DNA of 64,000 nt from an uncultured Clostridia bacterium. GTDB lineage: Bacteria > Bacillota > Clostridia > UBA1381. The translations under genes and the position numbers were made by a program. Where the stretch lies: NCBI GenBank assembly GCA_947585795.1, contig CANPXG010000004.1, forward strand, positions 1 through 64,000, read 5' to 3'. Positions 1-64,000 of the stretch are shown piece by piece. Each line of letters begins with the position of its first letter. Position 1 is the first letter of the stretch. The notes beneath the pieces were generated by a model. That model saw only the letters and a program-made list of their open reading frames with translations. It was not told the DNA's origin and ran no database searches.

Positions 1-16
1 ATACACAGAAAAATAA

Positions 17-72
17 CAAGAGTGTAAGTTGTATACCATGTGCTTACACTCCTGTATACCATGTTACTCTTG
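17..72. repeat. Nested inverted/direct repeat structure
   Basis: GAGTGTAAG (20-28) pairs with CTTACACTC (43-51); CAAGAGT (17-23) pairs with ACTCTTG (66-72); TGTATACCATGT occurs at 30-41 and 53-64. Confidence 0.6.
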
Positions 73-179
73 ACAAATTGCCGTCCCCTACAATTGTTGA
101 TGTTGGCACATCGAAGATGTGCGGAAGGATGTTCTTTTTAAAAAAAGAACCAAAAACCCTAAGAGGGGGGATTTCGATT

Positions 180-580
180 TCCCCCCTCTTAGGAATCACC
201 CCCTTGAAACGACCGGAGGGGACTTGCCCCCTCCGGACACCCCCGTGGGCGGGCGGGGGATATTTGCCCCTACAAACCGTTGCTGTCAGGGGGTCAGGGA
301 GGCGGGCTGAGGGCAGCCCGCCCTACGGGGGGAAAATTGCGCGGCGGCGGGGTGGGGTGAACAACACGTAAGTGTTGTAGGCGTGTTCGCTTGCGAACAA
401 ACGCCGTAACAAAGGCAGCCCGCCCTACGGGGGAAAATTGCGCGGCGGCGGGCGGGGATGAACAACACGCGGAGCGTGTTGTAGGCGTGTTGCGAAGCAG
501 CAAACGGCGTAGCAAAGGCAGCCCGCCCTACGGGGTGTGGGTGAGTGAAAATGCGGGCGGACAGGGCGTGCATACGGGGG
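180..580. repeat. GC-rich palindromic intergenic repeat island
   Basis: Repeated 'gtaggcgtgttcgcttgcgaacaaacgccgtaacaaaggcagcccgccctacggg'-type units with internal hairpins; related units recur at about 1.7, 22.9, 26.5, 40.9 and 47 kb. Confidence 0.7.
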
Positions 581-611
581 GATGGGGATGATGAGATGGG
601 AGGATTTGGAA

Positions 612-1397
612 ATGAGTGGTAAAGTGGTTGATTTGTTTATGTTTATGGGACAGTCAAATATGGCGGGGCGCGGGATATCAACTCCCTCTCACCCCGAAAC
701 GGCTCCGACCCTCGTGAAAGGCGCAGGGTACGAGTACCGCGCCGTTTCGTCGCCCGACAAGTTACACGTTGCCGGTGAGCCGTTTGGTAAAAACGAAAAC
801 AGAAGCGGCGGTATCGACGACGGCGATATGAAAACCGGCTCCTTGGTCACGTCTTTCATTAATACCTATTACAAGATTACGCGTGTGCCGATCGTGGGAA
901 TTTCCGCGTCAAAGGGCGGCAGCCGTATTTCCCAGTGGCAGCCCGACGGCTTATATTTGAGCGACGCTATAGCAAGGCTTAAAGCCGCGTCGGAATTTTT
1001 GTCGGCGAACGGATACGTCATACGCCATAAATTTATGGTGTGGTGCCAAGGGGAGTCGGACGGCGACATCGCAACGCCGAGCACAAAGTACCGCGCGGAT
1101 TTTGAAAATATGCTCGAAAAAATGCTCGAAAACGGAATCGAAAAATGTTTCCTGATAAAAATCGGTAATTATAACGGTCGTGAAAATTACGACTACGGCG
1201 ATATTAGGCGCGCGCAGGAGGAAACGGCGCGGGAAAATAAGGATGTCGTCATGGTTTCAACGATGTTCGGGCAGATGAAGGAACGCGGCTTGATGAAAGA
1301 TTCGTTCCATTATTTCCAGCAGGCTTACAACGAGGTCGGCGCGGACGCGGGAGAAAGAACTGCAAAGTATGTGGTGTCGTTGGACGAGGAGAAGTGA
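612..1397 (+). CDS. SGNH-type carbohydrate esterase / sialate O-acetylesterase-like protein
   Basis: N-terminal 'FMFMGQSNMAGRG' and 'VWCQGESDG' motifs typical of the SASA esterase family; start chosen at the internal ATG preceded by gggagg. Confidence 0.75.
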   Translation: MSGKVVDLFMFMGQSNMAGRGISTPSHPETAPTLVKGAGYEYRAVSSPDKLHVAGEPFGKNENRSGGIDDGDMKTGSLVTSFINTYYKITRVPIVGISASKGGSRISQWQPDGLYLSDAIARLKAASEFLSANGYVIRHKFMVWCQGESDGDIATPSTKYRADFENMLEKMLENGIEKCFLIKIGNYNGRENYDYGDIRRAQEETARENKDVVMVSTMFGQMKERGLMKDSFHYFQQAYNEVGADAGERTAKYVVSLDEEK

Positions 1398-1419
1398 AAA
1401 GCCTTGAAGGCGTGAGGTG
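1381..1419. repeat. 39-bp perfect direct repeat, copy A
   Basis: tggacgaggagaagtgaaaagccttgaaggcgtgaggtg, identical to 1877-1915. Confidence 0.9.
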
Positions 1420-1650
1420 GACCCTAAAGTTTAGACAAAATTTAATATTAAATTGCTTGCGAATGAGTTCGGTATTGTACCGGGCTCATTCCGTTTAATT
1501 TCATAGGTATTCGGTCGTTGTTGTAATAGTCGATATATTCCTTTAATTCCCCGATGAATTCGCCGGCGCTCTCAAATTCCTCGCCATAAAACATCTCTAC
1601 CTTCAATCTCCCGAAAAAGTTCTCCATACAGTTCCCGTTCCTTGACTTGC
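1418..1650 (-). pseudogene. IS3-family (IS150-like) transposase C-terminal relic with IS terminus
   Basis: Minus-strand translation 'ELKEYIDYYNNDRIPMKLNGMSPVQYRTHSQAI*'; IS3-type end 'tggaccctaaagtttagacaaaa' at 1418. Confidence 0.85.
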
Positions 1651-1876
1651 TTCTTCAGAGGCCTTTGATATTCAGCATGCCGGTACTGCTAACCCTGACC
1701 TGAGTGAAACAACGGCGCAGCACCCCCCTCGTGGACACCCCCCGTATAGCAGAGCGTTGACAACGGGGTGTCAGGGAGGCGGGCTGAGGGCAGCCCGCCC
1801 TACGGGGTGTGGGTGAGTGAAAAAGCGGGCGGAGGTAAAGGGCGTGCATACGGCGGGCTGAGGGAGTGCGGGGGGA

Positions 1877-1915
1877 TGGACGAGGAGAAGTGAAAAGCCT
1901 TGAAGGCGTGAGGTG
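1877..1915. repeat. 39-bp perfect direct repeat, copy B
   Basis: Identical to 1381-1419; followed by the other arm of the terminator hairpin (tttcaaggcttttttt). Confidence 0.9.
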
Positions 1916-1937
1916 CGCTGTTTCAAGGCTTTTTTTA

Positions 1938-3035
1938 TTATTCTATACCGTTCACTATCTCGTCAACGCTGCTTTTATCTGCTCCCTCGGCGTGTATTTC
2001 TATGCTCATGCCGCCCGATGACATCGACACGGTCATGTTCTCGCCGTCGCCGTCATAGGAGGGCGGCGTGTCTTCTTCGCCCGAATAGTACGCGTCGACC
2101 GTTATGCTCGCGCCGTCGCCGTTCACGAACGATGCGGAGGTTTCCGTGCGGTACTCGCATGAGTAGCCGTTAGGAGTCGGAATATACACGCTTTGCGCGG
2201 GCAGCATGTATGAGTGGGAAAGCTCGCCGCCGTCGCTTTGCGCGGACTGTGAGCCCGATAAATCGGCATTTTTGTTCTCTTGATCGTCCTCTTGCTTGTA
2301 CGCTGCCGACGAGCTGCCGCCTCCGCCGCCCGCGTGAGCGCCGCTGCTTTCAACGCCGTACTTATTGTTTTCGTAAATTTCCATATCCGCCGAGAAGCGG
2401 GCAGGATCCGCTTCGTCGGCTTCTATGGACTCGGGCACTGACGGCGGCTGCGCCTTTGGGATCGCCTCGTCGGCAATGATCTCGCTCGCGCCGAAAGTGT
2501 CCGCTGCTGCGGGGGGTGCTTCGTTTACTCCGTTTTCTTCAATTTTTCTACCTTTATCCTCAATTCCGTTCCTGTCTGAATTATAAGCGCCCGCCGCTTT
2601 CGGAGGATCTGCCGCGTCCGTCTTTTTCGGTGATACCGGCGCGGCTGCTTCATTTTTCGCATACGAATGTACACTTGTATCTGATACGCCTGTATCGGAT
2701 ACGTCTGTATCGGATACGCTTGTACCATGGGGAGGGGTTTTGGCAGAGGAGCTTACGGCGGGGACAGGCGTGCCTTGCGGCGGCGCTGTGTGCGTGGCGG
2801 TTTCCTCGACCGTTACCGCGTCGTCCGTGCCGTGCATATTCTGCCACACGGGCGCGGAAATAACAGCCGCCGATACTATCAAGAGCGCCGCAGCGGCGCT
2901 TGCCGCGTATTTCGCGTAGCCGTTAAGCAAAGGAGGACGGCGCTTATGCGCGTTTTTAATGACACTGTTTATAAATTCTTCACTTGCCTTTATGTCGTCA
3001 TTGGCTTCCTTGTAGTATTTTCTAAACAAAGTCAT
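1938..3035 (-). CDS. Putative membrane anti-sigma factor (partner of the adjacent ECF sigma factor)
   Basis: Single TM helix after a short cytoplasmic N-terminus (KYAASAAAALLIVSAAVI); start overlaps the stop of the sigma-factor ORF; long low-complexity extracellular region. Confidence 0.6.
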   Translation of the reverse strand: MTLFRKYYKEANDDIKASEEFINSVIKNAHKRRPPLLNGYAKYAASAAAALLIVSAAVISAPVWQNMHGTDDAVTVEETATHTAPPQGTPVPAVSSSAKTPPHGTSVSDTDVSDTGVSDTSVHSYAKNEAAAPVSPKKTDAADPPKAAGAYNSDRNGIEDKGRKIEENGVNEAPPAAADTFGASEIIADEAIPKAQPPSVPESIEADEADPARFSADMEIYENNKYGVESSGAHAGGGGGSSSAAYKQEDDQENKNADLSGSQSAQSDGGELSHSYMLPAQSVYIPTPNGYSCEYRTETSASFVNGDGASITVDAYYSGEEDTPPSYDGDGENMTVSMSSGGMSIEIHAEGADKSSVDEIVNGIE

Positions 3036-3531
3036 AACCTCCTTTCAGTTTTTGGCGCAGCATTTCCCGCGCGCGGAAGAGTTGGGATCTTACGGTGGAT
3101 TGCTTTAGTCCCAAAGCGTCGGATATTTCCTTCACGCTCATATCCTCGTAGTAAAACAGGTGTATCACGGCGCGGTATTTTGAAGGAAGGTCATGCACCG
3201 CAAAATACACCTCGCTTTTCTCGGGCGTGTCAAAAGCTATTTCCTCGGTAAGCGGTACCGTTTTACGGTTCCACGCGCCCATGAAAATACTTTTTGAGCA
3301 GTTTATCGTAACTCGTATGAGCCACGCTTTTATGTGCTCGTCCGATTTGAGGCTCGAGCGTTTTTGTATGAAACGAAGAAATACCTCCTGCGTCACGTCT
3401 TCCGCGTTCGGCACGCTGCGCGTCTGCGACAGGGCAAGACGGTACACCATGTCAAAGTACGCGCGTATGATCTCATCCGACGACGCGTCCGCCGTCGGTC
3501 GGTCTGCTGCCATAGATCCCCCTCCCTTCAT
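3022..3531 (-). CDS. RNA polymerase ECF-type sigma-70 factor
   Basis: 'FDMVYRLALSQTRSVPNAEDVTQEVFLRF' region 2 and 'YEDMSVKEISDALGLKQSTVRSQLFRARE' region 4. Confidence 0.9.
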   Translation of the reverse strand: MKGGGSMAADRPTADASSDEIIRAYFDMVYRLALSQTRSVPNAEDVTQEVFLRFIQKRSSLKSDEHIKAWLIRVTINCSKSIFMGAWNRKTVPLTEEIAFDTPEKSEVYFAVHDLPSKYRAVIHLFYYEDMSVKEISDALGLKQSTVRSQLFRAREMLRQKLKGGYDFV

Positions 3532-3585
3532 CTATAATACTTTTTAAACGGTCAAAAGGTTGCAAAAAGCTCGAAAAAATTTTAA

Positions 3586-3615
3586 AAAATCCCCTTAGAT
3601 TTCTCTAAGGGGATC
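3586..3615 (-). terminator. Intrinsic terminator downstream of rpsR
   Basis: Minus strand: GATCCCCTTAGA-gaaa-TCTAAGGGGATTTTTT. Confidence 0.8.
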
Positions 3616-3628
3616 TTATCCTGTCAAA

Positions 3629-3874
3629 TTATTCAGCAACGAACGGCAAGAGCGCTATAATTCTCGCGCGCTTAATAGCCGTTGTGAGCTGTCTTTGATG
3701 TTTTGCACAGTTGCCGCTGATACGTCTGGGCACTATCTTGCCTCTTTCTGTGACATATCTTCTGAGCTTCGCCGTGTCTTTGTAATCAATATGCTCGATC
3801 TTATCCACGCAGAACATGCAAACCTTTTTCTTAGGTCTTCTTGCTCTTTGCGGTCTGTCATTTCTTTCAGCCAT
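3629..3874 (-). CDS. rpsR: 30S ribosomal protein S18
   Basis: Characteristic S18 sequence '[11 protein letters not shown]...[49 protein letters not shown]'. Confidence 0.97.
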
Positions 3875-3910
3875 TGTTTTTTCCTCCTATCAATTTCTAT
3901 CACCGCTTGA

Positions 3911-4417
3911 TCAGAACGGTAGATCGTCCTCGCTGCCATCCAAATCCGCGAAACCGTCCATGTCAAAATCGTCACCAAATTCCGGCTCGTCCTTCGGCGG
4001 CTGCTGAGCTTCAAATCCGCCCTGAGCGTTGTTATAGCCGCTTTGACCGCCGTATCCCTGATTTTGACGGTAGTCGCCTCCGCCCTGAGTGCCGGTTTCG
4101 GCTTTTGAACCGGTGAAATATGCCTCGTCCACGCTTACCTCCGTGGCGTACTGTCTTTTACCGTCCTGACCGTCCCAGCTTCTCGACTGGATGCTTCCGA
4201 CTACCGCGATCATACTTCCCTTGCGGAAATATCTCGCGATAAATTCGCCCGTCTGCCGCCATGCGACACAGTTGATAAAGTCAGCCTGCTGCTGACCATC
4301 TCTCCCGGCAAAGCGTCTGTTCACCGCGATTGAAAATCTTGCAAGTGAAACACCGTTTGGTGTTTGACGCATTTCGACGTCACGGGTAAGACGTCCCATT
4401 AAAATAACCTTGTTCAT
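3911..4417 (-). CDS. ssb: Single-stranded DNA-binding protein
   Basis: 'MNKVILMGRLTRDVEMRQTPNGVSLARFSIAVNRRF' OB fold and acidic C-terminal 'DDLPF'; rpsF-ssb-rpsR synteny. Confidence 0.97.
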   Translation of the reverse strand: MNKVILMGRLTRDVEMRQTPNGVSLARFSIAVNRRFAGRDGQQQADFINCVAWRQTGEFIARYFRKGSMIAVVGSIQSRSWDGQDGKRQYATEVSVDEAYFTGSKAETGTQGGGDYRQNQGYGGQSGYNNAQGGFEAQQPPKDEPEFGDDFDMDGFADLDGSEDDLPF

Positions 4418-4438
4418 ACTTGCACCGCTTTCTTAAGA

Positions 4439-4741
4439 CTATTCTTCGTCTTTTCTGATAACGATAGTTCTCAGTATTCCTTCCGTGATCTTGTACTGTC
4501 TTTCGAGTTCCTTCGGGAACGCGCTGTCAGCCTTAAAGTTTACAAGATAGTAGAAACCTTCGGTTCTATCATTAATCTCGTAGGCAAGTCTTCTCTTACC
4601 CCACTCGTCGACCGATTCAAGTTCACCGTTCTTTTCGATAAGCGATACAAACTTATCCTTAAGCGCGGTCACGCTCTCCTCGTCAAGCGCAGCGTCAATG
4701 ATAAAAATTGTTTCATAGCTGTTTAAGATTTTTTCAGCCAT
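4439..4741 (-). CDS. rpsF: 30S ribosomal protein S6
   Basis: 'NSYETIFIIDAALDEESVTALKDKF...ALEYEINDRTEGFYYLVNF'-like S6 pattern; start MAEK after aaggaggtgcgaaaa. Confidence 0.93.
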   Translation of the reverse strand: MAEKILNSYETIFIIDAALDEESVTALKDKFVSLIEKNGELESVDEWGKRRLAYEINDRTEGFYYLVNFKADSAFPKELERQYKITEGILRTIVIRKDEE

Positions 4742-4818
4742 TTTTCGCACCTCCTTATGGACTTTAGTCCTGCGAAAGATTTCGCAGGCAAGGATCGTCT
4801 GTCTTCACAGACTTAGGT

Positions 4819-4847
4819 ATTATACTTCAAAATTTTGAAAAAGTCAA
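4819..4847 (-). promoter_or_regulatory. Promoter of the rpsF-ssb-rpsR operon
   Basis: Minus strand TTGACT-17 bp-TATAAT, ~80-nt leader with two short hairpins before rpsF. Confidence 0.75.
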
Positions 4848-4852
4848 GACCT

Positions 4853-5233
4853 TTAAGGCAAATTTTTTTCGGGGCGCGGAAACCTTGCCAGCATTACCTC
4901 GTAGTAGTCGCATATGCGCTTTAAGCCCTCCTCGCTGAGCTTCGCAAGGTCGAAGTTCAAATTGTCGGGGATATTGATTCTGTAGCGGTTGTCGTTCATG
5001 CCGTAGAGATAGTCCATCGGTACGTTGAAGAGCGCCGCGATGATCTTTATCGCGTCCACGTCGGGGAAGCGTATGCCGCTTTCCCAGTTCGCGACGCTCG
5101 AACGCGACACGCGCGCCTTGTCCGCAAGCTCCGTCTGCGTCATGTTCTGTTCGATACGCAACTGTCTTAGTCTTTGCCCAAACTCCCTATTGTTGTCCGT
5201 TGTCTTAGTCTTTGACATCATCGTTATCTCCAA
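4853..5233 (-). CDS. XRE-family helix-turn-helix regulator
   Basis: 'FGQRLRQLRIEQNMTQTELADKARVSRSSVANWESGIRFPDVDAIKIIAALFNVPMDYL'; likely start is an internal Met near 5218-5221; overlaps the ftsH 3' end. Confidence 0.9.
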   Translation of the reverse strand: MEITMMSKTKTTDNNREFGQRLRQLRIEQNMTQTELADKARVSRSSVANWESGIRFPDVDAIKIIAALFNVPMDYLYGMNDNRYRINIPDNLNFDLAKLSEEGLKRICDYYEVMLARFPRPEKNLP

Positions 5234-7181
5234 ATTCCGCGCCGCGGCGTTTATCCTTCACGCTCTTGTAAATCTCCATAAACGTGTCGCCGGTAACGGT
5301 TTCCTTGTCTATGAGGTAACGCGCGATCTCGTCGAGAGCGTCGCGGTTTTCCACAAGTATACGCATCGCCTTGTCGTGACATTCCTTCAGTACGCGTATG
5401 ATCTCGTTGTCAACAGCCGTCTTTGTTTCCTCGGAGCAGTTGGAAACGCTTCTGCCGTCGAGGTACTTGTTCTGCACGCTCTCAAGTCCCGCCATGCCGA
5501 ATTTGTCCGACATGCCGTACTGCGTTATCATGTTGCGCGCAAGAAGCGTCGCGCGCTCTATGTCGTTCGCCGCGCCCGTGGTCTTGGTGTTGAACACAAG
5601 CTCCTCCGCCGCGCGTCCCGCAAGGAATACGGTTATTTGGTCAAGTATCTCGTCACGGGACATGAGGTAGTGCTCCTCCTCCTCGGGCATCTGCATAGTG
5701 TAGCCCAAAGAGCCCATCGTTCTCGGTACTATCGTTATTTTGTGCACGGGCTGTGTGTGTTTCTGTACCGCAGTGGCGAGGGCGTGTCCGACCTCGTGGA
5801 ACGCGACGATCTCCTTTTCCTTGTCTGACAGGATCCTGTCCTTTTTCTCCTTACCGGCTATGATTACCTCGACAGCCTCCATAAGGTCCTCCTGCGATAC
5901 GGTCCTTCTGCCCATGCGTACGGCTCTTAACGCCGCCTCGTTTACCATGTTCGCAAGGTCCGCGCCCGCCGCGCCGCTTGTGGCGAGAGCCATTTCGCGG
6001 AGGTCTATGTCCGGTTCCGTTTTTACGTTCTTTATATGGACCTTAAGTATGTCCTCCCTGCCCTTTAAGTCGGGCTTTTCGACGATGATGCGCCTGTCGA
6101 AGCGTCCCGGACGTAAGAGTGCCTTGTCAAGTACCTCGGGGCGGTTCGTCGCGGCGATTATTACAAGTCCGCGTGAGGAGTCGAAGCCGTCCATTTCGTT
6201 CAGGAGTTGGTTTAAGGTCTGTTCGCGCTCGTCGTTTGAGCTTATTTGATTATCTCGCGACTTTCCTATCGCGTCAATTTCGTCTATGAAGATTATACAC
6301 GGCGCTTTCGCCGATGCTTGTTTGAACAGGTCGCGTACTCTCGACGCGCCCACGCCGACAAACATTTCCACAAATTCAGAGCCGGAAAGCGAGAAGAACG
6401 GTACCTTCGCCTCGCCCGCGACGGCTTTCGCGAGAAGCGTTTTACCCGTTCCCGGCGGTCCGACGAGCAGCGCGCCGCGCGGCTGCTTCGCGCCTATTGC
6501 CTTGTACTTGGACGGGTTGTGAAGGTAGTCCACGATTTCGTCAAGACTTTCCTTCGCCTCCTCCTGTCCCGCCACGTCCTTAAACGTGACGCCGGTGGAG
6601 TTTTCCACGCTGTACATTTTCGCGTGGGACTGACCTATGCCCATTATTCCGCCGCCTCCGCCCATGCGCTTCGACATGGAGCGCGTCAGGAGGAAGAAGA
6701 GCAGGTAGATAATTCCAAGCGGAAGTATCCACGTCAGGAAAAAGTCGAGTATGGGGCTGTTGTTCTGTATCGGCGTGGAGTACTTAACTCCCTTTTCGTC
6801 GAGCTGCGCAAGCAAACGCTCGTCGTATATATAACCCGTATAATATACGCGGCGGCTGTTTTGCTTCACTTTGTCGAGCGCCGCGTCCACGTCAAGTCCC
6901 AAAGAGCGCATAAACGAGTCTGTGCGCGGCTCTATTTCGGGTTCGGCACCGTTTTCCTCTATTTTTTCGTAAATGACAAATCTGTCTTGGGTGATGACCA
7001 CCTCGTCTACCTTGTCCGCGTCCAGCATGGCAAGGAAATCACTGTAGGAGATCTCCTGCTTTTTCGGTGACTGCAGCGATAACATCATTACGTTAAGTAT
7101 GACGGTCGCGATAATGGATATGGCAAGGAATATTAGTAAAGGACTTTTAAAGGGCGAACGATTTTTTTTATCGTTGTTCAT
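5205..7181 (-). CDS. ftsH: ATP-dependent zinc metalloprotease FtsH
   Basis: Walker A '[18 protein letters not shown]', SRH region and zinc motif 'HEVGHA', two N-terminal TM segments. Confidence 0.97.
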
Positions 7182-7274
7182 TCAATTGTATCCTCCTTAA
7201 TTCTCAATGCTTAACTGCTCTACATTTTATCACTTTATTTCAAGTATTTCAATATTTTTATTGATTTTTATAAA

Positions 7275-7298
7275 TTTTTTCATAATTTGGACACAATT
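7275..7298. repeat. 24-bp perfect direct repeat, left copy
   Basis: TTTTTTCATAATTTGGACACAATT, identical to 8303-8326. Confidence 0.9.
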
Positions 7299-7343
7299 GT
7301 TTGAATTATGCGGTCAAGCTCGATAGCTTAAGCAATTATAAAT

Positions 7344-7372
7344 TTGACAAAATATTTGTTTTGAGATATAAT
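7344..7372 (+). promoter_or_regulatory. Sigma-A-type promoter
   Basis: TTGACA-17 bp-TATAAT upstream of the 7413 CDS. Confidence 0.85.
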
Positions 7373-7412
7373 TACGATAGAATTATAAAGATGATTTCTC
7401 GGTGGGGGCATT

Positions 7413-8000
7413 ATGATTGTATATCACGGTACGGATAACCTAAGTGCAGAATCAATTTTGGCTAACGGAATTAAACTAAAGTATGGAGATAAGTCCGTTG
7501 ATAACGGACAGGGGTTCTATACAACTCCCAATCTTCAATTTGCCGCAGAGCGCGCGAAAGAAACCGCCTATAGAAAATCCATGCTTACCGAGCAGGCTTT
7601 GTATCCGGTCGTAATAGCGATAGATTTGCAAATACCCGTTAATGACAGTGATATAACAATAAAATCATTTGACGAGGGTCGTACATACGAATGGAAAGAG
7701 TTTATCTTTTACAACAGAATCGGAATACGTGCCTTGCAAAAATGGAAGATAAAGAGCAATAACCATAACTTGGACGCAAAGTATGATATTGTGATCAATG
7801 AAACAGCCGATACCGGTGTAAACAGGGCTGTTGCGAACTATAGATATAAAAAGAACGTGAACGTACATGACTTACGGGAAATCATAAACACGATCGACAA
7901 ATCGTCACGACCTTATTGGGATAAGCAAATTTCTTTACACACGAAAAAGGCTTGTTCTTGTATAAAGTCAATGAAAATAATATCTCTCAAGGACGAATAA
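7413..8000 (+). CDS. DUF3990-like, putative ADP-ribosyltransferase-fold protein
   Basis: 'VYHGTDNLSAESILANGIKL...DNGQGFYTTPNLQFAAERAKE' resembles the H and Y motif blocks of ART-clan DUF3990 proteins. Confidence 0.6.
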   Translation: MIVYHGTDNLSAESILANGIKLKYGDKSVDNGQGFYTTPNLQFAAERAKETAYRKSMLTEQALYPVVIAIDLQIPVNDSDITIKSFDEGRTYEWKEFIFYNRIGIRALQKWKIKSNNHNLDAKYDIVINETADTGVNRAVANYRYKKNVNVHDLREIINTIDKSSRPYWDKQISLHTKKACSCIKSMKIISLKDE

Positions 8001-8024
8001 CAGAGTGAAGGAGTGAGTATAATA

Positions 8025-8276
8025 ATGGTAACTATAAATAACACGGCAATGGATATTGGAGTTATGGATGATCTGTATAACCAAACAGCGGACGGTGTTG
8101 AAATTATTTTAAAGAACAGATATAAAATGACCGCAGCCAATGCAAAAAAGGCTGTGTCAACTTCACCGTTAAAAAATATATTTGAGAAACACGGCGACAT
8201 AGCTGCCCACACCTCTTGTGAATCATTGGCAAGGGATGTATACGAATATTGGAAACGAAATAATCGTAATGATTAA
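8025..8276 (+). CDS. Small hypothetical protein, putative partner of the upstream gene
   Basis: 83-aa ORF 24 bp downstream of the DUF3990-like gene, RBS aaggag, same strand, followed by a terminator. Confidence 0.55.
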   Translation: MVTINNTAMDIGVMDDLYNQTADGVEIILKNRYKMTAANAKKAVSTSPLKNIFEKHGDIAAHTSCESLARDVYEYWKRNNRND

Positions 8277-8279
8277 AAT

Positions 8280-8309
8280 AAGCCGTTCCGTATGGACGGC
8301 TTTTTTTTC
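8280..8309 (+). terminator. Intrinsic terminator
   Basis: AAGCCGTtccgtatggACGGCTTTTTTTT. Confidence 0.8.
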
Positions 8310-8326
8310 ATAATTTGGACACAATT
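8303..8326. repeat. 24-bp perfect direct repeat, right copy
   Basis: Identical to 7275-7298. Confidence 0.9.
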
Positions 8327-8352
8327 ATATTTGAGTGGTGGGATACTGATTA

Positions 8353-8381
8353 TTGACTTATGAGAAAAAAAGTGATATAAT
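8353..8381 (+). promoter_or_regulatory. Promoter of the SLH protein gene
   Basis: TTGACT-17 bp-TATAAT; it overlaps the nominal ORF start, so the start is set at 8428. Confidence 0.75.
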
Positions 8382-8427
8382 ATATAATGTATTGCTATGT
8401 TTTCAGAAAAGGAAAGGTGATAGATTT

Positions 8428-11400
8428 ATGAAAAGGATTTTTGCAATGCTCGCGGCGTGCGTTCTGACGGTGTCGGCAATTTGTCAGACGGCGGTTTTCG
8501 CGGCATTTAGCGATGTTACCGATACAAATCCGTATAAAGACGCAATCACGACTCTCACGAAGCTGTCGGTTATTGAAGGGTACGGGGACAATACCTTTAA
8601 GCCCGAAAATTCCATCACGCGCGCGGAGTTTACGAAAATAATTGTATTTACACTCGGATTCCAAAATCTTACATACACACAGTATGATTATACGGATATT
8701 GATGGTAACTGGGCGAAGGATTACATACAGACGGCAAGCAATCTCGGTATTATCGCCGGCTTCGGCGACGGTATATTCGATCCCGATAGTCCGGTAACCT
8801 ACGAGCAGGCTCTTAAGATGGTCGTCTGCGCTTTGGGCTACGAGCAGTTTACTCAGGAGCTTGAAAGCGATATGGACAACTGGGCGAGCAAGTACATAAG
8901 AGAAGCGGTCACGATAGGTCTTACAAATGATATAACGGGACTGCAGTTCTCCGACAGCGCGCCGAGAGGCGTTGTCGCGCAGATAATTTACAACGCGCTC
9001 AACGTTGAGCTGTACGACTTCAACGGTCAGAGCTGGGTAAAGTCGGGCAGAACGCTTTTGCACGATTACCTTAAAGCCGACATGGTCAAGGGTATACTCG
9101 TCGGCGTGAGCGACAGCGTGACGGAGGAATGTACGCGTGAGCTCGGTGAGGATGATATGGATATTCTCACTCAGGGCGGCGACGAGGTAATAATCAATTT
9201 CTACGAGTACACGCAGAACAAGGAAGATATTTCAAAGTATCTCGGTACCACGCTCACCGTATATTACCGTGAAAGCACCATAAGCGATGAGAAAATGCTC
9301 ATCATAATCGACGATGAAACAATCAAAAATTCAAATATCGACCTCAAGTACGACGATATAGACAGCTTATCCGGTACCAATTTAAAGTATTACGACGATA
9401 ATAACAGGTCAAAGAACGTCAAGCTGAGAGATGAGGATCTTACGGTGCGCTACAACGGTAAAAACGTCGCAGCCGACAGCGCCGTTACTCTGACAAATCC
9501 CGTGACGAAGGAAAGTGAAACGTTTACGCGTCAGCAGGCGCTCGAAATGTGGCTCACGCCCGACAGCGACTATTTCATATACGGTGATGTTAAACTGACG
9601 GACAGCGGTTCGGACGGCGTTATCGACATGGTCCAAATCAACGACTATGAAACGATCGTCGCGCTCTCCGCGCCGTCCTCGTCGGATTACCGTATCACGG
9701 ACAAGCTCGTGACGGGTAATTACCTCATTCTCGATCCGCAGAGCGCAAATTACGAGTACACGATAACAAAGAACGGCTCGTCTATCCCCGTTACGTCAAT
9801 AGCGGCGAACGACGTAATGCTTTACGCGGAAAGTCTTGACGGCTCGTATTATTCGGTAATCGTTACAAACAAGACGGTAAGCGGTTCCATCACGTCCATG
9901 GCATCAAGCAAAAACCGCATGACGATAAACGGAACGTCGTACGCGATAGGCGACAGGTGCGAAGCTTACATTAAGGAAAAGGACAATAAGGAAATCAAGG
10001 CAGGTATCTCGGGTACGTTCTACCTCGACGCTTTGGATACCGCCGTTTACGGCACGATCGCTCAGGAAGCCGTGTCGCCGTACGCGTATATAGCGAACGC
10101 GTTCTACGATTACGACGAGGGAGGAAAATCGTACATAACCGTGTACGCGCCGAACGTATCGGCGTCGAGCGCGGCTTCGTATCCGTTAAAGAGCAAAATC
10201 AAGCTCAACGGTTCGAGCGTGGACAGTGAGGCGGCTCTTGACAGGCTGCTCACGTCGGCATCCTACGCCGATAACGAAACGGAGTACGCGGACAAGATAT
10301 ACGGCGCGGGTAAAACGCCCAATATCCCCGAATACGCTCAGCCGGCGCGCGTGACCGTCCAAAACGGTGAAGTGACGGCTATAGTGACGCTTACGTCGGA
10401 CGAGATAGCGGACGAGAACAACGACACGGAAAAGCTTGTCGAGTGCAAGGGCATAGGTCAGTACACGTACTCCTCCAACAGCTTCACGCAAAACGGCAAG
10501 ACATCGTTCTCGGTGAACTCGAACACGACAGTCCTCTACGTTCCCTCAGACCGCACGACAAAGAACAAGTACGCGAAGAAAACGCCTTCTTCGGCGTTTA
10601 CGTCGGGTGACTCGTATTATTTGGAGGCGTATGACATAAATTCCTCGAAGGTCGCGGGACTTATAATTCTCTACGGTAACGACGGCTCGCTCACGCAGGT
10701 AAAGAAGGATACGGACTTCTCCGTCATAGCTTCACAGCCTGAAGAAACATACAGCGAGCAGACCGACAGCGCGGAGCTGAAGTTTGACGTGTTCGCCGGC
10801 ACCACCGGTACGCCGAAGTCGTGGACGACGTATGACCGCAATGAGTTTAGCGACGTTGAAGTCGGCGACGTTATACAGTTCGCTTACGACAGTGACAACC
10901 TTATACAGGGACGCGTTAACAACATAAGATTTTCCGACATCGCCGCCGTGCTTGACGGTGAGGAGTATGACGGTCAGAAGTACAATTGGGCGGAGCCGCT
11001 GACTCCGAGCGAGGATAATAATTATCAAAAGTACAAGTTTGACTACCGCTTCAAGAAGGCGGGCAGCGATGAGGACGAGATGTTTACAAGCTCCTCACTC
11101 GGTACCATTCCCTATTCGAGAGCTTGTATGTACAATGTAAGTCAGGTGCTGACCGACGAGAACAAGCTCTTCGTTACGAAAAGCGGTTTCTCGAAGGACG
11201 AGGGCGGCGCGTTCGTGCTCGACGACAGTGATTATGAGGAGGTCAATATAACGTCCTCGACAAAGATACTGCGTATGGAGGACGACAGAGAGGAAATCAG
11301 CAGATACGCCGCCGGTACGGAAACGGCTATGACGATAAACGACCTTAAGGACGCGAAGAATTACGGAACGGAATGTTCAAAGATCCTCGTTTGTCTGTCA

Positions 11401-11436
11401 AAAGGCACGGCTAAAATGATAGTTGTTTACAATTAA
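8428..11436 (+). CDS. S-layer homology (SLH) domain surface protein
   Basis: Signal peptide 'MKRIFAMLAACVLTVSAICQTAVFA' followed by SLH repeats 'FSDVTDTNPYKDAITTLTKLSVIEGYGDNTFKPENSITRAEFTKII'. Confidence 0.9.
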   Translation: MKRIFAMLAACVLTVSAICQTAVFAAFSDVTDTNPYKDAITTLTKLSVIEGYGDNTFKPENSITRAEFTKIIVFTLGFQNLTYTQYDYTDIDGNWAKDYIQTASNLGIIAGFGDGIFDPDSPVTYEQALKMVVCALGYEQFTQELESDMDNWASKYIREAVTIGLTNDITGLQFSDSAPRGVVAQIIYNALNVELYDFNGQSWVKSGRTLLHDYLKADMVKGILVGVSDSVTEECTRELGEDDMDILTQGGDEVIINFYEYTQNKEDISKYLGTTLTVYYRESTISDEKMLIIIDDETIKNSNIDLKYDDIDSLSGTNLKYYDDNNRSKNVKLRDEDLTVRYNGKNVAADSAVTLTNPVTKESETFTRQQALEMWLTPDSDYFIYGDVKLTDSGSDGVIDMVQINDYETIVALSAPSSSDYRITDKLVTGNYLILDPQSANYEYTITKNGSSIPVTSIAANDVMLYAESLDGSYYSVIVTNKTVSGSITSMASSKNRMTINGTSYAIGDRCEAYIKEKDNKEIKAGISGTFYLDALDTAVYGTIAQEAVSPYAYIANAFYDYDEGGKSYITVYAPNVSASSAASYPLKSKIKLNGSSVDSEAALDRLLTSASYADNETEYADKIYGAGKTPNIPEYAQPARVTVQNGEVTAIVTLTSDEIADENNDTEKLVECKGIGQYTYSSNSFTQNGKTSFSVNSNTTVLYVPSDRTTKNKYAKKTPSSAFTSGDSYYLEAYDINSSKVAGLIILYGNDGSLTQVKKDTDFSVIASQPEETYSEQTDSAELKFDVFAGTTGTPKSWTTYDRNEFSDVEVGDVIQFAYDSDNLIQGRVNNIRFSDIAAVLDGEEYDGQKYNWAEPLTPSEDNNYQKYKFDYRFKKAGSDEDEMFTSSSLGTIPYSRACMYNVSQVLTDENKLFVTKSGFSKDEGGAFVLDDSDYEEVNITSSTKILRMEDDREEISRYAAGTETAMTINDLKDAKNYGTECSKILVCLSKGTAKMIVVYN

Positions 11437-11449
11437 AAACGGACATACA

Positions 11450-11486
11450 AAAACGGCGTTCACGTTGAAGTGAACGCCGTTTTTTT
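11450..11486. terminator. Bidirectional intrinsic terminator
   Basis: AAAACGGCGTTCAC-gttgaa-GTGAACGCCGTTTTTTT between convergent genes. Confidence 0.85.
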
Positions 11487-11489
11487 CGT

Positions 11490-12896
11490 TTACTTTATTA
11501 TCAAGTCGTTTATTTTTACCACGTCGCCCGCGCCCATTGTAAAGACTATGTCGTTCTCACCGACGCTGCTTTTCAAAAAGTCGGCTATGTCCGAAAAATC
11601 GTCTATATACCTTACGCTCACGCCGCGCTTTTTTATATCCTCAGCCAAGTCCTGCGGTCTTGTAACTCCGTCAAACTGTTCGCGAGCCGCGTATATGTGG
11701 GTGAGTATAAGCTCGTCCGCGTCATCAAACGCTTCGGTAAACTCCTTCCAAAGCGTGCGCGTCCTCGAGTAGGTGTGGGGCTGGAACACGCACCATATCT
11801 TGTTATGGTCAAACTTTTTCGCGGCGCTTAAGGTCGCCTTTATCTCGGTCGGGTGATGCGCGTAATCGTCTATCACCACCGCGCCGTTTAAAAATCCCTT
11901 CTTTTCAAAGCGCCTGTGCGTGCCTTTAAAGTTTTCTATGCCGCGCGCCGCCGTCACGGCGTTCACGTCCGAAAGCTCGCATACAGCCACCGTCGCGAGC
12001 GCGTTTAAAATGTTGTGCTCCCCGGGTACGTTCAGGTGAAGCGAGCATATTTTTTCGCCGCGGCGCATAACGTCAAAGCTCGGGAAGCCCGCGCTGTAAA
12101 CCACGTTTTCGGGATAGTAGTCAAACGCGCTGTCCATACCGTATGTGATTATTTTTAAATCGTCCGCGCCCAAAAGCGCCTTTTGGACGTTCTCGTCGCC
12201 GCCCATGGCAACGACGTAACCCACGTCCTTCGTCAGATACGCGAAGCGCCTGAAGCTGTCTATAATTTCGTCTATACCGGAGAAGAAATCGAGATGGTCC
12301 TCCTCGATATTCGTTATAAGCGCTATTGTCGGGTAGAAATTGAGGAAGCTGTTCGTGTACTCGCAAGCCTCGGTCACGAAGTAGTCGGACGAGCCGGTCC
12401 GTATGTTTCCGTCGATAAGGTCAAGCTCGCCGCCGACGCTTATCGTCGGATCCAGTCCCGCGCCGACGAGCGCGTGCGCAAGCATGGAGGTCGTCGTCGT
12501 CTTGCCGTGCGTGCCGCTTACGCCGACGGCGTGTTTGTAGTTCTTCATTATCGCGCCCAAAAATTCCGCGCGGTTTATCATTCTCACGCCTTTTTCTTTC
12601 GCGGCGATCATTTCGGGGTTATCGTCATGAACCGCCGCCGTGTACACGACGAGCGACGCGTTTTTTATTCCGTCCTCGTTCACCGCGTCGTGTCCGTAAA
12701 CGATTTTTGCCCCCATCTGCTCGAGCTTTCGCGTTATATCGCTTTCGTTCCAGTCGGAGCCGGTCACGCGGTAGCCGTCTTTCAGCGCGATCTGTGCCAA
12801 GCCACTCATGCTGATGCCGCCGATACCGATAAAGTGTATGCTCGAATTTTGTCCGATGTCGGACATTACAAACCTATCCATCATTTTTCTCCTCAT
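11490..12896 (-). CDS. murC: UDP-N-acetylmuramate--L-alanine ligase
   Basis: '[19 protein letters not shown]', '[19 protein letters not shown]', '[14 protein letters not shown]', 'FQPHTYSRT'. Confidence 0.97.
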
Positions 12897-13104
12897 AAAG
12901 TTTAATACGGTTATTCTATTATTATATACCTTAAAACGCGAATTGAAAACCCTTTTTTGTAAAATTTATCATATACCGATAAAAGTATTACAAAGCATTG
13001 GCTTTTTGTTTAATAAAATCTGTGCAAAATACTTGACAAATCTAAAGTTTTACTATATTATAAAGTTAGCAAAGAGTATATTTTGCCGAAAGGTGGTGAA
13101 AGAC

Positions 13105-13389
13105 ATGGAAATTACAGACATCAGAATCAAAAAGGTTTCTAACGACAGCAAAATGAAGGCGGTGGCTTCTGTCACTTTTGATAACGCTTTTGCTGTACAT
13201 GACGTAAAGGTTATTGAAGGACCTGAAAAATTGTTTGTTGCTATGCCAAGCAGAAGAACTCCCGACGGTGAGTATAGAGATATCGCTCATCCCATCAACA
13301 GCGACATGCGCGGAATTCTTGAAAGCAGGGTTCTCGCAGCATATGAAGCTATTGAGGAAGACTCGGATTTTTCAGCGGATGCTGAATAA
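13105..13389 (+). CDS. spoVG: Septation/sporulation regulator SpoVG
   Basis: '[50 protein letters not shown]'; RBS aggtgg; promoter TTGACA-17-TATTAT upstream. Confidence 0.97.
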
Positions 13390-13419
13390 TTTTACATTAT
13401 ATATATAACATAAATAATA

Positions 13420-13455
13420 AATATCCACCCGTTTTTGCGGGTGGATATTTATTTT
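13420..13455 (+). terminator. Intrinsic terminator of spoVG
   Basis: AAATATCCACCCG-ttttt-GCGGGTGGATATTTATTTTT. Confidence 0.8.
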
Positions 13456-14507
13456 TAACGTATCAAGTTATAAAGACGGACGACCGTGGCTACCGCCTGT
13501 TCGACGGTGTACGCGCCCTGCGGCGCAAACTCGGTGTCGGTGACGCCGGTCATAATTCCGTACTCGTTCGCCCATGTAACGTAAAACTGCGCCCACGGTG
13601 AAACGCTCCACGCGTCGGAATACGGCAAGGTCGTTTCCGTGCCTATCCATATGTATCTTTCCGCGACCTTGCAAAGAAGCGCCGCCGCTTCCTCGCGCGT
13701 GATCATTCCGTGAGGATCGAAGTGCGTGTCGTCCTTACCGCTGACTATGCCGAGCGCGTACAGTATGTTTACGGAGTCGTCAACTCCGTCACAGTCCTCA
13801 AAGTAATTTCTAAGGTACGCGCCGCCGTTGTCGAACATGTACGCGTCGAGTGAAACGTAATTTTCGTTCACGGCGATAAGGTTGCCGAGCAGCACGCAAA
13901 ACTGTTCGCGCGTTATGTTGTCGGAGTACTTGTTCGTAAACTCGTACGGGAGCAGGCTGTACGCCGCCGCCTCCCTTGCCGCCGGCTGCGCCCACTGCGC
14001 GGACGGGAGCTTTAAAAAGTCGTTCGCCGCAGCGCGGTAAATTTCGGCTCCGTCAGTCTTGTCGGAGGAGTCCTTGTACGCGCTGTCGAGGTACAGAAGC
14101 TGCTGCGTGTCGCTGTCACCGAGCTTGTAGCACACGTAGTTTCCGCTTCCGTACAGACCTATCTGTATACCTGAATTTAAGTAATAGCTTTTTACGTCCG
14201 AGGCGGTGTACACGTTTACCGCGATACCGCGAAACGGTGTGGGATTTATGCGGCGGGTGACCGTCATGTTCATGGCGGTGTTGAAAAACGTCTGTATGTC
14301 CGAGGCGGTAAGCTCGATGTACTTGCCGTCAGCCGTGTCCGACACGGTCATACGCGTTATGTCGCCGGCGTTAAAAATTCCCATCGCGTCCGAAAGAGTC
14401 ATGCTTTCGGGCAGGTCGACCACGTTGTACGCGCGCGCTGAAAGCGGCAGCGCGAATAACATGACCGCAAAGAGCAGTATTTTTAAAATGCGTTTAATAG
14501 TAATCAC
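13455..14507 (-). CDS. SLH-domain secreted protein
   Basis: Signal peptide and C-terminal SLH-type segments 'ITREEAAALLCKVAERYI', 'EYGIMTGVTDTEFAPQGAYTVEQAVATVVRLYN'. Confidence 0.8.
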   Translation of the reverse strand: MITIKRILKILLFAVMLFALPLSARAYNVVDLPESMTLSDAMGIFNAGDITRMTVSDTADGKYIELTASDIQTFFNTAMNMTVTRRINPTPFRGIAVNVYTASDVKSYYLNSGIQIGLYGSGNYVCYKLGDSDTQQLLYLDSAYKDSSDKTDGAEIYRAAANDFLKLPSAQWAQPAAREAAAYSLLPYEFTNKYSDNITREQFCVLLGNLIAVNENYVSLDAYMFDNGGAYLRNYFEDCDGVDDSVNILYALGIVSGKDDTHFDPHGMITREEAAALLCKVAERYIWIGTETTLPYSDAWSVSPWAQFYVTWANEYGIMTGVTDTEFAPQGAYTVEQAVATVVRLYNLIR

Positions 14508-14510
14508 CCC

Positions 14511-15176
14511 TTAGTCCAGAACGCAATAGCGGCTCATGTAGTCCTCCATTTTCGGAAGTATGCCGCCGTATGCGCCGTCTGCCTTAAGATACTCGTAAAT
14601 ATCCTTAACGGTTATTATGGCGTGTATGTTTATGCCAAAATCCTCCATGATTTCCGTGATGGTCGTTTTACTCGGATCTTGTCCGAACTCACAGCGGTTT
14701 ACCGATATAAACATGTCGGTGACCTTAACGTCAGCCGCGCCTTGAAGTATCGGCATGGTTTCGCGCACCGCCGTGCCCGCCGTAACGACGTCCTCGATTA
14801 TTATCACGCGGTCGCCGTCCTGCGGCTTGTAGCCGACGAGTGAGCCGCCTTCACCGTGGTCCTTCTCCTCCTTGCGGTTGAAGAAGTAGGGCTTGTCGAT
14901 ACTGTACTCGTTATAAAGCGCCGCCGCGGCGGCAGCGGCAAGCGGTATGCCCTTGTACGCGGGACCGAACATACAGTCGAAGCCGGTGCCGATGTTTTCC
15001 TTTATGAGCGCGGCGTAAAATTTGCCGAGCGTCGCGATTTGTTTTCCCGTTTTGAAATTACCCGTGTTTACGAAGTAGGGCGTTTCGCGTCCGCTTTTGG
15101 TGACAAAGTCGCCGAAGCGGAGAACGTCCGCGTCCGTCATGAATTTAATAAACTCTTTCTTCTTTTCCGTAAGCAT
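14511..15176 (-). CDS. pyrE: Orotate phosphoribosyltransferase
   Basis: 'LRFGDFVTKSGRETPYFVNTGNF', 'MFGPAYKGIPLA', PRPP motif 'VIIIEDVVTAGTAV'. Confidence 0.96.
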   Translation of the reverse strand: MLTEKKKEFIKFMTDADVLRFGDFVTKSGRETPYFVNTGNFKTGKQIATLGKFYAALIKENIGTGFDCMFGPAYKGIPLAAAAAAALYNEYSIDKPYFFNRKEEKDHGEGGSLVGYKPQDGDRVIIIEDVVTAGTAVRETMPILQGAADVKVTDMFISVNRCEFGQDPSKTTITEIMEDFGINIHAIITVKDIYEYLKADGAYGGILPKMEDYMSRYCVLD

Positions 15177-15196
15177 CGTTATCTCCTTTCCCGTAC

Positions 15197-15949
15197 TCAA
15201 TCCCTGAAATACATACTTCTAAACTTTTTCAGTACCTTTTTTTCCATGCGTGAAATCTGCATCTGTGATGTGTTCATGATCTCCGAGATCTCCTTTTGAC
15301 TTTTTTCCTCATAGTACCTTAAGCGCACAAATTCGCGCTCCTTTTCGGTAAGTCTTTCCATACATGAAGCAACAAAATCCTTGTCCTCTATCATGAGATA
15401 ATTTCTGTCCTCAACTCCGACAACGTTGGAAAGTGAGATCTCCCCGTCGGCATACGCCTCGTACTCGAGCGACTTTATAAATGACGCGTCGCCTATTTCG
15501 TACACGCTGTCGAGAAGAGCTTCGGGTATGTTGAGTATACGCGCGATCTCGCCGCGCGATATACCGCTTGACATACGGCGGATCTTTTCCGCCTTGTAAA
15601 ATATCTCGTAAAGTCTGCGCGGTATGCGTATAAAGTTGCCCTTGTCGCGGAAATACTTACGTATCTCCCCCATCACGGTGGGCGTGGCGAACGTGGCAAA
15701 CTTAACTCCGCGGTCGGGATCAAAGCGTTCCACCGCGTACAGTATACCCATGCACGCCACCTGATATATATCGTCGTACTCCACGCCGCGATTCACAAAC
15801 TTTCGCGAAAGTATTTCTGCGATGTATATGTACGACGACACTATCTCGTCGCGAAGGCGCGTGTCGTGCGTTTCGCGGTAGCGCGAAAACATCTCATATT
15901 CACTTGTCATGATTTCGGGTTTTACTACTGCCACGGTGACCCTCCTCAC
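15197..15949 (-). CDS. RNA polymerase sigma factor, SigB/F/G family
   Basis: 'GVEYDDIYQVACMGILYAVERFDPDRGVKFATFATPTVMGEIRKYFRDKGNFIRIPRRLYE' and region 4 'SQKEISEIMNTSQMQISRMEKKVLKKF'. Confidence 0.9.
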   Translation of the reverse strand: MRRVTVAVVKPEIMTSEYEMFSRYRETHDTRLRDEIVSSYIYIAEILSRKFVNRGVEYDDIYQVACMGILYAVERFDPDRGVKFATFATPTVMGEIRKYFRDKGNFIRIPRRLYEIFYKAEKIRRMSSGISRGEIARILNIPEALLDSVYEIGDASFIKSLEYEAYADGEISLSNVVGVEDRNYLMIEDKDFVASCMERLTEKEREFVRLRYYEEKSQKEISEIMNTSQMQISRMEKKVLKKFRSMYFRD

Positions 15950-15959
15950 TGTTATAGAA

Positions 15960-16661
15960 TTACTTTATAAGCTCCTTCGCAATATTAAGAGCGTCCTTAT
16001 AAATTTCGGCTGTTTCGTCGCCGTCCCCGTCGTATCTGCGCACGAGCAGGTAGAGATCGTCGTTGTAAATTTCGTTTTCCTCCAAAACCGCGCTACCCGA
16101 CAAATCGACCGCGTAGCCCACGCCGTCCTCGCTTTTAAGCACCTCGGCGTCGGTATCGGCGGCGTAAATACTCGTGTCCGTAAACGCGTCCGCGACGCTG
16201 TCACGGTTCAAGTAAAGCTCCGCCTCCTCCTTGTCCATAAGGTACACGGCGGCGGCTTTTTCCGTAAAGCTCATGTCCACCTTCGTCTGCATCGCGTAAT
16301 CATATTCCTCGTTGCCGACGGCACCGGAGAACATCATTCTTTGAAAATCGACCGAAGGCTTGCCGTTTCCGTCAATATCGGTTATATAGCCGTTTAAAAG
16401 CTCTGTAAGGCGCTCCGTTTCCTTCTCGGAGTAATTCATGTGTCCCGCGTATATGACGGTCATGTCGTATCTCGGACGGTTCACGCACTGAACTATCGTA
16501 ACGACGGCTATAAGCACGGCAACGGCGGTGATCACCACGCGCCATTTGTAGTAGTACCAAAAATAATTCCACCACGCGCGCGTAAACCGCGGCGGTATTT
16601 CTCCGTATTTTTCAGCCATGAAAAGCCCTCCCTCCGTGCTTTTGCCCGCGTGCGGACACAA
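15960..16661 (-). CDS. Hypothetical protein with one N-terminal TM helix
   Basis: 'WWNYFWYYYKWRVVITAVAVLIAVVTIVQCV' hydrophobic segment; conserved direction with the sigma-factor gene. Confidence 0.65.
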   Translation of the reverse strand: MCPHAGKSTEGGLFMAEKYGEIPPRFTRAWWNYFWYYYKWRVVITAVAVLIAVVTIVQCVNRPRYDMTVIYAGHMNYSEKETERLTELLNGYITDIDGNGKPSVDFQRMMFSGAVGNEEYDYAMQTKVDMSFTEKAAAVYLMDKEEAELYLNRDSVADAFTDTSIYAADTDAEVLKSEDGVGYAVDLSGSAVLEENEIYNDDLYLLVRRYDGDGDETAEIYKDALNIAKELIK

Positions 16662-16778
16662 TAGCTATTTGTATTGTACCACATATTCCGTCAAAATTCA
16701 AGGCTTTTCCTCCAAACCGCGCCAAGACGCAAAAAAATCCGAACGCGCCGCGTGTGGGTGACGGTTCGGATGGGTGTA

Positions 16779-17813
16779 TCATTGTATGTTTGACTCAAAA
16801 TCCTTCATGCAGAATTTACACGGGCAGTAGCCCGCCGTGATCGCCTTCTCCGGAGCAGTAAATTCGATTTGGTTTTTGCTCATCGCGTATACGCATGAAG
16901 AGGTGTGCAGCTTCTTTGTTTTCGCGTTGCCTATGTACATGTTTTTCTTCGGCGGTCTTGGTTTGTAAAAGTGCCGGTGCACATTGTTCAGCAGCGTTTT
17001 TGAAAGCTCGTAGTCGGGGTGCTGCGGCAGAACGGTCGCCTTGCCGCAAACGGGACACTTAGCCGTGGAAAAGACCTCGCCCTTCACATATTCGGTTATG
17101 TCCTCCGACGGGAACACGCTCAGGCAGCCGTAACAGCCGCATTGTTCCGATATTATTACGTCGGGCTGGTTGTCGCGGCTGTGTGATATTATGGCGTTCA
17201 TTTGACGGTTCTTTTCTTCTTTTTTACTTTCGTCTGTGAACTTGTCGCCAAGCATCTTTATGCTGTCCCTGTATGACAACTCTATCCGCGTCAGCCATAC
17301 GGGGATTTTGAGCGTGTTTTTTAATTCGGCGTGTATGTTTTTTATGTTTTGCGCGCTCGGCGTGTGCACCCATATTTTTATACCGTTTTTAAACGGTTCG
17401 GCGCGTTGGAGCTTGATGTTCGGCACGTCCTTTAAATATGCTTCCGCCGCCGATAGCGCGTCTTTAAACCTTTGCTCCGCCTCGCGTTTTTGCATCCTCA
17501 GCAAGCGTGACAGTTGTTTTTGTTTTTCGCGTTCCTCCCAAAACGGGCTTTCTTCAAAGCGAATAAGAAACGGGCACTTTTTCTTTAAGCACTCGTGCTC
17601 CTTCAGGAGGTCCGGCGTCAGCGCTCCCACGTGCGCGTTGCAGCGGCATTTTCCTATGATCCTGTTTTTTCTGCGCACGCCGTCGATACATTTATAGTAT
17701 CTTTCGCCGCGTATTTGCTCCGCGCCAAAATAAGGCTGCGCCGGATCGTCCGATTCCGGCGCAAGTGTATTTGCGTTATTTTCATCCTCGATATTTGTTT
17801 TTCGTTCGTCCAT
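16779..17813 (-). CDS. Cysteine-rich hypothetical protein with C-terminal Ada-like metal-binding motif
   Basis: Multiple Cys pairs (CRC, CGCYGC, CPVCGK, 'LHTSSCVYAM...AGYCPCKFCM'). Confidence 0.6.
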   Translation of the reverse strand: MDERKTNIEDENNANTLAPESDDPAQPYFGAEQIRGERYYKCIDGVRRKNRIIGKCRCNAHVGALTPDLLKEHECLKKKCPFLIRFEESPFWEEREKQKQLSRLLRMQKREAEQRFKDALSAAEAYLKDVPNIKLQRAEPFKNGIKIWVHTPSAQNIKNIHAELKNTLKIPVWLTRIELSYRDSIKMLGDKFTDESKKEEKNRQMNAIISHSRDNQPDVIISEQCGCYGCLSVFPSEDITEYVKGEVFSTAKCPVCGKATVLPQHPDYELSKTLLNNVHRHFYKPRPPKKNMYIGNAKTKKLHTSSCVYAMSKNQIEFTAPEKAITAGYCPCKFCMKDFESNIQ

Positions 17814-17889
17814 ATATTATCACTTCTTTGTTCGGCGGGTATGTGTCGGTAGTGTTATTTTATCATAAAATCGCGGTTATTGCAATCGT

Positions 17890-18669
17890 TTATAGAGATT
17901 TGTATTCCTCATCGCTTACAGGTTCAAGCCACTCGTTTGAGCCGTTTTCGCCCGGTACTTCTATTGCGAGGTGCGAGAACCAGCTGTCTTTTGCCGCGCC
18001 GTGCCAGTGCTTTACTTCGACGGGGATATTCACGCAATCGCCGGGCTTCATCTCGATCGCGTCCTTGCCCCACTCCTGATAGTAACCGCGTCCGCCGACG
18101 CATATAAGTATCTGACCGCCGCCCTTGTCGGCGTGGTGAATGTGCCAGTTGTTGCGGCAGCCGGGTTCAAACGTGACGTTGAAAATGCCGACCTGCTCCG
18201 ACGATACGGGCGCGAGGTAGCTTTGTCCCGTGAAATACTGCGCGAACCCGTCGTTCGGCGCGCCTATCGGGAACAAAATCGTGTTTTGGTATTTGTCCTT
18301 TTCGCTAAGCTCCTCATCTTTCCACACGTCCGTCGCGAGTCGGAACACCGCCCACGCTTTGGGCCAACCCGCATAAAATGCAACGTGAGTTATGATAGCC
18401 GCGATCTCTGCGCGCGTTACGCCGTGCGCCTTCGCGTTTTCAAGATGATACGTCAGCGACGAATCGGTGATCCCCGATGACATAAGCGCGACAACGGTAA
18501 TAATGCAGCGCGTTTTTAAGTCGATGTCCTCGTTGTTCCAGTTTTCACCGAATAAAACGTCGTCGTTAAAGTGCGCGAAGTCGGGCGCGAAGGTGCCAAG
18601 ACTGTCCCTGCCTGCCGTTTGTACTATTTTCTTGCTCATCGTAATTCCTCCTTTACATGTATTATACAC
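17890..18669 (-). CDS. Carboxymuconolactone decarboxylase-like + cupin domain protein
   Basis: N-terminal CMD-like 'LKTRCIITVVALMSSGITDSSLTYHLENAKAHGVTRAEIAAIITHVAFYAGWPKAWAV'; C-terminal cupin 'FEPGCRNNWHIHHADKGGGQILICVGGRGYYQEWG'. Confidence 0.88.
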   Translation of the reverse strand: MYNTCKGGITMSKKIVQTAGRDSLGTFAPDFAHFNDDVLFGENWNNEDIDLKTRCIITVVALMSSGITDSSLTYHLENAKAHGVTRAEIAAIITHVAFYAGWPKAWAVFRLATDVWKDEELSEKDKYQNTILFPIGAPNDGFAQYFTGQSYLAPVSSEQVGIFNVTFEPGCRNNWHIHHADKGGGQILICVGGRGYYQEWGKDAIEMKPGDCVNIPVEVKHWHGAAKDSWFSHLAIEVPGENGSNEWLEPVSDEEYKSL

Positions 18670-18936
18670 CTAAGCAGCAGAAAAATCAAGGGCGGGGGTG
18701 GGGGTGTCGGAGTGGCGGTCGTTATAGCTGACAATGAAGCCATTGGGGGAATAAATAGCATGGTGATGCGGGTTATGAGAAAGAGAAACGGGAATTTACC
18801 ACTTTTGAATTTTCAGAGCCGATAATAATTTGTACGATAGAGATGTTGTTATGGAAGTAATAACATCTCTTTTTGTATGAAAAAAATTATTAATGCCGGA
18901 TAGAATAAAAACCTACAAAATTCACTCGACCACCCC

Positions 18937-18965
18937 TTGCAATCCATCCGCATTTGTGCTACAAT
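18937..18965 (+). promoter_or_regulatory. Module promoter P1 (copy 1)
   Basis: TTGCAA-17-TACAAT, conserved in all three copies. Confidence 0.75.
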
Positions 18966-18971
18966 AAACTT

Positions 18972-19136
18972 ACATAAATTTTTATTTCCAATTTCAGCTC
19001 CCGCTTTTTAGGGAGCGAGGATACCGCAACCACTAACACTTTGCTGTTTTTTCCATGTTAGCGCGGTATCCTTTTCTTTAGTTACAGGACTTTTCCCACT
19101 ATAAAAATACATATTCCAACGAATATGTGTTTTTTT
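18972..19136 (+). ncRNA. Candidate structured small RNA, copy 1
   Basis: P1 promoter, GCTCCC/GGGAGC hairpin, GGATACCGC/GCGGTATCC stem enclosing CTAACA/TGTTAG, terminal hairpin ACATATTC-caac-GAATATGT then poly-T. Confidence 0.6.
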
Positions 19137-19194
19137 GCAGTCGCAATTACACTTTTTCGACAAATTTCAAGGCTGTCGATGGTATGCAGTATTA

Positions 19195-19295
19195 CTTCGT
19201 GGCGTCGTGTTCGGGCTTGTGTACGACGGTGATAAAGACACGCCGTCAAGTGCGAATGTGTGCTTGAGAAATCTAAAGATAAAGCAGGAATATAT
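19195..19295 (+). pseudogene. 3' remnant of the module's secreted-protein gene
   Basis: 'VFGLVYDGDKDTPSSANVCLRNLKIK' equals the C-terminus of the 40.7-kb and 45.5-kb proteins; the rest of the gene is absent. Confidence 0.85.
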
Positions 19296-19337
19296 AAAAA
19301 ACCGCATAAATATGCGGTTTTTTTAAACGCGTATTTT

Positions 19338-21047
19338 TTACTCCGTTATCGTCACCGTTCTGCTTTCACCGTTCCAGTCGACCGTTGCGTCAAAGGCTTC
19401 GACTACGGCGCGGATAGGTACCATCGTGTAATCGCCTACAAGCCGCGCGGGGGTGTCGATCGTTACTGCGCTGCCGTTTTTATACAGCTTATCATCTCCT
19501 ATGTTAAGCTTAACCGTCGTGGCACCGCGCGTTGATGTTACGGTCTGCGTCGACGGCTCCCACTCGACCGTCGCGCCAAGCGCCTCAAATATTGCGCGGA
19601 ACGGAACGAGTGTACGGTCATTCTCCATTATGGGCGGTCGGTCGAACGAGATCGACTGACCGTTGATAACTACCGATATATTGGCATTGGGTACCACGGC
19701 GGCGGACGGATCCGGCTCATGCCCGAAGCTCATATACTGACCTCTCTTATATAGCGTGTATTCACGGCTTGTTCCGTTTGCCAATATCTTTAATTTATGC
19801 TCTCCGTCCATTATGCTGTTTATATTAAAATTACAGGTGTACGGTATTTCCTTTGAACAGTGGAACCATTGATCGTCAATAAAGTAATCCACCGTTATGT
19901 TCGGTTGGTTGGGGAAATACGCGAGCGTGTACAGCTTTACGGTACCGTTATTCGCCATGAGAGTGTCACCGTTATTCGCGGGCGCAAAGGTGAAGTCGGG
20001 AGTATCGTCAGCCGAAAGCAGATACGCGCCGTTTGACGCGGCTTGCTTAAAGATCTCGAGCGACGACGGGAAGCCCGATATATAGAACACATCATCCTCT
20101 ATACCCGTAAGATCACTGTTAAAATAATTTATCATCTTGACCTGCGGGTACTTCATTATCGTATTCCAATACATATGTCTGAGGTGAGATTCATGCCAGC
20201 CGTTGTAATCGGTATTTATGTAGTCCGTGCGCACCACGCCGCCCTCACTTATCATTACGGGCTTATTGATGTTATGCTCACTCATGAACTCCAGCGTAGG
20301 TCTGAGCTTATTTGTAGTCCAGCCGTAATCTCCGGTCATGAAATATATGGAGTCCTCGACCGTCGTGTTTGGATTGTGAAGGAAGTACTTCGTCATATAA
20401 CTGCTTACGCCTATCCAATCCACGTACTCGTCACCGGGGTAAAACCACTCAAGCGGTCTGTCAAGCGCGCCCATGTCGTTCGGCGACCATACAACGGCAA
20501 AGTTGGGATATTTGTGGATCATATCCGCCGCCTGACGGAATATGTCGACGTACCTTTGGGGATCGTCACCCAAGGTCGATATATTCATTTCATTGGCAAA
20601 ACGGATAAACATGGGTTTGTTATATTCGTTTAATCGATCCAAAACCCTACGCATAGCATCAAAGTCCACTTTGTCCAAAGAAGTCACGGTCCATCCTACC
20701 ATAACGACCTTATTGCTTTTTTTGATCAGTTCATTTGCAGGATAATAAAAATCATCCTGATCGAAGTCCTGAATATATGTAAGATATGAACCGATCGGCT
20801 CAAATTGCGCGGAATTTTCAGCCACCATTCCTATATAAGTGCCGGCGCGCGGTTCAAGCTTGGCTCCGTAGTACACGCAGTTTTCGGGATCTCCCTCAAC
20901 GTACAGCTCAAAATCGGTTTGTGATACCTGCTCTCTGCGATGGTTAAGCAACTCCCCCCAATCCGGTTCCGGGAACTCAAAAGCGTACGCCGCGGGCGCA
21001 AACATGGCTATGATGACGGTTAATACAATGCATACAAATTTTTTCAT
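19338..21047 (-). CDS. Secreted GH26-like glycoside hydrolase with C-terminal copper amine oxidase N-like (stalk) domain
   Basis: 'NKPMFIRFANEMN', 'FAVVWSPNDM', 'YPGDEYVDWIGVSSY'; C-terminus 'RTLVPFRAIFEALGATVEWEPSTQTVTS...VPIRAVVEAFDATVDWNGESRTVTI'. Confidence 0.75.
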   Translation of the reverse strand: MKKFVCIVLTVIIAMFAPAAYAFEFPEPDWGELLNHRREQVSQTDFELYVEGDPENCVYYGAKLEPRAGTYIGMVAENSAQFEPIGSYLTYIQDFDQDDFYYPANELIKKSNKVVMVGWTVTSLDKVDFDAMRRVLDRLNEYNKPMFIRFANEMNISTLGDDPQRYVDIFRQAADMIHKYPNFAVVWSPNDMGALDRPLEWFYPGDEYVDWIGVSSYMTKYFLHNPNTTVEDSIYFMTGDYGWTTNKLRPTLEFMSEHNINKPVMISEGGVVRTDYINTDYNGWHESHLRHMYWNTIMKYPQVKMINYFNSDLTGIEDDVFYISGFPSSLEIFKQAASNGAYLLSADDTPDFTFAPANNGDTLMANNGTVKLYTLAYFPNQPNITVDYFIDDQWFHCSKEIPYTCNFNINSIMDGEHKLKILANGTSREYTLYKRGQYMSFGHEPDPSAAVVPNANISVVINGQSISFDRPPIMENDRTLVPFRAIFEALGATVEWEPSTQTVTSTRGATTVKLNIGDDKLYKNGSAVTIDTPARLVGDYTMVPIRAVVEAFDATVDWNGESRTVTITE

Positions 21048-21091
21048 TTCGATTACTCCCCTTTGTAATAATTGTTTTTGCTTATATAAAT

Positions 21092-22765
21092 TTATTTTTC
21101 AAAATGATAATACGAGCCTTCATCAAAAATGATTTTGCCGTACAAGTCGCCGTTTTCCTTTGAAAGAATAAAATTGTCGCCGTCCGGTTTTATGTCAAGG
21201 CTTATGACGCTTAAGTCGGGCATCAGCACAAAAAAGCTGCAGCTTTGTGCCCATAGGTTTGTTGCCAAGTCCACCGACTCACCTTCTTTTATGGGCGTAA
21301 TGTTATTTATTTCCGCAATACCGAGCCTATGTTCTACGCAGCCGGTAATATCCGCATAGCCGCTGCACGACGCGCGTACGGTTTCCCAGCAGTTGACGCT
21401 GTTTACATCCTTGTAATAATCGTACGTGTCAAGCAGATATGAACATTTGTGTGAATTTGTCAAATCGTTTTTCGTGTCAGTCTTTATGAGATCGTCGGCA
21501 ATTTCCGTGTCATGCGCGGAAACGGTGTTGAATTGATTTACTATTCCCATTCCCGAAACGGTAAATACAAATGCCGCGGCTGAAAATCCGACAATGTAAA
21601 CTATCTTTTTTACAGGCTTCGGAATAAGCGTCAGTATTTCTCCCGCGAAAACACCTGCTCCCACGACAAAGAAAAATACGGAACGAATGGTAAACCGCGT
21701 GTCGGAAAGCATGAAGAGCAAGCATATCCCCGAAGCGGCAAACAAAATTCCGATCAAAGCTTTTTTCCATTCAAATTTATCCTTGCCGCTTTGATCGAGC
21801 GATGAAAAGTATCCGAAAATGACGGATAGTATCGCTATGATCACAAGTACGATTTGGTGCTTCGAGAGCAAAAGCTTTGCGCCCTCCGTAAAGCCCGAAG
21901 AGAGCATACGCATATTGATAGGTACAAGAATTTGCGCGGCGGCAATACCGGTGGACTTTGTATGCTGCAATATATTTTCGGTAAGAAGCTGTCCGCGCGA
22001 GGCTATTTCAGGCGAGTTATGGTGCGCAAAGTAGAATAACGCTATAAGAACGGCGTGAATTATCGGAATTGCAAGGAGCTTTTTATCTCCGTTTTTTAAA
22101 ATAATGTACGCGTTTAAAAACAAGTACGGAAGTATCGCCTGCTCGTAAAATCCGACGGCAAATAAACCCAAAACAATGTATGCTGCAAGAAAGCCGATTC
22201 GTGATGTTTCAATATAACGCGATATGAGAGTCAGTGCGAGGGAAATAAAAAACAAAGCGCATACAATTCTCGAAGCGGCGCTTATCCAATATGTTGCCTC
22301 CGTATTCAGAGGCAGCAGGCAAGCCGCCAAAAAAAGCGTGCCTCCGACTGTGAAGCCGTTTTTTTTCAGTACCTTATATAACATAAACACCGCCGCAAAC
22401 AGCATGAAGCATATCAACAGCTCGACGATCCATATATGCGTGAACAGCGGTGCCGTTATGAGCGCGTCAAACAGTCCCGCCATGGGGCGGATAGCCAGTT
22501 TTTGAGTCGGTATTATGTATTGCGTCCATATATTATCGTATAAATCTCCGTAAAGGAACCAATCGTCCATTACGGGACCGTACCCCGCGTGAGGAACAAA
22601 TCTTTGTATTAGCATTAAGCAAAAAGCAAGAGCCGCAGCGGCATATTCGCGATAATTTTTTCCCTTTTCCATGTCGTCCCACCATTCGTGATTTTTTACC
22701 CGAGGCTGATGTCGTTCAGCGTAAAGAGCATGCGGTAAAATTTTTGAATCATACCAAAAATGCAT
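21092..22765 (-). CDS. Polytopic membrane protein (glycosyltransferase-C-like)
   Basis: Many hydrophobic segments; true start may be the internal Met near 22672. Confidence 0.6.
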   Translation of the reverse strand: MHFWYDSKILPHALYAERHQPRVKNHEWWDDMEKGKNYREYAAAALAFCLMLIQRFVPHAGYGPVMDDWFLYGDLYDNIWTQYIIPTQKLAIRPMAGLFDALITAPLFTHIWIVELLICFMLFAAVFMLYKVLKKNGFTVGGTLFLAACLLPLNTEATYWISAASRIVCALFFISLALTLISRYIETSRIGFLAAYIVLGLFAVGFYEQAILPYLFLNAYIILKNGDKKLLAIPIIHAVLIALFYFAHHNSPEIASRGQLLTENILQHTKSTGIAAAQILVPINMRMLSSGFTEGAKLLLSKHQIVLVIIAILSVIFGYFSSLDQSGKDKFEWKKALIGILFAASGICLLFMLSDTRFTIRSVFFFVVGAGVFAGEILTLIPKPVKKIVYIVGFSAAAFVFTVSGMGIVNQFNTVSAHDTEIADDLIKTDTKNDLTNSHKCSYLLDTYDYYKDVNSVNCWETVRASCSGYADITGCVEHRLGIAEINNITPIKEGESVDLATNLWAQSCSFFVLMPDLSVISLDIKPDGDNFILSKENGDLYGKIIFDEGSYYHFEK

Positions 22766-22818
22766 AATGAATTATATCACGCAAATAAGACTGTGTCAAT
22801 GAATTTTGCTGCTCTTGC

Positions 22819-22920
22819 TCTTCCCAATAAAAAACCGCATATTTATGCGGTTTTTTATATTCCTACCTTACCTTTAGATTTCTTAAACACACATTCGCGC
22901 CTGACGGCGTGCCTTTATCA
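22819..22920 (-). pseudogene. Module 3' remnant (copy 4)
   Basis: Minus strand encodes 'DKGTPSGANVCLRNLKVR*' plus the module terminator. Confidence 0.8.
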
Positions 22921-23063
22921 ACAATTGCACGGGCAACCCTCCTCCGCCCGCATTCCCTACCATCTTGTAGGGCGGGCTGCCCCCAGCCCGCCGTTAATAT
23001 GTCTTGCCACACCTCTCTGTAGGGGCAGTCACTGGCCGCCCGCGAGGGTCGCCCTGTTGATAA

Positions 23064-23156
23064 TTAACTAATAATAAGGCGTATAGCATTAATTATTAAC
23101 AGAAGACCTATTATTGTTGTTGCAATAGCACCTATGCATCCATAATTGTTGTTCAT
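23064..23156 (-). CDS. Candidate 30-aa hydrophobic small protein
   Basis: MNNNYGCIGAIATTIIGLLLIINAIRLIIS*; strong RBS aggaggtgtatacaATG; below the ORF-track size cut-off. Confidence 0.55.
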   Translation of the reverse strand: MNNNYGCIGAIATTIIGLLLIINAIRLIIS

Positions 23157-23189
23157 TGTATACACCTCCTATAAAATATTTAATTTCCA

Positions 23190-23573
23190 TTATGAATCAA
23201 TAATGTCAACTTTACTGCATGATGATATTTTAGGAGAAAATATGCCTGCGCCCCAAGAAGCTTTATATTTACCCCCATTAGCAGGAGAAACTGTTTCCAT
23301 ACACATTGGAATATTTGTTAATCCATAAAATCCGATCATAATCGGTTTATTTGATTTTATTTCAGCAATACTGCCGGCTGGTACGGAACACAGTTTTTTC
23401 CCACTCACCATATCTTTGATTGTTATGATTTCACCTCGCACTACCGGACTTTGTTCAATTTTAATTCTTATTAAATCGTTTGTATTTTCGGCAATAGGGT
23501 AACCGCAGTTAGGACAATTTTTTGCAGAACTGGAAACATTGTTTCCGCATTCCGGACATTGAATTATAGCCAT
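23190..23573 (-). CDS. Zinc-ribbon domain protein
   Basis: N-terminal 'IIQCPECGNNVSSSAKNCPNCGYPI'. Confidence 0.8.
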   Translation of the reverse strand: MAIIQCPECGNNVSSSAKNCPNCGYPIAENTNDLIRIKIEQSPVVRGEIITIKDMVSGKKLCSVPAGSIAEIKSNKPIMIGFYGLTNIPMCMETVSPANGGKYKASWGAGIFSPKISSCSKVDIIDS

Positions 23574-23630
23574 ATTAAATCTACCTTTCTTTTTTAATTT
23601 TAAATTACATAATACGTTTATGTATAAATG

Positions 23631-23807
23631 TTATTTTTTGGGTTTATAACTTGCGGGTGGTTTGGCGTCTTCAGGGATATGCCATGGACTGCCCGACGCG
23701 TCTTGATACGCGTTTGTGATTTTTCCTTCTCTACACCATCGGGCAACAGTACCCTGATTGACTCCATACCTTTCGGCAAATTCTTTTGTGCCTATTGTTT
23801 TGTTCAT
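23631..23807 (-). CDS. Small MerR/excisionase-like HTH protein
   Basis: 'MNKTIGTKEFAERYGVNQGTVARWCREGKITNAYQDASGSPWHIPEDAKPP'; RBS ggagg before the internal Met. Confidence 0.75.
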   Translation of the reverse strand: MNKTIGTKEFAERYGVNQGTVARWCREGKITNAYQDASGSPWHIPEDAKPPASYKPKK

Positions 23808-23965
23808 CAATTTTCCCTCCTTTCCACCGAACCGAATGAAATTTCTATTAAAAATCTCATCATACTTCAATTATACTTACCTTTTCAGTAAATGTAAATA
23901 ATATATTTACCATATAGGTTAAATATTTCAATAAAATCACGATTACGGTAAAATGAATTTAGGAG

Positions 23966-24289
23966 TTGATATATATGACTTTTGGAGAAAGATTGAGAGA
24001 ACTGCGGGAGGACAATGACGAAAAGCAAAAGGATATTGCGGATTTACTGTTCGTTTCAAACAAGGTCATAAGCGATTATGAAAGAGGAATACATTTTCCG
24101 AGGGACGAGCGCGTTATTATCGCGCTTGCAAACCATTTCGGTGTCAGTATCGATTACCTTTTCGGTATCACAAATATTAAAAATCACACGTACAGCAACG
24201 ATTTCCTGATCGTGTTTCACTCACTGACCGCGGAGCAAAAGAATGAGGTTATGGATTTTATGCAGTTTCTTGCCGCGAAAAATCGTTAA
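23966..24289 (+). CDS. XRE-family HTH regulator
   Basis: 'FGERLRELREDNDEKQKDIADLLFVSNKVISDYERGIHFPRDERVIIALANHFGVSIDYLFG'. Confidence 0.88.
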   Translation: MIYMTFGERLRELREDNDEKQKDIADLLFVSNKVISDYERGIHFPRDERVIIALANHFGVSIDYLFGITNIKNHTYSNDFLIVFHSLTAEQKNEVMDFMQFLAAKNR

Positions 24290-24344
24290 AAATACCTCCA
24301 AATCCGCGCAAAAATAAATGCGGCGAAAATAGAACTCGCCACAC

Positions 24345-24382
24345 GCGACTACAAAAAACACGTGGCACAAACCTGCGCCACG
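24345..24382 (-). terminator. Intrinsic terminator of the DeoR gene
   Basis: Minus strand CGTGGCgcaggtttgtGCCACGTGTTTTTT. Confidence 0.65.
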
Positions 24383-24405
24383 CATAAATACGTATTCCCA
24401 TAAAT

Positions 24406-25182
24406 TTATTTTTCCGCGACAATAACCTTCACATCCTCGCGCGCAAGCTCCTTTTCCCATTCGTCGGTAAGCCGTTCGTCGGTGATAAGGCAGTCGATTT
24501 TGTTAAGACCGGTAATACGCGGCACGCCGAGCTGACCTATTTTATTCTTATCACACAGAAAAATCGCGGACTCGCTGCAGGAAAGCATCGCCTTTTTAAT
24601 TTCCGCCTCACTCTCGCTGCTGTCCACCAGCCCGCGCCCGAGCGTCACTCCCTTGCACGAGAAAAAGCACTTGTTCGCGTAATAATTTTCAACAATGGTT
24701 TTTTCGGCGATCCTACCCACGAACGACATATTCCTCTGCGTAAGCTCACCGCCGACGCAGACGACGTGGATATGCGCGCAGTCCGAAAGCTCACTCACGA
24801 CCTTCTCCGCGTTCGTTATGACCGTTATACCGCGCTTACCCTTAATATGCCGCGCGAGGTGCCACGCGGACGTTGACGCGTCGAGAAACACCGTTTCACC
24901 GTCCCTTATAATTTGCGCCGCGCGCTTACCTATACGCTGCTTACCCTCATAATTCACCGTGTCACGCTCAGTTATCGCAAGCTCCGCGCCGCTGCCGTCC
25001 GCGACCGTCGCGCCACCGTACGTGCGCACCAACACCCCCTGCCTCTCCAACTTTTCCAAATCACCGCGTATCGTTTCTGTAGTCACATCAAACTGCTTCG
25101 CAAGCTCCACCACCAACACGCTTCGCTCCTTACTTATTATCTGCTCTATTTTATTCCTACGCTCCACCGCCAGCATAACCAC
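24406..25182 (-). CDS. DeoR/GlpR-family transcriptional regulator
   Basis: 'RRNKIEQIISKERSVLVVELAKQFDVTTETIRGDLEKLERQGVLVRTYGGA' and sugar-isomerase-like C-terminal domain. Confidence 0.92.
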   Translation of the reverse strand: MVMLAVERRNKIEQIISKERSVLVVELAKQFDVTTETIRGDLEKLERQGVLVRTYGGATVADGSGAELAITERDTVNYEGKQRIGKRAAQIIRDGETVFLDASTSAWHLARHIKGKRGITVITNAEKVVSELSDCAHIHVVCVGGELTQRNMSFVGRIAEKTIVENYYANKCFFSCKGVTLGRGLVDSSESEAEIKKAMLSCSESAIFLCDKNKIGQLGVPRITGLNKIDCLITDERLTDEWEKELAREDVKVIVAEK

Positions 25183-25414
25183 ACCTCATTTTCTTACTTA
25201 TTCATCTACATTCTACCACAAAACATATATTTTTTCAACCGCTAACCAATTTACCGTGCACAAATACGCGTCTTTTTGTGCAAAAAGAAGAATTAAAAAT
25301 AAAACGACACAAATTTAACAAATCCTCTTGTATATTTTCTCATTTTGTTGTAAAATATAGGTAACCGAGCTACAAGCTCACAAAAACATATTATTTATAG
25401 GAGGAATTTTTATT

Positions 25415-26452
25415 ATGGCAGTAAAAGTTGCTATTAACGGATTCGGACGTATCGGACGTCTTGCATTCAGACAGATGTTCGGCGCGGAGGGTTACGAGGT
25501 TGTCGCTATCAACGACCTTACCAAGCCCTCAATGCTCGCTGACCTTTTAAAGTACGACACCGCACAGGGCGGCTATTGCGGAGTTATCGGTGAAAACCTT
25601 CACACAGTTACAGCTGACGACGAAGCAGGCACACTCACAGTTGACGGTAAGGTACTTAAAATCTACGCTATGGCTAACGCTGCGGAGCTTCCGTGGGGTG
25701 AGATCGGCGTTGACGTTGTTCTCGAGTGCACAGGCTTCTATACGTCAAAGGCTAAGTCACAGGCACACATCGACGCGGGAGCTAAGAAGGTAGTTATCTC
25801 CGCACCGGCGGGCAATGACCTTCCGACGATCGTTTATTCGGTTAACGAGAACACGCTCACAAAGGACGACACGATCATTTCGGCTGCATCATGCACGACG
25901 AACTGTCTTGCACCGATGGCGAAGGCTCTTAACGACTACGCACCCATTCAGTCGGGTATCATGTCAACTATCCACGCTTACACCGGCGACCAGATGATCC
26001 TTGACGGTCCGCACAGAAAGGGCGACATGAGAAGAGCACGCGCGGGCGCGGCTAACATCGTTCCGAACTCTACCGGCGCAGCTAAGGCGATAGGTCTTGT
26101 TATCCCCGAGCTCAACGGCAAGCTCATCGGTTCGGCGCAGAGAGTTCCCGTTCCGACAGGCTCAACGACGATCCTTACGGCTGTTGTAAAGGGCGACAAC
26201 GTAACTGTTGATGGTATCAACGCGGCTATGAAGGCTGCCGCATCCGACTCATTCGGCTACAACACGGATCCGATAGTTTCTTCGGACGTTATCGGCATGA
26301 GATACGGCTCGCTGTTCGACGCTACACAGACGATGGTTATCGACCTCGGCAACGGTCTTTATGAGGTTCAGGTCGTTTCGTGGTACGACAACGAGAATTC
26401 GTACACATCGCAGATGGTTAGAACAATCAAGTATTTCGCAGAACTCGGCTAA
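25415..26452 (+). CDS. gap: Type I glyceraldehyde-3-phosphate dehydrogenase
   Basis: '[18 protein letters not shown]', catalytic '[17 protein letters not shown]', '[19 protein letters not shown]', '[15 protein letters not shown]'. Confidence 0.97.
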
Positions 26453-26460
26453 TTTGAACT

Positions 26461-26494
26461 TAAAAAGAACAGGCACCCGCCTGTTCTTTTTTTA
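26461..26494 (+). terminator. Intrinsic terminator of gap
   Basis: AAAAAGAACAGGcacccgCCTGTTCTTTTTTT. Confidence 0.85.
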
Positions 26495-26519
26495 TAAACA
26501 TCTATATTCCCTTTTTAGC

Positions 26520-26715
26520 CTCCCACACCATCTCGTAGGGCGGGCTGCCCTCAGCCCGCCTCCCCGACACCCTGACGGCAACGGTTTGTACGGGCAAACC
26601 ATCCTCCGCCCACCATTCGCCAATTACGGCGGGGTGAGGGCACCCCGCCCTACAACACGCTCCGCAAGGCTCCCCTTGAGGGGAGCTGTCAGCGTAGCTG
26701 ACTGAGAGGTGGCAA
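26520..26715. repeat. GC-rich palindromic repeat island
   Basis: Contains reverse-oriented 'ggctccccttgaggggagctgtcagcgtagctgactgagaggtggca', the complement of units at 41 and 47 kb. Confidence 0.75.
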
Positions 26716-26741
26716 ACCCCGTTTCCCCCGCCAACCACATA

Positions 26742-27572
26742 TCAAAAATACCTTTTCAACCCCCCGATATTCCTCATAACATCATACATCCGCGGATACT
26801 CGTGGACGATGCGGTTGATACACCGGCGGCAAAAATCACTCCGAAGCGCGTCGTTATCGCGCATCTGCTGCTTCATGCCCCACGTATGCGTAAATCGCTT
26901 TTCGCGTTCGGAAAAAAGCGCGTCGAGGTCGGAAAACGCCTCCACCGACTTACCGAGCTTTTTCGCGCACATCGGCAAAAACCGCTGCTCCGCGAGCACC
27001 ATATACGCGAGGCGGTCGTCCGTTTCTTCCGCATGATGCATGAACTCGATCGACTTTTCACAGTAAAACCTTCTAAGCTCCTCATCGTTTATCACGCAAA
27101 ACGCCGTGTTCGCCGCGCGCAGCGACCAGTCAAAATCCGCGTCGAACTCATAGCCGCGCGTTTTAAAATACTCCTTCGGCGGGTACACGTCGGGATAAAG
27201 CTCCTCAAAATGCGCCACGGCAGCGTCCGCGTCCGTTTCGATTTTTTCCCACACTATAAAATCGGTGTCTATCATGGCTATCGGCGCTTTTTGCCGACTG
27301 AGCGCGAATATCTTACCCGCCGCCCAAAACATGTCGGGACTCACGTCAACGCCGTCAAGGGCGTTTTCCACGCCGTCCCATATCGGCGTGAGGTTTATTC
27401 TCTCGTAATACTCTTTACCCACGCTGTCCGTCACCATAGTTATTTTACCGTTCTTTTCGCGCCACTTGAGCGCCGAAAGTATCGTCGTAAGCAGCTCAAA
27501 ATCCTCCGCCTCATATGGTGCGCCGCTTCGCAGCGTAAACGGCTTCGTGTGATTTATATGTATAGCGTCCAT
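26742..27572 (-). CDS. Hypothetical protein, possibly GT-A glycosyltransferase-like
   Basis: 'IAMIDTDFIVWEKI' resembles a DxD-type strand; family not recognised with confidence. Confidence 0.5.
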   Translation of the reverse strand: MDAIHINHTKPFTLRSGAPYEAEDFELLTTILSALKWREKNGKITMVTDSVGKEYYERINLTPIWDGVENALDGVDVSPDMFWAAGKIFALSRQKAPIAMIDTDFIVWEKIETDADAAVAHFEELYPDVYPPKEYFKTRGYEFDADFDWSLRAANTAFCVINDEELRRFYCEKSIEFMHHAEETDDRLAYMVLAEQRFLPMCAKKLGKSVEAFSDLDALFSEREKRFTHTWGMKQQMRDNDALRSDFCRRCINRIVHEYPRMYDVMRNIGGLKRYF

Positions 27573-27592
27573 AATAAGCTCCTCCGCCGTTT

Positions 27593-28111
27593 TTAAATCA
27601 AATTTATACCGTAACCGTTTACCATAATGACCTCTCCGTTTTGCGCGTTGTCCCCGCCGTTATTTACCGCCGCCTCACACGCGCGTGACGCGGCGTAGGA
27701 GGACGTGTAAGAGGTCATGTATGATGTTACATAGGAAGTCGAATAAGACGACGTGTAGGACGCTCTGAGCGCGTTATACGAATACCCGTAAATATACGAG
27801 GTCATAAAGCTTGACATGAAATAAGACGACGCGAAGCTTGATGCCGACGTGCCGTATGAGTGAGCCAAGACGCTGATATGTGCGTTTGACGGCTTAAATA
27901 CGGGAGTAAAACCGTCAAAGACGATGCCGAGCTCGTCCGCGCCGCGCTTGTCCGTGTATATGACAGCGTCCGCGCCGCCTATGGCGGTGTACGTAACGCC
28001 GCCCGCAAGAGGGATAATAAAGCTGCCGTCGCAAATGCAGACGCTTTTTATACCGTTTTCCACGGCGTTGTCAAGTTCGTTTTGCGAGAAAACGATAACA
28101 TCGAAGCTCAT
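27593..28111 (-). CDS. Ser/Tyr-rich period-4 repeat protein
   Basis: C-terminal half '...YTSSYSTSYVTSYMTSYTSSYAAS...'; 21-bp gap to the downstream ORF. Confidence 0.6.
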   Translation of the reverse strand: MSFDVIVFSQNELDNAVENGIKSVCICDGSFIIPLAGGVTYTAIGGADAVIYTDKRGADELGIVFDGFTPVFKPSNAHISVLAHSYGTSASSFASSYFMSSFMTSYIYGYSYNALRASYTSSYSTSYVTSYMTSYTSSYAASRACEAAVNNGGDNAQNGEVIMVNGYGINLI

Positions 28112-28188
28112 AATATCCCCTCCTTTTTCTTAAGGTTTCACAGTCTGAGTATACCACATTTTTTTGGAGTATACAAGCGAAGCGGGAG

Positions 28189-29034
28189 CTATTTTTTAAA
28201 AAATCCGCCCTCGAGCATTTTATTTATTTCCGCACCGTAGAGGAATATATTCATGCAGAAATACAGCCAAAGCATCAGGAACACAATAGCCGTCAGCGAG
28301 CCGTAAACGAACGAATAATTTGAGAAATTGTCGATATACACCGAGTATATATAGGAAAATACGAGCCAGCCGGCGGCGGAAATAGCCGCGCCGGGCAGCT
28401 GTCTTGAGAATTTACCCTTTTTATGCGGCACAAAGCAGTAAAACAGCGCGAACAGCACCGTCAGATACAGCATAAATATGAGGATCTTTCCCCGAAGCAA
28501 AAAGTGCATTATATCCGATAGGATTATGGAATGCGACGAGAGAAACATCTCTATTTTGTTGCCGAAGCCGAAGAATATTATGGTCAGTATCAGCGTCGCG
28601 ATAAGCGCCAGCGTATAAGCCATCGAAAGCAAACGACCGTAGAACCAGTTCCTTCTCTCCTCGTCATAAACGCTGCTCAGCCCCGTGTAGAGCGCCATCA
28701 TTCCCTTTGAAGCGAGCCAAAGCGTCGATACCGCCGTTATCGATATCACCGATACCGAGGAGCTTTTGTAAAAAAGCTCGTTGAGCACATTCGTCATAAA
28801 TTCGCGCATTTGCGAGGGCGCGAAGGTGTTGACCGCGTGCAGTATATCCTTGGGCTCTATGCTCAAAAACATATTTACTATGGAAAAAATCAGCATACAC
28901 AGCGGAATAACGGAAATAACAAGAAAAAACGAAGCCTGCGCCGCGTACACGTTGATATTGTCGTCTACGACCGCGCCGATAAAAATCTCCGCCTTTTCTA
29001 CCGCGTTTCCCAAAAACCTTCTAAATTTTTCCAT
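28189..29034 (-). CDS. YihY/BrkB-family inner membrane protein
   Basis: 'FRRFLGNAVEKAEIFIGAVVDDNINVYAAQASFFLVISVIPLCMLIFSIV', 'FYCFVPHKKGKFSRQLPGAAISAAGWLVFSYIYSVYIDNFSNYSFVYGSLTAIVFLMLWLY'. Confidence 0.93.
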   Translation of the reverse strand: MEKFRRFLGNAVEKAEIFIGAVVDDNINVYAAQASFFLVISVIPLCMLIFSIVNMFLSIEPKDILHAVNTFAPSQMREFMTNVLNELFYKSSSVSVISITAVSTLWLASKGMMALYTGLSSVYDEERRNWFYGRLLSMAYTLALIATLILTIIFFGFGNKIEMFLSSHSIILSDIMHFLLRGKILIFMLYLTVLFALFYCFVPHKKGKFSRQLPGAAISAAGWLVFSYIYSVYIDNFSNYSFVYGSLTAIVFLMLWLYFCMNIFLYGAEINKMLEGGFFKK

Positions 29035-29062
29035 ACCTTATGCCCTTCCGCATTTTTTGATA

Positions 29063-30472
29063 TTATTTGAGCTTTAACCGTTCCTGACCGCTGAAAACGG
29101 GAACCTTGAAGCGGTATTTTGCCGAGGGAAACGCCTCGAACATCGCGCCCATGCTCCGCGCCTGCTTTGAAGCCCACGCAACGTCTGTCGCGTATTGATG
29201 CGTCGCGGGAGCGCTCGGGTTCCAACGCATCTTATACAGTGTATTCTGATTGTAACGAGAATTATTTATGTAATTTTCGCTTATCCATTCCGCCCCGCCG
29301 TAAATCGCGTCCTCGACGCTCGTCCAGCCCTGCTCGTAGGCGAAGCGCGCGCCCTCCTCTTCGGGATAAGCGTCCGAAGCGCCTATGCCGAACATGTTGT
29401 AGACCGTTTCTCCGTCGTGATCTATACCGTTTGCGAGCGCGGAAGCGCCGTTCCCCGTTTCGAGGCAGGCGTGTATGACGAGGTAGACTTCGCTTATGTC
29501 GTTTCTTTCCGCCGCGTCCTTAAACGTGCCGCCCATACCGCTTAAAACGCCCTTGCCGTTGAGGTAAGCGTCAAGAGCTTGCGCGCTCACGTCGTTCGAT
29601 AAGCCCAAGTCTATAAATTGGTACTTGTCATAGCCCGCCGTCAGATTTTCGGGGTTTAAGTATTGCTCGACGCTGTAGCGGTCGGCGCTCGAAGCCTCGT
29701 TTGTGAAAACCGTCGGAGAAGCCGTAAGCTGCTCCTCGGCCATTTCCTCCACCGTCATATCGTAATCCTCGTAGTCTGTGGGTATGCTCGCCGTGCGTTT
29801 CTCCCATGTGGACACCGTGACGGCGCACTTGGCTTTAAAGCCGCCGTCAATTGTTTCGGCGTATATGTCCGCCGTGCCCACGCCGCTGGGGGATACGAGC
29901 CCGTTTTTGTCCACGTAGGCGACTGACGTGTTCGTGCTGCTCCACTTAACGTCCTTTATCGTCGCGTCGGCGGGCGTGAAATTCACGCTAAGCTGAGCCG
30001 TTATCGGCTTGTCGGCGTAGAGAGTAAGCGCGTCCTGTGACATGGTAACGCCCTCAACGCCCTTGACGACGCTCACCTTCATTATCGCCTTCGCCTTGCC
30101 GCAGGTTATGTCTATCGTCGTTTCGCCCGCCTTGCCCGTGGGGGTGACGAAGCCGTCCCCGTCAACGCGCGCCACGCTTATGTCGTTCGATTTATATGTA
30201 AGCTCTTTATTTGTCGTATTGACCGGCATGACCGCCGCCTCGATTTTTTCGCCCTTGTTTTCTCTGCCCGCGTAAAATATCAAGCGTCCTTTTTTGAGAT
30301 TGACAGACCGCGCCTTGACCTCGTCCCACGTGGACACGGGCGCGAAGTAAAACTCATCCGAAACGTACTCGTCGTCGTCCGTTTCCACCTTGTAAGCGCC
30401 GAGCGCCGCGGTTTGGACGAGCATAACGGCTATGGCTAATATTGCCGCAACCCTTTTCAAAGATAACACCAC
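29063..30472 (-). CDS. Cell-wall N-acetylglucosaminidase (LytD-like) with BIG2-type Ig domains
   Basis: 'SEVYLVIHACLETGNGASALANGI...YNMFGIGASDAYPEEEGARFAYEQGWTSVEDAIYGGAEWISENYINN'; Ig-like 'SVARVDGDGFVTPTGKAGETTIDITCG'. Confidence 0.85.
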   Translation of the reverse strand: MVLSLKRVAAILAIAVMLVQTAALGAYKVETDDDEYVSDEFYFAPVSTWDEVKARSVNLKKGRLIFYAGRENKGEKIEAAVMPVNTTNKELTYKSNDISVARVDGDGFVTPTGKAGETTIDITCGKAKAIMKVSVVKGVEGVTMSQDALTLYADKPITAQLSVNFTPADATIKDVKWSSTNTSVAYVDKNGLVSPSGVGTADIYAETIDGGFKAKCAVTVSTWEKRTASIPTDYEDYDMTVEEMAEEQLTASPTVFTNEASSADRYSVEQYLNPENLTAGYDKYQFIDLGLSNDVSAQALDAYLNGKGVLSGMGGTFKDAAERNDISEVYLVIHACLETGNGASALANGIDHDGETVYNMFGIGASDAYPEEEGARFAYEQGWTSVEDAIYGGAEWISENYINNSRYNQNTLYKMRWNPSAPATHQYATDVAWASKQARSMGAMFEAFPSAKYRFKVPVFSGQERLKLK

Positions 30473-30624
30473 CTATATAGTTATGAAATCATTTTATAAA
30501 ATAATCGCGGCAATGTCAATGGTAAATCATATTTTTCGGTATCGGTAAAGGCAAAAGGGCGGTTTTTTTGTGAAAAAATATTGTCAAACCGTTAAAAATA
30601 GTATATAATTAGTAGGATTATAAG

Positions 30625-30800
30625 CGCAAATCATTGAAATTAAGCGCAAATTAAGCGTAAAATAAACGCAAATAAGCGTAAAAAAGTGTGCAAATAATGG
30701 AAAAAACATGCGCAAATAGGGGAAAAAACGTGCCAAATAAAGGAAAAAAGCGCGCAAAATAAAGGAAAAAACGTGCAAAATAAGCGTAAAAAGGAGAAAA
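30625..30800 (+). repeat. Degenerate A-rich tandem repeats in the lysS leader
   Basis: Reiterated 'aaaggaaaaaacgtgcaaaata' / 'aagcgtaaaa' units between a TTGTCA-17-TATAAT promoter (~30580-30610) and the lysS ATG. Confidence 0.75.
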
Positions 30801-30805
30801 AATAA

Positions 30806-32341
30806 ATGGAAAACACAGAGCAATTATCACAATTTTTGCAGGTGCGCCGCGATAAACTTGCGGAGCTTCAAAGCGAGGGAAGGGATCCGTTTCAAATCAC
30901 AAAATTCGATAGAACCGCCACTTCCGGCGACATCAGAGCCGTCGCGAGAGAGGAAGAGCGCGAGATAACAATGCGCGGCGAAACCAAGCGCGTAATCGCG
31001 AAAATATCGCTGTTCGACGGTCAGCAGGTCACTGTTGCTGGTCGAATACTCTCAAAACGTGGTATGGGAAAAGTAAGTTTTACCCATATTGCTGATATAG
31101 ATGGTCAGATACAACTTTTCGTCAAGAAGGATATTCTCGGCGAGGACGAGTATAACCGTTTCAAGAAGCTCGATATAGGCGATATAGTCGGCGCGCACGG
31201 CGAGGTTTTTACCACGCAGACCGGCGAGATTTCAATTAGAGTAGACGAGATAACGCTGCTCACAAAATCGCTTCAGCCGCTGCCGGAAAAGTTTCACGGC
31301 ATGACCGACACCGATTTGCGTTACCGTCAGCGTTACATCGACCTTATCATGAACGAGGACGTGAAAAAGACGTTTATGAACAGATCGAAAATCATCGCGT
31401 CGATTCGCTCGTACCTGAACGGACAGGGATTTCTTGAGGTTGAAACGCCGATGCTCGTGTCAAACGCGGGCGGTGCGGCGGCAAGACCGTTTGAAACGCA
31501 TTTTAACGCGCTCGACGAGGATTTTAAGCTGCGTATTTCGCTGGAATTGTACTTAAAGCGTCTTATCGTCGGCGGATTCGAGAAGGTTTACGAGATCGGC
31601 AGAGTGTTCAGAAACGAGGGACTTGACACGCGCCACAACCCCGAGTTCACGCTGATGGAGCTGTATCAGGCGTACACCGATTACCACGGCATGATGGATC
31701 TCACCGAGAACATGTACCGCCATGTCGCGCAGGAGGTGCTTGGCACGACGAAGATAACGTATAACGGCGTGGAAATGGACCTCGGCAAGCCGTTTGAGCG
31801 CATCACAATGGTCGACGCGGTGAAAAAGTATTCGGGTGTTGATTTTAACGAGATACACACGCTTGACGAGGCGCGCGCGGCGGCGGACGAGCATCATGTG
31901 GAGTACGAAAAGCGCCACAAGAAGGGCGATATTTTGAATTTGTTCTTCGAGCAGTTTGCGGAGGAGCACATGATCCAGCCGACGTTTGTCATGGATCACC
32001 CAATCGAGATCTCGCCGCTGACAAAGAAAAAGCCCGACAATCCGGAGTATGTGGAGCGCTTTGAGTTCTTTATGAACGGCTGGGAAATGGCGAACGCGTA
32101 CTCGGAGCTGAACGATCCGGTCGACCAGCGCGAGCGCTTTAAGGCGCAGGAGGAGCAGCTGGCGCAGGGCGACGAGGAGGCGAACACCACCGATGAGGAC
32201 TTTATGCGCGCGCTGGAGATAGGTATGCCCCCGACGGGCGGCATCGGTTTCGGCATCGACCGTATGTGCATGCTCCTCACCGACTCCCCCGCGATACGCG
32301 ATGTTTTATTGTTCCCGACAATGAAGCCGTTATCAGAATAA
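30806..32341 (+). CDS. lysS: Lysyl-tRNA synthetase (class II)
   Basis: 'DLRYRQRYIDLIMNEDVKKTFMNRSKII', 'FETHFNALDEDFKLRISLELYLKRLIVGGFEKVYEIGRVFRNEGLDTRHNPEFTLMELYQAY', 'GFGIDRMCMLLTDSPAIRDVLLFPTMKPLSE'. Confidence 0.97.
   Translation: MENTEQLSQFLQVRRDKLAELQSEGRDPFQITKFDRTATSGDIRAVAREEEREITMRGETKRVIAKISLFDGQQVTVAGRILSKRGMGKVSFTHIADIDGQIQLFVKKDILGEDEYNRFKKLDIGDIVGAHGEVFTTQTGEISIRVDEITLLTKSLQPLPEKFHGMTDTDLRYRQRYIDLIMNEDVKKTFMNRSKIIASIRSYLNGQGFLEVETPMLVSNAGGAAARPFETHFNALDEDFKLRISLELYLKRLIVGGFEKVYEIGRVFRNEGLDTRHNPEFTLMELYQAYTDYHGMMDLTENMYRHVAQEVLGTTKITYNGVEMDLGKPFERITMVDAVKKYSGVDFNEIHTLDEARAAADEHHVEYEKRHKKGDILNLFFEQFAEEHMIQPTFVMDHPIEISPLTKKKPDNPEYVERFEFFMNGWEMANAYSELNDPVDQRERFKAQEEQLAQGDEEANTTDEDFMRALEIGMPPTGGIGFGIDRMCMLLTDSPAIRDVLLFPTMKPLSE
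32313..32331 (+). repeat. att direct repeat (lysS-proximal)
   Basis: tcccgacaatgaagccgtt; 18/19 match to 39287-39305. Confidence 0.8.
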
Positions 32342-32468
32342 ATGGCATAAAACAAGGCTTTGCAGGGTTTGCAAGCCTAAATTTACGACCAACTTACGAC
32401 CAAATAAAGAGAACACACTCAAAAAATCGCCTACGGTAAATCCATAGGCGATTTTTGCATATACTTTT

Positions 32469-33815
32469 TTACTCTACCGTTACTGTTTTCGCCTCGCACA
32501 GTGGGCGCATTCCGTTAAGGCTGTCCCAAGCGAATATCTTTACGCTGTCCGCGTCGTCGGCGTCTATAATCAATGTTTTTTCTGTTTCGCCCGCCGAAAC
32601 AGTGTCAAATGCCACTCCCGACATATTGTTTCCTTTAAGTGCGACAGTGATTATATGGCTGTCATATTCCACACTTTCAAAAGGTACGCTGACTTTAACC
32701 GTTCCGCTTTCTTTGACAGCGGTCATATTGTCCGCAATTATCGGAGCTGCCGTTCCTATCGCGTTATAATGAATTGTGGGCGGTGTTTCAATAGACATAC
32801 TGCTCCAAAGATAGCGCGATGCAAAACTGTCCCAACGTTCCTTTGAACCGCCGTAATACACGTCTGACAAATGCTCACATAATCTAAATGCCCCCTCGTT
32901 AATGCGGTTAATGCTGTTCGGTATTAAAACGCTTTTAAGGCTCGCGCATTGGTCAAACATTCTATTGCTTACGCTTGTCAAACTGCTTGGCAGTATAACA
33001 TCTGTCAAGTTGTCACAGTGAAAAAATGTGCAGTAGTCAGCACTTGTTATACAGTTTGGTATTGTTATGCTCGTCAGTCCTAAGCAACGAGCAAATGCGT
33101 TATTGCCAAGTTCGGTTACGTTTGTCATAGTCGGAATGTCGGTTAATTTACTGCCGCCGAAAGCGGAGTTGCCGATTCTTGTCACAAAGTCCGGTACGGC
33201 ATATGTTTCTTCTTGTTTTCCCGACGGATATTGTTTTAACTCGCTTTTATCTTTGCTGAACAAAACGCCATCCACAGAACAATAATTAGGATTATTGTCT
33301 CCGACCTCAATATCGGTTAAGCTATCGCAGTATCCGAAGGCGGAGTCACCTATCTCAGTAACGGTATCGGGTATTGTTACTTTGGGCAGACTGTCACACT
33401 CCGTAAACGCGTCATTTTTAATACTATGCACACTATTGGGAATTATTATATTCGTCAAGCTTTTACAACCATTAAAAGCCCAACCTCCAATTTCCGTAAC
33501 GCTGTCGGGTATTGTTACGCTCGTTAGATTTTCATGTAAATAGAATGAACCGTCTCCGATGCGCGTCACTCCGCTTTCAATGATGACTTTTACTACGCTG
33601 TCACGATTACGCCGCCAAGATGTGTCAAGGGAAGAAATAACGGGACCGGGATTGGACATTTCCCCCTCGCCGCTTATGGTAAGAGTTCCGTTATCATCAA
33701 GCGTCCAAGTAACATTTGTTCCGCATTTGCCGCTGTCAATAACTGCCGCCTTTGCAAAACAGGGTATGCACATCGCGATACATACCGCAGAAATTAGAAT
33801 AAATATCTTTTTCAA
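32469..33815 (-). CDS. Secreted BspA-type leucine-rich repeat protein (element cargo)
   Basis: Repeats 'IPDSVTEIGGWAFNGCKSLTNIIIPNSVHSIKNDAFTECDSLPKVTIPDTVTEIGDSAFGYCDSL'; signal peptide. Confidence 0.92.
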   Translation of the reverse strand: MKKIFILISAVCIAMCIPCFAKAAVIDSGKCGTNVTWTLDDNGTLTISGEGEMSNPGPVISSLDTSWRRNRDSVVKVIIESGVTRIGDGSFYLHENLTSVTIPDSVTEIGGWAFNGCKSLTNIIIPNSVHSIKNDAFTECDSLPKVTIPDTVTEIGDSAFGYCDSLTDIEVGDNNPNYCSVDGVLFSKDKSELKQYPSGKQEETYAVPDFVTRIGNSAFGGSKLTDIPTMTNVTELGNNAFARCLGLTSITIPNCITSADYCTFFHCDNLTDVILPSSLTSVSNRMFDQCASLKSVLIPNSINRINEGAFRLCEHLSDVYYGGSKERWDSFASRYLWSSMSIETPPTIHYNAIGTAAPIIADNMTAVKESGTVKVSVPFESVEYDSHIITVALKGNNMSGVAFDTVSAGETEKTLIIDADDADSVKIFAWDSLNGMRPLCEAKTVTVE

Positions 33816-33953
33816 TTTAAAAACCTCCTATATTTCCAATATACCAATATCATATCATATAATGTGCCTAATTGCAACAATTTTTTTGATACATACAGAT
33901 AGTGTATAGCTATGTCTAAAAGCAATATAATATATTTAATAAAAATATAATAA

Positions 33954-34292
33954 ATGAGGGTATCGCGTATGAATTTGGATAAACTCGGCTCAAAAATAAA
34001 GAATAACAGACGACTTTTGAAATTGACGCAAGAGCAGCTGGCAGAGCTGATAGATGTCAGTCCACACTATATCTATGAGATAGAAAAAGGATTAAAAACA
34101 CCGTCCTTGCCTATATTAATTGCTATTTCCGAAAATCTGCATATCAGCATAGACAATCTTCTTTCCGCAACATCACAAAATGCCGATAGAAATGGTGATG
34201 AGCTTGACCGCTTAATAAATAATCTTAACGCGGAACAAAGAGCTAATCTCGCCAAGGTTATTCGCAGTCTTTTCCCGTGGCTGAGGCTTTAA
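33954..34292 (+). CDS. XRE-family HTH regulator
   Basis: 'LGSKIKNNRRLLKLTQEQLAELIDVSPHYIYEIEKGLKTPSLPILIAISENLHISIDNLL'. Confidence 0.9.
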   Translation: MRVSRMNLDKLGSKIKNNRRLLKLTQEQLAELIDVSPHYIYEIEKGLKTPSLPILIAISENLHISIDNLLSATSQNADRNGDELDRLINNLNAEQRANLAKVIRSLFPWLRL

Positions 34293-34471
34293 CAGTATAA
34301 TTTTTAAATTTTCAGTTACTTATCAAGTAAGACAAAGGTGTAATAAATACAGGAAATTTGCAATTGGATAAAAAAATAAAAAATTTTCAAAAAAAATCTT
34401 GACAAAGTTATTATGGAGATGTATAATAGTGGTACAGAGGGAGTATGAGTATAGGATAGGGAGACATAACA

Positions 34472-34861
34472 ATGAGTGTTCGAATACAAGTCATTATTAC
34501 AGATGATGAATATGCGGCGATAAAAGAGAAAATTAACCGTGAAAATATAAGTCTGTCTCAGTATGTGCGCAGTTGTCTTTTCCCAATAAATAATAAACTT
34601 ATTGAAAAAGAACGAACCGAATTTGAAAAATTATGGGAATTGTATAAACAACGCTTGGTCGAATATCCAGTTGACACACCATTTAACGTTTCTCAGATTT
34701 TAAGCGATACGAAGTGGAAAAGCCTAGATAGATCTACAAAATTGTCGCTTGCGCGGTTACTTAATCGCAACGTTAAGTCGGGAAATCTACCGAATGTCGT
34801 AAATATCGGGCGACGTTCTGGGAACGTAACATATTATAAAAAAATCAGAATTGACGGGTAG
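34472..34861 (+). CDS. Element protein with N-terminal RHH-like region (C-terminal DUF1413-like)
   Basis: 'DDEYAAIKEKINRENISLSQYVRSCLF' and 'FNVSQILSDTKWKSLDRSTKLSLARLLNRNV'; promoter TTGACA-17-TATAAT upstream. Confidence 0.55.
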   Translation: MSVRIQVIITDDEYAAIKEKINRENISLSQYVRSCLFPINNKLIEKERTEFEKLWELYKQRLVEYPVDTPFNVSQILSDTKWKSLDRSTKLSLARLLNRNVKSGNLPNVVNIGRRSGNVTYYKKIRIDG

Positions 34862-34901
34862 AATTGGATTTTTTCCATCTGCCCATTAATTAACCCATGG
34901 G

Positions 34902-34925
34902 GAGTATTACTATTAAGTAATACTC
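34902..34925. promoter_or_regulatory. Perfect 10-bp inverted repeat (hairpin/operator)
   Basis: GAGTATTACT-atta-AGTAATACTC. Confidence 0.7.
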
Positions 34926-34973
34926 GTTACTATAAAACTTATTATTCTGCAATATAGAAAGGAGGTGATATAA

Positions 34974-35207
34974 ATGCAGATGAAATTGTTAGGCTTCAAA
35001 CCTGTAGATTTCACCAATCGTGATGGTGACCGCGTCACCGGTAACACTTTATATGTTGGTTATCTAGAAGATGGCGTTACGGGATATGTGACGGAAAAGT
35101 TTTTTGTCGGAAATCGGATTGAAATGCCGAAAGTATTGTCCGTAAACGACAACTTAGACATTTCCTTCAATCAGAAGGGCAAAATTTTATCAGTAAAAAA
35201 GGCTTGA
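34974..35207 (+). CDS. Small element protein, unknown function
   Basis: 77-aa ORF with RBS aaaggaggtg in a collinear element operon. Confidence 0.6.
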   Translation: MQMKLLGFKPVDFTNRDGDRVTGNTLYVGYLEDGVTGYVTEKFFVGNRIEMPKVLSVNDNLDISFNQKGKILSVKKA

Positions 35208-35220
35208 TTGCCTAAACGGT

Positions 35221-35277
35221 GCGGCTGGCGGCAATGCAGTAAGCGAAGCCGCCGAGCCGCCCGCCGCTTCGCGGCGG
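35221..35277. other. GC-rich double hairpin, candidate oriT/ssDNA origin
   Basis: GCGGCTGGCGGC(15 nt)GCCGCCgAGCCGC then CCGCCG-cttcg-CGGCGG, upstream of the HUH Rep gene in AT-rich DNA. Confidence 0.5.
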
Positions 35278-35324
35278 TATTAACTTGATTATTTGCTTAT
35301 AATAGCAGAAAGGAGTACGTTGTT

Positions 35325-36227
35325 TTGGTAACGATTGAAAAAATTGATAATAATAGTGTAGTTATTGATGGTAAGTCAATCGTTAAAGTGAAAATTACGG
35401 GCAATATTATTGAAGTAAAATTCATTAACCGACCTATAGTTCAAACGATACAAAAAATAGACTCTCAAAGCTATATAAATTTATCCACTGGCGAGCTAAA
35501 AAAATTCAAACAGAATGAGACAAGAATTGATAATTTGAAAAGTTTAAAAACCTCTATGCGGAATTTACGGGATATTATAAATACGAATTGCGTTGATTTA
35601 AAGAAATGTAAATTTTTGACGTTAACCTATCGAGAAAATATGAAGGACTGTAAAAAATTGTATGCCGATGTAAAAAAATTCCATATGCGCTTCAGGTATT
35701 ATTTAAAAGATATTCCATTTAATTACATAAGTGTGATTGAGCCTCAAGGCAGGGGCGCATACCATATACATGAGATTCTTATTTTTGAGCACAAAGCCCC
35801 ATATATTGATAACCAAAAAGTAGCTGAGATTTGGAAACATGGTTTTACAAAAACAGAAAACATTAAAAACGGTGTAGATAATATAGGAATGTATTTGTCA
35901 AGTTATTTTTGCGATGTAATTAATGAGGACGCAACTGTTTCAGACACAGAAGCAGCAAAATATTCTAAATTTGTTACAAATGAAAGTGGTAAAAAAGTTT
36001 CAAAACGCGTTTTAAAAGGAGCAAGATTGAAATATTATCCCCAAGGATTCAGATTATACAGATGTAGTCGAGGAATAAAACGTCCTGCAGTATTTGAATG
36101 TTCAAATGAATATGCTATGAAACTAGTAGAAAATGCAAATTTATTTTATGAACAAACCATTAAAATAACAGATAACGACTATGTAAACATCATTAATTAC
36201 AGGCAATATAGTTGTAAAATTCAATAA
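35325..36227 (+). CDS. HUH-type replication initiator/relaxase-like protein
   Basis: 'CKFLTLTYRENMKDCKKLYADVKKFHMRFRYYLKD' (motif 1), 'VIEPQGRGAYHIHEILIF' (HxH motif), downstream Tyr 'NIGMYLSSYF'. Confidence 0.75.
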   Translation: MVTIEKIDNNSVVIDGKSIVKVKITGNIIEVKFINRPIVQTIQKIDSQSYINLSTGELKKFKQNETRIDNLKSLKTSMRNLRDIINTNCVDLKKCKFLTLTYRENMKDCKKLYADVKKFHMRFRYYLKDIPFNYISVIEPQGRGAYHIHEILIFEHKAPYIDNQKVAEIWKHGFTKTENIKNGVDNIGMYLSSYFCDVINEDATVSDTEAAKYSKFVTNESGKKVSKRVLKGARLKYYPQGFRLYRCSRGIKRPAVFECSNEYAMKLVENANLFYEQTIKITDNDYVNIINYRQYSCKIQ

Positions 36228-36235
36228 CAGAAAAA

Positions 36236-36259
36236 AGTTTTGTGTATCAACACAAAACT
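36236..36259. promoter_or_regulatory. Perfect hairpin between rep and ftsK-like genes
   Basis: AGTTTTGTGT-atca-ACACAAAACT. Confidence 0.6.
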
Positions 36260-36291
36260 ACAAACTGGGTTCTTAGAAAGGAGAACATGAT

Positions 36292-37662
36292 ATGAACAAA
36301 AAAGAAAACACTCAAATTAAACCGCATAAATATTATGGCATGAGGTTTTCCAGTGGTATGGACAATCTTATAACCCAGACCGCGCCGAAACTCATACTAT
36401 TAGTAAGTATAATAATATATTTTTTCATTATCACGATTGTTATGATCAATATATACAATCTTGAAGCAGGATCATTACAAAATATCCTAAATACAATCTC
36501 AAAATTTGTTTTTCCTGCAATGGGCATAATTGGATTTGTCATGCTAATAATAACATTTGGTGTACCTAACGCTAGTACAATTTACGAGAATTTTGTGAAA
36601 GGCGAACTAACGAATAGTGTAAATGAACCACCTATACTGCTCTCTAAAAGAAAATATAAGGGAACAAGCGCAATAGAATATACATTCTATTTTAATGGCG
36701 TCGTGAAAAAAGTATTTGAGGAAAAAAAAGATGTACTGGCAAGTAGCCTGAATATGGAAGTGGTAGATATAGACTATAAACTCCGAGGAAAGCATAAAAA
36801 AATTAATAAGCAACAAATAGTTGTAACATGTGTACCTTCCGATGGTATACCTGAAAAAATATATTGGAATGACAAATATTTACATCCCGACAGAGATATT
36901 ATTACTCTCGGTGTAAACTGGCTTGGTGCTGTGACCGTTGATTTGAAGAAAACACCACATATGCTTATTGGTGGCAGTAGCGGTTGCGGAAAAACTGTTT
37001 TGTGCCGAAGTTTAATACATCAGTTTGTAGAACACGGAGACAAGGTATATATAGCTGATTTTAAAGGTATAGACTTTTTTGAAGAAGAAGAGGCAGGATA
37101 TGAAGTCATTACTGACGAGACGATTTTTAAAAATTTAATAATTGATGTACTTGATACACTTGATACTCGTAAGGAAATATTCAGGCAAGCGCATGTAAGA
37201 AATTTGAGTCAGTACAATAAGAAAAATCCAAGTAACCAACTTCCGCGAGTCGTTCTTTTCATTGACGAAGCTGCCGAGGTCTTAGACGCTACGGGATTGC
37301 CAAAAGAGCAGAAATTAGAAATAGCCGAGGTGACTGGTTTGTTATCAAAAGCTGCTAGAAAATACAGAGCATTAGGCTTGACCTTATGTATATGTACACA
37401 ACGCCCATCAAATGATATTATTTCGGGTCAGATAAAAAATAATCTTGATCTGCGTATTGCTGGTAAATGTGACGATGTTCTGAGCGATATAATACTTGAT
37501 ACAACCGAAGCGTCAAGACAAATTCCAAAGAATTCTGTTGGTTTGTTTTTCTCAAACACTAATGGCTTATTTCGTGGATTATTGTTAGATGAAGATGTGA
37601 ATGAGGTGAATAGCCATAAAAAAGGAAATTCCCATATGGGAAAAATCAAATCTCACGCTTGA
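36292..37662 (+). CDS. FtsK/SpoIIIE-domain DNA translocase / coupling-protein-like (TcpA-like)
   Basis: Two N-terminal TM helices, Walker A 'IGGSSGCGKTVLCRSLIHQF', Walker B 'RVVLFIDEAAEVL', 'LGLTLCICTQRPSNDIISGQIKNNLDLRIAGK'. Confidence 0.9.
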   Translation: MNKKENTQIKPHKYYGMRFSSGMDNLITQTAPKLILLVSIIIYFFIITIVMINIYNLEAGSLQNILNTISKFVFPAMGIIGFVMLIITFGVPNASTIYENFVKGELTNSVNEPPILLSKRKYKGTSAIEYTFYFNGVVKKVFEEKKDVLASSLNMEVVDIDYKLRGKHKKINKQQIVVTCVPSDGIPEKIYWNDKYLHPDRDIITLGVNWLGAVTVDLKKTPHMLIGGSSGCGKTVLCRSLIHQFVEHGDKVYIADFKGIDFFEEEEAGYEVITDETIFKNLIIDVLDTLDTRKEIFRQAHVRNLSQYNKKNPSNQLPRVVLFIDEAAEVLDATGLPKEQKLEIAEVTGLLSKAARKYRALGLTLCICTQRPSNDIISGQIKNNLDLRIAGKCDDVLSDIILDTTEASRQIPKNSVGLFFSNTNGLFRGLLLDEDVNEVNSHKKGNSHMGKIKSHA

Positions 37663-37813
37663 AGAAGCTGCGGCATATTTCAATATCGGCATAAATAAGC
37701 TGCGTGAAATCACTAACAATGAAAAGTGCGACTTTGTAATTTGGGTTGGAAGTAAGCGGCTTATCAAGCGGAAAATGTGTGAGGAATATTTGAAAAAAAT
37801 ATATTCTGTATAA
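37616..37813 (+). CDS. Tn916-type excisionase (Xis)-like protein, no canonical start codon
   Basis: Frame overlapping the ftsK-like 3' end encodes '[65 protein letters not shown]'; absent from the ORF track. Confidence 0.8.
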   Translation: [65 protein letters not shown]

Positions 37814-37818
37814 TTGTC

Positions 37819-37869
37819 TGGACAAGAGAACACACTTATGTTATAATGTATGTATGGGTGTGTTCTCTT
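37819..37869 (+). promoter_or_regulatory. Integrase promoter straddled by 12-bp inverted repeat
   Basis: TGGACA-17-TATAAT with AAGAGAACACAC (37824-37835) and GTGTGTTCTCTT (37858-37869). Confidence 0.6.
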
Positions 37870-37900
37870 TATTGTTATGAGATGAAAGGAGAATATCATC

Positions 37901-39190
37901 ATGGCGATAAAGAGAAGAAAAGACGATAAAAAACGAGTTTTAAAAGAAGGTGAATATCAGAGAGCAAACGGCACATTTGAATATAAGTGGCGTGATAAAA
38001 AGGGTAAAAGACACTCTATATATGCCAAGACTTTAGAGGAGCTTCGAGAAAAAGAAATAGACGTTTTGCGTGACGCTTTGGACGGTATCAGAACGGATAA
38101 AAAAGATTTAACGATTAATGATTTATATAATTTCTGGGCCCAATTAAAGCGCGGCATAAAGGCTAATACATTTGCTAACTATAAATATATGTATACGCAA
38201 TTTGTTCAGCCTGATTTCGGAAATTCAAAAATCAATGAATTAAAGAGGACTGATATACGAGCTTTTTACAATAACCTTGCAGACGAACAGCATTTAAAAG
38301 CGGCTACAATAGACAATATACATACTGTGTTACATCAAGTTTTGGAATTAGGTGTTGAAGATGATTATTTGAGGTATAATCCCTCGGATAACGCTTTGAA
38401 AGAATTGAAAAAAGCTCATAATAATGATTCCGAAAAACGCAAGGCGTTGACAGTTCCCGAACAGGAATTATTTGAAACATTCCTTAAGCGGAAAGGGCAG
38501 TATAACAAGTGGTATCCGATATTTACAGTTATGCTTTGGACAGGCTTAAGAGTAGGTGAAATAACAGGTTTGCGCTGGTGTGACATTGATATGAAAGATG
38601 AAACTATAAGCGTAAATCACACGCTTGTCTTTTATAGCAAAGGTAAAAATCAAGGCTGTTCATTCGCTGTAAATACGCCGAAAACCGAAGCAGGCAGAAG
38701 AATAATACCAATGCTCCCGAAAGTAAAAGAAGCGTTTATGCTTGAAAAGCAGTATCAAGAGGAATGCGGAATAAATTGCAGAGCGACAGTTGACGGATAT
38801 ACCGATTTTATATTTATCAATCGGTTTGGTGACGTTCAACATCAAGGGACGCTTAACAAGGCGTTGCGGAGAATTATCCGAGATTGTAATTATTGGGTAT
38901 TAGACCAAAACAAGAAAAATCCTGTCACGCTTCCAAAGTTCAGCAATCATTCATTACGGCATACTTTTACAACTCGTATGTGCGAGGCGGGCGTTAATAT
39001 CAAGGCTATGCAGGAAATACTCGGTCATGCGGACGCTGAAACGACAATGGATATATATGCCGAAGCCACAAAGGATTTAAAACGTGCGGAATTGATAAAT
39101 TTTGAAGATTATTTCAATAAACAAAAAACGGCTCAATCGGACATTTCAAACCTTACGACCAATTTACGACCGATTTACGACCAATTATAA
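37901..39190 (+). CDS. int: Tyrosine recombinase/integrase, Tn916 Int-like
   Basis: Arm-binding N-terminus 'ANGTFEYKWRDKKGKRHSIYAKTLEELREKE', catalytic 'LWTGLRVGEITGLRW', 'HSLRHTFTTRMCEAG', 'LGHADAETTMDIYAE'. Confidence 0.97.
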   Translation: MAIKRRKDDKKRVLKEGEYQRANGTFEYKWRDKKGKRHSIYAKTLEELREKEIDVLRDALDGIRTDKKDLTINDLYNFWAQLKRGIKANTFANYKYMYTQFVQPDFGNSKINELKRTDIRAFYNNLADEQHLKAATIDNIHTVLHQVLELGVEDDYLRYNPSDNALKELKKAHNNDSEKRKALTVPEQELFETFLKRKGQYNKWYPIFTVMLWTGLRVGEITGLRWCDIDMKDETISVNHTLVFYSKGKNQGCSFAVNTPKTEAGRRIIPMLPKVKEAFMLEKQYQEECGINCRATVDGYTDFIFINRFGDVQHQGTLNKALRRIIRDCNYWVLDQNKKNPVTLPKFSNHSLRHTFTTRMCEAGVNIKAMQEILGHADAETTMDIYAEATKDLKRAELINFEDYFNKQKTAQSDISNLTTNLRPIYDQL

Positions 39191-39286
39191 AGAGTTGTAG
39201 AGGTTTATGCGATTTGAGAAATGAAACAATGGTATTATATTGGGATATAAAGACCGTTAAGGGGTTATAAATTATCCGAAAAGATG

Positions 39287-39305
39287 TCCCGACAATGAAA
39301 CCGTT
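39287..39305 (+). repeat. att direct repeat (distal) with displaced lysS 3' tail
   Basis: tcccgacaatgaaaccgtt followed by gggggaataa, i.e. reads PTMKPLGE* in the lysS frame. Confidence 0.8.
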
Positions 39306-39494
39306 GGGGGAATAAAGCGCATAATGGTGCGGGTTGTGAGAAAGTGAAACGGGGTTTACCACTTTTGAATTTTCAGAGCCGGTAATAATTTGTACGACAG
39401 AGATGTTGTTATGGAAGTAATGACATCTCTTTTTGTGTAAAAAATTATTAGTGCCGGATAGAATAAAAACCTACAAAATTCACTTATCCACCTC

Positions 39495-39523
39495 TTGCAA
39501 TCCATCCGCATTTGTGCTACAAT
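39495..39523 (+). promoter_or_regulatory. Module promoter P1 (copy 2)
   Basis: TTGCAA-17-TACAAT. Confidence 0.75.
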
Positions 39524-39529
39524 AAACTT

Positions 39530-39692
39530 ACATAAATTTTTATTTCCAATTTCAGTTCCCGCTTTTTAGGGAGCGAGGATACCGCACCCACTGACACTTT
39601 GCTGTTTTTTCCATGTTAGCGCGGTATCCTTTTCTTTAGTTACAGGACTTTTCCCGCTATAAAAACACATCCTCCAACGAATATGTATTTTT
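39530..39692 (+). ncRNA. Candidate structured small RNA, copy 2
   Basis: Same stems as copy 1 with pairing-compatible changes (GTTCCC/GGGAGC; CTGACA/TGTTAG); terminal hairpin partly decayed. Confidence 0.55.
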
Positions 39693-39746
39693 TGCAGTCG
39701 CAATTACACTTTTTCGACAAATTTCAGTAAAATTTTTCAAAAATAC

Positions 39747-39775
39747 TTGACAACAGCGTCTGTGTTATGTAGTAT
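39747..39775 (+). promoter_or_regulatory. Module promoter P2 (copy 2)
   Basis: TTGACA-17-TAGTAT just upstream of the secreted-protein ORF. Confidence 0.75.
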
Positions 39776-39823
39776 TACTTTGTGGCGTTGTTAAACGCAA
39801 ATACGGTGGGAAGCGGTGGTAAG

Positions 39824-40780
39824 ATGAAGAGGTTTGCGGGTTGGGTGATGAGTGCTGCAATTGCGGTGTCGGTCCTGCTTTCCGTGTGCTGCGGTGCATA
39901 TGCGGATGACAGCAGCCTATCCGTATCGGCGCAAATGAACCGCGACGGTAAACTTACTGTAACTCCCTCGCTCACTTGCGGCTACACAAATGAACACCCG
40001 CCGAAAGCACCTCTTATTATTGCCGTTTATGATGATGCAAATGCTCTTGCCGCTATAAATGTGCAGGAAGTAACGCTTGCGGGCAGTACCGTGGAGGTAA
40101 GCCCTGTGGTGTTCGGTGACTTAGAATGTGATATGCTTAGGACGTATACAATAAAAGCGTTTTTATGGGAGAATTTGTCTACAATACAGCCGAGCGCGCT
40201 TAACGTTATTGCAAAGACCGATTTTCCGAATATCCAATATAATAATTCCCAAATGCTTAGGGATGAGAATAACAACAGATACGTTATGTTTAACGATAAC
40301 GGAGAAAACAGCCTTATATATGATTTTGCGAACACGTCTTTTCCGCTTAGTATTGAGTTTGATATGAAGGTAGATAATATTAAAGAAGTCGGGGACGTAT
40401 TCGGTATGGCGATGTTTAGCGGAGAAACGGAGATAGCCGGTTTTGGGCTGTATAAAAGACTGAGCGATGATATGTGGCTGCCGCACGAGAACAATGCGGA
40501 ACAATATTTAAACATCAATGCGGCTTATGCAGAAACGGAGTACTACAAAAACAAATGGCTGCACATCGAAACGGAAGTAGTCGGTGAAACATCGATAGAA
40601 AGAGTGAATGTAAAAATATACGATGAAACAGGTGAAAACCTTTACTCGTACACGCAAGACATAACATGTGAGGAACATGATTTTCCGGTAAACCGACTTG
40701 TGTTCGGGCTTGTGTATGACGGCGACAAAAATACACCGTCAGGCGCAAATGTGTGCTTAAGAAATTTAAAGATAAGGTAG
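39824..40780 (+). CDS. Secreted protein of the repeat module, unknown function
   Basis: Signal peptide 'MKRFAGWVMSAAIAVSVLLSVCCGAYA'; close paralog at 45512-46468. Confidence 0.8.
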   Translation: MKRFAGWVMSAAIAVSVLLSVCCGAYADDSSLSVSAQMNRDGKLTVTPSLTCGYTNEHPPKAPLIIAVYDDANALAAINVQEVTLAGSTVEVSPVVFGDLECDMLRTYTIKAFLWENLSTIQPSALNVIAKTDFPNIQYNNSQMLRDENNNRYVMFNDNGENSLIYDFANTSFPLSIEFDMKVDNIKEVGDVFGMAMFSGETEIAGFGLYKRLSDDMWLPHENNAEQYLNINAAYAETEYYKNKWLHIETEVVGETSIERVNVKIYDETGENLYSYTQDITCEEHDFPVNRLVFGLVYDGDKNTPSGANVCLRNLKIR

Positions 40781-40788
40781 GAATATAT

Positions 40789-40818
40789 AAAAAACCGCAT
40801 AAATATGCGGTTTTTTTA
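40789..40818 (+). terminator. Module terminator
   Basis: AAAAAACCGCATA-aa-TATGCGGTTTTTTT. Confidence 0.85.
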
Positions 40819-40839
40819 TTGGGATGATAGGCGTACTAC

Positions 40840-41245
40840 TACACATTTCGCCATCGCGCGGGCGGAAAGTGAACCACACGCCTCGCGTGTGGTAGGCGTG
40901 TTGCGAAGCAACAGACGCCGTAGCAAAGCAGCCCGTACAAACGTTGCCGGCGGGGTGTCAGGGGAACGGCGGGGTGGGGGCACCCCGCCCTACAAGCGGA
41001 CGAACGCGATTCGTCTGTACAGTATGTAATTTATAAATTCGATGCCACCACCTCTCAGTCAGCTACGCTGACAGCTCCCCTCGAGGGGAGCCTAAAAGCG
41101 GAGCAACAAGCGCCGTAGCAAAGGGGAGCCTAAAAGCGGAGCGACAAACGCCGTAACAAAGGGGAAGGCTAAGGGCGACTGTGAGGGTCGCCCCTACAAA
41201 CCCCTCAGTCGCCGGTGGCGACAGTTCCCCTACGGAGAGAGGCGG
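40840..41245. repeat. GC-rich palindromic repeat island
   Basis: Units 'cacacgcctcgcgtgtggtaggcgtgttgcgaagcaacagacgcc' and 'cagtcagctacgctgacagctcccctcgaggggagcc'. Confidence 0.8.
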
Positions 41246-41437
41246 AAGGGCGAGGCCGTGAGTGTATGTCGTCATATTCAATATGGGACTGTATGCGTGT
41301 TAGATTTTTGCCTATCCTTATATACATTGCGTTTTACTTGCTTTTATTTTTTCTGCAATTCCGTTATATGTTGATATTGTCCTTTTATAGAATTTATGGT
41401 ATTATTATATTACAAAATATCGGAAAGGGATGTTAAA

Positions 41438-42574
41438 TTGAAGTTTATACATTTATCGGATCTTCATATCGGCAGGCGTGTAAACGAATATTCCATGCTT
41501 GAGGATCAAGAATACATACTGGGAAAAATTATAAACATCATAGACGGGGAAAGGCCTGACGGTGTTTTTATCGCGGGCGACGTATATGATAAATCCATAC
41601 CGTCGGCGGAGGCGGTACAGTTGTTTGACGATTTTCTTACTCGCCTTGCGAAGCGGAACACAGCCGTGTTTATCATAAGCGGCAACCACGACTCACCCGA
41701 GCGTGTCGCTTTCGGAGGACGGCTCATGAACAAAAGCGGAATATACATATCGCCCGTTTACGACGGAAAAATAGAGCCCGTCGTTATGGAGGACGAATAC
41801 GGCAAAGTGAATATTTATATGCTTCCGTATATAAAGCCCGCCCATGTGCGGACGGTTTTCGGGGACGACGACACTGTAATCACTTACACGGACGCTCTGC
41901 GCAGGGCGATAGACGAGCTTGATGTAAACACGGAAGAGCGAAATATTATGATCACGCACCAATTCGTAACCGGCGCGGAAAGGACGGAATCGGAGGAAAA
42001 ATCGGTCGGGGGAATAGATAATGTCGACGTTTCGGTTTTTGATCGCTTTGACTACACGGCGCTCGGACATCTGCACCGTCCCCAAAACTGCGGGAGCGAA
42101 AAGGTGCGTTATTGCGGAACGCCGCTTAAGTATTCGCTTTCGGAAGTAAATGATGAAAAATCCGTCACGGTAGTTGAGCTTACGGACAAACTCAATATAA
42201 AAACGATCCCACTCAAACCGAAAAGGGATATGAGAGAGATCAGGGGTATGTTTAACGTTATCGTGTCGCACGATTTCTACGACGGCACAACGTATCAAGA
42301 AGATTACGTTTATGTCAAGCTCACGGACGAGGATGAGATCCCGAACGCGATGGGGCAATTGCGAACGGTTTATAAGCATATAATGGAAATAAAATACGAT
42401 AATGAGCGGATGCGTTCAGATACGGAAATCGACGCGGCTCAAATAATCGAAAAAAAGCAGCCCGCCGAATATTTTGCGGAATTTTATGAGGGAATAAACG
42501 GCAAGCCGATGAGCGATATACAGCGTAAATTTGTGGACGAGCTGATTGAGCGAGTAAAGGAGGAGAACCTGTGA
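41438..42574 (+). CDS. sbcD: Exonuclease SbcCD subunit D
   Basis: 'KFIHLSDLHIGRRVNEYSMLEDQEYILGKII', 'GDVYDKSIPSAEAV', 'IISGNHDSPERVAFG'; TTG start after cggaaaggga. Confidence 0.95.
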   Translation: MKFIHLSDLHIGRRVNEYSMLEDQEYILGKIINIIDGERPDGVFIAGDVYDKSIPSAEAVQLFDDFLTRLAKRNTAVFIISGNHDSPERVAFGGRLMNKSGIYISPVYDGKIEPVVMEDEYGKVNIYMLPYIKPAHVRTVFGDDDTVITYTDALRRAIDELDVNTEERNIMITHQFVTGAERTESEEKSVGGIDNVDVSVFDRFDYTALGHLHRPQNCGSEKVRYCGTPLKYSLSEVNDEKSVTVVELTDKLNIKTIPLKPKRDMREIRGMFNVIVSHDFYDGTTYQEDYVYVKLTDEDEIPNAMGQLRTVYKHIMEIKYDNERMRSDTEIDAAQIIEKKQPAEYFAEFYEGINGKPMSDIQRKFVDELIERVKEENL

Positions 42575-45348
42575 AGCCTACCAAGTTGATCATATCCGCG
42601 TTCGGACCTTACGCGGGGAGAACGGAAATAAATCTTAGCCGTCTTGGCGGCAGCGGATTATATCTTATAACCGGCGATACTGGCGCGGGCAAGACCACTA
42701 TTTTCGACGCTATAGCTTTTGCTTTGTATGGCGAACCGAGTGGTGACAGCCGTGAAACATCGATGCTTCGTTCAAAATACGCCGAACCCGAAACAATGAC
42801 CGAGGTTGAAATGTATTTTACATATGGCGCGAAAAATTACTATATAAAAAGAAATCCCGAATACACACGTCCCGCAAAGCGGGGCGGCGGTGTCACGACC
42901 GAAAAGGCTGACGCGGAGCTTCATTATCTTGACGATAACGGCAGCGATGTTAAGCCGCCGGTAACGAAACTCAGGGATGTCAACGCCGCCGTAATTGAGA
43001 TTATGGGTATTGACCGTTCTCAATTTTCGCAGATAGCTATGATTGCGCAGGGTGATTTCCGCAAGCTGCTGTTCGCGTCGACGGACGAGCGAAAAAAGAT
43101 TTTTCAAAAGCTTTTTGACACACGGATCTATTTCGCGCTGCAGGAAGAACTTAAAGCGGAGTCGGGGAAATTAAAAAAAGAATGTGACGAGCTTTCAAAC
43201 AGCATAAAGCAGTATATAAACGGTATTTTGTGCGATGAGAACGATGAGCTTTTTATGCAGGTAAAAAAAGCACAAAACAACGAAATGCCAATGGCGGATA
43301 TAATGCTTTTGATAGATGAGCTTATACAAAAAGATAAATCAGCCAAAGAAAGCTCACGGGACAGTATAGGCAAAATCGACGGTGAACTTGAGGAAATAAC
43401 GAAGGAGCTTACAAAGGCGGAAACACTTTTACGCGCCAAAAATTCTCTCATTGAGGCGGAAAAAGAGCTTGTCGGTTTATCAATAAAAAAAGCGGAGCTT
43501 GCGGACGCTCTCAAAAAAGCCGAAAGCAGAAAAGGCGAAGCAGCAGAGCTTACAAATAAAATTGCGGCTATTACGGAGCATATCGAAGAATATGACGAGA
43601 GAGATGAAAAGTTACGGGAACTAAGTAAAATCACTGATTTGATTGAAAAGGACAGTAAAACGCTTCGACTTAAACAAATTGAAAGCGATAACACACAAAA
43701 TAAAATTTCCGATCTCGAAACCGAATTGAAAGCGCTTGAAAGCGTGGGAGCAGATGAGGAAAAGCTGAAGGCGGAGAAGGAAAAGATCGATCATAAAAAA
43801 ACGGAAATCAACAGTCTTTTGTTCGACATAAACGAGCTTGAAAATCTAAAATTCAATCTTGATAAAGCGCAGGAAGAGTATACGATCAAGTCAGAAAATG
43901 CGTCTGTATTAAAGAAGAAATACGATATGTTGAATAAGCGGTATTTGGACGAGCAGGCGGGGATTATGGCTCAAAATCTTACTGAGGGCGAGCCGTGTCC
44001 GGTATGCGGCTCCGTTTCACATCCAAACCTTGCGGATATGCCGGAGGACGCTCCGACAAAAGAGGAAGTTGATAAAAGTAAAGAAACATCCGATTTTGCC
44101 GCCGCCGATTCCTCGGCGGCAAGTGAGAAGGCGGGCAAAATTAAAGGTCAGTACGGGGAAAAAGAAAAGCAAACGCACGAAAAAGCCGCGCGTCTTTTCG
44201 GCGATCACGAAAACCTTGACGAAACAATAAAAGCGGCTCGGGAGGAGCTTGCCGCGCGTGACAGTACGATCGAGGAGCAGCTTGCAAGGATAAGTAGCTC
44301 CAAAGCCCGTAAGGAGGAATTGGAGAAAAGTATTCCGCGCGAGAAGGAAAATCTTAAGGAAACGGAAAACAGTATATCGTTGCTTAGGGAGGCGATAACA
44401 AAAAATGAAACCGATAAGGCGCATATTACGTCCCGCGCGGCAGAGCTAAATAAAAAATTGGAATATAAAAGTAAGCGGGACGCGGAAAATGCGAGGATGA
44501 ATTACGAAAAAGAAAGAGCCGATATAGAAAACGGAATAACGCGTGCGCGCGAAGAGCATGACAAGGTAAACCAAAGCATGACCGCGGCGGAAAGTAAGAA
44601 GGCGGAAAATGAAAAACTGCTCGCCGATACGAAGGAAATAAACACGGATGAGCTGTGCGCAAAGCAAAACGAACTGAGATCGAAAAAAGCGGCTTTGGAA
44701 AATGTTGAAAAAGAAACTCACTCTCGAATTGAAGCCAATAATAAAATCAAGCAAAATATTGTTGAACGATCCGAAAAAATCAAAATGGCGGAAGAAAAAT
44801 GGAGTTGGGTGAAATCGCTTTCCGACACGGCAAACGGCACCGTAACGGGAGCAGAAAAGGTTACGCTTGAAACTCACATCCAAATGGCGTATTTTGACCG
44901 TATCATAAAACGCGCCAACACGCGGCTTTTGATAATGACAAACAATCAATATCAGTTGGTACGAAGTAAAGAAGCGTCAAACAAACGCAGTCAAAGCGGA
45001 TTGGATCTGAACGTTATCGACCATTATAACGGAACTGAAAGGAGCGTAAAATCTTTATCGGGCGGTGAGGCGTTTAAAGCGTCGCTGTCACTTGCGCTGG
45101 GGCTGTCGGACGAGATACAGTCGTCGGCGGGCGGGATAAAGCTCGACACCATGTTCGTTGACGAGGGCTTTGGTTCTCTCGACAGCAACTCTCTCACGCA
45201 GGCGATGGCGGCATTGTCCTCGCTCGCGGAGGGCGATAAGCTCGTCGGAATAATCTCCCATGTTGCCGAACTGCGGGAAAAAATCGATAAAAAAATCATA
45301 GTCAAAAAGGAAGTAAACGGCGGCAGCAGCGTGAAGATAGAGTTGTGA
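42571..45348 (+). CDS. sbcC: Exonuclease SbcCD subunit C (SMC-like ATPase)
   Basis: 'PTKLIISAFGPYAGRTEINLSRLGGSGLYLITGDTGAGKTTIFDAIAFALYG', zinc hook 'GEPCPVCGSVSHP', 'SLSGGEAFKASLSLALGLSD', 'MFVDEGFGSLD'. Confidence 0.97.
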   Translation: MKPTKLIISAFGPYAGRTEINLSRLGGSGLYLITGDTGAGKTTIFDAIAFALYGEPSGDSRETSMLRSKYAEPETMTEVEMYFTYGAKNYYIKRNPEYTRPAKRGGGVTTEKADAELHYLDDNGSDVKPPVTKLRDVNAAVIEIMGIDRSQFSQIAMIAQGDFRKLLFASTDERKKIFQKLFDTRIYFALQEELKAESGKLKKECDELSNSIKQYINGILCDENDELFMQVKKAQNNEMPMADIMLLIDELIQKDKSAKESSRDSIGKIDGELEEITKELTKAETLLRAKNSLIEAEKELVGLSIKKAELADALKKAESRKGEAAELTNKIAAITEHIEEYDERDEKLRELSKITDLIEKDSKTLRLKQIESDNTQNKISDLETELKALESVGADEEKLKAEKEKIDHKKTEINSLLFDINELENLKFNLDKAQEEYTIKSENASVLKKKYDMLNKRYLDEQAGIMAQNLTEGEPCPVCGSVSHPNLADMPEDAPTKEEVDKSKETSDFAAADSSAASEKAGKIKGQYGEKEKQTHEKAARLFGDHENLDETIKAAREELAARDSTIEEQLARISSSKARKEELEKSIPREKENLKETENSISLLREAITKNETDKAHITSRAAELNKKLEYKSKRDAENARMNYEKERADIENGITRAREEHDKVNQSMTAAESKKAENEKLLADTKEINTDELCAKQNELRSKKAALENVEKETHSRIEANNKIKQNIVERSEKIKMAEEKWSWVKSLSDTANGTVTGAEKVTLETHIQMAYFDRIIKRANTRLLIMTNNQYQLVRSKEASNKRSQSGLDLNVIDHYNGTERSVKSLSGGEAFKASLSLALGLSDEIQSSAGGIKLDTMFVDEGFGSLDSNSLTQAMAALSSLAEGDKLVGIISHVAELREKIDKKIIVKKEVNGGSSVKIEL

Positions 45349-45511
45349 TAGGCCAAGAATAGAGGCGTATCGTAACCTTAACTGTATTTTGGGGAATAAA
45401 TATCCGCCCTCAAGCCACCCCTAATAGGTGAACGACGCTTACGTGTGGTTTACCTCACCCCTCCCAATAAAAAAACCGCATATTTATGCGGTTTTTTTAT
45501 ATAGTCCCTAT

Positions 45512-46468
45512 TTACTTTACCTTTAGATTTCTCAAGCACACATTCGCACCTGACGGTGTGCCTTTGTCGCCGTCATACACAAGTCCGAACACAAGTCGAT
45601 TGACGGGCAGATCATATTTTGTGTATGTTATGCCCTGTGTGGACGAGTAAAGGTTCTCACCTGTTTCATCATATATCTTCACATTCACTTTTTCTATAGA
45701 TGTTTCACCGACTATTTCTGTTTCGACGTGCAGCCATTTGTTTTTGTAGTACTCCGTTTCTGCATAATTCTCATTGATGTATAAATACTGTTCCGCATTG
45801 TTTTCATGCGGCAGCCACATATCATCACTCAGTCTTTTATATAGTCCAAAACCGGCTATCTCCGTTTCATTGTTGAACATCGCCATGCCGAACACATCTC
45901 CGGCTTCTTTGATGTTATCTATCTTCATATCAAACTCAATACTAAGCGGAAAAGACGCGTTCGCAAAATCATATATAAGGCTGTTTGTGCCGTCATCGTT
46001 AAACATGATGTAACTGTTGTTATTCTCATCCCTAAGCATTTGGGAATTATTGTATTGGATATTTGGAAAACTGGTTTCATCTATAACGTTAAGCGCGCTC
46101 GGCTGCATTGTAGATAAATTCTCCCACAAAAACGCTTTTATGGTATATGTCCTTAGCATATCGCATTCCAAGTCACCGAACACCGCAGGGCTTACCTCTA
46201 CAATGTCTTCGGCAAGTATTACTTCCTGCACATTTATAGCGGCAAGCGAGTTCGTATCATCATAAACAGCGATAATAAGAGGTGCTTTCGGCGGGTGCTC
46301 ATTTATGTAGCCGCAAGTGAGCGATGGGGTTACAGTAAGGTTCCCGTCACGGTTCATTTGCGCCGATATTGATAGGCTGCTGTCGGTTGCAGTTACGCTG
46401 TAGCACATGGAAAGCAGTACCGACACCGCAATTGCAGCGCTTACAACCCAACCCGCAAACCTCTTCAT
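45512..46468 (-). CDS. Secreted protein of the repeat module, paralog
   Basis: Closely similar by eye to the 39824-40780 product; signal peptide 'MKRFAGWVVSAAIAVSVLLSMCYSVTA'. Confidence 0.8.
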   Translation of the reverse strand: MKRFAGWVVSAAIAVSVLLSMCYSVTATDSSLSISAQMNRDGNLTVTPSLTCGYINEHPPKAPLIIAVYDDTNSLAAINVQEVILAEDIVEVSPAVFGDLECDMLRTYTIKAFLWENLSTMQPSALNVIDETSFPNIQYNNSQMLRDENNNSYIMFNDDGTNSLIYDFANASFPLSIEFDMKIDNIKEAGDVFGMAMFNNETEIAGFGLYKRLSDDMWLPHENNAEQYLYINENYAETEYYKNKWLHVETEIVGETSIEKVNVKIYDETGENLYSSTQGITYTKYDLPVNRLVFGLVYDGDKGTPSGANVCLRNLKVK

Positions 46469-46598
46469 CTTACCACCGCTTCTCACCGTATTTGCGTTTA
46501 ACAACGCCACAAAGTAATACTACATAACATAGGCGCTGTTGTCAAGTATTTTTGAAAAATTTTACTGAAATTTGTCGAAAAAGTGTAATTGCGACTGC

Positions 46599-46781
46599 AA
46601 AAAATACATATTCGTTGGAATATGTATGTTTATATTGCGCTTTGTTATTCGCAATGGGAAAAGTCCTGCAAATAAAGAAAAGGATACCGCGCTAACATGG
46701 AAAAAACAGCAAAGTGTCAGTGGATGCGGTATCCTCGCTCCCTAAAAAGCGGGAGCTGAAATTGGAAATAAAAATTTATGT
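46599..46781 (-). ncRNA. Candidate structured small RNA, copy 3
   Basis: Same stems; terminal ATACATATTC-caac-GAATATGTAT-poly-T; P1 TTGCAA (46811-46816) and TACAAT (46788-46793), 17-bp spacing with a diverged spacer. Confidence 0.6.
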
Positions 46782-46844
46782 AAGTCTATTGTAGCACAAA
46801 TTAGGAGAGATTGCAAGAGGTTATTGCTGCAACGAGAGAAAATT

Positions 46845-46937
46845 ATGTTCCCCGGTCAGCGTGTTCAGATAGACGTTAAGTTCGTTCCGTCAGCTTGTCT
46901 TGTCGGCGTTATCAATATACACCGCCATAAACGAAAT
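46845..46937 (+). pseudogene. IS481-like transposase fragment (DDE region)
   Basis: 'MFPGQRVQIDVKFVPSACLVG' then, after an apparent internal deletion/frameshift, 'YTAINE'. Confidence 0.7.
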
Positions 46938-46949
46938 AGTGGAAGCTTA

Positions 46950-47925
46950 GGGTGGGGTGTTGGGGAGGGGGACGAATGCGGTTCGCCCGTACGGAATGTA
47001 ATTTATAAATTCAATGCCACCTCTCAGTCAGCTACGCTGACAGCTCCCCTCAAGTGAACCACACGCGAAGCGTGTGGTAGGCGTGTTGCGAAGCAACAAA
47101 CGCCGTAGCAAGGGGAGCCTTGCGACGGAGCAACAGACGCCGTAGCAAAGGGGAGCCCGTACGGACACCTCATCCACCGCTGACGCGGTCTCCCTTCCCC
47201 TCAAGAGGAAGGCTAAAGAGGGGCAACAAACGCCGTAGCAAAGGGGAGCACGTACAAACGTTGCCGGCGGGGTGTCAGGGGAACGGCGGGGTGAGGGCAC
47301 CCCTCCCTACAAGCGGACGAACGCGGTTCGTCTGTACGGACACCTCATCCACCGCTAACGCGGTCCCCCTTCCCCTCAAGTGAACCACACGCGGAGCGTG
47401 TGGTAGGCGACAAACGCCGTAGCAAAGGCAGCCCGTACAAACGTTGCCGGCGGGGTGTCAGGGAGGCGGGCTGGGGGCAGCCCGCACTACGGGAATGGGA
47501 CGTCGAAGGCGCCGTCCCCTACAAACCCCTCAGTCATTTGTCATGCAAATGACAGCTCATTCGCTACGGCATACGAGCATAGCTCTATGCCTACGACGCT
47601 GAAGCGTCGTTCACCTATTAGGGGAGCCTTAAGGTGAGAGAACGCGGTTCGTCTGTACGGGATGTAATTTATAAATTCAATGCCACCTCTCAGTCAGCTA
47701 CGCTGACAGCTCCCCTAGTAGGGGAGCCTGACGGCGGAGTAACAAACGCCGTAGCAAAGGGGAAGGCCAAACGCCGTAACAAAGCACCCCGCACTACGGG
47801 AATGGGACGTCGAAGGCGCCGTCCCCTACAAACCCCTCAGTCGCCTACGGCGACAGCTCCCCTAGCAGGGGAGCCTTACGGCGAAGCAACAAACGCCGTA
47901 GCAAAGGGGAGGCTTAGGAAGGGGT
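46950..47925. repeat. ~1-kb mosaic of GC-rich palindromic repeats
   Basis: At least four 'cagtc-[stem]-gacagctcccc...ggggagcc' units and several 'gtaggcgtgttgcgaagcaacaaacgccgtagcaaag' units; no convincing CDS. Confidence 0.85.
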
Positions 47926-48038
47926 GGGTTTTTTTATTTGGGAAAATTTTGGGGTGTGAATAAAAGTGTGAGGGGAGCGATACAATAACTACACGAACTA
48001 CACGAAAATTACGCGAAAAGGACGAAAGGGGCGGTAAA

Positions 48039-48215
48039 ATGGCGGAAAATAGCGGGAAAGATCATGATTTGACGGTGAATGAGGCGGTAAGCGCGCTCGC
48101 AAAGGCGACCGGCGTGACAGATATTATGAAACACAAGGATCCCGAACGCTACGATATGCTCATGAATACCTTCCGCGATGTCGCGGAAAAAGCCGTGTCG
48201 TCACAAATAAACTGA
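48039..48215 (+). CDS. 58-aa small protein, unknown function
   Basis: MAENSGKDHDLTVNEAVSALAKATGVTDIMKHKDPERYDMLMNTFRDVAEKAVSSQIN*; RBS-like gaaaggggcgg; not in the ORF track. Confidence 0.6.
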   Translation: MAENSGKDHDLTVNEAVSALAKATGVTDIMKHKDPERYDMLMNTFRDVAEKAVSSQIN

Positions 48216-48317
48216 AAGCGGAGCAACTTTCCTCCGCTTTTTATTATATAAAATCATTGAAGAATATTGCTTAAAATCGAATAATGTTATATAATAGTCT
48301 TACATAGCAGTTTAGGG

Positions 48318-49460
48318 GTGATATTTTTGAAAACAAAAAGCGTGGCAAAAAAGTCCGTTATGCTCATGGAGTTTGACTGGCTTTTATTCATAGTGACTAT
48401 AGGACTTGCCCTCTTCGGCATAGTAATGATATATTCCGCGACGCGGTCGCTCGGCACGAACGTAAACGTGATCGTGCAGTCGGGCGCGCTCGTCATAGGC
48501 TGCGCGCTGATGCTCGTCAGCTGCTTCTTCGACTACGAACAGCTTAAAAACCTTATCAAACCTATTTATATCTTCGCCGTGGCGATACTTATTCTCGTGC
48601 TTCTTATCGGTATCGGTACAAACGAGTGGGGCGCGAAAAGCTGGATCCGTTTCGGTCCCGTCGGTATTCAGCCGTCAGAAATCGCGAAGATCTGTTTCGT
48701 CATAACATTCTCGTACCATCTGTCAAAGGTGCATGACGATATTAACAAGCCTCTCGTTATCCTCGGCTTGCTTTTACACTTGGGTATACTGCTCGGTCTT
48801 ATCGCACTGCAGCCGGACTTCGGAAGCGCGATGGTGTTCGTGTTTATATTTATATGCCTTATGTTCACGGCAAAAATTTCGTATAAATACATTATCCCCG
48901 CAGGCGTGGTCGCGGGCGCGTCGCTGCCGCTTATTTACAAGTACGTTTTGAAGGATTATCAGCAGGAGCGTATCCTCGCGTTCTTTAATCCCGAACGGGA
49001 CGCGAGTGGAAGCGGGTTCCACGTCATTCAGTCGAAGATAGCCGTCGGTTCGGGACAGCTTTGGGGTAAGGGGTATATGCAGGGCATACAAAATCAGATG
49101 GGATACCTGCCCGAAAAGCATACCGATTTTATTTTCAGCGTGATTTGTGAGGAGCTTGGGTTTATCGGCGCACTGCTCGTGGTGGGCGCGTTGTTCTTCG
49201 TGATATACAAATGCTTTAAAACGGCGCAAAAGGCGGACAACGCGTTCGGCAGGTATATCTGCACGGGCGTGGGCGCGATGATGCTGTTCCACGTTTTTGA
49301 GAACGTCGGAATGTGTGTCGGTCTTATGCCGGTTACCGGTATTCCGCTGCCGTTTTTGAGCTACGGCGGTACGTCGCTTGTGGTGAATATGGTCGCGATA
49401 GGGCTTGTGCTGAGCGTGTCGTACCATAACAAACCGCGCAGCGTGTTTGACGTGTATTAA
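48318..49460 (+). CDS. rodA: FtsW/RodA/SpoVE-family peptidoglycan glycosyltransferase, RodA-like
   Basis: 'WIRFGPVGIQPSEIAKI', 'HVIQSKIAVGSGQLWGKGYMQGIQNQMGYLPEKHTDFIFSVICEELGFIG', 'PLPFLSYGGTSLV'. Confidence 0.9.
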   Translation: MIFLKTKSVAKKSVMLMEFDWLLFIVTIGLALFGIVMIYSATRSLGTNVNVIVQSGALVIGCALMLVSCFFDYEQLKNLIKPIYIFAVAILILVLLIGIGTNEWGAKSWIRFGPVGIQPSEIAKICFVITFSYHLSKVHDDINKPLVILGLLLHLGILLGLIALQPDFGSAMVFVFIFICLMFTAKISYKYIIPAGVVAGASLPLIYKYVLKDYQQERILAFFNPERDASGSGFHVIQSKIAVGSGQLWGKGYMQGIQNQMGYLPEKHTDFIFSVICEELGFIGALLVVGALFFVIYKCFKTAQKADNAFGRYICTGVGAMMLFHVFENVGMCVGLMPVTGIPLPFLSYGGTSLVVNMVAIGLVLSVSYHNKPRSVFDVY

Positions 49461-49468
49461 AAATAAAT

Positions 49469-49508
49469 AGAAAACTACCGTAAAGCTATGCTTTACGGTA
49501 GTTTTTTT
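49469..49508. terminator. Bidirectional intrinsic terminator
   Basis: AAAACTACCGTAAAGC-tat-GCTTTACGGTAGTTTTTTT. Confidence 0.85.
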
Positions 49509-49512
49509 ATGG

Positions 49513-52500
49513 TTAATATTCACATGAAGCTATCAATATGTCATTGTACGCCCAGTGCGACGCGTCCACGTCGCTGAACGGGCAGGTGAGTGCCGCCGTT
49601 TGGTCGGTCATTTTTCTGCCGAGAATACGGTTTATCATAGATACCGTTTCGGCGCGCGTTACGCGGTTTTTGGGAAGGAACGTGCCGTCGCCGTAGCCGC
49701 TTATAACGCCCATCAGGGCGAGCGTGTTTATCTCGTCGCGGCACCACTCAAACTGTGCCGTGTCGATGAATACATCGTTGGTTTCGACTGTGTCGATACC
49801 GGCGAACCGTGCCAGTATGGCGGCAAATTCGGCGCGCGTTATCATGTTTTCAGGGCGCACGCTTCCGTCCTCGTAGCCGGAAATGTAACCCTTGGAAACG
49901 GCGAAGTTGATGTAATTCGTATACCATGCGTCCGCGTTCATGTCGGGGAATACGTTCGGGTAGACGGTGTTTTCGTCAAAGCTGTTGTCGAGCATCGCCA
50001 GTATTTTTGAGATCTCCGCGCGGGTGATGGTGTTGTCCGGTCGGAACTCTGACAAATCGCTGTCGCCGTAGCCGCTTATGTACGCCGTGCCGTTGTCGGG
50101 TATCGGCGTAAAGCTTGTGTCGGGCACCGGTGTTGGTGTCGGTTCAATCGTCTGCTCGGGCGGTGTTGTCGGTTCCGGAGTAGTTTGCGGTGTGGGCTCG
50201 GGTGTCGGCGTTGACGCGGACGAGTTTGACGATGAACCGCCGCCACCGCGTTTCTTTTTCTGCGTGACAGTCACGTAGTATTTGTGTTCCACGCCGTACT
50301 CGTTCACTACCGTGTAAACAACGGGTGTTTCCGAGGAATTTGTGAAGTCCTGCGCGCCCTTGGGCGAATAATCCGTGCCTACGTAGTCGAGTATCGGTTC
50401 CACCGCCTTCAAATCCGCGCTTGACGGAAGAACGATGCTTATGTTGTCGCCGTCGTATACCGTGTCGCCGTCCCGGTTTTCAACCGTCATGCTCTTAATG
50501 TACGGATCCTCGCCTTTTTTCGTTACGTGAACGGTGTATGTGACGCTTTCGTCGCCCGACGAGGACAGCGTGTAGGTCACGGGGTTCGTGAAGTCCTGAG
50601 GCGCGTCGGCGCTCGGGGTTATTGTGTCCGCATCGTATGTTATTTGAGGCGTTACCGCTGTTATGTCCTGTGTATACGGAACGGTTATGTTAATGTCCGT
50701 GCCGTTGATCTCCGTTTCGCCCTCCTGAACGTCGGGCAAAGTGAATTCCGTGATCGCGCGCGTCGTGCGGCGCGGTACGGTTATTTCGGAGCCCTCTATG
50801 ACCGTGCCGTCGAGCGTGAAGCGCATGCGGTAGGAACGCGCTGCCGTTGTGCTGTCGTTATGCGGTACAAGCACGCTCCACTCTGCTTTGCCCGTGCTGA
50901 AGGACTGTCTTTCGACCGCCAAGCTCTCGCCGCTGTCCGATATGACTTCAAGCACAGCCGAGTCGAAGAAAATGCCTTCTATTTTGATAAGCACGTTTCC
51001 GCCGAGGAAATTCGTCGGCGAAATGTAAGAAATATTCGTGATTTGCGGTTGTCCGTCACGGGTGATATGAACTGTGTATTCCCTGCCCTCGTCGTCATTG
51101 TCGGCGTAAATCGTATACACCAATGACTTTGTGGGATTGTTGAAATTAACCGTGCCCTCCGGCTCGTAGCGGTCGCCGTCATATTGAAGGGTAGGCGTGA
51201 TTTCCGTCAGGTCAGTGTCATAGTATACTTTGATATATATGTCCGTGTCGGTGATCTCCGCCGCCTGTACCTGTCCTTTATCTAACATAAAGTGGCTTAT
51301 CGCCTTAGTCTTGCGGCGCGGTACGGTTATTACAGCCTTGTGGGTATACTCTATCGGCTCCGTGAAGCCGTCAAGATAAATTTCTATCTCGTATTCCTTG
51401 TCGGTGTCGCTATCGTTTTCGGGGATGTTAAGCGTTGCCACTCCCCCGCCCTCTTTCAAAACGGCATCCGCCTCAACGCTGTCGCCGCCGCCCACGGGCA
51501 CCGCGACAACTCTCGCGCTGTAGAAGAATACTCCGTCTATCTCAACGTCTACCTGTGAAGCCTTGTAGCTTGTCGGAGTGTTGGCAAGCTCCACCGAATG
51601 AATTATCGGTGTGCCGATGCGCTCGGCGCTCGCCGTATACGTTCTGTCCGTATCACCCATAGCAGAAACGGTGTACACAACCTCTTTTTTGTCCAAATCC
51701 ACTATGTCGGTCGGAGTATAGCTGTCGCCGTCATACTGTACGGACGGGAAGATATGCGTCAGGTCGGAGTTATACGGCATCGAAATCAATATGCGGTTGC
51801 CGTTTACCTCGTCCTCGATAATCTGCGTGTTTGCCGCGCCCGGTACGCCGAATGACGTTATCTTACGCGTTTTGCGGCGCGGGACGGTCAGCGTTTCGGC
51901 AATTTGACGCTCCGTACCGTTGAGGTATATTTTTAAATCGTATATCTGATTTGTTTCCGTGCTTTCGTTTATCGGAAGAGTAAGATGTCCCGTCGCTTTA
52001 CCGGCGTAATTATCGCCGTAGTCCACGGTGCCCTTTATCGCGTCCGCAGCGCTGCCGCCGCGCGGAATAGCCTCGATTTCCAAGGTGTCCGTCGGTGTTC
52101 CGTCACCGAGAAGGGACGGTATAAATCTTCCTTCTATGTTGACGGTGATATTCGTGTCCGAATAATACTCGGGCTTTTTCGCGCTGAAAACGTCAATTCT
52201 CGGCACGCCGATACGGCGCACGTGAACGGTATACGTGTTTGATGTGCCGTCAAGCGCGTACACGGTGTATTCCACGTCGTTATTGAAATTCTGCGCGCCT
52301 GTCGGTGTGTAGCTTTCACCTGAATAGTAGACCGTCGGCTCTACGTTCCTGAGGTCTGTGTTGTACGGGACCGCCACTTCTATCACGGTCTTGCCGTCTG
52401 TTTCCGTTATGCGCGGCTCGCCCTGCTCCGGCGAAATTATAATACCCGTCATGTACGCCGCGTTGTCCTCTCTCGAGGGCACGGTAAGCTTGTATTCACG

Positions 52501-55500
52501 GTCAAGAGATTGTTCCTCGTTGCCTATTTTGGCGGATAGGAGGTAAACTCTTTCCTCCGTGGACGGGTTGCTCGGCACTGTCAGCGTCGCGACAAAGTCG
52601 CCTGTTTCCTCGTTCTTTCTCACCGTCGCGGGTAAAACGTCCGCATTGACAGCGCTGCCCGACAGAAGCAGCGCCGATACCGTCATATACGATCCCCTTA
52701 CCGAATTTGCCGCGTTTTCAAGATTTTCACCTCTGACTATTACGTCCACCTGTCCCGCGGAGCTGTATTGCGGATCGTCAAATTCCAAGCTTGTAATTAC
52801 GGGCGCAGCCTGTTTCGTGACATGAACGTAATACTCGTGAGTGTCGCCGTTTTCGGCTGTTACCGTGTATATTACCTCGGAGTTAAAGTCCTGCGCCTCA
52901 AAGGGTGAGTAACGCGCGTTATCGGACACTGTGATCTGCGGCTCAAGCGCGCTTAAGTCCGCGTCATACGGCATCGTTATGCGTACTTCTCCGTCGGTAA
53001 TCACGCTCTCGCCCACCTGATTCGGCAGCGTGAACGAAAGTATCTTGGTTCCGCTTTTCGGTTTTCTCGGAACGCGGAGCGTTTGCGTGTACGCCTGTAC
53101 GTAATCGTTTCCGATCCTCGCTTTGATCGTATATTCCGCCACAGCGTTATCGTCATCGTTCGCGGGAGCTGCTATGTCGGCGACATATCTGCCGCTTTCA
53201 CTGTCGTAGACCGCCTTGACGGGCGCTATCGCGCCGTCCTCGGAATAGATCCATATATCTTTATTTTCCGCATGCTCCGCGTGGTCAAGTCGGTCAAGCG
53301 CGGAGCCTGTTATCGTGACGCGCACCGTGCCGCCCTCCGACGTATTCGGATTTGTAAAGGTAAACGACGTTACAGTCGGCGCGGCTTCCTTGTAGATGTA
53401 TACCTCGTAGACGGTGGTTGTTCTTTCGTCCTTGGCTCTTACGGTGTAATTTGTTCTCATTACCCCGTTTGACTCATGGAATGACGCCATGCCGACAGAC
53501 GGATCTATGGATGAACCGATATATGTTATATCCGCGTTGTACCACGTTATATAGTCATGATCCCACGGCATGTATACATATATGGTCGAATTGCGGTTTT
53601 CGTGGTCGTAAATCTCGCTGCGTATCTGTCCCTGAATTTCAAATGCCGTAATCTGAGCCACCGTATTGTTATACGGCAGATAAACGGTACGTCCGACATC
53701 TACTTTCTCGCTGCCTTGAATTTGATAGTACACGCTGTAGTTTATGGGCGTGTCATAGCTTTTGTTTTCGGGGAAGGTAAACGTCGCGCTGTACGAGTTG
53801 TCCTCTTCGACGATAATGTCCGCCGTCAGCGTATCGTACCCTTCCATGTCGGGAACGAGTACAAGCTTCACGCGGTCGGGCAATATCGTGCCCAATACCG
53901 TGATTTTAAGTTCGCCGCCTTTGTATGTCAGGCTATCATACAATATATTATCTACCGAAAGCGCGCGCAAATCTACCGCGCCGCCCGCGCCGTTGATTTT
54001 GATCGTTCCGTTGTACTCCTTGTCGTCATATGTGACGCTTATGTTGTACTGACCGTCGGGAACGAGCAGGTAGAGCGTTGCGTCGTCGTATATGTAATAC
54101 GTTTTGCTCTCGGCATCATCGTCAGATTTGTATACACATTCATGCAGGTCTTTGTTGTCGGAATCTATGCGCGCGGTAAGCTGGTAGAGCGCCGTGCCGT
54201 CAGCGGTTTTCGGGCAGACGGAGGAGCCGCTGCTTGAGTAGGTGCCGTCTATACGCGCGTAGTCAATGCCGTCGGTTATGAAGCTGCCCTCGCCGTTAAG
54301 CGCGTTCGTGCCGTCGGGAGATACTATGCGTATGGGCATTTCGGTGACGGTCATAGAGGTCCTGTTTGCTATGTTTATCGCGTTTGAAGCGTTGCTTTCC
54401 ACGTTCAAAACAGCGTTTTCATCGCCTTTTTTCACGACAAAGCTAAGCTCTTTAAATGTCATGTATGTGCCCGATACGGAAATTGCGTTCGCGGTTTGAG
54501 ATGTTATGCTGCACTTGCCCACAACGGTAAATTCCGTGTCCCAATTTATTTGTACGGACGCGCCGCTGTGGTTCGTATCGATCGTCACGTTGTCCAGCGT
54601 TATCGGGGGAAGTACGGTTCCTTCCGCATTCTTCTCCGTCTGAGTTGAAAGTATATGCGTATCGGTGGAGCCTATGATTTTGTAGCCTCCCGTATCGGGG
54701 TTGTACGCCGTGCCGCCGTACAGCACGTACTCGTCCGAAATTACGATGTCGCCCTTTGAAATATCGTATGTTGTCGGGTTTGTATCGCCTATATCGTCAA
54801 GGACGAGGGTGATCGTGTACTTTACCTCTTTTTTATCGTGTCCCGTTACGGTGTACTCCGCCGTGTGTCCCTCGCCCGAAAAGTTCAGTCTGCCCTCCGT
54901 GGCTGTCGCGCCGGTGTACTCGCTCGTCGGTTCTATGAGCTCAAGCTTAATGTTTTCGGGTACGTGAACCGTTACGGTGTGATCTGCCTCGTTTATTACT
55001 GTATCCTTGGTCTGACCGGGAACGGTAAAGCTTGTAAGCTTTGTTTCGGGATTTAATATACATTCCGCGGTATTGTCCGCGTTTACCTGGATCCTTGTAT
55101 AGTAGTAATACGTGTTGCCGTCCTTATATACGCGTATCCATCTCATGCCCGGTACAAGGTAGAGGTATAATTTGCCTTCCTCGTCCGTGCTTGTCTTTAT
55201 CTTAGTTGCAGGTTCTTCGTCGCCGTCTATCGAGTATTCAACGTCTTCCGCGCCCGTAATGCCTTCAACGGTAACGGTGACGGGACGAAGATTTGTAGAG
55301 GCTGCAGAGATTGGCGGATCGCTGTTGTAGTTTTTAAAGTCGGCTTTGACGCTGCCGCCGTTTATTGTGACTTTTGCAGATCTGTTGGAGGCGCCTCGGT
55401 CAATGCCGACACCGCCGTTTTCGCCGCCCTTAGCCGATACAAAGCCGCCGTTTATTTCGATGTTAATGCCGCCTGAGGACGTGTTTGAACTGATACCGAT

Positions 55501-57840
55501 GCCCGACGACGCGCCGCTGCCCGTCGCGTAAACCTTACCGCCGTTTATTGTGACGGTCATGTTCGAAACCTGTTCAGCCGCGCTGCCGCCGATACCGCTG
55601 CCGCCGTTTGTACCGGTGGCGTGGACAGTGCCGCCGTTTATGATAAGAGAGTTTATGCTTCCGATGCCCGCGCCGTTGTCGGAGGTCGCGGTGACGGTGC
55701 CGCTGTTTATTGTGACAGTGCCCACCTTGCTTATACCCGCGCCCTCGTGCGAGGTAAATTCTATGTCGCCGTCGCCTTCTATCGTTATAGTGGACTGCGT
55801 TGCGGCGGACGTTATTCCGCTTATGGCGCTTGTCGCGCCTGATTTGATTTTGTTGCTGCCTTTAAGTACCAGCGTTACGTCAACATTGTCCCTCAAATTC
55901 AATGCGCTGGTCTGTAATACGCTCAAGGACACGTTGTCCAGCTCAATGCGCGGATCCACGCCCGTAACGGTTATTTTACTGCGCGTAACGCTGTCCGATT
56001 GGATCAAATGTATGGTTTCGGTCTTGGGAATGCTGTACGACGATGTGCCTACGGTGATCTTCATGTTGTCCGTAACGGAGGTGTCGGGAGATATGTCAAT
56101 GTCGCCGTCGGATATGTCAAAGCTGGCGGTCGAATCCTTTGTTATCGTGATGTCTTTTGTTGCCGTGTATGTATATTGTGTACCGCCCGACTTTGTCAGC
56201 TTAACGGTTGCGGTCAGGTTGACCGTCTTGCCCGCCGCCGCGAGTGACACAACAAGAAAACCGCCTTCGATTTTTGCCTCGTCCGCGTTTGCCTCCGCGT
56301 CGTCAACGGTAATCGAATACTCCTTCGACAGCGAGTGTACGGGATATGTACATTCCGTGGCGGGGGTGAATACAGCGTCAACCTTCTGCCGCGCTGTGCC
56401 GTCGATTATATTTACCTGTATTTCGGACGGTATGCCGTCGAGCGATACCGACGCGTTATCTTCGTCACACTTACACTCTTCTTCGGCGCTGTATTTCGTA
56501 AGCGTGTATTCCGTCACCTCGGGTGTAATTCCCGATACCGAATATATGTCTTCGCCGTAATTTAGAGCGAAGCTGTCTGTATCATCGGATATATACGGGT
56601 ATAGTTTTCCGTCCGCGTCCGTATATGCTTTCCAGGAGTCAACGGTTACTTCTTTATTCGCGTAATCAGCGTCCGACGGCATTTGCATGACCGCGCAATG
56701 AAGCGGTTCGCCGAATTCGTTGACCGGGTAGCCGTCGTCAAAGGTAGTGTTTTTAATGCTTCCGCCTTTTACAACAACATCATTGTACTCAAGAGGCGCA
56801 ACGGAACCCCGTCCTATTCCGGCGCATTTATTTCCGCCGGTCGCGGTTATGTTTCCGCCGGTAATCATTATCGGCGCGTTTGGAGTATAATGACAACCGC
56901 CTATACCGGCTCCGTAATTGCCTCCGGTTGCCGTTATATTTCCGCCTTCTATTAATATCCCAACACCATAGTAATCTCTATATATCGGTGACGTGCTATT
57001 CGGCGCGCCGATGCCTGCTCCTCCCGCACCGCTTTTTGCAGTTATGTTTCCGCTTTTGATCGTTATCTGACCGTGAGCGCCTGAGGAAGCATCGGTACCG
57101 TTTCTGTTTGTGCCTATTGCAGGAGCGTTGCTTTTACTGCCCACCTCAAGCGAGCCGTTTCCTTCAATTATAAGTGTGCCGTAGCTTGATCTGTCCGCAG
57201 AGGAATAAACCGCGATACCGGCGTATCCTAAAGTGGACGCGGTAATGCTGTTGTTGCCCTCCAAAACAAGCGTAAGCTCCGCGCCTTCCTCCACCTTTAT
57301 CGGCGCGGTCGTGCTTGTGGTAATGGTAACGTCAGTAAGGGTAAGCGTAGCTTTAACGCCCGTTTTTACCACAATGTTATTCGTTATGTCGCCGCCCGCG
57401 TTCGTAACGGTGTACTCTCCCTCTTCCGAGATTTCCACAGTGCCCGATTGGAGGTCGGCTGTTATGTCGCCGCCCACTGTCAGCGCCATAGGCTTAAAGG
57501 TGTTTGCGCGTAAGGGAATTGTTTTTAAATCCAAAGAAGGCTCTGCCGTTACGGTCGGAGCCTTGTAGGTCGGCTGCGGTGAGGCAGTCGTTTTAATATT
57601 ATCTTTTTCCGCCGTCGGTGATGGTATCGTAACCGGCAGCTTTACGGGAGCTTTCAGCATTGGATGCTCAAGTGCAGTCGGTGACGCCGACGGCTCGGGC
57701 GTGGTTTCCGTGACCTCCGTCACCGAAGGAGTTTCCGTTTCGGCTGTTATACCATCCGCAAGCACAGGAATGTTAACGCTTGTAAAAATCATTATAAGCG
57801 CCAAAAAAAGCGAAATAGATTTTCCTTTCATAGCATTCAC
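49513..57840 (-). CDS. Giant (2775-aa) SLH-anchored surface protein with carbohydrate-binding-like and ~190-aa tandem beta-repeat modules
   Basis: Signal peptide; N-terminal 'LTLTDVTITTSTTAPIKVEEGAELTLVLEGNNSI' repeats; ~6-7 modules separated by 'VPRRKT' linkers; C-terminal SLH repeats. Confidence 0.88.
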   Translation of the reverse strand: MNAMKGKSISLFLALIMIFTSVNIPVLADGITAETETPSVTEVTETTPEPSASPTALEHPMLKAPVKLPVTIPSPTAEKDNIKTTASPQPTYKAPTVTAEPSLDLKTIPLRANTFKPMALTVGGDITADLQSGTVEISEEGEYTVTNAGGDITNNIVVKTGVKATLTLTDVTITTSTTAPIKVEEGAELTLVLEGNNSITASTLGYAGIAVYSSADRSSYGTLIIEGNGSLEVGSKSNAPAIGTNRNGTDASSGAHGQITIKSGNITAKSGAGGAGIGAPNSTSPIYRDYYGVGILIEGGNITATGGNYGAGIGGCHYTPNAPIMITGGNITATGGNKCAGIGRGSVAPLEYNDVVVKGGSIKNTTFDDGYPVNEFGEPLHCAVMQMPSDADYANKEVTVDSWKAYTDADGKLYPYISDDTDSFALNYGEDIYSVSGITPEVTEYTLTKYSAEEECKCDEDNASVSLDGIPSEIQVNIIDGTARQKVDAVFTPATECTYPVHSLSKEYSITVDDAEANADEAKIEGGFLVVSLAAAGKTVNLTATVKLTKSGGTQYTYTATKDITITKDSTASFDISDGDIDISPDTSVTDNMKITVGTSSYSIPKTETIHLIQSDSVTRSKITVTGVDPRIELDNVSLSVLQTSALNLRDNVDVTLVLKGSNKIKSGATSAISGITSAATQSTITIEGDGDIEFTSHEGAGISKVGTVTINSGTVTATSDNGAGIGSINSLIINGGTVHATGTNGGSGIGGSAAEQVSNMTVTINGGKVYATGSGASSGIGISSNTSSGGINIEINGGFVSAKGGENGGVGIDRGASNRSAKVTINGGSVKADFKNYNSDPPISAASTNLRPVTVTVEGITGAEDVEYSIDGDEEPATKIKTSTDEEGKLYLYLVPGMRWIRVYKDGNTYYYYTRIQVNADNTAECILNPETKLTSFTVPGQTKDTVINEADHTVTVHVPENIKLELIEPTSEYTGATATEGRLNFSGEGHTAEYTVTGHDKKEVKYTITLVLDDIGDTNPTTYDISKGDIVISDEYVLYGGTAYNPDTGGYKIIGSTDTHILSTQTEKNAEGTVLPPITLDNVTIDTNHSGASVQINWDTEFTVVGKCSITSQTANAISVSGTYMTFKELSFVVKKGDENAVLNVESNASNAINIANRTSMTVTEMPIRIVSPDGTNALNGEGSFITDGIDYARIDGTYSSSGSSVCPKTADGTALYQLTARIDSDNKDLHECVYKSDDDAESKTYYIYDDATLYLLVPDGQYNISVTYDDKEYNGTIKINGAGGAVDLRALSVDNILYDSLTYKGGELKITVLGTILPDRVKLVLVPDMEGYDTLTADIIVEEDNSYSATFTFPENKSYDTPINYSVYYQIQGSEKVDVGRTVYLPYNNTVAQITAFEIQGQIRSEIYDHENRNSTIYVYMPWDHDYITWYNADITYIGSSIDPSVGMASFHESNGVMRTNYTVRAKDERTTTVYEVYIYKEAAPTVTSFTFTNPNTSEGGTVRVTITGSALDRLDHAEHAENKDIWIYSEDGAIAPVKAVYDSESGRYVADIAAPANDDDNAVAEYTIKARIGNDYVQAYTQTLRVPRKPKSGTKILSFTLPNQVGESVITDGEVRITMPYDADLSALEPQITVSDNARYSPFEAQDFNSEVIYTVTAENGDTHEYYVHVTKQAAPVITSLEFDDPQYSSAGQVDVIVRGENLENAANSVRGSYMTVSALLLSGSAVNADVLPATVRKNEETGDFVATLTVPSNPSTEERVYLLSAKIGNEEQSLDREYKLTVPSREDNAAYMTGIIISPEQGEPRITETDGKTVIEVAVPYNTDLRNVEPTVYYSGESYTPTGAQNFNNDVEYTVYALDGTSNTYTVHVRRIGVPRIDVFSAKKPEYYSDTNITVNIEGRFIPSLLGDGTPTDTLEIEAIPRGGSAADAIKGTVDYGDNYAGKATGHLTLPINESTETNQIYDLKIYLNGTERQIAETLTVPRRKTRKITSFGVPGAANTQIIEDEVNGNRILISMPYNSDLTHIFPSVQYDGDSYTPTDIVDLDKKEVVYTVSAMGDTDRTYTASAERIGTPIIHSVELANTPTSYKASQVDVEIDGVFFYSARVVAVPVGGGDSVEADAVLKEGGGVATLNIPENDSDTDKEYEIEIYLDGFTEPIEYTHKAVITVPRRKTKAISHFMLDKGQVQAAEITDTDIYIKVYYDTDLTEITPTLQYDGDRYEPEGTVNFNNPTKSLVYTIYADNDDEGREYTVHITRDGQPQITNISYISPTNFLGGNVLIKIEGIFFDSAVLEVISDSGESLAVERQSFSTGKAEWSVLVPHNDSTTAARSYRMRFTLDGTVIEGSEITVPRRTTRAITEFTLPDVQEGETEINGTDINITVPYTQDITAVTPQITYDADTITPSADAPQDFTNPVTYTLSSSGDESVTYTVHVTKKGEDPYIKSMTVENRDGDTVYDGDNISIVLPSSADLKAVEPILDYVGTDYSPKGAQDFTNSSETPVVYTVVNEYGVEHKYYVTVTQKKKRGGGGSSSNSSASTPTPEPTPQTTPEPTTPPEQTIEPTPTPVPDTSFTPIPDNGTAYISGYGDSDLSEFRPDNTITRAEISKILAMLDNSFDENTVYPNVFPDMNADAWYTNYINFAVSKGYISGYEDGSVRPENMITRAEFAAILARFAGIDTVETNDVFIDTAQFEWCRDEINTLALMGVISGYGDGTFLPKNRVTRAETVSMINRILGRKMTDQTAALTCPFSDVDASHWAYNDILIASCEY

Positions 57841-57862
57841 ACTCCTTTAATTTATCTAAAAC

Positions 57863-60484
57863 TTATTTTACCCACGGGTAATACGGCTTAAGCGGTTCGG
57901 AGAAACGGTTATATATAGCGTCCGCGTCGCTTCTGTTAAGAGTGCCGTCTTTGTTTACGTCCCATATTCTCGCCTGTGTTACCGTGGTCGGCACGCCGGA
58001 CGCTTTGGCTGTTATGTAATTTCCGTCGATCGCGTTTAATATACCGTCGCCGTTCGCGTCGCCTATTTTACCGCCCACAACCATGACGTAACGCGTCAGT
58101 GTGCCGCCGTCGTAATTATACGTCACCTTGTAAAGGTCTTTCGCGCCGTCTACAGCTTCAAGCGTTCCCTTGACCGCCGCGGCGCCGTTTACGACCATGC
58201 CCGGGTCGTCAAAATTCTTTATATCATTTACTATGACCGTGTTTACGTCTGCGTCAAAATCCGATTCATCCGTATTCGGTACAATGAATTTCGGGTAATG
58301 CGTATCATTGTATATGCGGCTCGTCTTGAAGGTATTCACTGCGTCGTCTTTGTCGGCAGCAGCCTCATTATAAATCATAGCGGCGGGCGAGTTGCCCATA
58401 TTAAGCGACGCCACGGATGTTATCGTCATTTTTGCGCTAATGCCTTCCGCAAGCGTGTAATTTCCGCTTGGGAAAGTGATTACAATATCGTATGTACCCG
58501 CGTCCTTTACGCTGTCAGACAAAGTTCCCGATGAGCTTCTGTACTGTACGGTATAGTCGCTGTCCGAAAGTCCGTCGTTACTCGTCACCGTCGCCTTGTG
58601 CGCGCCACCGTCGTAGGGGGCGGTGTTGTTGGTTATGGTGAAGGTGACTTCTTTTGGGTCTACCGTGTACTGATATGACTGCTGCTCCGAGGACAACTCA
58701 TAGTTATCATTTGTAACTTCAATTACAATATCATACGTGCCGGCGTTCGTTACGCTGTCAGACATGGCTTCCGACGCGCTCTTATACTGTACATTATAAT
58801 CATCGGGCGATCTAAGGTCGCTGTCATTATCCACAGCTGCCGTATGTTGTGAACCGTCATATATTGTACTGTTATCGCTTACGGTAAATGTTACCTGTTT
58901 CGGGTTTACCGTATATGTATATGACGGCTGCGACGAGGACAACGTATAGTTATCGTTTGTAACCTCGATTACAATATCATACGTGCCGGCATTCGTTACG
59001 TCACTTGACGTATGTTCGTCCTTATCCCGGTATGTAACAGTGTAATCGTCATCGGTAAGACCGCTGTCGTTTGCCACAGTTGCCTTGTGAGTCGAACCGT
59101 CATATGTTGTACTGTTATCGCTTACGGTAAACGTTACCTGTTTTTTCGTGATTTCAAATGTGTTGCCCGAAACCGTACCCATTGTATAGCCTATGCCGTC
59201 ATTAAGCGTAATAATAACGGTGTACGTTCCCACGTCGGTAGGTTCTACGGGAGTTAAATGCTCTGCGTCATCGCTCTTATAATACTTAACCGTGTACTTA
59301 TCGGAAGTAAGCTCGCAATCATTGGTGATTGTCGGATACTGCGCCCCGCCGCTGTACTGCTTCACTGCGTCGCTTACCGTAAAGTTGACTGTACGTTCGC
59401 GCACGGTCACGGTCGAGGGAGTGATCGTTCCCACGTCGTACATTTCCGAGTCCGGTTCCTGCAGCGTGATATGCACGGTGTATGTACCGACACCCTCGGG
59501 TTTAGCGTGCATTTGTCCGTCTTTTTCATACTGAACGGTATAATTCGTTACGCCATCAATAGAGGGCTTGTATGTTCTGTTCCACGTTTCACCGACATAG
59601 AAATTGCTCATATCATCAAGCGTGAAATTTACGCGGTTACGGGCTATTTCAAACAGCGCGGTATTCGACGTCGGGGTGACAAAATTATCATCGTTAATTG
59701 TGCACACAACATGATATTTTCCCGGCTCGGTCGGAGGATCGGTGTTTGTCGGATATTCAACGTCCTTTCCCTCATACTCTACTGTGTATTTGGGCATAGG
59801 ATCCGAATTGACCGTTACGGTCGGCTGCTTGGGACTGCCGTCGTAATACTGAAGCAAATAGTCAAATGAAACGGTTAAATCGTCTTTTTTGTTTATGTAC
59901 ATATGAGTTTTATCCTTTGAACCGTACACGTATCCCGGTGAGGTAACCTGTATTTTAATCAGATAATTACCCGCGTCGGTCTGTGACGCGGCGCCGCCGT
60001 ATGTAATGGTGTAATTAATATCGTCCCTGCGTGTACCGTCCACATAAGGTACGGCGGTGACGGTATGCGGATTTTTATCATACGTAAATGTGTTTTCACC
60101 CAATTCAAAACGCACAAGCTGTGCGTGGATAGGCAGACTGAATACCTGCGTAACGGACGCGCCTGCCGAGTCGGTAACGCGTATCTCTATAAATGAATAT
60201 GTCACGCCGCCGGACGTCGGGGTGCCCGAGTACAAACCTTCTTTTGTAAGAGTGAGCCCCGGAGGACAATATACGCTGTTAACCAATTCAAAGATGTACG
60301 GAGCTGTGCCGCCCGTAGCTTCTATTTTCTGTGAATATGCCGCGTTCGCGGTGGCGGTAGGCAGCTCGGAAGGTGTGACAAACGCCAAGTCGTCCGCCGC
60401 ATGGGCGCACAATCCTACAGTGAACACTATTACAAATGCCGCGAAAAGGGCGGGTAATTTATTCATAGCGGATAGTTTTTTCAT
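57863..60484 (-). CDS. Secreted protein with tandem MBG/YDG-like repeats and C-terminal dockerin type I-like domain
   Basis: Repeats 'KQVTFTVSDNSTTYDGSTHKATV...TNAGTYDIVIEVTNDNY'; C-terminus 'GDANGDGILNAIDGNYITAKASG...WDVNKDGTLNRSDADAIYNRF'. Confidence 0.88.
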   Translation of the reverse strand: MKKLSAMNKLPALFAAFVIVFTVGLCAHAADDLAFVTPSELPTATANAAYSQKIEATGGTAPYIFELVNSVYCPPGLTLTKEGLYSGTPTSGGVTYSFIEIRVTDSAGASVTQVFSLPIHAQLVRFELGENTFTYDKNPHTVTAVPYVDGTRRDDINYTITYGGAASQTDAGNYLIKIQVTSPGYVYGSKDKTHMYINKKDDLTVSFDYLLQYYDGSPKQPTVTVNSDPMPKYTVEYEGKDVEYPTNTDPPTEPGKYHVVCTINDDNFVTPTSNTALFEIARNRVNFTLDDMSNFYVGETWNRTYKPSIDGVTNYTVQYEKDGQMHAKPEGVGTYTVHITLQEPDSEMYDVGTITPSTVTVRERTVNFTVSDAVKQYSGGAQYPTITNDCELTSDKYTVKYYKSDDAEHLTPVEPTDVGTYTVIITLNDGIGYTMGTVSGNTFEITKKQVTFTVSDNSTTYDGSTHKATVANDSGLTDDDYTVTYRDKDEHTSSDVTNAGTYDIVIEVTNDNYTLSSSQPSYTYTVNPKQVTFTVSDNSTIYDGSQHTAAVDNDSDLRSPDDYNVQYKSASEAMSDSVTNAGTYDIVIEVTNDNYELSSEQQSYQYTVDPKEVTFTITNNTAPYDGGAHKATVTSNDGLSDSDYTVQYRSSSGTLSDSVKDAGTYDIVITFPSGNYTLAEGISAKMTITSVASLNMGNSPAAMIYNEAAADKDDAVNTFKTSRIYNDTHYPKFIVPNTDESDFDADVNTVIVNDIKNFDDPGMVVNGAAAVKGTLEAVDGAKDLYKVTYNYDGGTLTRYVMVVGGKIGDANGDGILNAIDGNYITAKASGVPTTVTQARIWDVNKDGTLNRSDADAIYNRFSEPLKPYYPWVK

Positions 60485-60852
60485 ACAGAAAACACCCCTT
60501 TTTATAATTTAAGTTTAGCGGCGGTGTGAGCCGCGCTCGATATATACCACTACCCGCACGGACGGCGGAAATGCCGCCGCGTGCAGGCGCGCCACACGAA
60601 GGGAAATGTGTGGTGGGTTTTGTTACATTTCCGAAGGGAAATTCGAAAATGACAAAGACGTTGCTATTGGGGGGAGCCCAAGGGGCGGACATTGTCCGCC
60701 CCTACAGAGGGGGTTCCACACGGGAGAGTTGTTACATTTCCGAAGGTAATGTCCAAATGTGACAGAGGCTTTGGAAATGTAACAACGCGGGGCGGGAATG
60801 CCCCGCATTATTACATTAATTTTTTTGGTTTGCCCACGTAGGGGCAGAATTA

Positions 60853-63800
60853 TTATTCGGTCGGATCGGTCACGGAACCGGGATCCGCTGTCGTTCCGTC
60901 CTCGGGAGCCGGTTCGTCAGCCTCATTTGCTGTTTCGCTATCTTCGGGTGCAGTTTCTTCCGCCTCGGTGGCTGTTTCGTCAACCTCGGGTGCGGGAGTT
61001 TCCTCGGGAACTGCCTCGTCTACCTCGGGAACAAGCGTTTCCAAAGCGCCGTTTACCTCTCTCTCATTTACCGCGAGGATAATATTACCCTCAGCCCAGT
61101 GACCTGAAATGTCGCTCGGCATGAATGTCATGATCGCCGTCGACGGAGCAAGAACGTTGTTTATCATCGTTACTGCCTCGGCTCTCGTCAAGGGTGAGTA
61201 CGGAGCAAATGTTCCGTTCGTGTAACCCGAAACGATACCCAGTGTCGCAAGCGTCGTTATATAATCCTTCGCCCAATCCGCATCGGTAACGTCCGTAAAC
61301 ATGCCGTCTGCAGAAATAATGTCGTACTTCTGCGCTCTTGTGATAACTGCCGCAAGCTCGCCTCTCGTTACCTGATTTTCAGGTCTGTACGTGTTGTCCT
61401 CGTAACCGCTTATTACGTCATACGCTTCGAGGTAGCCCACATACTTGTTATACCACGCGTTGTCCGGAACGTCGGGGAATGACGAGTCATACGCACCGTC
61501 CGGAATGTCGTCGCCGTTTATAAGTCTTGCTATCATCGACGCAAGCTCTGCTCTCGTTATGTTGTTGTCGGGCAGGAATGTGCCGTCGTCATAACCGGAA
61601 GCGTAAGGCTTCGTGTACTCGGTGTTGATCAGAGGCTCGTCGGGCTTCGGCGTGGGAGTCGGAGTCACAGCGTCACCCTGCTTCTCAGGCTTTACTGTAA
61701 TCGTTACGGACTTCTGTACTCCGCCTACGCTCGCTGTAATTCTTACTTCGCCTTCCTTAAGAAGCTTAACGTTACCGTTCTCGTCTACAGTCGCGATATT
61801 TTCGTTGTTTGACTTCCAGGTCGGCTTGTTCGTCGTGCCGGTAATGGTCGGTGTGAGAGTCAGCGTATCGTTAACGTATCCTTCAAGCTTCGACTCGGGG
61901 AACGTTACAGTCACACTGCTTCCGCCGCCGCCTCCACCGCCGCCGCCACCGCCGGACGTCTGCGTCATGTAGAGCGTTGTTTCAGCTTTAAGCGTGAACG
62001 GATATTCTATCTTCGTCTTACCTTCCTTATCGGTGTAATATGCCTTAAATCTCGACGGCTTAGAGCCTAAGATACCGTCTGAGCTATTAAATCCGCTGTC
62101 GCTCGTAACGGTCGTTTCATCCGTGTATGCTTCGGCGAGTACTGTTGTCGAGTTTACCTTGTAAACAGTAACGTGGTTCTTGAACGTCGTTATCGTTCCC
62201 TCAACAGCTTCCGAAGGAGCGTAGTTTCCGTCATCGGTTTCCTTAACTCTTGCCTGAACGGTTACGTTCTTGTTCGTGGGCAGGTTCTCAATCGTTGTGT
62301 CGGTTGACCAGTCTGACCATGTGCTTCCGCCGTCGGTCGAGTATCTGTACTCAATCGTGCCGTCCTCCGTTACGGGACCGGTTATGTCAACGCTGTTGTC
62401 GGTATTATCCTTCGTCAGCGTTACAGCACCGGGAGCAGTCTGAGTACCCTGAGTAATCGTACCTTTACCGGTTGCGGTCGTGCTCGATGTGATCGGCGCG
62501 CCGGTATCGTCAACTATTTCATAGTTATCCGCATCGTCGCCCGTTAATTCAAGGTTCTTCGCGGTGAAGTCCTTATTCTCACCGGCGTTGGGATCGGTAA
62601 ACTCCACATCAAATGTAATTTGAACATCGTCGGGAGTGCCGTCGCCGTCGCTGTCTATAATCGGACTGCTGCCCGTGCCGGTAAATTCAGCCTCGGTCGT
62701 TTGACTGTTTGCGTCATTATACTTCTGCTCCGCCGTAAGGGTAAAGTCAGAAAGCTTGATCGGCTTTTTCTTGACCGTTATCGTAAGCTCGGCAGTCTTG
62801 CCGTCCTTTGAGAAGGTCAGCTTCCATTCGCCGTAAGCGTCAAACTTAAACGTGCTTACGTTAGCTGCGGTGATTGCGGCGCCTGTGCCGCCCGTCGAAG
62901 GAGCAGCCATCGTTATCGCACCGTTATCCGCAAGGAAGTCTGCCACTGTTTTACTTTCGGATGTGCCGCCGTCATAGTTATACGAAATCTGCACGTCCGC
63001 TACGTTAAGCGTAAGATCCGGATATGTGTATGTCTGCGTTGTCGGCGTTACCGAAATGGTATTGAGCGTTCTGTTTGTTACGCTACCGCCGCCCGTTGCC
63101 GTATACTCGGTCGTAGCGCCGGTATAGTCATAGTTAGCCGCGTCACCGGCGGTACCCGCGCCGTTTGAAAGCGGATTGGGAGATTTCGGTGTAACCTGTA
63201 TGTCTACATTTTGACCGACTTTTTCGCTCGTTACGTCAGACGGGTTATACTTATACGTATAGTCAAACCATACTACGTCGCCGTCCACGATACCGTCGGC
63301 AGCCTTCATCGGATAGCTTCCTTCGCCGGTCAGAGTGTCGTCCTTGCCGAGCACAGCCGCGGGAGCGCCCGTGATGTGAGGATGTGCTGTGATAGACTTC
63401 TTATTAATTGTACCCTTGATCGTATTATGAACGGTCGTGCTGCCTGTCGTTGTCATTGTAGTGCCGTCCGGAACAAGAGTATAATTCTTGGTAAAGTCAG
63501 CAATGCCCGCCACAGCCGCATCATCGGCAATTGTTATAACAATGTTCTTGTTATTTCCGGCGTTCTTGTCGGAGTACGCAAGCGTTACACCGGTAATTGT
63601 CGCGCCGCCTGTCACGGTTGTCTGATCCGCAGCAATAAGGTCGGTTGTTGTTATACCGATTGTCGGTATGCCGGTTGTTTCCGAAGTAAAGTTTGCATTA
63701 CCGTCATATGTCTTTGTCGGACTTGTCGGTTCCGCAGCCGCCGTCAATGTAACGTGTACCGGCTTCTTGTCAACATGGAGAGTGATGTGTCCTGATGTGG

Positions 63801-64000
63801 TACCGCTTGTGCCATTGAAAACTACATCATCGGGATCGCCTTCCATGTAGAATTGAAGGTGTTTGCCGTCCATGTCGGGCTTAAGTACTGTAGTTTCGTC
63901 AATGTCTTCATAGCCTACGACAACATCGTGCGTATCGGGTTCAACGACGCGCATCTTTACATCTGACGGGAAGTTGTCAAAGCCATCGTACTCTTCTGTG
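60853..64000 (-). CDS. SLH-domain surface protein with MBG/YDG-like repeats, 5' end outside the window
   Basis: ORF stays open to the window edge ('...EEYDGFDNFPSDVKMRVVEP'); SLH repeats 'YASGYDDGTFLPDNNITRAELASMIARLI'; poly-Gly and Pro/Glu-rich linkers. Confidence 0.88.
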   Translation of the reverse strand, partial: TEEYDGFDNFPSDVKMRVVEPDTHDVVVGYEDIDETTVLKPDMDGKHLQFYMEGDPDDVVFNGTSGTTSGHITLHVDKKPVHVTLTAAAEPTSPTKTYDGNANFTSETTGIPTIGITTTDLIAADQTTVTGGATITGVTLAYSDKNAGNNKNIVITIADDAAVAGIADFTKNYTLVPDGTTMTTTGSTTVHNTIKGTINKKSITAHPHITGAPAAVLGKDDTLTGEGSYPMKAADGIVDGDVVWFDYTYKYNPSDVTSEKVGQNVDIQVTPKSPNPLSNGAGTAGDAANYDYTGATTEYTATGGGSVTNRTLNTISVTPTTQTYTYPDLTLNVADVQISYNYDGGTSESKTVADFLADNGAITMAAPSTGGTGAAITAANVSTFKFDAYGEWKLTFSKDGKTAELTITVKKKPIKLSDFTLTAEQKYNDANSQTTEAEFTGTGSSPIIDSDGDGTPDDVQITFDVEFTDPNAGENKDFTAKNLELTGDDADNYEIVDDTGAPITSSTTATGKGTITQGTQTAPGAVTLTKDNTDNSVDITGPVTEDGTIEYRYSTDGGSTWSDWSTDTTIENLPTNKNVTVQARVKETDDGNYAPSEAVEGTITTFKNHVTVYKVNSTTVLAEAYTDETTVTSDSGFNSSDGILGSKPSRFKAYYTDKEGKTKIEYPFTLKAETTLYMTQTSGGGGGGGGGGGSSVTVTFPESKLEGYVNDTLTLTPTITGTTNKPTWKSNNENIATVDENGNVKLLKEGEVRITASVGGVQKSVTITVKPEKQGDAVTPTPTPKPDEPLINTEYTKPYASGYDDGTFLPDNNITRAELASMIARLINGDDIPDGAYDSSFPDVPDNAWYNKYVGYLEAYDVISGYEDNTYRPENQVTRGELAAVITRAQKYDIISADGMFTDVTDADWAKDYITTLATLGIVSGYTNGTFAPYSPLTRAEAVTMINNVLAPSTAIMTFMPSDISGHWAEGNIILAVNEREVNGALETLVPEVDEAVPEETPAPEVDETATEAEETAPEDSETANEADEPAPEDGTTADPGSVTDPTE

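Follow-up and report, generated by a model that had tools for sequence, protein, structure and literature searches.

The trans-acting small RNA (sRNA) genes of bacteria are the described systems to which the element reported here is most readily compared. Like them, it is a short intergenic gene with its own promoter, stable hairpins and a U-rich 3' end; unlike them, it has no single-stranded seed shared across species and its genus has no detected Hfq. Three copies lie in a 64,000-nucleotide stretch of an uncultured Clostridia genome (the window), and the sequence indicates that the element is probably a transcribed, structured small RNA gene. A first-pass annotation of this DNA had not recognized the element as 6S, tmRNA, SRP RNA, RNase P or a known riboswitch. 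This agrees with an Rfam 15 cmscan of the window and the other loci, which returned nothing at gathering score, including for 6S, tmRNA, SRP, RNase P, T-box and riboswitch models; relaxed E-values gave chance-level matches only.

Architecture of the element

Each window copy is preceded by the promoter TTGCAA-17-TACAAT that the first-pass annotation had described, with a TG ahead of the -10 box (extended -10). It was read in the sequence of all three copies and found by promoter scan for copy 1. The copy 1 promoter spans positions 18937 to 18965 on the plus strand (TTGCAA at 18937-18942, a 17-nt spacer and TACAAT at 18960-18965) and aligns with that of the sister species. Those of copies 2 and 3 were located by sequence at 39495-39523 (plus strand) and 46788-46816 (minus strand). 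From the distance to the -10 box, transcription of copy 1 would start at about 18972, giving an A/U-rich 5' leader (18972-18996, plus strand). This leader is the same in copies 1 to 3 and the sister-species leaders do not align to it. The gap between the -10 box and stem 1 is about 31 nt in each window copy.

Stem 1 (18997-19016 in copy 1, plus strand) is a GCTCCC/GGGAGC hairpin with an 8-nt U-rich loop. It is present in all three window copies, with GTTCCC in copy 2 giving a U.G pair. Stem 2 begins immediately after it in the window copies. In copy 1 (19017-19073, plus strand) it is composed of an 11-bp outer stem, GAGGATACCGC/GCGGTATCCTT, a 5/1-nt internal loop and a 6-bp inner stem, CTAACA/TGTTAG, closed by a 17-nt U-rich loop. 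The same organization, a long hairpin GGATACCGC/GCGGTATCC enclosing CTRACA/TGTTAG, is seen in all three copies, the 5' arm of the inner stem reading CTAACA or CTGACA and the 3' arm TGTTAG. Both hairpins had been claimed for each copy in the first-pass annotation and were found there. An integron attC site, considered in view of the CTAAC/GTTAG boxes and of GNAT and methyltransferase neighbours, was rejected because these boxes sit inside the hairpin and not at its base.

A U-rich tail, CCTTTTCTTT, lies directly 3' of stem 2 (19072-19079 in copy 1, plus strand) and, from its sequence, probably corresponds to an intrinsic terminator and to the 3' end of the conserved RNA. Further downstream, copy 1 carries a terminal hairpin, ATACATATTC/GAATATGTGT, followed by poly-T (19103-19134, plus strand). 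This third hairpin pairs perfectly in copy 1 and is intact in copy 3, but is interrupted by two mismatches in copy 2, where it is not a conserved feature; the earlier claim of a terminal hairpin with poly-T in every copy thus stands for copies 1 and 3 only. The stretch between stem 2 and the terminal hairpin is itself variable, with a 19-nt insertion in copy 3. Because of this variable stretch and of the broken hairpin in copy 2, the third hairpin was placed outside the conserved unit and the RNA end was set after stem 2. The conserved unit would therefore be a predicted transcript of approximately 107-115 nt ending at stem 2 and the U-rich tail. In copy 2, the RNA (leader, stem 1, stem 2 and U tail) occupies 39530-39637 on the plus strand, with a covariance-model match at 39552-39637 (101-102 bits), and in copy 3 it occupies 46674-46781 on the minus strand, with a match at 46674-46759 (104 bits). 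The predicted folds are far more stable than those of dinucleotide shuffles, with z = -7.4 for full copy 1, -6.6 for full copy 3 and -5.0 for the copy 1 core.

The TTTTCTTT directly 3' of stem 2 is also what would be expected of the main rival to an RNA gene: a dispersed intergenic promoter-plus-terminator repeat, whose stem 2 and T-run would be useful as a terminator while no functional RNA is made, the hairpins being kept for their effect on transcription termination. A terminator, however, requires neither loops of 17-28 nt nor a conserved separate stem 1. We regard this reading as unlikely, though it is the alternative to be taken most seriously.

Segmental duplication and the linked 332-aa ORF

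The origin of the window copies in duplicated segments was overlooked in the first-pass annotation. Window self-comparison aligned 39490-40824 with 46821-45462 at 88% identity, a 1.3-kb block holding copies 2 and 3 together with a 332-aa ORF, and 18730-19169 with 39291-39726 at 93% identity; approximately 200 bp upstream are also common to copies 1 and 2. The ORF, which looks secreted and has no Pfam match, lies at 39785-40780 on the plus strand, with a GTG at 39782 and its own promoter at about 39748, and was duplicated with RNA copy 2. Its paralogue (45512-46510, minus strand) was duplicated with copy 3, while a remnant corresponding to the last 37 aa is found 3' of copy 1 (19174-19284, plus strand). 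By this comparison, copy 1 is the same block as copies 2 and 3 after some 970 bp were deleted internally, leaving just the last 37 codons of the ORF. The three window copies are, on the same grounds, recent segmental duplicates and non-independent, so that their mutual agreement by itself proves little. The differences between copies that had been put forward as preserving pairing do preserve it (for example the U.G pair of stem 1), but since they separate recent duplicates they are weaker evidence than was claimed.

Between copies 2 and 3, the RNA with its leader differs at 3 of 114 sites (2.6%) and the promoter boxes at none, whereas the linked ORF shows 128 differences over 996 sites and 74 over its 331 third codon positions (22%; p = 1e-7 for the RNA versus third positions). 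This suggests selection on the RNA, although the 55-nt linker beyond it is 100% identical in the two copies and gene conversion could account for part of its low divergence. The comparison of the RNA with the flank at 39638-39784 gave p = 0.16.

Copies 2 and 3 and one copy outside the window (C66a, see below) precede secreted-protein genes (for the 332-aa protein or an NlpC/P60-like protein), and two others (G009 and C74) precede related methyltransferase genes, an arrangement which could reflect a riboswitch-like 5' leader or attenuator of the downstream gene. We judge this improbable. In copies 2 and 3 a separate promoter, TTGACA...TAGTAT, precedes the 332-aa ORF, as had been noted in the first-pass annotation. 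Moreover, the downstream genes differ from copy to copy with no constant linkage, and the next gene is convergent in one sister species (G012). Copy 1 retains the RNA though its ORF has been lost and the sister species carry the RNA without the ORF, while the ORF occurs without the RNA on another contig of the same genome (C7) and in genome G014. This argues against a 5' UTR of the 332-aa ORF. A linkage of the RNA to the ORF was rejected in the same way, as each occurs without the other. The 332-aa protein family itself includes two full copies and one remnant in the window and a partial copy at a contig end (G000:C7:3-671); G014 encodes a 55% identical relative.

A small integrative/mobilizable element (32313-39316) adjoins copy 2. 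It encodes an XRE regulator, a NikA-like protein, an ORF2/G2P-type Rep, an FtsK-like ATPase and a Tn916-type tyrosine integrase, and appears to be inserted in the lysS 3' end, whose sequence (TCCCGACAATGAAGCCGTT at 32313) recurs beyond the integrase as TCCCGACAATGAAACCGTT at 39287. A third lysS-end remnant is located upstream of RNA copy 1, at about 18728. The window also includes short dispersed intergenic repeats that match one another many times over 30-240 bp (40858-41174, 46974-47918, 250-590, 1755-1915 and 26522-26714). Two minus-strand neighbours, 49513-57840 and 60853-63954, are very long ORFs of the surface-protein type (2775 and 1033 aa) with repeats, a glycine-rich stretch and apparent SLH-like C-termini.

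Pairing and distribution across the genus

The window's genome (G000) contains six copies in total. Of the three beyond the window, C66a has a degraded yet recognizable promoter, C66b follows an ORF and has no promoter, and C74, which has lost the promoter and half of stem 1, starts directly at a GNAT gene's stop codon. The two promoterless copies look exactly like the terminator use described above, and are probably left with no role but to terminate transcription of the genes ahead of them. The first-pass annotation had proposed a covariance-model search of related genomes. With a model built from the six G000 copies only, matches were obtained in 2 of the 15 other genomes of the genus, both from uncultured Clostridia: G009 (56.5 bits) and G012 (51.3 bits), each with a single copy 3' of folE. 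The RNA is therefore present in 3 of the 16 genomes of the genus. The sister-species copies have the promoter TTGCAA-17-TAAAAT, again with TG ahead of the -10 box. Weaker matches in the genus (G006, G010, G013, G015 and others) were rejected as simple terminators sharing the CCGC arm; such plain terminators among the weak matches are compatible with a terminator repeat. Conversely, a promoter at conserved spacing is retained in six of the eight copies and across species, the -35 box and TGCTANAAT being kept while spacer and leader diverged, which is not expected of a terminator repeat.

The element is narrowly distributed. Searches covering 70 genomes of the family and 95 of the order in all gave no copy outside these three genomes, and even samples of the class (391 genomes) and phylum (399 genomes) gave none either. 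The region downstream of FolE in G010, G013 and G015, where FolE is 98% identical, does not contain the RNA. DNA pattern scans of genome contigs recovered the sister species, the other 11 matches being coincidental, in coding or unrelated DNA. Gene order around the RNA is, from the neighbouring sequences, reshuffled: a GNAT acetyltransferase gene adjoins it at G000:C66:6785-7425 and G000:C74:5374-5930, on opposite sides, and a methyltransferase gene lies 3' of the RNA in C74, with a homologue 3' of the RNA in G009. A small coded peptide was rejected, the 23-24 codon frame in the G009 and G012 leaders being absent from the window copies.

Pairing was assessed on an alignment of the eight sequences, which effectively represent two lineages. 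Standard pairs occupy 96.7% of cells, versus 41-54% after shifting the partner by 1-3 columns. In three pairs both partners have changed (A-U to G-C, C-G to U-A and A-U to G-C); these changes all separate G000 from G009 and G012, and may represent few events. The covariation score was reached in 4 of 500 shuffles. The few broken pairs occur in the C66 and C74 copies, close to or at the ends of helices. Paired columns vary less than unpaired columns over the eight sequences (p = 4e-8). In the comparison of G009 with G012 alone, loops and leader differ, but 0 of 46 paired columns do (p = 5e-6). The stems keep their sequence and not just their pairing, beyond what base pairing in a terminator repeat would require. 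Between species, conservation is lowest in the single-stranded regions, which suggests an RNA recognized by its structure and speaks against a conserved antisense seed. The second loop is rich in U in every species (10/17, 9/16, 18/27 and 20/28 U).

Changes on one side of a pair tend to give G.U on the promoter strand, where 174 of 180 cells pair versus 163 on the complement. This bears on a further possibility, that the inverted repeats act as DNA, either as a small MITE-like mobile repeat or as a recombination or attachment site. Six copies in differing contexts within one genome, a patchy occurrence across the genus and the integrative element next to copy 2 are all compatible with such an origin. 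However, G.U pairs on one strand are A.C mismatches on the other, the spacing between arms varies, segmental duplication accounts for three of the copies, and the integrative element ends in the 3' end of lysS and not at the RNA. No related copy was found in viral contigs, phages or plasmids, two matches to the loosest pattern being left aside. An element acting as DNA is, to our mind, the least probable of the readings considered.

Proposed function and relation to known RNAs

We favour, with somewhat better than even confidence, a lineage-specific, free-standing structured RNA gene whose stable predicted transcript of approximately 107-115 nt would act in trans through its structure, putatively bound by a protein. 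The element combines a conserved sigma-A-type extended -10 promoter with a short leader and with two hairpins that have U-rich loops and strongly conserved stem sequences, a U-rich tail directly following the second one. The stable RNA would end at stem 2, and a protein may bind the conserved stems and/or the U-rich loops. Hfq was detected in none of the 16 genomes of the genus, in a search whose control gave a hit in 5 of 14 known genomes and with the window's own assembly 86.5% complete; it is therefore probably not the partner. In the window's genome, the gene has been multiplied by segmental duplication. A more specific proposal, which we put forward only tentatively, is that of a recently amplified protein-binding RNA presenting the U-rich loops of its two stems to a non-Hfq protein, as a sponge or scaffold.

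The first-pass annotation had likewise interpreted the element as a free-standing sRNA rather than a 5' UTR. Promoter and stems shared across species, and structure with covariation over the eight sequences, support this, whereas the narrow spread (three species), the small number of sequences and the unconserved third hairpin weigh against it. If expressed, the element would constitute an sRNA family new to Rfam in uncultured gut Clostridia, from a genus without detectable Hfq in which sRNA regulation is little known, and an example of a small RNA gene amplified through segmental duplication. Its restriction to a few species within a single gut Clostridia genus limits its broader importance.

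Among known RNAs, the antiterminator/terminator of T-box leaders (RF00230) offers a partial likeness: a GAGG..UACCGC string, located in GAGGATACCGC, is followed by a terminator-like hairpin. However, the element lacks the UGGN, Stem I and specifier of a T-box, has no match in Rfam even at E-values up to 10, and is followed by a promoter belonging to the downstream gene. With 6S RNA (RF00013) it shares small size and a long hairpin, but it has no large symmetric central bubble and no Rfam match, and it is multi-copy and found in one genus. It is comparable in kind to the candidate structured RNAs predicted from human microbiomes (PMC8040213) and from bacteria and metagenomes (PMC2864571), which are, like it, conserved structured intergenic RNAs.
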